A DNA stretch of 41,232 nucleotides, taken from NCBI GenBank assembly GCA_020852855.1, contig JADZAA010000082.1:1-41232 (forward strand). The letters are read 5' to 3'. Each line of letters starts with the position of its first letter. The stretch's first letter is position 1. Both the position numbers and the translations under genes were made by a program. The notes beneath the pieces are model-generated. The model worked only from the letters and a program-made list of their open reading frames with translations. It was not told where the DNA came from and made no database searches. The DNA is from Bacteroidota bacterium (GTDB lineage Bacteria > Bacteroidota > Ignavibacteria > Kapaibacteriales > UBA961). Shown piece by piece: positions 1 through 41,232 of this stretch.

Positions 1-49
1 CAGAGCGCCACTTACGGTCTGTCGTCAAGTCTGATACGCCGATTTTCAT
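1..49 (-). CDS. Possible N-terminus of a transposase (partial, runs off left edge)
   Basis: Reverse-strand ATG at 49 gives MKIGVSDLTTDRKWRS..., which resembles the 'SDRKWRSATG' start of IS5-like/DDE transposases. Only 16 codons are visible. Confidence 0.3.
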   Translation of the reverse strand, partial: MKIGVSDLTTDRKWRS

Positions 50-120
50 TGTATTGATTATATTGTGATTGACATTTAATTCTCTGCTAAAATAAATAAT
101 TTTAAGACGCTACAACAACT

Positions 121-865
121 CTATTTTATCGGTGTGCCCAGATTTTCAAGGTAAAACGGTATAATCGGCGTAACGAAAACAATAGATATTTGAGTGAAAA
201 TAATCAGCATTAAAATATTGCGCAATTTGGAGTTCGTTGCGGCAAAGCGGAAATTTTTTACAACGGAGGATGACTGCGATTTTTCGCTTACTTCGGGCGG
301 TTCCACAATGTATTTTATGATAATTCCCGCACTTACAAGGCATAAGCTGCCCACGACAAAAAACACATTATTCATGCCTATTAAATCGGAAAGTGCGCCG
401 CCGAACATTGCGCCTACTATGCCGCCGGCAGCTACCGTACTTTGCAGAACTCCTATGGCATATCCGGAACGACCCGGAGGTGTTGTGGCCGAGACAAAAG
501 CGAGAGAGGCGGCTATGAATCCGCTGATTGCGCCCTGTAAAAGACGCAGAATGAAAAGTTGCCATACATTGACGGCAAACCCCATAATAGTCATTGAAAT
601 TGCAAGCCCTATAATTGCCGCGCGAAACCATTAATTTGCGTCCGTAGCGGTCGCCTAGCGCACCCCAAATCGGAGAAGCGATAACCGAAAAAACAAATGG
701 TGCCGAGTTAATTATTCCGCTCCAACGCTGTGCAGATTCGAGGTCTGAAACGCCGAGTGCGCGAACGTATAGCGGCAAAAACGGCAGGCAGGCACTCATT
801 CCTATCATAGCTATGAATTGGGCTGCCCAAAGTATTCGAAGGTTGCGTTGCCAAAGAGGCATCAT
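121..865 (-). pseudogene. MFS transporter, frameshifted and 3'-truncated
   Basis: ORF 368..865 (LPFLPLYVRALGV...PIWGALGDRYGRKLMV) continues in another frame in ORF 121..594 (MTIMGFAVNVWQLFILRLLQGAISG...). Together they give only about 250 aa, against about 400 aa for a complete MFS protein. Confidence 0.8.
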
Positions 866-1058
866 CAGAAGGCGGTTTTATCCGTAAATTTGTGGAGTGT
901 TTAACGCAAAATTACGAATTGTACGGCTGCGGACTGAAATATGACGATTAAGAAAAGCAATTTCTTAGATTTACAGTTCATGTGCCACTTGCGTTGAATG
1001 AAAGCATTTATTCCGATAATCATTGCTTGGGTATACCTGAAATTCATGCGTTTTCTTG

Positions 1059-4000
1059 ATGAAAAAGCCGCGTTTTAATTGGCTCGCAATATTGCATTTT
1101 GCAATGCTCTTTCTTGTGTGTTTGCTTTGCTTGATGCAAGCGACTGCGGGCGAGCGTATTGTCCTTGAGTCAATAAATGCCGGTAAATCGCAATTTGTTT
1201 CCGCAAAGGTATATGTGGCAGACGAGTCCTGGAATATTTACCGTCCGCAATCGCCTTCCGAATTTATTGTGCGGGAGGGAGGCGTATCTATTCCTTTGCA
1301 ATCGTTTTCCTGCCCAACGTCTGCGCCCGTTTTGCCGTGTCCAATTTTGATAATGGCCGATGCTTCGGCGTTATCGGGTGCAAATTCTGCTGTTTGTCGC
1401 AGATTGATTTCCACGCTTGCCGCCGCGCTTCCTTCCGACAGCGCGACACTCGCCGCCGCTGTATTCGGCGAACGCCCGTATTTACTGCAAGATTTCACTA
1501 CAAATAAATCGGCAGTGGCAGCTGCATTCTTTAGTTTCCCGGCCGGCGACGGCAGTAATTTCTCCAATGCCTTGCTTATGCAACCGGCCGGTGCATTGCC
1601 TCTTGTGCGCCGCCATAACGGATCAAAAGCGATAGTGCTTATCACCGACAGCTACGGCGCAATCAATGCCGACTCGGTTATCCGCCTTGCAAACAGTCTG
1701 AATGCTCGTATAATTTGCGTGTCTTTGCAGGCGCAACTTACAGCTGAATTGCGTAGAATTGCAGATGAAACAAGCGGCTTCGTTTTAGAAGATATTAATA
1801 CCGAATCGCGTGCCGAAGAAGCAACACATAGAATATATTGGCAACTCGGCGGCGTTTTACCTTGTGAAATAACTTGGAAATCAATTGAGCCATGCTCCCC
1901 AGGCACGCGCAGCTTCTTAATTGAACACATTCGGACGGGCGCACAATCATTAGCCGGTCCTTTCGGTGCGGCACAGTCGCTTCCGGCACTCGAAGTTTTG
2001 CCGAAATTTATTGATTTCGGTTGCGTCAATCATCAAGACTCTATAGTCGTTACGTTAAAAGCGTCGGGCGGTGCAATTGTATTGCAGTCGGCAATTTCGG
2101 ATAACTCTGATTTTATTGCGGATGTTCCGGCTGAAACAACTATTCAGGACGGCGGCGAATTTAAATTAACCGTTAAATATTCTCCTTCGGATTCACTTTT
2201 CACTTCGGCGCAAATCAATATTCTATCCGACGTTTGCCCTGTTTACTTAACGGCTTCGGCAGGTTGCAACGGACAACGCCTGCGCCCGAAAACGGTAACG
2301 ATTGTTGCGCCCAACGGCGGTGAAGAACTTGTGGCAGGCGATACGGCACATATTGTATGGCGCGGAACGCCCGCCGGCGGAATTACCCGCGCAGAATATA
2401 GTCTTGACGGTGGGATTTCTTGGAAATTTATCGCCGAAGGTAACGGTATGACCTCGTTCGACTGGATAGTGCCCTCGGAAAGCTCGCAGCGATGTTTGCT
2501 TCGGGTTGTATATTTTCGTTCATTAAATCAACAAATTACGCTGAAAGGCCATAACGGTACCGTTAATTCGGCGCGTTTTTCAAACGATGGCGCACTTTTG
2601 GTTACTGCTTCCGCCGATAAAAATATCCGTGTTTTTGATGTAAAAACAGGTGCGAATATTCACGGTTTTCCATTTATTGGCGAAAACAGCGGCGTTAAAT
2701 GTGCCGAGTTTAGCCCCGACGGTAACGATATTGCCGCAGTAGCCGCCGGAAATTTGTCCGTTTACGTTCTGAATGCCGTAACAGGCAAAGAGCATTTTAA
2801 ATTGGACGGGCACAGCGACGGCATAAATACTTGCGAATATAGCCATGACGGAAAATACCTTCTGACAGGCGGGCGCGACCTGACGACGCGATTATGGAAA
2901 ATTGCCGAAAACATAGGTATAGCTTCACTTGTAGGACATTCCGGCGAAGTTACGGGAGCGCGTTTCCGCGAAACAGTTACGAAAATAGGGGCGGACACTT
3001 TACAGTTCTTTACGTTTGCCGCCGGCGATAAAACTATAGCGGATTATATTGCCGCATATCCGCCGGGGAACGTGGAACGCCAATCGTATTCTTTGCCCGT
3101 TGCTGTTCGCGCTGCCTGCTATTCGCCTGTTGCCAAACAATACGCCGTGGCTCTTGCCGGCGGAATAATACGAATCACATCGGATTTGAACAGGTCGGGG
3201 GAGGAGTTGTCCGTACAGACAATAATCAACGACCTCGATTTCAGTCCGGACGGACAATTGATTGCCGTTGCCTGTGAAGACAATTCGGCACGTATTTTTA
3301 ACGTTAAGTCCGGCAAAGAAGTTACTGTTTTCAAAGGACATACAAGCGCAGTTTTATCTGTCAGATTCAGCCGTGACGGTACGCGAATTGCAACCGCCGC
3401 CGCCGATAGCTCGGCTCGTATTTGGGATGTAAACATAATGCCGATACAGGCCGATACGTCCAATAATTTTTGGCGTATGGGGATAAAAAGGCTATGGGCC
3501 AAACCTTGTGATTTTGGCGCGGTTGCAGTCGGCTCTGTGAGCGATTCGTCATTTACCGCTGCCGTTTGCAACGGAGGATCCCTTCTTGCTACCATAGACT
3601 CAGTTGTTATTTCTTCCGGTACTTCGCAGTTCGAGGTATCCGGCGGTTTCCCGAGAACTCTTGTGCCCGACTCATGCGCTTCGATTCGCTTGCGCTTTAT
3701 GCCAACCGAAGAGAAAACTTATTCGGCGGTTTGCAGTGTCTATAGCGGTGGCCGCATAGCGCGTGAATTTGCCGTTTCCGGCGTTGGAACTCGTGTTGCT
3801 CTTCAAACAGTTTCGATTATAGATTTCGGTTTTACGGAAACCGGCACTTTCAAAGATTCGGCTGTTCGCATTCTTATTCGCAATAATTCCGCAGTTGCAC
3901 TTAGTATCGATTCTGTAAAACTTGCCTCGACCTCGGCCGGCTTCGGCGTTCTCGATGCCGGAAATACTACGCTTGCACCGGGAGAAATACGCTCAATGGA

Positions 4001-4826
4001 GCTCAGGTTTGAGCCTCTTCAAAACGGCCGCCGTTCCGACCGCCTGCAAATTCATTACTCGGAATCCGGCCGTCCGAACATAACGGGAGAAACTGTGGCG
4101 GCCGACCTTTTCGGCGAGGGAATTTGTACGCCCACAAGCGGCTTTGCCCGAATTGTACCTGCCGATAATCGTATGGAAACCGAATCCGGCAGACAAATTC
4201 GAGTGAAAATCGGAGTTGTGCCGCCGGACGACATTCCTGTTGAAAAATTGCCTGCAAGTTTTTCTGCTACCGTACAATGCAATGCTTCGTTATTATTGCC
4301 AATCACCGATTCTCTTCGCGGAACGGTTTCAGGTGGTGTACGAACGTTTAAAATTCGCGGTATACGCTTGCCAGGTCAGGATGTTCTGATTTCGCTCGAT
4401 TTTTACACGGCGTTCGGCGACGCAGACTCTACGGCGGTGGAAATTACGGATTTTAATTGGCCCGGCTGTATTCCTTTCGCACTTCCACGGCCTGTATACG
4501 TGGTATTTTCGGACATTTGCCGTGCGGGTGAAAAACCGCGAAGATTTGTAAACGGCGATAAAAAACTTTATCTGGCTATAGATCCAAATCCGATAATCGA
4601 AAAAGGCAACGGCAATATTAAATTCGGATTGCGCGAAACCGGATTGGCACGTTTGCGCCTGACGGATTTATCGGGCAGAACATTACGTACGTTTGCGGAC
4701 GGCATATACGAAGCGGGCGAATATAGCGCAACGGCCGATTACGATTCTATGGCAGCCGGACTTTATATGCTCGTTCTTGAAACTCCCACAAAAGTAATTT
4801 CCACTCTATTGCCGATTACCCGATAA
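1059..4826 (+). CDS. Secreted surface protein: VWA-like domain, choice-of-anchor-D/Ig-like domains, WD40 beta-propeller, T9SS type A sorting domain
   Basis: Signal peptide MKKPRFNWLAILHFAMLFLVCLLCLMQATAG. VWA-like PILIMADASALSG...KAIVLITDSYG. Seven WD40-like blades (GHNGTVNSARFSNDGALLVTASADKNIRVFD etc.). C-terminus LRLTDLSGRTLRTFADGIYEAGEYSATADYDSMAAGLYMLVLE. The track starts at a TTG (1056); ATG at 1059 is preferred. Confidence 0.85.
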   Translation: MKKPRFNWLAILHFAMLFLVCLLCLMQATAGERIVLESINAGKSQFVSAKVYVADESWNIYRPQSPSEFIVREGGVSIPLQSFSCPTSAPVLPCPILIMADASALSGANSAVCRRLISTLAAALPSDSATLAAAVFGERPYLLQDFTTNKSAVAAAFFSFPAGDGSNFSNALLMQPAGALPLVRRHNGSKAIVLITDSYGAINADSVIRLANSLNARIICVSLQAQLTAELRRIADETSGFVLEDINTESRAEEATHRIYWQLGGVLPCEITWKSIEPCSPGTRSFLIEHIRTGAQSLAGPFGAAQSLPALEVLPKFIDFGCVNHQDSIVVTLKASGGAIVLQSAISDNSDFIADVPAETTIQDGGEFKLTVKYSPSDSLFTSAQINILSDVCPVYLTASAGCNGQRLRPKTVTIVAPNGGEELVAGDTAHIVWRGTPAGGITRAEYSLDGGISWKFIAEGNGMTSFDWIVPSESSQRCLLRVVYFRSLNQQITLKGHNGTVNSARFSNDGALLVTASADKNIRVFDVKTGANIHGFPFIGENSGVKCAEFSPDGNDIAAVAAGNLSVYVLNAVTGKEHFKLDGHSDGINTCEYSHDGKYLLTGGRDLTTRLWKIAENIGIASLVGHSGEVTGARFRETVTKIGADTLQFFTFAAGDKTIADYIAAYPPGNVERQSYSLPVAVRAACYSPVAKQYAVALAGGIIRITSDLNRSGEELSVQTIINDLDFSPDGQLIAVACEDNSARIFNVKSGKEVTVFKGHTSAVLSVRFSRDGTRIATAAADSSARIWDVNIMPIQADTSNNFWRMGIKRLWAKPCDFGAVAVGSVSDSSFTAAVCNGGSLLATIDSVVISSGTSQFEVSGGFPRTLVPDSCASIRLRFMPTEEKTYSAVCSVYSGGRIAREFAVSGVGTRVALQTVSIIDFGFTETGTFKDSAVRILIRNNSAVALSIDSVKLASTSAGFGVLDAGNTTLAPGEIRSMELRFEPLQNGRRSDRLQIHYSESGRPNITGETVAADLFGEGICTPTSGFARIVPADNRMETESGRQIRVKIGVVPPDDIPVEKLPASFSATVQCNASLLLPITDSLRGTVSGGVRTFKIRGIRLPGQDVLISLDFYTAFGDADSTAVEITDFNWPGCIPFALPRPVYVVFSDICRAGEKPRRFVNGDKKLYLAIDPNPIIEKGNGNIKFGLRETGLARLRLTDLSGRTLRTFADGIYEAGEYSATADYDSMAAGLYMLVLETPTKVISTLLPITR

Positions 4827-5611
4827 TGACCATATTCAGCTTCCGGGCATTGGCATTGCTCGCAACTATATGTATCGCAACAAATTGCGATGCCCAAACC
4901 GAATCCTCCGAATTGTCTTCGCAATTTCGTTTCGGTGCCGGACTTTTCGGCAGTCTGTATTTTCATTCGGCCGGATTCTCAGGCTTGCCCGGCGTTTCCA
5001 CTTGTTGTCCGTATTACGAAAATGGCTCCGGCTTGGGGCTTGGTGCTGCCGCATTTTTCCAAAAGCCGCTTGCACCCGCATTTTCGCTTTCGCTTTGGGG
5101 CGGCGCGTCCGATATAGTAGCCGGATTCACTTCGATTGAAGAAAAAACCGTTATAGTTGATAATACTGTGCAATCGGCGACTATTCAGCATATTCTCGAA
5201 ACAAATATTGCCGCTTTGTATTTCGAAATGCAACTCTCGGCGCAATTTTCAACACTTTTTTCGGGCTTTATCGGTATGAGGGGCGATTTCTTTGCAACTT
5301 CGTCTTTTAGACAGCGCGAAGAGCTCGTAATTCCCGAAACCGGTTCGTTCGAAACAGGAACGCGTGTTCGCAATGAAAGGTCTGGCGCGTTGCCGGGAAT
5401 AAATCGCGGCTTGATATCGCCGATACTCGGTATTCGCTTCGATGTTCCGCTTAATGCAGAGCGCACAATGTTTTTGCTTCCTGAACTGTCTTTCGGACTG
5501 AGCGTTACCGATGCAACGGGATTTGCGCCGTGGGGCGTTCGGCAAATTCGCGCGGGTGCAACTTTCGGCTGGCAGTTTCAAAAAGATTTGGAATTTATTC
5601 GCGAAAAATAA
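4826..5611 (+). CDS. Predicted outer-membrane beta-barrel-like protein
   Basis: Signal peptide, alternating aromatic/Gly-rich strands, charged C-terminus. 1-nt stop/start overlap (TAATG) with the upstream gene. Confidence 0.6.
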   Translation: MTIFSFRALALLATICIATNCDAQTESSELSSQFRFGAGLFGSLYFHSAGFSGLPGVSTCCPYYENGSGLGLGAAAFFQKPLAPAFSLSLWGGASDIVAGFTSIEEKTVIVDNTVQSATIQHILETNIAALYFEMQLSAQFSTLFSGFIGMRGDFFATSSFRQREELVIPETGSFETGTRVRNERSGALPGINRGLISPILGIRFDVPLNAERTMFLLPELSFGLSVTDATGFAPWGVRQIRAGATFGWQFQKDLEFIREK

Positions 5612-5750
5612 TGCCGTTAGATATCCCCGATCTGTATAGTAAATAAATAATTCGGAAAATATATTTTACAACCTTAACTCATTTATCATAATAACTTACG
5701 TAATAAAGGCAAATTCTCTTGCTTTTTACGGTGAAAATTAACGAAAAGAA

Positions 5751-7325
5751 ATGACAGAACTTCAAAAAGAAATAGAGCGTCGGCGAACGGTAGCCATTAT
5801 TTCGCATCCCGATGCCGGAAAAACCACATTAACCGAAAAATTGCTTTTATACTCCGGTGCTATACGTGCCGCCGGTACGGTAACGGGCGGAAAACGCTCT
5901 TCGACTACTTCGGATTGGATGGGCATAGAGCAAGAGCGCGGGATTTCGGTGTCGTCAAGTGCGATGCGTGTGGAGTACGACGGCTCGCTGCTGAACATAC
6001 TCGACACGCCCGGACACCAGGATTTCAGCGAAGATACCTATAGAACTCTTATGGCGGTAGATTGTGCAATAATGTTGCTCGATGCCGGCAAAGGTGTTGA
6101 GGAACAAACGGTTAAGCTCTTTAAAGTGTGCCGCGACCGAGGCATTCCGATTATTACTTTTATCAATAAAATGGACAGGCCGGCACTTTCACCCTTTGAA
6201 CTGCTCGATAATGTGGAAAATGTGCTGAATATAACGGCCGTACCGATGACTTGGCCGGTTGGTGACGGAACGGAGTTTCGCGGCGTTTATGATAGAACTG
6301 AACGCCGGTTTTTCTTTTTCGAGAAAACCGTTGGCGGAATGTATCGCGCACCGGTTACAATGTCCGACTTGCGGAATAATACTGTTTCGGCACAATTAGG
6401 CACGGCCACTCATGCAAAACTAATCGAAGATGTTGAACTTATTGAGGGTGCATTGCCGGAATTTACGATGGAAGAATTTTTAAGCGAAAAAATAACTCCG
6501 GTTTTCTTTGGCAGCGCCATAAATAATTTCGGCGTTGAAAATTTTCTGCAACAGCTTATCACTCTTGCACCGCCGCCGCAGCCCGTTATGTCAGATGCCG
6601 GCGAAATTGCTCCCGACTTCGAGATGTTTTCGGGATTCGTATATAAAATGCAGGCGAATATGAATAAATCTCATCGCGACAGAATAGCGTTTTTGCGAAT
6701 AGTCAGCGGTAAATTCACACGGGGAATGACGGTAATGCACGCACGTTCCAAACGCGAAACAAAACTTAACTATCCGTTCCAAATATTCGGACAAGATAGG
6801 GCGATTATAGACGAGGCATATCCGGGTGATGTTATCGGACTTATCAATCCGGGATTGTTTTCGGTTGGCGACGTTCTATCAAGCGGCACGGCGTACTCGA
6901 TTCCGCAATTTCCGCGATTTGCTCCCGAAATTTTTGCAAAAGTTATGCCCTACGGCGGCTCCATCGGCAAAAGTTTCAGAAAGGGGATAGAACAGCTTGG
7001 CGAGGAAGGAGTTATACAGATTTTTACGGACGCACAACGCTCGCCGTACCCGCTGATTGCTGCGGTGGGAGAGCTGCAACTGCAAGTATTTCAATGGCGT
7101 ATGGAATCGGAATATAATGAAAAAACAACGCTTGAACGATTGCCTTATACGCGGCTTCGCTGGTTGGGCAACGGCGAACGTCCGCAATCATCGTTCGGTG
7201 CATTTGCTTTCGACGAGCTGGAACGTCCGGTGATAATGTTCAAAAATGATTGGGAACTGAATTATACCGCCGAACGCTCAAAGTCAAGTATTTTTCTGGA
7301 AAGTCCGCCCAAAAATGTGGTATAG
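5751..7325 (+). CDS. prfC: Peptide chain release factor 3
   Basis: Translational GTPase motifs: AIISHPDAGKTTLTEKLLLYSGAI, SDWMGIEQERGISVSSS, DTPGHQDFSEDTYRTL, NKMDR. Length 524 aa. Confidence 0.95.
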   Translation: MTELQKEIERRRTVAIISHPDAGKTTLTEKLLLYSGAIRAAGTVTGGKRSSTTSDWMGIEQERGISVSSSAMRVEYDGSLLNILDTPGHQDFSEDTYRTLMAVDCAIMLLDAGKGVEEQTVKLFKVCRDRGIPIITFINKMDRPALSPFELLDNVENVLNITAVPMTWPVGDGTEFRGVYDRTERRFFFFEKTVGGMYRAPVTMSDLRNNTVSAQLGTATHAKLIEDVELIEGALPEFTMEEFLSEKITPVFFGSAINNFGVENFLQQLITLAPPPQPVMSDAGEIAPDFEMFSGFVYKMQANMNKSHRDRIAFLRIVSGKFTRGMTVMHARSKRETKLNYPFQIFGQDRAIIDEAYPGDVIGLINPGLFSVGDVLSSGTAYSIPQFPRFAPEIFAKVMPYGGSIGKSFRKGIEQLGEEGVIQIFTDAQRSPYPLIAAVGELQLQVFQWRMESEYNEKTTLERLPYTRLRWLGNGERPQSSFGAFAFDELERPVIMFKNDWELNYTAERSKSSIFLESPPKNVV

Positions 7326-7366
7326 CGGTAGATTCCGGCATATTTAAGACTGTTGTTTTTGCCGAA

Positions 7367-8845
7367 TTAAACCGTTCTTGCCGCCAAATCACATTCAATC
7401 TCTTTTTTCAAGCAGCGGCTAATCATTGCTGCGGCTGCATCTATTGTTTCTTTTTTTGTTCTGAACGATAAAATCGCTATTCGTATCACATATTCTCCGT
7501 TAATTACCGAAGAGCTTAGAAATACGTCGCCGTCTTCGTGAATTGCCTCCATAAGGCGTTTATTTCTTTCGTCAGGTTGTGATTTGAACGGATAGCGGAA
7601 ATAACTGATTGATAAATCGGGCTCGGGGCCTAATTGAAAGCCGAGCCTGCGCAATTTGTTCCTAAAATAACGTACAAGCAGCAGTTTTTCTTCAAGACAA
7701 GCGACAAATGGCTCTAATCCGTGAATTTTTAACGGCAACCAAACGCGCATACCTCTGAAATGTTTGGTCAATTCGGGTGATAAATTGGAAGAACTGCGAA
7801 CCAATTCTTCATTAGCCGCGTCCTGCATATAATTTGCGTTGTAATGATGCGAGTACAAAACCGCTGATTTATCTTTTATCAGCACACCACGAACGCCGTA
7901 TGGTATGAACATACCCTTGTGCGGGTCTGTTACTACGGAATCTGCACGCTCAATCCCATTAAAAAGTTCGCGCTTAGATGTTAAAATAAAAAAACCGCCG
8001 TAAGCTGCATCAATATGCAACCAAATTTTATGCTTTTCGGCAATATCGGCAATAGCATCGAGAGGGTCAACCGCGCCCGTATCCGTCGCGCCGGCAGTGG
8101 CAACTATAAGAAAAGGTGTCAGGCCGTTTGCAATGTCGCTTTCAGTTTGCAAGGCAAGAGCCGCCACATTCATTCGACGTTGCTTGTCGAGAGGAACAGT
8201 ACGAATGATTACATCTTCCAAGCCTATTATCCTCAATGCCTTATGCGTGGAGTGATGTGTTTGCTCACTTAAATAAACTACACTTTTCCGTATTTTCTCA
8301 TTTTTAACGCGATGTTTATCGCGTGCGGCGGTAAAAGCGATTAACGTGGAAATTGAGCCGCCCGAAGCAAGAATGCCCACAGATTCTTCGGGAAATGAAA
8401 AAATAGTTTTCAACCAGTTTGCGACCTCATTTTCGATGGTGGCGGCACCGGGCGAGGCAAAATATTCGCCGGCGAAAGGATTGGTTACGGCGGCTATGAA
8501 ATCCGCGATTGCCGAAATGAATATTCCGCCACCTGGAATATATCCTAAGTGTTTGCCGGACGCGGCGTTAATACCATTTTCGGCTACTTCTTTGCGATAT
8601 AATTCCAGGGTGTCGCGAAGCGACGATTTATCGCCGTTCAGATTTAGATTTTCAGCTTTCTTTTTATTGAAGGCTTTTGCGGAATTTAAGCCGCCTATAA
8701 ATTTGTCGGCAAAATCGGCCGTTGCTTTTATCGTTTCCAATCTTTCGGAATCGGAGATTTCAAGTTGTCGGCTGATTCTGTCAAGTCGGTCAAGTTCGTC
8801 AAGCAATTCACTGTCGTTTTGATACATATCTGTTTTCTGCGGCAT
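7367..8845 (-). CDS. Pyridoxal-dependent (group II) amino-acid decarboxylase
   Basis: HIDAAYGG and DPHKGM (PLP lysine) motifs, ASGGSISTLIAF, 492 aa. Confidence 0.85.
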   Translation of the reverse strand: MPQKTDMYQNDSELLDELDRLDRISRQLEISDSERLETIKATADFADKFIGGLNSAKAFNKKKAENLNLNGDKSSLRDTLELYRKEVAENGINAASGKHLGYIPGGGIFISAIADFIAAVTNPFAGEYFASPGAATIENEVANWLKTIFSFPEESVGILASGGSISTLIAFTAARDKHRVKNEKIRKSVVYLSEQTHHSTHKALRIIGLEDVIIRTVPLDKQRRMNVAALALQTESDIANGLTPFLIVATAGATDTGAVDPLDAIADIAEKHKIWLHIDAAYGGFFILTSKRELFNGIERADSVVTDPHKGMFIPYGVRGVLIKDKSAVLYSHHYNANYMQDAANEELVRSSSNLSPELTKHFRGMRVWLPLKIHGLEPFVACLEEKLLLVRYFRNKLRRLGFQLGPEPDLSISYFRYPFKSQPDERNKRLMEAIHEDGDVFLSSSVINGEYVIRIAILSFRTKKETIDAAAAMISRCLKKEIECDLAARTV

Positions 8846-8864
8846 TGTGCGTTAATCAGGTAAA

Positions 8865-8887
8865 CGCCGCCGTTTGATGCGGCGGCG
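8865..8887. other. GC-rich hairpin between two minus-strand genes
   Basis: CGCCGCCG-TTTGATG-CGGCGGCG: perfect 8-bp stem with 7-nt loop. No strong poly-T tract on either side. Confidence 0.5.
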
Positions 8888-8943
8888 AATATTTCACAAA
8901 TAAAAATTTGCAGTTTCAGTCGGCAGCAATAGATTGCGGGAAA

Positions 8944-9558
8944 CTACAGAAATTCCGGGCGATTAAAGAATAACGCCTGACAATTCGGCGATTCCCGCAT
9001 TGCTTTAATTACGGACAGTAAAGGCGAGGTAAAAACGTTCGGATAATCTATCTCGCCCAATTCTTCGCGAATAGGATAGGCCAGACGCTCTGTGTCGGTG
9101 GAGAACTGCGAGTCAATACCCGGCTTGTTCCCGCGCGGATCCAAGCGAAACCAGCCTGTTTCTTCTAAATAGACAGCGTTAAGTCCGTGCAGAGCATAGC
9201 CCGATTCGACGGTTCCTTTGCGCAATACACGTTGATAGCAAAATCCTGCCGGAATTCCCATCCCGCGCAACAATGCGGCCAAGGCATGTGATTTTGCAAA
9301 GCAAATACCGTCTTTTTTGTCTAAGGCTTCTACCGCGCCGATAGTTATATGAGGGCTTTGAGTGTCGAAAGAATGTGCAATTTCGTCGCGAGCAATTTCA
9401 AAGGCAATTTTTGCGCGTTCGCGCGGCGATTCTGTTTTAGCCTTGACAGATTGAATCAGCCGTTGAACGGAAGGTGCGTTGAATTGTATTATATCCGGAA
9501 TTTCTTTCAGATAATCGTCCGAATTTTCGGATTCGAGCTTTAAGTTCATGGGTGCCAA
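8944..9558 (-). CDS. Transglutaminase-like domain protein
   Basis: Cys/His/Asp pattern in DGICFAKSHALAALLRGMGIPAGFCYQRV...YALHGLNAVYLEETGWFRLDPRG. Confidence 0.8.
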   Translation of the reverse strand: MAPMNLKLESENSDDYLKEIPDIIQFNAPSVQRLIQSVKAKTESPRERAKIAFEIARDEIAHSFDTQSPHITIGAVEALDKKDGICFAKSHALAALLRGMGIPAGFCYQRVLRKGTVESGYALHGLNAVYLEETGWFRLDPRGNKPGIDSQFSTDTERLAYPIREELGEIDYPNVFTSPLLSVIKAMRESPNCQALFFNRPEFL

Positions 9559-9586
9559 AAGCTTGCTTGATTGAACAAAACCCGTC

Positions 9587-10024
9587 TTAATCTAACGGCG
9601 AGCGTGATGTTATGGCTATTCTGTTCCATCCGTTGATGGTTACTATAGTCATAATTACCGCGGCCAATTCCTCGTCGGTCAAAAGCCGTGCCGCTTCATT
9701 ATAAATTTCGTCGGGAACATGACCGTTTGTGATTAGCGTTACCGCTTCGGTTAATGCCAAAACTGCCCGCTCTTTTTCGGTGTATAATTCTGTTTCTCGC
9801 CAAGCATCCAGCAAAAAAAGTCTTTGCGTTGTTTCGCCTATTTTCATTGCATCGCGCACGTGCATATTGATACAATAAGCGCATCCGTTTATTTGCGAAG
9901 CACGTGTTTTAATAAGCTCGTAAATTTTTTTGTCGATTCCGCTTTGAGCGATATATTTTTCCAGACCGACCATAGCCTCCATAGCTTTCGGCGCTGTCTT
10001 CGAGAGGTTTATTCTGTTTTCCAT
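9587..10024 (-). CDS. AhpD-like / carboxymuconolactone decarboxylase family protein
   Basis: CxxC-containing ASQINGCAYCINMHVRDAMKIGE, 145 aa. Confidence 0.88.
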   Translation of the reverse strand: MENRINLSKTAPKAMEAMVGLEKYIAQSGIDKKIYELIKTRASQINGCAYCINMHVRDAMKIGETTQRLFLLDAWRETELYTEKERAVLALTEAVTLITNGHVPDEIYNEAARLLTDEELAAVIMTIVTINGWNRIAITSRSPLD

Positions 10025-10100
10025 AGTTTTGCAGTATATCGAGTTAAAAAAAATGGGAAGCGATTCTACCGCTTGTTATTCTTTCCGAATTTCAATGGTT

Positions 10101-12767
10101 TTACATTGCGATAACATTGCGATAATATTCCAAGAACGGTGCGGCTCCGGTTCGTGCAAGCCAAAAAACAGCGGCAGAGCCGACAACTATTGCCAATACT
10201 GCAACTCCTATTGCATAAACGTATATCGGGCGCACATCGAACACGACGGCGGCGGCTTTGAGAGTTCGGTAGCCGCACCAGAGCCACATAGTCGCCAGAA
10301 TAAATTCCAACCAAAAGACGGAACGATATAATGCGAGCAGTTTGTAGAGCCCTATTGCTACGGGGAGCAACAAAATTGCGGGCAAAGCACACCATACCGC
10401 GATTGCGAGAGTATCTGTAAAATAGATTTTTTCCGGCAGAAATATCGAGGCTGTTCGCAATATTGCGGCCACCACTATAAATCCGAAAAACGTAAGTGCG
10501 CTGAATGCGGCAAGCGAAAGCACCGGCGACCAGAGAGCGGGCTGAACTATTCCCGACAAATTATTTGATTGCAATAGGGTTACAACCAAAAATTCCGTGC
10601 GTATGTCGGAACGGAAAAAATGGAAGATAACGGCGCATGTCAGCCCTATCGATGCTGCTATAATAGAGCCGAGAGCAATAGTATGCAATGTGCTCAGAAG
10701 CCGTTGGTCGCGAATATCCGCATAAAAATTAAACGGCCGCAATAATGCACGGAATATGTATTCGCGAAAACGCCTGAAGCGGCTCATAAGAAGCAGAAAG
10801 ATTATTCCCAGCATCAGCCCGACGGCTATAAATAGAAACGGAGCATCTTCGCTGTGATTACCGGCTTTCAGCAACGGCTCTTTTTCGTCGTTCAGAAGTG
10901 CTTTCAGCATCAAATATGCCACGCGGGGGCGGCGTTGCATATCAACTATTCCCGCAGTGCATACAAAAGGGTCGTCGGAGTTTGTGGAAAGAACCTGCCT
11001 TGCGGCGCGATAATCGTTAAAAGCCCAAATTATCTCACCTGCAATATTTATTGTTTCACATTCGCGATAGCAATCGCGAATGTATTGCGCTTGCGATTCG
11101 AGCGACAGCGGGTCGGTGTAACCGTGTTGCTGATTATTGGGTTGCGCCATTTTTCCGAATGTAACCATAACGGGTTGTTTACCTGTCAAAGAAAGCATGC
11201 GCTCTATTTCGGGGCGAAACGACAGCCCTGGCTGCCACCGGCCGTCGGAGCGAAAACAAAGGAAGTCGAGCCCGCCGGCAGAAATTGATTTTGCGCCGAA
11301 TCTAATAGTTTTGAATAATAATTTATCGGAAATTGAGCGTATTGAAGAAATAATCCTTCGCTGATAATTTTCAAACTCATCGGTTTTCTCCTGAATACCG
11401 TCGGAAATACCAATGGCTAAAAAGGCAGGATCTTTATCGAAAGCTCCTACCAATCTTTGCGCCGTATTGGTCATTCGTACTATTGTTTCATCAGATGCTA
11501 TAAATTGGCGCGGCAAATCGTATGCGGGCAAATCCAAAAAAACGAATATACCGTAGCGATTGCATAATTCCATAAAATACGGATGAACCTGGGTATATCT
11601 TACCCTGACAAGGTTAATGCCGAGCGTCTTGAAAAGTTGTACGTCGCGATCTATGTCGTCGGCCGAAAGCGTAATGCCCTCGTCGCCCAAATGTTCCGAA
11701 TACTCCACGCCTTTCAACGAGTGCGGCGAACCGTTAATAATAAAATGCGAGCTGTCGCCCGACTGCGCTATGCTTACTTCCCGCAAGCCGATTTTAGACT
11801 CGAACTCGTCTATTATTTGCGAGCCGGAGGATAGCCTTATCTTTAAATCGTAAAGCGACGGACTCTCGGGCGACCAAAGTTCGGGCGAGGCTATCTTCAT
11901 TGCCAGTTTTATCGGTGCTGTTCTGTCGCGCTCTACCAATATCTGCTGTTCCGATACGGAAGCCGCAGCCGAACTGCCAGGGCGGCGAATCTCTGCTGTT
12001 ACCGTTATAGGAATTTTTTTGAGTATAGCGGTAGAAATACTGTCGGATCCGGCCGCCGAAAGCCTCTCTATTGCTCCCGAAATTATACTTGCGGAAATAG
12101 TTGCATCGCAGGAACTGTATTGTCCCGAAAAATTATATCGCAGGCGAACGTCGTTTGTCCATACATGCGGCGTTCCCACAAGCAGAATATCGCGCGCTAT
12201 ACCCGAATATAATTTTTCCGCAAAGAGGTGACGCTGATTTATTACCGCCGGCGGCGTTACCACAAGCTCTACGAGATTAACGCCGCTTTTGATAATACGC
12301 TCCGGAATATGCACGTAGAACGGTGTCATGCCGCCAAAAAATCGCCCGACATATTGAGCATTGATATAAATTTCGGTTTCGTCGCTGACACCGAGAAAAT
12401 AGAGATTCCAGCCGTATCGTTGCAACATATCGTCATCAATTCGAATATTGCGTCGAAAGCGAATTTTTCTTCCGGCCACGTCCGAATACGGCAAAGTTGC
12501 CACGTCCCAAGCCATACCGTCGTAGCTGCGTTCCCATTTTCCGCCGAGCGAACTGACAAATCGCGTTGATGAATACGTTATGATACGCATCTGCTCTTTT
12601 GTCAAAGGCTTGTAGGACGATTGTGCGGTCTGCGCACAAACAGAAGATACGGCCATCAAGGCAAAAAATGCCGAAAGCGGAAGAAAACTCCGAAGCATTG
12701 TCCGGAAAAAAGAAGCGGGTGTAGAGTTTATTGTCATAAATTTTACAGAAAAATCAAAGAATATCAA
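10101..12767 (-). CDS. GH2-like (beta-galactosidase/glucuronidase-type) protein with C-terminal multi-TM domain
   Basis: Sugar-binding and Ig-like domains (WDVATLPYSDVAGRKIRFRRNIRI...YVGRFFGGMTPFYVHIPERI), TIM-barrel entry (LFKTLGINLVRVRYTQVHPYFMELCNRYGIFVFLDLPAYD), GEIIWAFNDYRAARQ, then about six hydrophobic helices. Confidence 0.8.
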   Translation of the reverse strand: MIFFDFSVKFMTINSTPASFFRTMLRSFLPLSAFFALMAVSSVCAQTAQSSYKPLTKEQMRIITYSSTRFVSSLGGKWERSYDGMAWDVATLPYSDVAGRKIRFRRNIRIDDDMLQRYGWNLYFLGVSDETEIYINAQYVGRFFGGMTPFYVHIPERIIKSGVNLVELVVTPPAVINQRHLFAEKLYSGIARDILLVGTPHVWTNDVRLRYNFSGQYSSCDATISASIISGAIERLSAAGSDSISTAILKKIPITVTAEIRRPGSSAAASVSEQQILVERDRTAPIKLAMKIASPELWSPESPSLYDLKIRLSSGSQIIDEFESKIGLREVSIAQSGDSSHFIINGSPHSLKGVEYSEHLGDEGITLSADDIDRDVQLFKTLGINLVRVRYTQVHPYFMELCNRYGIFVFLDLPAYDLPRQFIASDETIVRMTNTAQRLVGAFDKDPAFLAIGISDGIQEKTDEFENYQRRIISSIRSISDKLLFKTIRFGAKSISAGGLDFLCFRSDGRWQPGLSFRPEIERMLSLTGKQPVMVTFGKMAQPNNQQHGYTDPLSLESQAQYIRDCYRECETINIAGEIIWAFNDYRAARQVLSTNSDDPFVCTAGIVDMQRRPRVAYLMLKALLNDEKEPLLKAGNHSEDAPFLFIAVGLMLGIIFLLLMSRFRRFREYIFRALLRPFNFYADIRDQRLLSTLHTIALGSIIAASIGLTCAVIFHFFRSDIRTEFLVVTLLQSNNLSGIVQPALWSPVLSLAAFSALTFFGFIVVAAILRTASIFLPEKIYFTDTLAIAVWCALPAILLLPVAIGLYKLLALYRSVFWLEFILATMWLWCGYRTLKAAAVVFDVRPIYVYAIGVAVLAIVVGSAAVFWLARTGAAPFLEYYRNVIAM

Positions 12768-13042
12768 ACAAAATTATAGGTTATGCTCTCTATTCACAAA
12801 CAAAGTTTAGCGGCCGCAGTCAAAGAAGTAGACGGAAAGCCGTATTTTGCATAAAATTTTTTTTGACTATGCTCGTTATAGCGTAGCACGCTTTTGCCGA
12901 AAACAGATTCTTTCCGGAGTGTTATCGTCCTTCGATACTTTATATGTTACGCCGACAAATTCTTTTGTTTTATGTGCCAAGCACTCGAGGCTTGACGTTG
13001 CTGTCGGTTATTTGAGTGCGATAAGTTTAGCAAGAAGGGCTG

Positions 13043-16000
13043 ATGACGTCCATTTCATTCTTACCGATAATACGTTTTTTGATTCCGGCGGCGTTCGGGT
13101 CTATTGCTTTACTATTTTGCAATATAGCCGAGGCGGCCGATTTCACCGGTGATTTTTCCCATTTTTATGCGCGTTCGCCGCATATAGTCGTTAGCGGAAA
13201 GGCGGCAATCGCACTGCTCCGGCTAAATCGTTTATTTGTTCCATTTTTTACGTACTCGCCGCAATCGGACCCGGTCCGCCAAGAACGCCCCGTTTTCTTT
13301 TCGGTGCCGCCCTCTATGCGCAATCCGTTCGGTGCGACCGACTATGCCAAGCGTCCGTCTTTACCGCCCGGTTATGGCGTTTCCGTTACGTTCGATTCTA
13401 CCGTTACAACCGTGCGCGCTTCGGAGGATTTGCAGGGTGTAGAGATGTCGCCCTATAAAAATTTGCCATTGGACGAGTATCTCGCTCTGCGGCGCGAGCA
13501 ACAGCAGCGGCAATTATGGGATTCGCTGGTGGCGCAATACGATATTCGCCGCTCTATGTCGGGGCGCGATTTGGCAAGTATTATCAGCCAAGCCACAGGA
13601 TTAAATATACCCGTTCCGCAAAATCCGATTTTCAGCATTTTCGGCAAGCCTTCCATAAGTATTAACGTAAGCGGCGACGTAAACCTTCGCGCAGGTTGGC
13701 GATGGGACTCACAGAAACTTGGTGCGGCCTCCGCCTTCGGGCAAACGCAGTCCGGCCCCTTGTTCTCGCAGGACATAAACCTGAATGTGCAGGGAAAAAT
13801 AGGCGATAAATTGGGTATGAACGTGGATTGGAATACAAGGCAGCAATTCGACCTGAATAATCGCTTCAATATCGGTTTTACGGGTAATGACGACGACATC
13901 ATAAAGCGCGTTGAATTAGGAAACGTGCAATTCCCGACACCATCGGCACTTATAGGAAGCGGTCAGGCTTTGTTCGGCGCACGCGCCGATTTTCAGTTCG
14001 GCCCGCTTTTCCTGAAAACGGTAGCCTCGCAACGCAGGGGCGAGCGTAAATTTATTCAGGCACGCGGCGGAACAGTACGCCAAAACTTTCAATTGCGAGC
14101 ATACGACTATGCCCGCAATCATTTCTTGCTCGATACGGTTTATAAATCGGTGTTTCGAGAGTATTATCGAAATGCCGTGCCGGTTATTCCGCCAAGCGCG
14201 TCGCAATATCGCGTTAAGGAAATCGAAGTATGGGAATCTACCGGCGATGTGCGCGAGCAGGCAACTGCCGCAGAAGCACGGCTTTACGCCGAAATCGCCC
14301 CCAGAAATACATCTGCCGGACAGCGCTACCCGGATTCGATGAAACGCACCGCACCTATTGCCGGACAAATAGAAGCGGGAAAATTTATCAGACTTGAAGC
14401 CAACAGATATTTTTACGACTCAGACCTCGGCCGCCTTACAATTTTAAATATGCGAACCGACCGAACATACGGTGTAGGCTATCGCGTCGAGGCGTTAACG
14501 CCCTTGCCCGACGACGACCTGACGTATGGAACTATGGTGCGCGAACGCAACGAAAAAGATACGCTTATACTTAAATTGGTGACGCGCCCGAATATGCAAC
14601 CCGGTTTTAAGTCGCTATGGGCAAGGCAACTGCGCAACATTTACAATACCGGACAGACAAACGTTAATCTTTCAGATGCGAAAATCAATGTTTGGTATTT
14701 GCGTAAAAACAACGATTCGTCTGACGTTCTCGACGGTGCGCCCGACAAAGTTGTTACGGTATTGCGGGTAGACCAAGTAAATAACGGCACGGGTGCGCCG
14801 CCGCCTGACGGAAAATTTGACCTTGGCGCACCTCCTACGGCCGCCGCCCAAGCCAATAGTTTCCAATCTTCGGTGCCGGGCAGCAATACGGCAGTACAAG
14901 CGCAACAAGGCTCGGCATTTTTCAATCCGATGCGCGGCGAAATTCTATTCCCGAGTTTAGAACCTTTCCGCGAAGGGTTACGCGATTATTTCCGCAAAAT
15001 AGGCAATCCGCAGCTTGCCGAAGAATATGTGTTCGATGCCGTGTATGACACCACAGTAGAAGTAGCACGCCTGCAAACTGCGCGTGATAGATTTGTTATA
15101 TCCGGCGAGGCTACGGGAACATCACAAGGGGGCAGCAACCGTATAGCTCTCGGTGCATGGGGTATTGCTCCGGGCAGTGTGCGCGTTACGCTCGACGGTA
15201 CACCTCTGAAAGAAAATACCGACTATATTGTTGAATATTATTCGGGTATTTTGACTGTATTAAATCCACGCGCCATGCTCCCAACGGCTAATTTAAGCGT
15301 GGAACTCGAGCAAACCGACCAATTTACTACGTCAACAAAAACCATGATAGGTGTTCGTGCCGATATGCAGGTCTATAAATCCCGAACAACTCTCGGCAAT
15401 ATCGGCATGACTTTCATGCTCTATAATCAAGCATTGCTTTTAGACCGCGTTCGACTGAACGACGAACCTGTTTCTAACTCAATGATAGGCTTTGACGGCA
15501 ATTTAAGCACAGAAATTCCTGCAATTACAAAGGCGCTCGACGCATTGCCTTTCCTCGATACTAAAGAAAAGTCTACTCTTAATCTCCGCGGTGAAATAGC
15601 CGCTATGTTGCCCGATCCGAATAAACGCCGATCCGACATAGGTTCGGATAACGGCGAATCAGTAGCTTTTCTTGACGATTTTGAAGGTGCGCAACGCTAT
15701 ATTACTCTCAGCACATCGGGAACGCAGTGGACACATGCGGCGCTGCCAGTTGACTCAACGCTGTATTTTGACGAAGCCTCGCGCCGCGACTTATGGTTCC
15801 GCGGCTATTCATATTGGTTTAATTATTTCATAGGGCGTACTCGGCAAAACGAAGTGTATCCTAATCGCCAATTCGGACAAGGATATGCCACTTTAAATGA
15901 CCTTAAATTTCGATTTAACCCATATTTCCGAGGTATTTACAATCGTAATCCGAATTTTGTAGACACACTGAATCCTCGATGGAGATCCGACAGTACTCGA

Positions 16001-19000
16001 TACGAGCAATATAAACTCGACAATAAATACAGGGCTTGGGGCGGTATGCAACGCTTGCTTTCCACGTTCAATACGAATTTTGACAATGATAATATAGACT
16101 ACATCGAGATTATGATGCGCGTGGCGGCCGAGCCGTCTGCCGAAATGTATATTGATATTGGCCAAATAAGCGAAGATATAGTTCCTAATAATACGCTCGA
16201 TACGGAAGACGGAGCAAATCCCGAATTTCCGATACCCAACAATATAATCGACCCGGGCGAAGACATAGGCATAGACCGATTGGACGACCTGCATGAAAAA
16301 GCCGAATATCCCGCGCCGCTGTCCGACGAGGCCGACCCGGCACGCGATAATTACACTTTTAATTTCCAAAAGCCGCTTCAAGAGCAATCTGAAGCCGATT
16401 TCTTGAAATACAATAATTTCGAGGGCAATGCCTCGCTTTCCGAATCAGGGCAATTCCCCGATAAAGAAATACTGAACAACAACAACGGCCAAACCATATC
16501 GCTCGACAACAGTTACTTTACATACAAAGTAAATTTGAACACGAACGACCCGTCGCAGAATCAGCAGATTGTAGGCGGTGGCACACCCGGATCCGGATGG
16601 TATTTGTGGCGCATACCTATTCGCCGTCCATATAAGCAAACCGGCAATCCGCAATTTTCAAATATACAATACATTCGCGTTTGGGCAAAGGGCGGCACAT
16701 TACTTGCCGATATTGCCGATTGGCGATTCGTCGGTGCGCAATGGCAACGTTCCAATGCTTTTCAGCCCGGCGTTTCACCTTATGACAGCGTGCTTTCCGT
16801 TGCATTCGTAAATGTAGAGGAAAATAGCGGTGCCCCCGATTATTATACATTGCCTCCGGGCGTTCAACGTCCGCGCCAATTACTGAATCCCGACCCAACG
16901 CAAGATATTCGTTTGAACGAACAATCGCTTTCCCTCGGCGTTCGCAATTTGCGCTATAACGACGAGCGCATGGCTGTTCGCATATTACGTCCGACAGACA
17001 TTTTTTACTATAAACAGCTGAAGTTTTTTATACACGGCGACGGCTCGATGCCCGATAATATAGTGCCGGGTGCAACGCCGGCTGCCTACGCTTTTATTCG
17101 GTTCGGCATTGATTCCGCAAACTACTACGAATATCGCCGTCCGCTTCTGCGCGGCTGGCAGGATGTAGGGATAACATTAACCGAACTTGCCGCACTTGTA
17201 AAGCAAAGCCGCGCCCCGGGCAGCGAATTTACTCGCCAGGAATTTACCGTGCCGGGCGACCCTCTTGCGCGATATGCAATTAAGGGAACGCCTATTCTGA
17301 CAAAAGTACAATTTATAGGTTTTGGAATTGCAAATCCGGCAGACCGATACCCCAACGAACTGACCACTACGATGTGGGTAGATGAACTTCGGCTTATCGA
17401 ACCGGTCAATAATGTGGACTGGGCTGCAATCGGCAGCGCGGAATTGAAATTGGCCGATGTGGGAACTATTAATGCGAATTTTTCTACTACACTTCCGAAT
17501 TTTCATAAACTTGAAGAGCGTTTCGGCGACCGCACAACGTCCACCGCCTGGTCGTTTCAGGCGCAGGGAAGTTTGGAAAAATTCCTGCCTAAGTTTATGA
17601 GCTCAATGAAATTGCCCATAAGCTATTCACACACGGAAAATTTGACTGATCCGCAGTTTGCCGCTCAAAGTGATGTGGAACTCAATACTGCGGCCGACGC
17701 GGAATATCGCCGTGTCCTCGCGCTCGGGCAGCCCGATTCTATAGCCCGAAAAGCGGCAGACAACATAGTCTCTCGCTCGCAAACCGTTCGTGTGCAAGAT
17801 AATTGGGCGCTTACCGGTGTAAAACTCGGTATTCCCGTTGATTTTTGGCTGATTAAGGAAACGCTTAATCGAATTACGATTGGCTATAGCTACGGGCAAA
17901 CGTTCGAGCGTTCGCCTGTGGTGCAGGAAAGATTTGAATGGCAATGGCGGCTTACAATGCAATATGCCCTGACAATTCCGCAATCGCTATGGGCAAAGCC
18001 GTTCGGCTGGGCAGACGACATACCGATACTAAGCTCTTTCAAAGATTGGAAAATCAACTTCTTACCGTCGAACTTCTCGACGGGATTGACCATGAACCGC
18101 GCGCGAAGCACAGAACAATCGCGCTTCTTGTCGTTTCCAAGCCCGGTATCGCGCAATTTTACGGCCGACCGTACCGCCCAATTCTCGTGGAGATTCTCCG
18201 AAAAGGGCTTGCTAAGTCCGATTATTGACTATAATTTCGGTACGCAAAGCACGCTCGTTCCCATGGAAACGGACGAAAACGGCAAGCAACGAAGTGCGAA
18301 CGACCTTTTTAAGCGCATTGTAGGCGAAAACGGCAAATTAAATTTTGGCGAGGATAATGCGCATACACAAACCGTTACGGTAAACTTCCGACCGCAACTG
18401 CCCGAATTTATAGGACTTGGGAATTATCTGGAAAATACCGGCTCGTACTCTTCGGTGTTTACTTGGCGAAATGCACTGCAACCCGACCCGGCACTGGCTG
18501 ACGTAGTGAAGCAGGCATCTTTTGCAAGTAAACTCGATCTTCGCACAAATTTCAAACTCAAACCGTTTGCCGATAAACTTTGGGGCAAGAGAGCCGCTTC
18601 CGACACTTCGAGCAATATTTTCAAATCAATAGGGCGCGTACTTAAAACGATTTTTCTTGATTTCGAAACATTGAGCTTCAACTTCAGACAGGATAATTCA
18701 TCGCTTAATCCGGGCGTGTTCGGCGGAACAGGTCTAACGAATTTCTGGCGTGGTGCCGTAGGGCTCGGTCAGCCGCCGTCGCAAGGCGCGGGAATGGCTT
18801 ATCAGCTTGGGCTTGTAGAGCATCCGCACGGCGATATAGGCTTTGCTCCAAGCAGTTCATTTCCGTTTTTTAAATTTACTGCGTATGACGGGATACGTCC
18901 GGCTAATTCAGTGTTTCAGGAAAGCTTTACGCAAAAATCGGGCATTGAAATGCGAACTAACCGCCAACTTTGGCCCGGCGCAACATTAGACCTGAATTGG

Positions 19001-19960
19001 AAATCCGATTTTGCATACAATAAACTGCAAACGGTAACAACAAATTCCGAAGGAATACCGGACTACAGCAATATCGTGGTTACTACAACTTACGGCAGGT
19101 CTTATCTTTCTTTGCCTAAATTCCTGTTTTTCGCGCCGCTTAACAATACGGTAGAGCATGTAATCTCGCTGTACAACGAGCGAAAAGCGCAAATAAACGA
19201 GCCCGATACGCTTAAGCGCAATCAGCTTTATCTGGAAGCATTGTCCGAATCGTTTCACGACGGGCTTGAATCTTTTACATTCCTGCCGAAGGATTTACGG
19301 AAAATTATGCCGAGCGTAAATTGGACTTTTCGCTGGGACGGAATAGAAAAATGGGGTATGCTGGACGGCGTTGCGAGGCGTATATCGCTGGAACACGCTT
19401 ACGTTTCCACTTATACAGAAACCGCGCTTATCAATGACCGCGGCAAATTGATACAGGCGCAACAAATTCAGACCGGATTTCAACCCGTAATCGGGCTTAC
19501 GATGAATTTTGACGAGAAAAAACTTGACGGAACACTTAATGCAACGCTAAAGTATAATTCTCGAACCAATTACTCGCTATTGGCCGCAACCACGCAAATC
19601 AAACGGGAGAGTGCGCAGGAAATAACTTTGAACGCAAGCTACAACAAGCGGAAATTTCCTTTGAAAATTTTCGGATTAGACCTTGAAAACGACATGGAAT
19701 TTGCTTTCCTCGGCTCTTTCAAGCGCACAAGCAGTTCCACTTACGATATATTGAACCTGACAAGCCCCGACGGGCAACGGTTAGACGGCAGTACGCAAAT
19801 CAAGATTGAGCCGAGTGCCCGTTATGCCATTAGCAATCGCGTTACCGTTCGGGCATTTATCAGCTATGAAGCCACGATAAACGAAGGCGTAGCCTCGCCC
19901 GGATTTAATACTACTCAAGTTGGCGTTGACGTTCGCATTTCTATTGCAGGCGGACGATAA
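13043..19960 (+). CDS. sprA: Cell-surface protein SprA (T9SS outer-membrane translocon component)
   Basis: 2305 aa with signal peptide and the SprA-type sequence LPLDEYLALRREQQQRQLWDSL, INVSGDVNLRAGWRW, VAFLDDFEGAQRYITLS. The length fits the family. Confidence 0.93.
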   Translation: MTSISFLPIIRFLIPAAFGSIALLFCNIAEAADFTGDFSHFYARSPHIVVSGKAAIALLRLNRLFVPFFTYSPQSDPVRQERPVFFSVPPSMRNPFGATDYAKRPSLPPGYGVSVTFDSTVTTVRASEDLQGVEMSPYKNLPLDEYLALRREQQQRQLWDSLVAQYDIRRSMSGRDLASIISQATGLNIPVPQNPIFSIFGKPSISINVSGDVNLRAGWRWDSQKLGAASAFGQTQSGPLFSQDINLNVQGKIGDKLGMNVDWNTRQQFDLNNRFNIGFTGNDDDIIKRVELGNVQFPTPSALIGSGQALFGARADFQFGPLFLKTVASQRRGERKFIQARGGTVRQNFQLRAYDYARNHFLLDTVYKSVFREYYRNAVPVIPPSASQYRVKEIEVWESTGDVREQATAAEARLYAEIAPRNTSAGQRYPDSMKRTAPIAGQIEAGKFIRLEANRYFYDSDLGRLTILNMRTDRTYGVGYRVEALTPLPDDDLTYGTMVRERNEKDTLILKLVTRPNMQPGFKSLWARQLRNIYNTGQTNVNLSDAKINVWYLRKNNDSSDVLDGAPDKVVTVLRVDQVNNGTGAPPPDGKFDLGAPPTAAAQANSFQSSVPGSNTAVQAQQGSAFFNPMRGEILFPSLEPFREGLRDYFRKIGNPQLAEEYVFDAVYDTTVEVARLQTARDRFVISGEATGTSQGGSNRIALGAWGIAPGSVRVTLDGTPLKENTDYIVEYYSGILTVLNPRAMLPTANLSVELEQTDQFTTSTKTMIGVRADMQVYKSRTTLGNIGMTFMLYNQALLLDRVRLNDEPVSNSMIGFDGNLSTEIPAITKALDALPFLDTKEKSTLNLRGEIAAMLPDPNKRRSDIGSDNGESVAFLDDFEGAQRYITLSTSGTQWTHAALPVDSTLYFDEASRRDLWFRGYSYWFNYFIGRTRQNEVYPNRQFGQGYATLNDLKFRFNPYFRGIYNRNPNFVDTLNPRWRSDSTRYEQYKLDNKYRAWGGMQRLLSTFNTNFDNDNIDYIEIMMRVAAEPSAEMYIDIGQISEDIVPNNTLDTEDGANPEFPIPNNIIDPGEDIGIDRLDDLHEKAEYPAPLSDEADPARDNYTFNFQKPLQEQSEADFLKYNNFEGNASLSESGQFPDKEILNNNNGQTISLDNSYFTYKVNLNTNDPSQNQQIVGGGTPGSGWYLWRIPIRRPYKQTGNPQFSNIQYIRVWAKGGTLLADIADWRFVGAQWQRSNAFQPGVSPYDSVLSVAFVNVEENSGAPDYYTLPPGVQRPRQLLNPDPTQDIRLNEQSLSLGVRNLRYNDERMAVRILRPTDIFYYKQLKFFIHGDGSMPDNIVPGATPAAYAFIRFGIDSANYYEYRRPLLRGWQDVGITLTELAALVKQSRAPGSEFTRQEFTVPGDPLARYAIKGTPILTKVQFIGFGIANPADRYPNELTTTMWVDELRLIEPVNNVDWAAIGSAELKLADVGTINANFSTTLPNFHKLEERFGDRTTSTAWSFQAQGSLEKFLPKFMSSMKLPISYSHTENLTDPQFAAQSDVELNTAADAEYRRVLALGQPDSIARKAADNIVSRSQTVRVQDNWALTGVKLGIPVDFWLIKETLNRITIGYSYGQTFERSPVVQERFEWQWRLTMQYALTIPQSLWAKPFGWADDIPILSSFKDWKINFLPSNFSTGLTMNRARSTEQSRFLSFPSPVSRNFTADRTAQFSWRFSEKGLLSPIIDYNFGTQSTLVPMETDENGKQRSANDLFKRIVGENGKLNFGEDNAHTQTVTVNFRPQLPEFIGLGNYLENTGSYSSVFTWRNALQPDPALADVVKQASFASKLDLRTNFKLKPFADKLWGKRAASDTSSNIFKSIGRVLKTIFLDFETLSFNFRQDNSSLNPGVFGGTGLTNFWRGAVGLGQPPSQGAGMAYQLGLVEHPHGDIGFAPSSSFPFFKFTAYDGIRPANSVFQESFTQKSGIEMRTNRQLWPGATLDLNWKSDFAYNKLQTVTTNSEGIPDYSNIVVTTTYGRSYLSLPKFLFFAPLNNTVEHVISLYNERKAQINEPDTLKRNQLYLEALSESFHDGLESFTFLPKDLRKIMPSVNWTFRWDGIEKWGMLDGVARRISLEHAYVSTYTETALINDRGKLIQAQQIQTGFQPVIGLTMNFDEKKLDGTLNATLKYNSRTNYSLLAATTQIKRESAQEITLNASYNKRKFPLKIFGLDLENDMEFAFLGSFKRTSSSTYDILNLTSPDGQRLDGSTQIKIEPSARYAISNRVTVRAFISYEATINEGVASPGFNTTQVGVDVRISIAGGR

Positions 19961-20151
19961 AAAAATGGTTTTTGCTCCATTCCCGAAGTTAAAAAGCTGC
20001 TTTCGCGCATAAGCAAAATCATATATTGTCAAGCATAAATACCGCATTGTTTTTCTCTTGCCCGATTTTTCTCTATATTCGGCGTAACTAAATCGCCGAA
20101 TGACGGATTTTTAATCTGTCGGCCGCGCTTTTTATATTTTTTCTCTCGCCG

Positions 20152-22173
20152 ATGAAATCATTTTACGCTTTTCGATTTATCGTTTATATCTGCGGGTTGC
20201 TATTTGCGGCAACCTATAGTGCCGAAGCGCAAGAGTCGCTTGGAGAAGAACCGCGCTATTCGTATCCGGGCGTATTCGCCGGATACGGCTATGTAATGAA
20301 CTCGACCGCACTGCAAGTTCTGCCGGGTTCGGAGGATTGCGGCTCTTTTGCAAACGGCAAATCGGGCGGACTGCTTGGAGGAATTGTGTATGATTATGCA
20401 ATTTTTCCGCAACTGCTTCAATTATCGGGGCGTTTGTATTTTGCCGCCCGTCCGGCCGACTTGACCGCACAAACATCTGCGTATCAGGTTTTCGACCCCT
20501 TTAATAACCGATATACGCCGTTAGTTCAGGAATTTACATTCCAATCAACGCTGAATTATTTAGTATTCGATATTGGTGCGAAAGTATTTCCAATGTCGGA
20601 TATGCCGCTGTATTTCAGAGCGGCTTTCGATGCCGGAAATCCCGTTTTCGGCAATAATTACAAGCAATACGAGCTGTTGGCCGCGCCTGAAGGCGTTCTG
20701 TTTCCCGACGGAACAAGAAAACGCCTGATGTTCAGCGGCGAATTACGCAATGCCTCCACATCAATAGGAATATCGGCAGGCATTGGGGCAGACATGGAAT
20801 TGCAACCGCGTTGGTTTATTTCGCCGGAGGTGTCTTATCGCCACGGATTAGGCTCAATACTGCGCGAGGGCGAATGGAATATGAAAATTATACAAGCCGG
20901 AATAGGTATCAGATACGAGCTCGGTCATCAGCCGGCGCCGCCGCTTGATACTGTTGTGCCCGTACCGCCGCCGCCGCCACCGCCGCCGCCGCCGCCACCC
21001 GCCGCACCGCCGGTAACGGTGCAGTCGGTAGAGTCGCAAACGCTTGAAGCACAAGAAACCATCGTAACGCAAACTTACCCGTTGCTTCCGTACATATTTT
21101 TCGATAGCGCACATGCAGAGTTACGCGAACGGTATCGCCCCACGACCGATGCGGATTTCGATGAAAACTCGTTACCTCGCGAAACGCTGACCACGTATTA
21201 CAATGTATTGAACATCTTTGGAAAACGTCTGTTGCAAAATTCCGGCGAAACTGTAATTCTGACTGGAACAACAGACGGGCGCGAGGCCTCCACGCCCGCT
21301 CTTCGTGCAAAATTGGCGCGAGAACGTGCCCAAGCAACGGCCGACTATCTTATGTCCAAATGGAATATTCCGAAAGAACGCATGATAATTCAAACGCGCG
21401 ATATTCCCGCTATACCGTCTAACGACCGCTATCTTGAAGGTGTGGAAGAAAATCGCCGCGTAGAAATATCCACAAAAGACGAACGATTGCTTGAGCCCGT
21501 TGTTCATACAAAGTTCCTGGAATTTTCTCCTACGATAACTCGGCAAGCATTGAAGACTTCGGTGCAATATCCTGTTCCGCCGATTTCATGGACGGCCGAA
21601 TTAACGCTTAGAGATGTTAATTTAGGATCGTCGCAGGGCAACGGAGTGCCACCCGAATCGCTTTTTGTGTCGGTAGATGCTTCGGCACTGACAAAGGCCG
21701 CCGGATTGGCTGCCAAAGACGACCTTATCTCCGGTACTTTGCGCGTGGTATTTTCCGACGGAACTGCTTCGGAAGCTTCGGCACGGTTTCCGTTGAAGCG
21801 TTCGCTGAATCAGATGGAGGTCAGTCGTCTTAGTTTAATCGTTTTCGATTTCAACCGTTCGGATATTTCAGCACAAAACCGCGAAATGATGCGCTCTTTT
21901 GTGGCGCGTTCCGCCGGTGCTTCGTCGCGAGCTTTTATTGTCGGTTCTACGGATAGGTTGGGTGAAAAGCAATACAATTTCGATCTGTCGCAGGCACGTG
22001 CGGATGCCGCACGCGACTTGTTGCGTCAATATCAACCCAATCTGAATATTGAGTCGTCGAAAGGCATTGGCTCTTCGACGTTGCCGTTTGATAATAATCT
22101 GCCCGAAGGGCGTTATTATTGCCGAACTGTTTCGATTGAAATAACAACACCGTTGCCGCAGGCAAAAAAGTAA
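20152..22173 (+). CDS. OmpA family protein: N-terminal barrel, polyproline linker, two OmpA-like domains
   Basis: Barrel-like N-terminus, PVPPPPPPPPPPPPAAPP linker, first OmpA-like domain (FFDSAHAELRERY...ERAQATADYLMSKWNIPKERM...EENRRVEIS), second OmpA-like domain (VFDFNRSDISAQNREMM...SQARADAARDLLRQ...RTVSIEI). Confidence 0.85.
   Translation: MKSFYAFRFIVYICGLLFAATYSAEAQESLGEEPRYSYPGVFAGYGYVMNSTALQVLPGSEDCGSFANGKSGGLLGGIVYDYAIFPQLLQLSGRLYFAARPADLTAQTSAYQVFDPFNNRYTPLVQEFTFQSTLNYLVFDIGAKVFPMSDMPLYFRAAFDAGNPVFGNNYKQYELLAAPEGVLFPDGTRKRLMFSGELRNASTSIGISAGIGADMELQPRWFISPEVSYRHGLGSILREGEWNMKIIQAGIGIRYELGHQPAPPLDTVVPVPPPPPPPPPPPPAAPPVTVQSVESQTLEAQETIVTQTYPLLPYIFFDSAHAELRERYRPTTDADFDENSLPRETLTTYYNVLNIFGKRLLQNSGETVILTGTTDGREASTPALRAKLARERAQATADYLMSKWNIPKERMIIQTRDIPAIPSNDRYLEGVEENRRVEISTKDERLLEPVVHTKFLEFSPTITRQALKTSVQYPVPPISWTAELTLRDVNLGSSQGNGVPPESLFVSVDASALTKAAGLAAKDDLISGTLRVVFSDGTASEASARFPLKRSLNQMEVSRLSLIVFDFNRSDISAQNREMMRSFVARSAGASSRAFIVGSTDRLGEKQYNFDLSQARADAARDLLRQYQPNLNIESSKGIGSSTLPFDNNLPEGRYYCRTVSIEITTPLPQAKK
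20964..21000 (+). repeat. CCG triplet tract encoding polyproline
   Basis: Uninterrupted run of proline codons (CCG with a few CCA/CCC) in the OmpA-family gene. Confidence 0.85.
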
Positions 22174-22210
22174 TTCGAAAATTGAAGTGCAAGCCGAAAG
22201 GAAATATCGT

Positions 22211-25200
22211 ATGAAAAAACATTATGCTTCCATCATTTTCTTTGTTCTGACGTTTGCTTGCGGGATAAATTCCCAGAATGAAGCATACGGTCAAACTTGT
22301 GATACGGTTAAATCATGCATCGGAAATGCACTTACGCTTACCGTTAACAGCGGCAAAGGTGCACATTATGTTGACGTTGATAATTATTCGGTCCGCGATA
22401 AATCGCATACTGCACTTACTTTCGAGGCATGGATAAAGCCCGAGCGCATTGCCGGAACAACGCAATATATAGCAGGACTTTGGGGGCCGGGAAACGATAA
22501 TAACGACGTTTGGGTAGTATATTTTGCTCCGAACGACGATTTGGTGTTCGAAATAAACGGTGACGGAACAAAACTCAGAAGTACCGACAACACAATAGTG
22601 CGCACGCCTGCAACCACTTTGTTCAGCAATAAATGGTCGCATATAGCGGCGGTGTTCGACGGTGCTTCTCAAACGGCGTATCTGTATATTAATGCGGCAC
22701 TTGCGGCAACAGCACGAAATGCTCAATATCCGTCGGGTTATTTGCGTCCGCTTGAAAAAAACGATTTGCCGTTGCAGATAGGAAGTTGCAATGCACTTTC
22801 TAACGATGCAAAATTAAATCGCACTTTCCGCGGACAAATTGACGAGATCAGGATTTGGCAACGCGCTTTAAGTGCTACGGAATTACTGTGTCAGAAAGAC
22901 CGTTCGCTTAACGGAAATGAAGCGAATTTGCAGATTTATTATCGTTGCAATTCTATTCCCACTAACTTTACGCTATGCGATGCAACGGGAAAAGGCTACA
23001 CGGGGCGTATGCGCAGCGGTGCGGTATGCGCTCCGTCCGACCGTCCGATAAATACATCTTTAATAGCTTCGCCGGCAAATATAACGGCCAATATAAACTG
23101 TGACACTTCGGCTGTTTACACAGTAACGATACAAGACACTTCAATTTGTGCAAACAGTGTGGCTTTTCGCATAGTCGGGCGCGACAACGCAGCATTTACA
23201 TTGTCGCAAACAGGTGCGGCGCTTTCGCCTAAAACGCCGGTTGCTTTTCAGGTCAGGTTCAATTCGGTTATTACCGGCTCTATTATTGCGGATTTGAAAA
23301 TCAATACTACCAATCGTTGCGACCAAGAAGTTACGATTCCAATTCGCCTTACGCGCAAAACGGAATTTACGTCGAACCGTGCGCGTTTGAATTTCGACAC
23401 GCTTTACGCCGGCTGTCGCGAGCAATTATACAAAGACACGGTTATCAGTATTTGCAATACAAGCGGCGACATAGGGCAGCCCCGTCCGCTGACCATTACC
23501 GGGTTTCCTACGCAAAAACCCGGTATATTTCAAGTAATTACACCTACGCCTATTACAATTGACCCGGGAGATTGCCGTAATATTACCGTGCGATTTATTT
23601 CGGGAGATACTTCCGCATTATATTTCGATACGCTGTCAATTGTTTCAAATAGTCGCTGTGCGGGCGGGGCAAGCATACCTTTGCGCGGGGTTGTGCGTGA
23701 AGTTCTCGGACTAACCGATTTAAGCGGAAAAAACAGGCTGAATAAACTTACGTTTCCCCCCGAATGTGTCGGCCAGCTAAGCAATCCTGTCTATTGGACT
23801 TATCGCGATTTGACCTCGAGGCCGATACAGGTGGATACCGTAATTGTGCCGCCCGGATTTACGATGAGAACTTTCAGGTTTCCGGCTGTTCTGCAACCCA
23901 ACACAGGATATTTGCAGGAATATTTCAGATTTTTCCCGAACAGGTCAGGGCAATTTAACGACTCTATAATATTTATTTGCAGAATTGCCGGCTCGAATTG
24001 TACGGTAGAGCGCAAAGTGTATGTAACCGGTCGTGGAATAGAGTCCAAAGTGCAATGGTCGTCTAATTCTGGCAGTGCCGGAACTGTTATTGTGGGACAA
24101 GAAAGAACATTTAATGTAACCGCCACAAATCCTTCGCCCGACACGTTGCGAGTGTCTTTTTATCTGGAATCGGGCGAGGTCTTTTTGTTGGCCGGCGCAA
24201 AAGCGGTTGTCCTTGCACCGGGAAAATCCGTTACCATACCTATTACGTTCAGGCCGCTGAAAGATTCGCTTTACATTGATAAACTATGCTTGTTCGAGCA
24301 ACGATGCTTTACGGTGGACTGCATTCCGATAGACGGGCGCGGCATAATTGAAACGTTTCGATACGATCCGTATATTATGCGGACAGAAAATGTAACAGCC
24401 TGCGGTTCAAGGCTTGATACAATGGAGATAGAAAATATAGTGAATACACCGCAAACTATGACTGAAATAAGACTTAGCGACCCAAGCGGACGATTTACCG
24501 TTGTCGAACCGATGCCTATTCCGTCGGGCGTAACCGTTCCCGTAGGCAGACGCGTTCGTTTTATTTTTCGCTATACACCGAACGATATTACGCAAGACCG
24601 TGCCGATAAAGCATATCTGAAATATAAGTGCAACGGCGTGGATTGGGCTGCGCCGATGTTCGGTTCGTCGGCCGCGCCGCGTTTATCCGTAACAACACTT
24701 ACGCAGTTCGGAACTTTGGAAGTAGGCGACAAAAAAATAGACAGTTTTTCGGTTGAAAACTCGTCGCAGTTGCCAATACGGGTTGATAGCATTTCGATAC
24801 CACCCGGATTTACAATGCTTGGCGCGTCGCGCATTCTGCCGGCAGTTCTGTCGCCGCGCGATTCGATTATTGTGCGTGTCCAGTTCGAGCCTGCCGCCGC
24901 GCAAACTTACGATGCTGATTTCACGGTTTATTCCGATTCTATATGTCCGATTAAACAAGACGGCCGGCTTGGCGGTAAAGGAATAATCATAAAATTGGAT
25001 GCGCCGCTTTCTCTGATGAATTGGGGGTATGTGCGCCCTTGTGATTGCATAGAGCGCGAACTGCCGCTTGTAAATCAATCGTTGGCACATAATATGACGG
25101 TGGATTCACTATGGGTAGACAGTGTGCGAGTTACAGGCGCAACACCGCAATTCTGGTCTTGGAAATCAAGTTATTCGCCGAGCGGAACATTCCCGTTTAC

Positions 25201-27223
25201 TATACCGCCGAACAGCCGCGATACCGTTCGTGTTACATTTTGTCCGCGAACGCCCGCAGAAGATAAATATGTGAATTGTGCTGCAAGATTACATATAAAT
25301 GCAGCCGGAATGGGCTGGAGCGAAGCCTATGAAGTGTTACTCGTCGGCAAACGCGCACTTTTGCAGCGTCCAACACCTACTGTAATAGGCTTCCCGCCAA
25401 CCCGCGTGGATACTGCGCTTGCACCGTATTACGTAAAAATAATAGTGCCTTGGGTAGATGTAAACCCCGAACAAGAGCCTATCGTAATAGATTCGATTAC
25501 GTTTGAACCTGACGAACGTGTGTTCAGCTATGCCGACAGCGCGTCGAGGCCGTTTCCGCTTACTGTTACTTCGATAGATTCGGCAAAAATCAGACTGCTG
25601 TTCAAGCCAAGGTCGCCGCGCCTTTACGTTGCGCGTATGCGATTGCATATTAGCAAGCCTTGTCCCGATATTGACACAACTGTTTTGGTTACGGGCAGCG
25701 GTTTTGCTCCGCCGTTCAGTTTAGATTTGACTTTCGATAATGTGCGGCCGGATATTGACACGTTCCGTATTACCACTTGCGATACACTTCGCGTACCGAT
25801 TTACACAACGCGCAGCGTTCCGGCGGATTTAGTTACGATAAACTGCCGAATCGGTTACGATACCAATGAGTTACAGCTTGCCGGACTTGAATCGCCGTAT
25901 TTGGCCGATATTTGCTATCCGCAATTTTTGCCGTCGCTTAACTTCGCGCCTTACTCCAATACCGCAGGTTCTAAAATAATTGCAAAGAATCTTTGCTCTG
26001 TCGACTCGTTAAAACCATTCGTTATTGCCAAACTGATTTCGAAAACAAAGCAACGTTCCAATACTAAAATCACGGTAGACAGCATAAATTTCGACACCGA
26101 GCGAACCATTTTATTTAAAATTATATCGGAGAACGACGAAGGGCGCGTTATTGTCCAAAAAACCGATATTCAAGTAATGAGTTCCATCAATTTTGACAGT
26201 GTGCGCGTACTTGATTGCGTTGACCGCTCGGTATCTGTGCTGAATACCGGCGATGTTCCCGTTACGATAGATTCTTTGCCGGGGCTCGCGCCCGACGTGC
26301 AAATAATAGGAAGTGTTCCCGCACGGAACGCGCTTATAAATCCCGGTGATTCAATAGTCTATACTCTTCGGTTCTGTCCCCGCAAGGAGATTGTCAAGTC
26401 AGATTCATTGGTTGCCAAAAGCGTTGTTCCATGTGCCGTAGCCGATACAAATTATATGGCTGGGCAAGGTTATGCTCCCGATATTCCGGTTATATTCGGC
26501 ACATCGCCTTCATTCCCGCCGGCCGATACGGCACGCGCCGTTATTGGCGACACGGTAACTATTCCGATATTTATGAATGTCGACCTCTCTGCGCAATATC
26601 ATGGCACAACGTATTGGCTCGAAAAAATCGGCTTTGACGCAGAGGTATATTACGATCCGTTTGCTTTGAAACTGCTTTCTACCGAAGTGCCGATACAACG
26701 CGACGCTGTAATAAACGCAAGACCGGGGCATATTAAATTTACCTTTACCGACCGCGATACGGTTCGTGCCGGAAAGATAGCCGAAATGAAGTTCCTTGCC
26801 GTGGCTCCGGATTCGGCATACTCGGCATTTTCGGTGACGGCCGGTAATTTCCGCACGGATTCGCTGATGTTTATAGATATTGTGCCGCTTTCTGTGCCGG
26901 CCGTATTTGCCTCGACGGGCGAATGTACCATTACTACGCTTCGCTTTACTGGAACGCGCCCGTCGCTTATGCAAAACCGCCCGAATCCGTTCGACGAGAA
27001 TGCAATAATAGATTTTATGATAATGGAAACCGCACCGGTTACGCTTGTAATATATGATTTGCATGGCAGACCGGTAAAAACATTGCTTGACGGCTCAAGT
27101 TCATTTGAAAGCGGCACATACAGCGTAAATGTTTCGGCGGCCGACTTGGAAACAGGTGTCTATACTTGCATTATGAAATCGGGAACTTATACGGGGCAAA
27201 TGCGAATGTCGGTTGTGAAATAG
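22211..27223 (+). CDS. Large secreted protein: LamG-like domain, repeated choice-of-anchor-D/Ig-like domains, cohesin-like C-terminal region, T9SS sorting domain
   Basis: MKKHYASIIFFVLTFACGINSQNEAYGQ signal peptide; LamG-like ALTFEAWIKPERI...FRGQIDEIRIWQRALSATEL; repeated VPIPFxP-type Ig modules; C-terminus LMQNRPNPFDENAIIDFMI...LVIYDLHGRPVKTLLDG. The track's GTG start at 22187 is less likely than ATG at 22211 with GAAAGG upstream. Confidence 0.85.
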   Translation: MKKHYASIIFFVLTFACGINSQNEAYGQTCDTVKSCIGNALTLTVNSGKGAHYVDVDNYSVRDKSHTALTFEAWIKPERIAGTTQYIAGLWGPGNDNNDVWVVYFAPNDDLVFEINGDGTKLRSTDNTIVRTPATTLFSNKWSHIAAVFDGASQTAYLYINAALAATARNAQYPSGYLRPLEKNDLPLQIGSCNALSNDAKLNRTFRGQIDEIRIWQRALSATELLCQKDRSLNGNEANLQIYYRCNSIPTNFTLCDATGKGYTGRMRSGAVCAPSDRPINTSLIASPANITANINCDTSAVYTVTIQDTSICANSVAFRIVGRDNAAFTLSQTGAALSPKTPVAFQVRFNSVITGSIIADLKINTTNRCDQEVTIPIRLTRKTEFTSNRARLNFDTLYAGCREQLYKDTVISICNTSGDIGQPRPLTITGFPTQKPGIFQVITPTPITIDPGDCRNITVRFISGDTSALYFDTLSIVSNSRCAGGASIPLRGVVREVLGLTDLSGKNRLNKLTFPPECVGQLSNPVYWTYRDLTSRPIQVDTVIVPPGFTMRTFRFPAVLQPNTGYLQEYFRFFPNRSGQFNDSIIFICRIAGSNCTVERKVYVTGRGIESKVQWSSNSGSAGTVIVGQERTFNVTATNPSPDTLRVSFYLESGEVFLLAGAKAVVLAPGKSVTIPITFRPLKDSLYIDKLCLFEQRCFTVDCIPIDGRGIIETFRYDPYIMRTENVTACGSRLDTMEIENIVNTPQTMTEIRLSDPSGRFTVVEPMPIPSGVTVPVGRRVRFIFRYTPNDITQDRADKAYLKYKCNGVDWAAPMFGSSAAPRLSVTTLTQFGTLEVGDKKIDSFSVENSSQLPIRVDSISIPPGFTMLGASRILPAVLSPRDSIIVRVQFEPAAAQTYDADFTVYSDSICPIKQDGRLGGKGIIIKLDAPLSLMNWGYVRPCDCIERELPLVNQSLAHNMTVDSLWVDSVRVTGATPQFWSWKSSYSPSGTFPFTIPPNSRDTVRVTFCPRTPAEDKYVNCAARLHINAAGMGWSEAYEVLLVGKRALLQRPTPTVIGFPPTRVDTALAPYYVKIIVPWVDVNPEQEPIVIDSITFEPDERVFSYADSASRPFPLTVTSIDSAKIRLLFKPRSPRLYVARMRLHISKPCPDIDTTVLVTGSGFAPPFSLDLTFDNVRPDIDTFRITTCDTLRVPIYTTRSVPADLVTINCRIGYDTNELQLAGLESPYLADICYPQFLPSLNFAPYSNTAGSKIIAKNLCSVDSLKPFVIAKLISKTKQRSNTKITVDSINFDTERTILFKIISENDEGRVIVQKTDIQVMSSINFDSVRVLDCVDRSVSVLNTGDVPVTIDSLPGLAPDVQIIGSVPARNALINPGDSIVYTLRFCPRKEIVKSDSLVAKSVVPCAVADTNYMAGQGYAPDIPVIFGTSPSFPPADTARAVIGDTVTIPIFMNVDLSAQYHGTTYWLEKIGFDAEVYYDPFALKLLSTEVPIQRDAVINARPGHIKFTFTDRDTVRAGKIAEMKFLAVAPDSAYSAFSVTAGNFRTDSLMFIDIVPLSVPAVFASTGECTITTLRFTGTRPSLMQNRPNPFDENAIIDFMIMETAPVTLVIYDLHGRPVKTLLDGSSSFESGTYSVNVSAADLETGVYTCIMKSGTYTGQMRMSVVK

Positions 27224-27235
27224 AGCGAAAGAGAA

Positions 27236-27472
27236 ATGGTTCTTGCAGAATTTACTGGAAAATGTAAAAGAAAGGTGCTTTTCGGTTTTGCATTTTATTC
27301 TGTATCGGGCATTATTGTGTCTTTATTGGTATATGCCCCGGATATGGGTAAATTTTTGTCGCATTATTCTGTAAGCAACATCAAATCTAAGAGAAAAATC
27401 GATATTTTAGCTAAGTTCAAGCCGTTTCAGGAATGGCTTGACAAACGTATTATTATGTATTCAAACGCTTAA
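27236..27472 (+). CDS. Small hypothetical ORF (78 aa)
   Basis: Only an open frame with one hydrophobic segment. No recognised family. Confidence 0.2.
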   Translation: MVLAEFTGKCKRKVLFGFAFYSVSGIIVSLLVYAPDMGKFLSHYSVSNIKSKRKIDILAKFKPFQEWLDKRIIMYSNA

Positions 27473-27481
27473 ACCGCGATT

Positions 27482-29455
27482 ATGCAAAGTTCCGCAGAAC
27501 CTATATCCTTAAGATTTTCTTCGGTCGGAGATTTACTTGTCGAAGTGACGCGCCTTGAAGCAATTATCAAATCAACCAAAGACACAGAGCATTGCAACCT
27601 CCTTGTAGAAACAGCCCAAAGCGGATTAGAGCAATTCTCCTCCGACATAGACAATCATTCGTGCGGCCTGTTGCTTTTGCATATTTCACGTGCCTATATG
27701 ATTTCTTCGCGCTACAAGGAATATATGGCGGCCGCAATCGAATCGCTGGCTTATTTTGAGCGCAACGGCAACCTTAATTATGTTCTTCAAGCCAACGAGG
27801 AATGTGGACACGCCGCTTGGTTGCTTGGAAATTTCCCCGATTCTCTCGGCTATGCTTTGCGCAATCTCGATATAGCACACAAATTAGGCGACATTAAGAA
27901 ACAAGGCAGGGCATTAAATAATATAGGCTCTATTTACAGCTATTTGGGAGATTATGTTGCGGCAATAGAAAGTTTTGAAAATGCTCTCGATATAAAGCTG
28001 AAAACCGAAGATGCACTCGGCGAGTCAAGCGTTCTTGGAAACATAGGTACTGTTTATCATCAAAAAAATGATTTTGCTGTTGCCCTTGAATATTATAGCC
28101 GCAGTTTAGAAATAAAAGAGCGACTCGGAGAAAAAAAACTTGCTATAGCCACGCTCAACAATATGGGCGGGATATATATGCAAACCGGCGATTACAAACG
28201 TGCTTTCGAGACACTTTCCCGCGCATTGTCTTTATCGCAAGAAGCAGGTGATTCCGAAAGAGAAATAGCCGTTTGGGGTTATCTTGGCGAAGTGTACGAA
28301 AGAATGAAAAATTATGATAAGGCTGCTTATTATTTGAATAAAGCACTCGATAATATCTCGCGTATCCAGACAAACTATCGTCGGCATGTTATTTACTCGC
28401 AAGTAGCCGTCCTATATGCCAACCGTTCATTCAAAGATTGCGATATTGAGCGTGCTCGTTTTTATTTTATGCAGGCACTTGACCTTGCATTGGAAGGAAA
28501 GGCAATGGTAGAAACGGCCAAATACTATAAGTTTCTGAGTAATTTAGAAAAAGAAGACCAAAATATCGAGGCCGCTTTCAGTTATCTTGAAAAACATATA
28601 GAAATCAATAAAATACTTTCCAGTCGCTCGTCCGAGGAGCGATTGCATGCCTTGCAGGTGCGCCACCGCGTAGAGCAGCTGCATAATGAAGCGCAAATAG
28701 AGCGATTGCGCAATATAGAATTAGTTGATGCCAATAAGCAATTAGCTGAACTGAATACAGAAAAGAATACTATTCTCGGAATTGCGGCTCATGACTTGAA
28801 AAATCCTCTCGGTTCCATTAAACTTGCCGCTAATTTTATACAAAGCCATATAGACTCTATGACGCATGACGACGTGCGCGATATAGCATCCGATATTTTA
28901 CGGTCATCGTCGTATATGTTCTCTATTATCTCCAATTTGCTTGATATTAATGTGCTGGAATCGGGTAAAGTTCGCGTTGAACTTGCACCTTGCGACGTTG
29001 CCGCCGTAGTACGCATGGCAACGGACGGCTATCGCGCTCGCGCCGCCGAAAAAAATATCGGGTTGCGAGTGAATATTTCAGGCGAAGTTTCGGATTGTAT
29101 TATAGTTGCCGATACGCATCGTTTGCGCGAAGTACTGGAAAATCTTATTTCAAATGCGATAAAATTCTCGCCGTTCGATAAATCGGTAGATATTGACGTG
29201 AAATTATTTTGCGACGAGAATTTACGAATAATTATCAGAGATTACGGCCCTGGAATTTCTGCGGAGGATATGCCGAAACTGTTCGGTAAATTCCAAAAAC
29301 TTTCCGCAAGACCGACTGCCGGCGAAGATTCCACGGGGCTTGGCCTTTCAATCGTACAAAAACTCGCCGAATTAATGAAAGGGCGAGTATGGTGTGAATC
29401 AGTCGAGGGAGAAGGTGCATCGTTTATATTGGAATTTCCTTTATTTAAAGAATAA
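27482..29455 (+). CDS. TPR-repeat sensor histidine kinase
   Basis: Multiple TPRs (ALNNIGSIYSYLGDYVAAIESFENALDI etc.), HisKA (GIAAHDLKNPLGSIKLAANFI), HATPase (NLISNAIKFSP, DYGPGIS, STGLGLSIVQKL). Confidence 0.92.
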   Translation: MQSSAEPISLRFSSVGDLLVEVTRLEAIIKSTKDTEHCNLLVETAQSGLEQFSSDIDNHSCGLLLLHISRAYMISSRYKEYMAAAIESLAYFERNGNLNYVLQANEECGHAAWLLGNFPDSLGYALRNLDIAHKLGDIKKQGRALNNIGSIYSYLGDYVAAIESFENALDIKLKTEDALGESSVLGNIGTVYHQKNDFAVALEYYSRSLEIKERLGEKKLAIATLNNMGGIYMQTGDYKRAFETLSRALSLSQEAGDSEREIAVWGYLGEVYERMKNYDKAAYYLNKALDNISRIQTNYRRHVIYSQVAVLYANRSFKDCDIERARFYFMQALDLALEGKAMVETAKYYKFLSNLEKEDQNIEAAFSYLEKHIEINKILSSRSSEERLHALQVRHRVEQLHNEAQIERLRNIELVDANKQLAELNTEKNTILGIAAHDLKNPLGSIKLAANFIQSHIDSMTHDDVRDIASDILRSSSYMFSIISNLLDINVLESGKVRVELAPCDVAAVVRMATDGYRARAAEKNIGLRVNISGEVSDCIIVADTHRLREVLENLISNAIKFSPFDKSVDIDVKLFCDENLRIIIRDYGPGISAEDMPKLFGKFQKLSARPTAGEDSTGLGLSIVQKLAELMKGRVWCESVEGEGASFILEFPLFKE

Positions 29456-29531
29456 GTCTGCCTTTTTATTTATACCGCCAAGTAAAAAGAGTCATAATCA
29501 ACCCTATTACTTATACTCTAATTAACAATAT

Positions 29532-29563
29532 TTTGTCTATATGCAAAATTTTATCTAATTTTG
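29532..29563 (+). promoter_or_regulatory. Bacteroidetes-type promoter upstream of the DtxR/MntR-family gene
   Basis: TTTG at 29532-29535 and TAATTTTG (TAnnTTTG) at 29556-29563, separated by 20 nt. Confidence 0.5.
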
Positions 29564-29565
29564 GA

Positions 29566-29581
29566 TTTAGTTGTAACTAAA
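29566..29581. promoter_or_regulatory. Putative metalloregulator operator 1
   Basis: TTTAGTT-GT-AACTAAA: perfect 7-bp inverted-repeat arms just downstream of the promoter -7 element and 9 nt before ATG 29591. Confidence 0.65.
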
Positions 29582-29590
29582 AATAAAATT

Positions 29591-30247
29591 ATGCAAAGCG
29601 AATCCGTAGAAGATTATCTGAAAGTCATTTACAAACTTCAGCAATTCAACGCTGCAAGTACGAACGATATTGCCCGTGCATTAAGTGTTGCGCCCGCATC
29701 TGTTACGGGAATGATACGGAGACTTGCGGACAACGGATTGGTCAAGTATTCGCCGCATAAAGGTGTTACGCTGACAGAGGCTGGCGAGAAAATAGCACTT
29801 GAAATCGTGCGCCATCATCGCTTGCTGGAACTTTACCTTGCGGAAGCACTCGGGTATTCGATAGATAAAGTGCATGATGAGGCCGAAAAATTAGAGCATC
29901 ATATCTCGGAAGATTTTGAGGAGCGCATTGCATTCGTACTCGGCGATCCTACGCATGACCCGCATGGAGACCCGATACCGACGAAAGATGGCGAAATACC
30001 CGAGCAGTTCAATCGTTCACTTACAGAGTCGCAAGAAGGTGAAGTCCTTGTGATACGCCGAGTTTCCGATGAAAACCAGGAGCTTCTGCGCTTCCTGATT
30101 TCTTTGGGGCTTGTTCCGAAAACTCGGATTGAAGTTATTGCGCGTGCACCGTTCAACGGCCCTTTTACAATAAAAATAGGCGATAGGACCGAATTTGTTT
30201 GGAAAGAAGTGGCCGAAAGAATATTCGTATCGGCGATAGAGCAGTAA
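29591..30247 (+). CDS. DtxR/MntR-family metal-dependent transcriptional regulator with C-terminal FeoA/SH3-like domain
   Basis: MQSESVEDYLKVIYKLQQF...STNDIARALSVAPASVTGMIRRLADNGLVKYSPHKGVTLTEAGEKIALEIVRHHRLLE. ATG at 29591 is preferred over the track's TTG at 29561. Confidence 0.9.
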   Translation: MQSESVEDYLKVIYKLQQFNAASTNDIARALSVAPASVTGMIRRLADNGLVKYSPHKGVTLTEAGEKIALEIVRHHRLLELYLAEALGYSIDKVHDEAEKLEHHISEDFEERIAFVLGDPTHDPHGDPIPTKDGEIPEQFNRSLTESQEGEVLVIRRVSDENQELLRFLISLGLVPKTRIEVIARAPFNGPFTIKIGDRTEFVWKEVAERIFVSAIEQ

Positions 30248-30269
30248 TTTTTATTTGGCATAATCAGGA

Positions 30270-30285
30270 TTTAGTCTAAACTAAA
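30270..30285. promoter_or_regulatory. Putative metalloregulator operator 2 (upstream of feoA)
   Basis: TTTAGTC-TA-AACTAAA: same motif as operator 1 with one arm mismatch, 15 nt before the feoA ATG. Confidence 0.65.
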
Positions 30286-30300
30286 AATAAATTTTTTACC

Positions 30301-30543
30301 ATGTTACTTTGTGATTTACCTTTATCTAATTCGGGCATTATTGCCGAAATACTTCCCGAATGTAAAGGGCCGCAGCGGAATCGCCTTTTGGACTTGGGGT
30401 TTACGCCCGGGGCAAGGGTAATTGCCGAAATGCGAAGTCCGTCCGGCGAGCCGACCGCATATCGCATAAAAAATACCTTAATTGCAATTCGGCGTGAACA
30501 AGCGGCTATGATTCGTTTGCAAGACACAGAACTATCGGAGTAA
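30301..30543 (+). CDS. feoA: Ferrous iron transport protein A
   Basis: 80-aa FeoA: RLLDLGFTPGARVIAEMRSPSGEPTAYRIKNTLIAIRREQAAMI, adjacent to feoB. Confidence 0.9.
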   Translation: MLLCDLPLSNSGIIAEILPECKGPQRNRLLDLGFTPGARVIAEMRSPSGEPTAYRIKNTLIAIRREQAAMIRLQDTELSE

Positions 30544-30545
30544 TT

Positions 30546-31394
30546 ATGAGCAAGCAAAGAAATCTCGAAAAAAGTAAAACAACCGTGTGCGAATCTTGTT
30601 CTGCATATAAATCCGCCAATTTGAAAAAAATGGGGCTGAACGCAGATAATGCGGATTATGTAATTGCGCTCGCGGGCAATCCGAATACCGGCAAAAGTAC
30701 TGTATTTAATGCTTTGACCGGATTACGTCAGCATACGGGAAATTGGCCGGGTAAAACTGTGGCGCGTGCCGAAGGCGGCTTTTCGTTCAGAGAAAAATTC
30801 TTCAAGTTAGTTGACCTTCCGGGCGCATATTCATTGCTTTCCACAAGTCCGGACGAGCAAATTACTCGCGATTTTATTCTTTTTGGCCGCCCCGATGTTA
30901 CGGTTGTAATAGCCGATGCCTCGCGCCTTGAACGGTCGTTGTTGCTTGCCGCACAGATTATGGAAATAACGTCTCGCGTGGTAGTTTGTGTAAATCTTAT
31001 TGACGAAGCTGAAAAAGAGGGGGTTTCCGTAGATGCCCGCGCTCTTTCCCGCGAAATAGGAGTGCCGGTGATTTTGACCGATGCTCGCTCGCAGATTGGT
31101 TTAGATGCACTTCTGTCGGCAATATACGATGTTGCTTCGGGCGAAGAAAAGCCGTCACCGCGTTTGCGCGTTGCCTTGCCGAAAGAGGCAGAATATGCAG
31201 TTCGTGAGATTGAAGGCGATGTTTTGCGATTGTTCCCGAATATTGACAATGCTCGCTGGGTGGCTTTGCGATTACTGGAAGGCGACACTTCGATAGAAAA
31301 TGCCATAATCGACGGTTCGCTTGGAGTACCGGAACTTATGCCGGCTATTGACGACAGCACCGCAATTCCAAATTTAAAACCGGAAGCTGCATAA
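30546..31394 (+). CDS. feoB: FeoB N-terminal GTPase part (split FeoB)
   Basis: G1 GNPNTGKSTVFNALTG, switch region QHTGNWPGKTV, G3 DLPGAYSLLSTSPDEQITRDFI; ends before the permease domain. Confidence 0.9.
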   Translation: MSKQRNLEKSKTTVCESCSAYKSANLKKMGLNADNADYVIALAGNPNTGKSTVFNALTGLRQHTGNWPGKTVARAEGGFSFREKFFKLVDLPGAYSLLSTSPDEQITRDFILFGRPDVTVVIADASRLERSLLLAAQIMEITSRVVVCVNLIDEAEKEGVSVDARALSREIGVPVILTDARSQIGLDALLSAIYDVASGEEKPSPRLRVALPKEAEYAVREIEGDVLRLFPNIDNARWVALRLLEGDTSIENAIIDGSLGVPELMPAIDDSTAIPNLKPEAA

Positions 31395-31396
31395 AA

Positions 31397-32893
31397 ATGC
31401 GGACAAAGCGTAAAGAAAAAGATTCGGCGCAACAGACCGGCGACAAAATAAACGATGGCGGCAAACAAACTGCTGCGCAACGTAAAAAGTCTTTGTTGGA
31501 AAAAGCGCGACAGCACCGCAAAGCCATAGGTGAAAATTTGCATGACGCGGTGGTTGCCGAACAATACGGCGCGGTATCTGCGGCGGTAGAGCGTTCCACT
31601 TCAACTAAGCAAAAAAGCCAAACTCTTGCTTGGCAAACGCGACTTGACCGTATAGTTACGGGACGTATCAGCGGGTTTTTGTTTATGTTCGTTCTTTTTA
31701 CGATTGTATTCTGGATAACGATTTCCGGTGCAAATATTCCGTCGGCCGCACTTTCCTTAGTATTGATTGGCAAGGCTGTTCCCTTGCTTCATGCAGGAGC
31801 CGCCGCAATTTTATTGCCGCCGCTTGCGGCAAGTTTTCTGATAGACGGCGTATATTTGGCTACGGCTTGGGTAATTTCGGTAATGTTGCCGCCTATGGCA
31901 ATTTTCTTCCCTTTGTTTACCATTCTCGAAGATTTCGGTTATTTGCCGCGCGTAGCATTCAATCTCGATAATTTTTTCAAAAAAGCAGGAGCGCACGGCA
32001 AGCAATCGCTTTCGATGATGATGGGGTTCGGTTGTAATGCTGCGGGAGTTGTGGCCACGCGAATTATTGACAGTCCGCGAGAGCGACTGATAGCAATTAT
32101 CACAAACAATTTTTCGCTTTGCAACGGACGTTGGCCAACTCAAATTCTTATTGCCACATTATTCATAGGGCCGCTTGTACCCTCGTATTTTGGCGGTATA
32201 ATTTCTGCCGGTGCTGTTGTGGCGGTTGCGATTCTTGGTGTTGCAATAAGTTTTGCTGCATCTTGGGGGCTTTCGCGAACAATATTGAAAGGTGAAATTT
32301 CTACATTCAGCATGGAATTGCCGCCGTATCGTCGCCCTAAAATTTTACGGACGCTTTACACCTCTTTGATTGACCGAACGCTCATTGTTCTGTGGCGTGC
32401 GGTAGTGTTTGCAATGCCGGCCGGAGCCGTGATTTGGCTTGTTGCCAATATTACACTCGGCGGAACAAGCATAGCAGAGATAACAGCCTCTTGGCTTAAT
32501 CCGATTGGGCTGGCACTCGGATTAAACGGCATTATTTTATTGGCATATATTATCGCCATTCCTGCCAATGAAATTATTATTCCCACAATTCTGATGCTAA
32601 CCGTGCAGTCTGCGCGTATTGCCGGCGCAGGAAGCGGGGCGGGTGTGCTGTTCGACATTGAATCGGCATCGTATACTCTGACGATTCTGCAAGCCGGAGG
32701 TTGGACGTTGCTGACCGGCATAAATTTAATGCTTTTCAGCCTGTTGCACAATCCTTGCGGCACAACCATTTACACTATTTACAAGGAAACAGGCAGCCTG
32801 CGCTGGACTATGCTTGCAACGTTGTTGCCTATAGGCATCGGATTTACGGTTACTTTTACCGTAGCGCGTATATGGGCGTTGTTTTTCCGGTGA
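31397..32893 (+). CDS. feoB: FeoB C-terminal permease part (split FeoB)
   Basis: Gate motifs GFGCNAAGVVATRIIDSPRERLIAIITNNFSLCNGRWPTQILIA; multi-TM, 498 aa, immediately after the GTPase part. Confidence 0.9.
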   Translation: MRTKRKEKDSAQQTGDKINDGGKQTAAQRKKSLLEKARQHRKAIGENLHDAVVAEQYGAVSAAVERSTSTKQKSQTLAWQTRLDRIVTGRISGFLFMFVLFTIVFWITISGANIPSAALSLVLIGKAVPLLHAGAAAILLPPLAASFLIDGVYLATAWVISVMLPPMAIFFPLFTILEDFGYLPRVAFNLDNFFKKAGAHGKQSLSMMMGFGCNAAGVVATRIIDSPRERLIAIITNNFSLCNGRWPTQILIATLFIGPLVPSYFGGIISAGAVVAVAILGVAISFAASWGLSRTILKGEISTFSMELPPYRRPKILRTLYTSLIDRTLIVLWRAVVFAMPAGAVIWLVANITLGGTSIAEITASWLNPIGLALGLNGIILLAYIIAIPANEIIIPTILMLTVQSARIAGAGSGAGVLFDIESASYTLTILQAGGWTLLTGINLMLFSLLHNPCGTTIYTIYKETGSLRWTMLATLLPIGIGFTVTFTVARIWALFFR

Positions 32894-32924
32894 TTACTGC
32901 GTTTCCTGTATGAAAATCGGTTGC

Positions 32925-34082
32925 TTAAAGTATATTTGATAAAGTTGATGCAACCGCCTTTCCCCAAGTGTTCCAATTAAGTCGCATTTCGTATTCATCG
33001 CGGCTTGAACTGCGCAAGCGGTTATAGCCGGAGCAGTCCGTAAAAATAGATGCGATAATGTTCGCATATTCCGCGCCTTGTGCTTCATACGGTAAAATAT
33101 AGCCGTTGCGACCGGAAACCACTACCTCTTTTACTCCGCCTGTGTCCGTAGATATGGACGGTAAGCCGAATGCCGATGCTTCGCAAAAAACAATGCCGAA
33201 AGCTTCATTGCGAGTGGGCAGTAAGAAAAAATGCGAGTTAAGTAGTAATTGGGCCAATATCTTGGTGTCATGTGGCAAATTTTTGTCCAAAAACGGAATT
33301 ACGTGCATATTGGGATGTCGGTATTGCTCCGGCGGAACACAGCCGCAAACCGTTAGTTCCGCAGGAATTCCCAAGTCAAGTAAAGCTTTCAGTGTTTCTA
33401 CTGCGATAGATCCGCCTTTGTAGTGCCAATTAACGCCTATGAATAATAACCGGCAAACGTCGTGCGGCTTGTCTTGCAGAACGGTTGCTCGGTCGGGAAT
33501 TATTTCGTCGTCGAGATTTGCCCCGTAAGGAACTACAAACAAACGGTCAGATGCCACATTGTAATGTTGTGCGGCAGAGTTCGCCGCTCTCTCGGTTGAG
33601 TAATACAATGCCTTGGCTTTGTTCAGATATATTTGTTCTATTTCGTCGGTAACACGATAGGAAAAATCGAGCATTTGCGAAAAAAAAGCATTGTAATCGA
33701 GATTTAACGCGGCTGTTGAATCTGACGAGCCCACAATTGGAATATCGGTTTCGAGCATGCATAATTCGGTGGCGGCTGCACAACCGAACAACACGTCGGG
33801 ACGATTCGCCTTAATTTCCGAAGCGAAATGTCGGGCATATCTATTGGCGAGAGAAAATGTGTGCAGATGATTTATTTGTTTGCCGATAATCTTTGAAGTG
33901 ATTTTATTTGCCGCCCGACTTATGAACATAGGCAAGCCACCGCGCACGGGAGTGTACGATACGACATCTCCGCAATGGCGCTGCAGTGCGCGTGCCATGT
34001 TGTACGGCGTTCCCGACCAAGCATATCTGTTTTTTGTCCCTAAAGAATTAATAAAACCTATTCGCAGGCGTTTTGTGCTCAT
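32925..34082 (-). CDS. Glycosyltransferase (GT4-like)
   Basis: CRLLFIGVNWHYKGGSIAVETLKAL, LLPTRNEAFGIVFCEASAFGLPSISTDTGGVKEVV. Confidence 0.9.
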   Translation of the reverse strand: MSTKRLRIGFINSLGTKNRYAWSGTPYNMARALQRHCGDVVSYTPVRGGLPMFISRAANKITSKIIGKQINHLHTFSLANRYARHFASEIKANRPDVLFGCAAATELCMLETDIPIVGSSDSTAALNLDYNAFFSQMLDFSYRVTDEIEQIYLNKAKALYYSTERAANSAAQHYNVASDRLFVVPYGANLDDEIIPDRATVLQDKPHDVCRLLFIGVNWHYKGGSIAVETLKALLDLGIPAELTVCGCVPPEQYRHPNMHVIPFLDKNLPHDTKILAQLLLNSHFFLLPTRNEAFGIVFCEASAFGLPSISTDTGGVKEVVVSGRNGYILPYEAQGAEYANIIASIFTDCSGYNRLRSSSRDEYEMRLNWNTWGKAVASTLSNIL

Positions 34083-35596
34083 AATACTACCGCCCGATTT
34101 ATTGCTCCGGAATGAATCAGTTGCTTGACGGCTTGAATGTCATGATACACTACGCGGTCGCCTTCGGGCTTGGGTACGGCCGAACGGATGATTTGCAGAA
34201 CGGCTTCGAGCGGCCGGCTTGTCGTCAGCGGGCGGTGAAATTCAATCGCTTGCGCAGCGCAAAGCAACTCCACTGCAAGTATGGTTTCCACGCTGTCTAC
34301 CACTTTGTGCGCTTTCTGTGCGGCTATGCTGCCCATAGAGTTATGATCCTCTTGATTGGCAGATGTGGGAATAGAATCCACGCTGGCCGGATGGCATAAA
34401 ATCTTGTTTTCCGATACGATGGCAGCTGCCGTATATTGCGCTATCATCATACCCGATTCTACGCCGCCGCGCCGCGCCAAAAATCGCGGTAATCCGCCGC
34501 TTAATGTGCCGTTGACCATGCGCTCGGTTCGCCGCTCGGATATATTACCAAGCTCGGCGCAGGCTATAGCAAGAAAATCAAGAGCGAGGGCTAACGGTTG
34601 CCCGTGAAAATTTCCGCCTTCGATATGCTCTTCCGTATCTGGGAAAATCAACGGGTTATCGTTCGCAGAGTTTAATTCTGTAGAAATAACGTTCCATACA
34701 TAGCCGATTGCATCACGCGACGCGCCATGAACTTGCGGCATACAGCGCAACGAATAAGCGTCTTGAACGCGACTGTCGCCTTCAATGTGAGATTTTCGTA
34801 TTTCGCTGCCGGACAAAAGATCGCGTAAATTTTCCGCAGTTTTCGATTGACCTCGAAATCCGCGCAAACGATGCAAACGCTCGTCGAAAGCGCGGTCTGT
34901 TCCGCGCAATGCATCAAGCGAAAATGCGCCCGCAATATCGGCCGTATCAGCTAAGTTGCGTGCTTGTGCAACCGTTAATGCGCCAAACGCACACATCATT
35001 TGCGTGCCGTTAATTAGTGCCAGCCCTTCTTTGGCTTTCAGACTTACAGGCTCTATTCCGGCACGTCGCATAGCCTCACCCGAAGGCACGGCCTTGCCGT
35101 TTTCAAGTACGGTCCCGCGCCCTATAAGCGCAAGTGCTATATGCGAAAGTTGCGCTAAATCGCCGCTGCTGCCAACCGAGCCCTGCGACGGAACTGCCGG
35201 AATAATATCGGCATTAAGCATGGCAATCAACGTATCAAGCGTCCCCTCGCGTATACCGGAATGTCCTTTGGCCAGAGCATTTACGCGAAGAATCATCATT
35301 GTGCGAACAATGTCGTCAGGCAAGAAATCGCCCGCACCGGCACTATGAGATACAATGAGGTTTTCTTGCAATAACTCCAATTCTTCGGGCGGAATGACCA
35401 CGTTGGCAAATTCACCGAAACCGGTGGTTACGCCATAAACTATTTCACGGCGTTCTACCCAGCGGTCGACTACGGCGCGTGCGGCGCGTACATTCCCGCG
35501 TGCAACATCGGAAAGTGAAATCCGGGCGTGAATTTCTATTGCCTTAACGAGAGTTTCAATAGTCAGCGAATTACCGTCAAGTATTAAAGTTTGCAT
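34079..35596 (-). CDS. hutH: HutH-like aromatic/histidine ammonia-lyase (MIO family)
   Basis: YGVTTGFGEFANVVI, SQGSVGSSGDLAQLSHIAL, NSANDNPLIF, ANQEDHNSMGSIAAQKA. ATG at 35596 (MQTLILDGNSLT) is preferred; the track's extension to 35857 is not family-like. Confidence 0.88.
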   Translation of the reverse strand: MQTLILDGNSLTIETLVKAIEIHARISLSDVARGNVRAARAVVDRWVERREIVYGVTTGFGEFANVVIPPEELELLQENLIVSHSAGAGDFLPDDIVRTMMILRVNALAKGHSGIREGTLDTLIAMLNADIIPAVPSQGSVGSSGDLAQLSHIALALIGRGTVLENGKAVPSGEAMRRAGIEPVSLKAKEGLALINGTQMMCAFGALTVAQARNLADTADIAGAFSLDALRGTDRAFDERLHRLRGFRGQSKTAENLRDLLSGSEIRKSHIEGDSRVQDAYSLRCMPQVHGASRDAIGYVWNVISTELNSANDNPLIFPDTEEHIEGGNFHGQPLALALDFLAIACAELGNISERRTERMVNGTLSGGLPRFLARRGGVESGMMIAQYTAAAIVSENKILCHPASVDSIPTSANQEDHNSMGSIAAQKAHKVVDSVETILAVELLCAAQAIEFHRPLTTSRPLEAVLQIIRSAVPKPEGDRVVYHDIQAVKQLIHSGAINRAVVL

Positions 35597-35664
35597 AGGG
35601 TTTTGTTTTGTAAACAGAGGTAAAGTTATCAAAGTTACGGCGAATATTCGGCTGAGGTAATAGT

Positions 35665-36591
35665 TTATGTTTGATTTGATTGAGTATGTCCGCCGCGAAA
35701 AATCGCTCGAAATCCGCCATAACGTTCGGCGGCAAGCGAAGTAACTGCCGACATTACGATTATCAACGATGCGTAATATACCCATATTGCAATGGCAATC
35801 AGCGTTGCATAAACGCCGTAAATCTTTCCGAACGAAGTTGCTTTTGTAAGATACCAACCAAATATAAATCGCGCTGCTTCAAGCAGAAAAGCACCTGATA
35901 CGGCAGAGCGCAATCTCAATCTCCATGGCAGTTTTGCATTAGGTAAATAGCCGTACAGCAAATACATTGTCAGGAATGTTCCGGCGGTTGCAACTAAATT
36001 GACAGTTGTTCCGCCGAACCATTCGGCAAATAACGGCGGCATCACTTTCGCGCCGAGCGATGATGTGAAAGCTATGACCGGAGCAATTGCCGACGTTAAA
36101 ATCAGCAACAAAGAGAAAGAAATCGTTATACCCAAATCCTTGAGTTTATACAGCAGAAAGAAATGTGGCGCCGGCAGAGAAAATACAACGTTAAGAGCGT
36201 TGCGTATAGAGCTTGCAAGGGCAGAGGCAGTCCAAATAAGAGTTGCTGCGCCTATGTAGCCGGCTATCGAGCTGAATTCAAACGCTGCACGAACTTCCGT
36301 AAGTATCGATTCGATAAACTCTGCCGATGAGTGCGTTGACGGAAGAAAATCGGTAAGCATTTGTCGGATTGCCTCGGAAGCCGAATTTTCATTCCAGAGT
36401 ATTCCTACTATCGAGGTTGCGGTCAGCAATAGCGGCAGTGCGCATAGCAAAGTATTGAATGCAATTCCGGCCGACAGCAAATAGACGTGTTTCTCGCCGG
36501 CGAATTCGTTCAGCGTTATCATAAAACGCCATAACGGCCTCAATCGGGCAATAAATCTGCCAATACGACGGCGATAGGAATGTTGAAACAT
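35665..36591 (-). CDS. YihY/BrkB family inner-membrane protein
   Basis: LLSAGIAFNTLLCALPLLL, LYKLKDLGITI, multi-TM, IYGVYATLIAIAIWVYYASLIIVMSA. Confidence 0.88.
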   Translation of the reverse strand: MFQHSYRRRIGRFIARLRPLWRFMITLNEFAGEKHVYLLSAGIAFNTLLCALPLLLTATSIVGILWNENSASEAIRQMLTDFLPSTHSSAEFIESILTEVRAAFEFSSIAGYIGAATLIWTASALASSIRNALNVVFSLPAPHFFLLYKLKDLGITISFSLLLILTSAIAPVIAFTSSLGAKVMPPLFAEWFGGTTVNLVATAGTFLTMYLLYGYLPNAKLPWRLRLRSAVSGAFLLEAARFIFGWYLTKATSFGKIYGVYATLIAIAIWVYYASLIIVMSAVTSLAAERYGGFRAIFRGGHTQSNQT

Positions 36592-36667
36592 AAACGCTTG
36601 TGTTCCACAATGTAAAATTGAAACTATTGTCAGGTCGAAAATATGCTTTTACGCGCAATGTACAGAG

Positions 36668-37750
36668 CTATTTTCCTGCCCTGACTATGATAAACAGAGC
36701 GATTATAAAAAATATGATGTTCGGTGCCCAGCCGACTATTTCGGCATTAACGTCGAGCGTACTTCCGAGAGTTTGTCCTACTTTCGTAAAAATCAAATAC
36801 ATGAAGGCTGTTGCCATGGCTACTGCCATTTCCATTGCCAGTCCGCTTTTTTTGCGGACAGAAGCGAATGGTACGGCAAACAAAGCCACGATTACATTTG
36901 CAAAAGGAAACGCCCATTGCCCGTAATAATCAATGAGTTGAGTCCTGATGTTTTTGCCTCCTTTTTCAAGTATTGCAAGGTAATTTCTGGTTTCGTTAAA
37001 ATTCATTTGGTCGGGCGAACGTTGCAATTCGACTATTTCTTCATGCGAAACGGCAAGGGAAAGCGTATCTTCAGACTGAACGGCAAAATTAGAGCCTTCT
37101 GGTGTCACAGAGCGTATCGAACAGTTGAAAAGTCTCCATACATTTCGGGCTGTATCCCAAGTAATACGTTGAGCATCAATGCGTTGCAGCAGTCTTGGAT
37201 GCATTTCCGAAGAATACTTTTCTATAACTACTTGTGTACCGGTTTTTGCTGTGGGGTCGTAGTATTGCATAATCACGTTGCGTAGCGGTGATTCGCGGAA
37301 ATACAGATTATAGACCGTTCCGGGAGTATTGCCGCGTTGCAAAAATTTTCTGTCAATATCGGCTTTGCGCGTATTTGCTTTCGGAACTATCCAGCCGTTG
37401 AAATACAGCTGTCCGGCACTAAGAACACAAGTAAAGACAAAGACAGGCAAAATAAGGCGATACAAGCTCATGCCGCCCGATTTCATAGCCGTTATTTCAT
37501 TTAGGTTTGAAAGCCGCCCTATGGCAAAAAGCGTAGCAAGCAGAGTTGCCACCGGCGTAAGCAACTTTATTATTTGCGGCAAATAATTGATATAATATTC
37601 GACTATAATAATTGTTTCTGCTTTGTGGTCAAGGAAATCACCCAAATTCTCGATAAGGTCTACGACAACAAAAATAACGCATAGTGCGAACAGGCTGAAA
37701 AACAGCGTGGAAATGACGGAGCGCAGTATGTAGCGGTCAAGCAGTTTCAT
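36668..37750 (-). CDS. LptF/LptG (YjgP/YjgQ) family permease
   Basis: MKLLDRYILRSVISTLFFSLFALCVIFVVVDLIENLGDFLDH..., ATLFAIGRLSNLNEITAMKSGGMSLYRLILPV. Confidence 0.92.
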   Translation of the reverse strand: MKLLDRYILRSVISTLFFSLFALCVIFVVVDLIENLGDFLDHKAETIIIVEYYINYLPQIIKLLTPVATLLATLFAIGRLSNLNEITAMKSGGMSLYRLILPVFVFTCVLSAGQLYFNGWIVPKANTRKADIDRKFLQRGNTPGTVYNLYFRESPLRNVIMQYYDPTAKTGTQVVIEKYSSEMHPRLLQRIDAQRITWDTARNVWRLFNCSIRSVTPEGSNFAVQSEDTLSLAVSHEEIVELQRSPDQMNFNETRNYLAILEKGGKNIRTQLIDYYGQWAFPFANVIVALFAVPFASVRKKSGLAMEMAVAMATAFMYLIFTKVGQTLGSTLDVNAEIVGWAPNIIFFIIALFIIVRAGK

Positions 37751-37766
37751 GATTTTGTAGCAATTA

Positions 37767-38918
37767 TCAGAACTTGGGCGGTAAAATAACGAATAGAATC
37801 AATGTTACGGTTGTTGCTATGCGTGCATATTTGCGCGAATTTGCCGGATATTTTCTCTTTACTGTATGCCACAGCATCGCGGTACTCTGGCAAAATATCA
37901 TTATTGCAGTAATAGGAATAAAAATTTCAAACGGTGTCAAATCTTTGCCGATAAAATCGTACAAATGATATTTACCTATTGTTCCGTAAATAATAATCCC
38001 TTGCAATACATAGATATAAAGAGACTCTTGCCCGGCGGTTTTCAGCAGTCGGCCGGCCCGTCCGCCTAAAAGCGGTTCTATCAAAAACAGGCCGGAGAAC
38101 AAGAGTAAGGCACCGGCTATGCGGAATAAGGTATGCTCGGGCGAGATAGACCACCATTGCGCTTGATAGGAGTAAATATGCAAGCCGTCTTTCAGCGTAA
38201 AAATCAGCACGATAATGCACACCGATGCTGCGGCTGTTATTCTTGCAAGACGAATTTTATCTTGCGCTTCGCGGAAAAATGCCGTAGCGGCCGCGCCGGC
38301 AAAAAAGTAAGCCGACCAAGGGAACAAAGGGAATAAAGAAACAGGCTGGCCTGCGAACAGAGTAGCTGGAAAAGTCGGCATAACGGCGAACGGGTCGAAA
38401 GAGCGCATGGCCGGGGTCAGCGGAATGACAATGAGTGCAATACTCGAAAACAGCAGTTTCAAAAAGTGTTTCCGCTTTATGAAAACAGCCGATGCCAATG
38501 CGGCAAACGAGCATAGAACAATGAGATGCAACACATTGCATTGCAATAATCGAAGAATATCTTCGGGAGTGGAGCTGAGCGTTCGCGCCAGCGAGAACTT
38601 AGGCGTTTGAAGCAAATAGGCTATGCCGAGAACGAATAACAGTCTTAATACATAAGTGCGGAATCCCTGCCCCAATTGCCGATAGTCGTCGTGCTTGCGT
38701 TCCAACGCCAGCCAGAACCCAGCACCGGCACAAAATATAAACACTACTGAAACAAAGCCGTTCGAGATATTAAGCCAAGAGAATGGAAAACCGACTTTGA
38801 AAATAGGGTTGAGGTACTCGTTAACCGTATGTGTTTCAATCATCCAAAGAGCTGCCCAGCCTCGCAAAACATCAATAAAAGCGAGGCGTTGGGGTGCAGA
38901 TGGAATTTTTGGCTGCAT
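37767..38918 (-). CDS. Heparan-alpha-glucosaminide N-acetyltransferase-like (DUF1624-type) membrane acyltransferase
   Basis: RLAFIDVLRGWAALWMIETHTVNEYL..., about ten hydrophobic segments. Confidence 0.7.
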   Translation of the reverse strand: MQPKIPSAPQRLAFIDVLRGWAALWMIETHTVNEYLNPIFKVGFPFSWLNISNGFVSVVFIFCAGAGFWLALERKHDDYRQLGQGFRTYVLRLLFVLGIAYLLQTPKFSLARTLSSTPEDILRLLQCNVLHLIVLCSFAALASAVFIKRKHFLKLLFSSIALIVIPLTPAMRSFDPFAVMPTFPATLFAGQPVSLFPLFPWSAYFFAGAAATAFFREAQDKIRLARITAAASVCIIVLIFTLKDGLHIYSYQAQWWSISPEHTLFRIAGALLLFSGLFLIEPLLGGRAGRLLKTAGQESLYIYVLQGIIIYGTIGKYHLYDFIGKDLTPFEIFIPITAIMIFCQSTAMLWHTVKRKYPANSRKYARIATTVTLILFVILPPKF

Positions 38919-38971
38919 AATTGCTAATAGTTAGAAAAAGTGTAGCAAAACCCTGTCGGTTGCAGTAAAAT

Positions 38972-38987
38972 TACGTATTTATACGTA
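38972..38987. promoter_or_regulatory. Perfect palindrome in a divergent intergenic region
   Basis: TACGTAT-TT-ATACGTA: 7-bp arms between the minus-strand acyltransferase and the plus-strand tail-fibre-like gene. Confidence 0.4.
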
Positions 38988-39101
38988 TTGTAAGGTTGTA
39001 TAAGTGGCCGTAATTTTGAAGTGCGTAAAAGTGTAATTTTAATAAAATGAACGTATTCTTGGCTTTTACGCCGTCAGACGAAACTTTAACAATAGTTTGA
39101 T

Positions 39102-41232
39102 ATGGGCATGAGAATGAAGTCGTTACGATTTCTCTCGAATCGTACCGGAAACAGCGCTTCGGTAAGCGTTGCCGGATTTTCTCCGTTGCGTTATGCGGCC
39201 GGAGCGTTATTTATTGTTGCGGCGACGTTCTGTCCCGACATTATTTTGGCGCAACAGGAAAACGTGGGTATCGGCACTCGAAATCCCGATAATTCTGCGG
39301 TATTAGATGTAAGTAAAGAGTTGCTTACGTCGCCCAAAGGTCTTTTGATACCTCGGATGACGCATACCGAGCGCAATTCTATTGCAAATCCCGCGATAGG
39401 CTTGTTGATTTTTCAAACCGATATGACTTCCGGTTTCTATTATTACAACGGTATTGCTTGGGTTCCATTCCTTACGCTCGATATAAATTTCAGCAAAACA
39501 CTCGATACTCTGGCATGGTCGCTTCATGGCAATGCGGGCACAAATCCCGCGTCAAATTTTTTAGGAACACGTGATGCTTCCGACCTTATTCTGCGCACGA
39601 ACAACGTCGAGAGATTACGCTTGCCGGGTTCCGGCGGAGTAAATGTAGCGTCATTGACAAGCGGCGGACTCGTAAAAGCAGCTGTTGGCACGGGTGCCTT
39701 AACATTGGCAAGCAACGGCCCGGGCGGCGACTACGAAATACCGCTGATATTTGAAAACGGCTTAACGCGCGGTGCCAATACAGTAAGATTGGGCGGTGCT
39801 TTAACATCGTCTACCGGAATAGCACTCGGCAATAATAATTTGACTTTTGAAGGACAAGGAAAAATCGGCATCGGTACTGCTAATCCTGCGCAAACATTGG
39901 AAGTGCGCGGGAATGTACTCGTTTCCGGCCTTGCAGGCAATGCCGCGCAGATACAATATCAGAGTTCATCCGGTACTGCGGTAACAACATTCCAAGCCGG
40001 CACGCAAAATACGAATATCGCTTATACATGGCCGACGACGGCTCCGGGAACAAATCAGGTGCTAGTTGCATCGGGCGGCTCAAACAGCACCTTGTCTTGG
40101 GTCGACCCTACGTCGTTTTCAAATAACTATCTGAACGGTTTAACGAAAACGGGAAATGATATCAGGCTTGGAGGAACATTGACCGGAGCAACCGTTATTG
40201 GTCTGGGGGCAAACGATTTGCGTTTAAGTCAAGCGGGTGATGCGGGTAATGTTGTCATAGGAAAATTCACGGCTGCCGGAATTGTAAAAAATACTGCTAC
40301 CGGAGTTCTTACCAGCGGCTCGCTTAATCTTGCGTCAAATGAGGTCAGCGGTATTTTGCCGCCTGTATCGGGCGGCACCGGCTCAGGAGTCGCGCCTACT
40401 GCGGGGCAAGTTCTTGTAGGAACAAATACTGGAATATATTCTCCGGGGGCTATCGTAGGCTCCGGCAATGTAACCGTTTCCAACAGCGGTGGGAATATTG
40501 TAATCGGTATGAATTCCAACATAGGAACCGGTACTACCGATAACAGCACGTTGCGCTGGGATGCCGCAACAAATCATTGGGTTGAGAATACAAATGTACT
40601 TTCTACTCCGGCCGGCAATTTAACCGCAATGACCGGTCTGACCTTGGGCAGTGCTTCTACGGTTAATTCTCCTATAACGACTCGCGGCTCTGCGGGTGCT
40701 AATAATGCCGTTATGATAAGCCGAGGCGCGGGAGCAAGCCCCGAATGGACAAGCAATCTTACTAATCTTACGATAGATAATTCAACTCTGAATAATGCTG
40801 CTTTAAGCGGTACTTCCACAACTATTAATAGCACAACACTCAATGTATCTTCCGGCACAACGACAAATTTCGGCGGTCCGGTTAATTTCAACGGTACGGT
40901 AAAATTTAATACATTACCCGATATTCCGCTTCCTCAGAATAATTTTTTCATCGGTAATGGCGCAGGCGTAGCCGTACCGTTTGCTCCGGGTGCCAACGGC
41001 ACGATTCTTACCATTAATAATGGTGCTCCGGTATGGAGCAATACGCTGTCGGGCGTAACGTTTAACGATGTAAATCTGGGCGGTTCTTCTACGACTATTA
41101 ACAGCTCCACGTTCAATGTATCGAACGGCACAACGACGAATTTCGGCGGTCCTGTCAATTTCAATAACACTGTAAAATTCAGCACCTTGCCTGAATTGCC
41201 GTTGGCAAAGAACAACATATTTGTAGGCAATA
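39102..41232 (+). CDS. Tail-fibre-like repetitive surface protein (partial, runs off right edge)
   Basis: Open frame from ATG 39102 with no stop to the window end; signal peptide (AAGALFIVAATFCPDIILAQ), VGIGTRNPDNSAVLDVSKELLTSPKGLLIPRMTHTERNSI head typical of Bacteroidetes tail-fibre-domain proteins, then Gly/Asn/Thr-rich repeats. Absent from the ORF track, probably because it has no stop. Confidence 0.85.
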   Translation, partial: MGMRMKSLRFLSNRTGNSASVSVAGFSPLRYAAGALFIVAATFCPDIILAQQENVGIGTRNPDNSAVLDVSKELLTSPKGLLIPRMTHTERNSIANPAIGLLIFQTDMTSGFYYYNGIAWVPFLTLDINFSKTLDTLAWSLHGNAGTNPASNFLGTRDASDLILRTNNVERLRLPGSGGVNVASLTSGGLVKAAVGTGALTLASNGPGGDYEIPLIFENGLTRGANTVRLGGALTSSTGIALGNNNLTFEGQGKIGIGTANPAQTLEVRGNVLVSGLAGNAAQIQYQSSSGTAVTTFQAGTQNTNIAYTWPTTAPGTNQVLVASGGSNSTLSWVDPTSFSNNYLNGLTKTGNDIRLGGTLTGATVIGLGANDLRLSQAGDAGNVVIGKFTAAGIVKNTATGVLTSGSLNLASNEVSGILPPVSGGTGSGVAPTAGQVLVGTNTGIYSPGAIVGSGNVTVSNSGGNIVIGMNSNIGTGTTDNSTLRWDAATNHWVENTNVLSTPAGNLTAMTGLTLGSASTVNSPITTRGSAGANNAVMISRGAGASPEWTSNLTNLTIDNSTLNNAALSGTSTTINSTTLNVSSGTTTNFGGPVNFNGTVKFNTLPDIPLPQNNFFIGNGAGVAVPFAPGANGTILTINNGAPVWSNTLSGVTFNDVNLGGSSTTINSSTFNVSNGTTTNFGGPVNFNNTVKFSTLPELPLAKNNIFVGN
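40809..41232 (+). repeat. In-frame 273-bp (91-aa) tandem repeat in the tail-fibre-like gene
   Basis: GTSTTINSTTLNVSSGTTTNFGGPVNFNGTVKFNTLPDIPLPQNNFFIGN recurs as GSSTTINSSTFNVSNGTTTNFGGPVNFNNTVKFSTLPELPLAKNNIFVGN, starting at 40809 and 41082. Confidence 0.85.

Follow-up and report, generated by a model that had tools for sequence, protein, structure and literature searches.

What does a protein with the fold of a GH2 glycosidase do when both of its catalytic glutamates seem to be gone? The question is raised by a minus-strand open reading frame of 888 codons (12767..10101) in the window, as we call the whole stretch of 41,232 nucleotides analysed here. The listed start of this frame is a TTG at 12767, and a likelier one is Met24 (12698), where MLRSFLPLSAFFALMAVSSVCAQ looks like a signal peptide (about residues 24-46, 12630..12698, minus strand, by hydropathy, with the hydrophobic segment at residues 27-45 in the window protein and 30-48 in the family mean), giving a coding sequence at 10101..12698 with its stop codon at 10101-10103. 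Three domains follow on the same strand in the order typical of GH2: a GH2_N jelly-roll (about residues 60-205, 12153..12590; PF02837 with 29.7 bits against a cut-off of 28, and beta strands in the AlphaFold model), a GH2 immunoglobulin-like domain (about residues 206-340, 11748..12152; PF00703 with 48.7 bits, cut-off 23), and a catalytically degenerate GH2 TIM barrel (about residues 341-615, 10923..11747), recognised by Pfam, profile alignment, AlphaFold and Foldseek. Besides GH2_N and GH2, Pfam matches GH2_C over its first 70 or so positions only. The AlphaFold model (pLDDT mostly 75-90 in the ectodomain, 70 for the whole protein) has GH2 beta-glucuronidases as its top Foldseek matches in the PDB (probability 1.00, E about 1e-31), and a profile of 42 orthologues matches such enzymes across the whole ectodomain (E about 1e-64). 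The best score against the NCBIfam beta-galactosidase/beta-glucuronidase equivalogs is 102.6 bits, against a curated cut-off of 1284. The protein thus belongs to GH2 by fold and ancestry, and an earlier note's opinion that the rest of the fold is recognisable agrees with Pfam, the model and Foldseek alike.

The catalytic glutamates of GH2 enzymes lie just past strand 4 (acid/base) and at the end of strand 7 (nucleophile), and the AlphaFold model of the window protein has the two corresponding columns at these same places. The earlier note had located the altered motifs in PAFLAIGISDGIQE (residues 447-460, 11429-11388) and QPVMVTFGKMAQP (residues 531-543, 11177-11139), had judged that both glutamates seem to be missing, and had proposed alignment to GH2 enzymes as a check. 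Both stretches do sit where claimed, and the alignment bears out both losses. With the columns set by profile alignment and predicted secondary structure, the N-E of solved GH2 enzymes aligns with ‘eg’ of the 42-orthologue family profile and their nucleophile Glu with ‘s’; in the window protein these columns fall on D456-G457 (11397..11402, minus strand), where D-G replaces N-E and Gly457 occupies the acid/base position, and on Thr536 (11160..11162, minus strand), where VTFGK replaces ITEYG. F537 was considered for the nucleophile position and rejected, as the alignment with a gap in this strand gives T536, the residue preceding F-G. Neither the W-S-x-G-N-E acid/base motif nor the T-E-[FY]-G nucleophile motif of retaining GH2 enzymes is present, and other pocket residues are eroded too. 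The protein therefore shares its fold and its order of jelly-roll, Ig-like domain and TIM barrel with GH2 beta-glucuronidases and beta-galactosidases (PDB 8dhe, 5z1a, 3cmg, 6xxw; LacZ, GUS), but differs from them in lacking the catalytic pair and most pocket residues and in having a C-terminal membrane domain and a housekeeping gene neighbourhood. Judged by its sequence, it is a GH2 member by fold and descent and not a GH2 enzyme, the absence of GH2 catalysis being well supported.

Matches to the window protein occur in 119 of the 123 genomes of its order and in 378 of the 391 of its class (a few of the weakest class-level ones may be ordinary GH2 proteins); they are mostly full-length and usually one per genome. 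Four families outside the class (f32, f35, f50, f62) also have full-length orthologues. Inspection of orthologues, which had also been proposed earlier, gave the same picture as the window: among 147 aligned full-length sequences both glutamates are absent from 113 and one is kept in 31 (nucleophile only in 18, acid/base only in 13), while both are present in 3, so that Glu stands at the acid/base column in 16/147 and at the nucleophile column in 21/147. The three that keep both (L116, L118 and L121) belong to one genus of the same class and retain the whole canonical pocket, namely Arg, His, Glu, Asn-Glu, Asn-x-Tyr, Glu, Trp and Asp, with GH2_C matched over its full length in L116 (8.6e-52) and L121 (3.3e-49). 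These active-looking versions share both the membrane domain and the smc neighbour with their dead relatives. In a tree from which the catalytic columns had been left out, and which alone cannot separate gain from loss, the state changed at least 6 times at the acid/base column and at least 11 times at the nucleophile column; since a complete pocket is unlikely to have been regained, an active GH2 ancestor with repeated independent catalytic losses is, as far as sequences can tell, the most likely origin of the family. Purifying selection acts strongly on the dead GH2 part, with dN/dS of 0.02-0.13 in GH2 parts that lack one or both glutamates and similar values in the membrane part. These ratios speak against a pseudogene or decaying copy, as does the open frame that nearly all orthologues have, and this possibility was rejected.

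The domain account in the earlier note stopped short of the C-terminus, where it omitted a Yip1-like membrane domain of six helices (residues 644-888, 10104..10838, minus strand), predicted from hydropathy, from the structure model and from a PF04893 match whose 20.9 bits lie below the cut-off of 28.6, the same domain reaching 32.8 bits in a relative (L181). The first transmembrane helix spans residues 644-662 (10782..10838, minus strand) by hydropathy and predicted helix, and the hydrophobic segments of the family mean lie at 643-661, 697-715, 752-770, 789-807, 818-836 and 850-868; for the roughly five helices expected of a Yip1 domain after the putative cytoplasmic segment, hydropathy and model concur. 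Directly behind the first helix comes FRRFREYIFRALLRPFNFYADIRDQR, with a mean entropy of 1.43 bits against about 2.3-2.9 elsewhere, the highest conservation in the protein. The juxtamembrane motif to which it belongs, FRRFREYIFRALLRPFNFYADIRDQRL (residues 664-690, 10698..10778, minus strand), is the most conserved block and is predicted to be cytoplasmic because it holds seven arginines (positive-inside). With Yip1 proteins (PF04893) the domain shares its multi-helix build and, by prediction here, a cytoplasmic N-terminal side, but it differs from them in being fused to an exported ectodomain and in having its own conserved motif, RRFRE...RPYNF..DIRDQR. No solved relative of the membrane domain was found by sequence or fold search, and a search for viral relatives of it likewise found none. 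The domain can be kept when the GH2 part is gone: three genomes of family f19 (loci L181, L182, L183) have it alone, as proteins of about 260-290 residues that still precede smc, and four further genomes of that family (G140, G175, G182, G193) gave no match. What is well supported, then, is a GH2-derived pseudoenzyme that is anchored in the membrane, held under selection and nearly universal in its class; the topology that we infer for the window protein is a periplasmic ectodomain, a first membrane crossing and a cytoplasmic motif ahead of the remaining helices.

Gene order supplies the clues to function. Outside the window's own order, the next gene downstream, in the same orientation, is smc at 61 of the 63 loci sampled across 22 families; the gap is mostly 3-30 bp, and the gene on the upstream side varies (tpiA, gatB, yidC and others). 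Within the order the neighbours are others than smc: a divergent sprA and a downstream hrcA-grpE pair in families f4 and f5, and purC-rodA in f7. In the window, the divergent neighbour is sprA, for the type IX secretion outer-membrane translocon (13043..19960, plus strand; TIGR04189, 890 bits), which is complete at 2305 aa and whose pairing with the pseudo-GH2 gene is the one that recurs in f4 and f5; an AhpD-like gene and a transglutaminase gene come after the pseudo-GH2 gene. Linkage to division or segregation genes is thus a property of the relatives and not of the window's own neighbourhood. A role as a glycan-utilisation gene was considered and rejected, the neighbours being housekeeping genes; the window protein is the sole PF02836 match in its genome, which implies that its gene is not part of a GH2 degradation set.

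A search with the membrane domain alone gave weak matches in other classes, and in one further class it led to shortened relatives, present in 94 of 146 genomes (E <= 1e-10). These are mostly about 530-650 aa long and consist of a signal peptide, a TIM barrel and a similar membrane domain; the jelly-roll and Ig domains are missing, and the barrels lack the catalytic glutamates as well. Of three run against Pfam, two gave no match and one only a sub-threshold GH2_C. In 23 genomes from six families (f51, f55, f60, f61, f64, f67) ftsZ lies directly upstream on the same strand, and at one locus (L189) the order is ftsQ-ftsA-ftsZ and then the barrel-only gene, ftsQ and ftsA being named by eye from sequence. 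Family f34 has ftsZ some 0.9 kb upstream, f40 has the barrel-only gene directly in front of smc, and in the sampled loci of f39, f43, f44, f52, f53, f54, f57 and f65 neither smc nor ftsZ was seen. The barrel-only proteins at L189, L190, L191, L193 and L204-L224, most of them encoded directly behind ftsZ, appear to form an unnamed family.

Near-universality in the group and the many relatives beside ftsZ or smc suggest that the protein probably functions within the cell envelope and not in digestion. The reading we favour, at a probability of about 0.5, is that this pseudo-glycosidase of the inner membrane acts in the periplasm as a scaffold or sensor and is probably connected with cell division or chromosome segregation. 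The signal peptide would send the GH2-fold ectodomain to the periplasm; the first helix would span the membrane and place the arginine-rich conserved motif on the cytoplasmic side, with five further helices completing the Yip1-like domain. The ectodomain would then act as scaffold or sensor for a periplasmic partner, either an envelope glycan or a wall or division protein, and the cytoplasmic motif and helices might relay its state to, or hold, the division or segregation machinery. It is gene order alone that points to this cellular role, and co-location with smc or ftsZ may mean mere co-expression, because both are housekeeping genes. A broader extension, which we put forward tentatively and regard as less probable than the reading itself, is that membrane-anchored dead glycosidases are an unrecognised division or segregation component across the Bacteroidota, in which the pseudo-barrel would read the wall or septum and the motif couple it to FtsZ or SMC, the active GH2 ancestor surviving in one genus.

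Analogies to such an arrangement exist in other folds. EnvC/NlpD-type LytM factors are catalytically degenerate wall-hydrolase regulators of bacterial division; the window protein resembles them as a dead enzyme fold in the envelope that might regulate division, but fold and topology differ. The closest mechanistic analogy, in working principle and not in kinship, is offered by the rBAT/4F2hc (SLC3) ectodomains, ‘fake or orphan’ alpha-glucosidases that serve a membrane transporter and that have a glycosidase fold without established glycosidase function, acting mainly in partner stability and trafficking (PMC8537225). There, too, a membrane protein carries a large dead-glycosidase ectodomain; the differences are that rBAT/4F2hc belong to the alpha-amylase family and not to GH2, are vertebrate proteins, and combine one helix with a separate partner. 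A literature search that covered a minority of subscription journals turned up no paper on the present family, on bacterial Yip1 domains or on dead GH2 proteins.

Three other explanations have been weighed against the periplasmic scaffold or sensor. The first is a dead-enzyme lectin that retains a sugar-binding cleft and uses it to detect or hold a glycan of the envelope or the environment, division playing no part. The retention of the GH2 fold under purifying selection is compatible with it, as is the conservation of two residues near the pocket, Arg388 (R in 121/147) and the acidic position 412 (D or E in 141/147); however, the -1 subsite columns are among the more variable, ranking 160 (His), 179 (Asn), 222 (nucleophile) and 269 (Tyr) in conservation among 272 columns, a pattern that gives no hint of a conserved ligand in the former pocket, and the adjoining genes are housekeeping and not glycan-utilisation genes. 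We regard this explanation as unlikely. From the earlier note's proposal, a non-catalytic sugar-binding or sensing role, the loss of catalysis stands, with both glutamates gone, the pocket eroded and most orthologues alike, and sensing or scaffolding fits; sugar binding is made less probable by how variable the pocket is, especially in its nucleophile and Tyr columns. The proposal further took no account of the membrane anchor, of the gene's standing as a core gene of its class, or of the smc and ftsZ neighbours of its relatives.

The second explanation makes the GH2 half a mere structural stabiliser of a functional membrane domain, which would be a transporter or a trafficking component. That the protein is most conserved in its cytoplasmic motif, that f19 has the membrane domain alone and that the barrel-only relatives could shed the jelly-roll and Ig domains all speak for it, but in nearly all members of the class the ectodomain is complete and as strongly selected as the membrane part, a degree of constraint beyond what a free passenger would call for. 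Its chances appear to us as low as those of the lectin. Far less likely still is the third explanation, a glycoside hydrolase or transglycosylase that works through displaced or non-canonical residues such as E460, D501 or E557: the acids D375, D412, D501, E557 and D585 are conserved, the canonical pocket survives in full in one genus, and E460, three positions past the acid/base column and acidic (E or D) in 71 of 87 own-order rows, is a possible displaced acid in principle, but E460 is not retained in other orders, the positions of D412 and D585 are acidic in solved GH2 enzymes too and so offer no replacement, and nothing takes the place of the nucleophile, whose column is occupied by S, N, C, L, H, T and other residues and, in the window protein, has no acidic neighbour (T536 lies between V535 and F537).

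Three points give the locus wider significance. Automatic annotation is likely to call this gene GH2 or beta-galactosidase-type and to count it as sugar-degrading in Kapabacteria/Ignavibacteria-type genomes, which is almost certainly wrong. Catalysis has been lost repeatedly, and apparently independently, within one conserved membrane architecture, and the genus with an intact pocket permits a comparison of live and dead forms. Lastly, the conserved place of the relatives beside smc or ftsZ makes them a specific, testable candidate for a new factor in division or segregation in bacteria that have been little studied.

Other genes of the window deserve brief mention. Two encode large proteins with choice-of-anchor-D domains (1056-4826 and 22187-27223), the first of which also has WD40 repeats and a weak type IX sorting tail; the products of both are probably secreted cargo of the sprA system. 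FeoB is split between two adjacent genes (30546-32893), one for the GTPase (30546-31394) and one for the membrane part (31397-32893), which come behind a gene for an MntR/DtxR-type regulator fused to FeoA. An aromatic amino acid lyase is strongly matched at 34079-35857 (PF00221, E 1e-198), and a gene for a group 1 glycosyltransferase comes after it in the same orientation.
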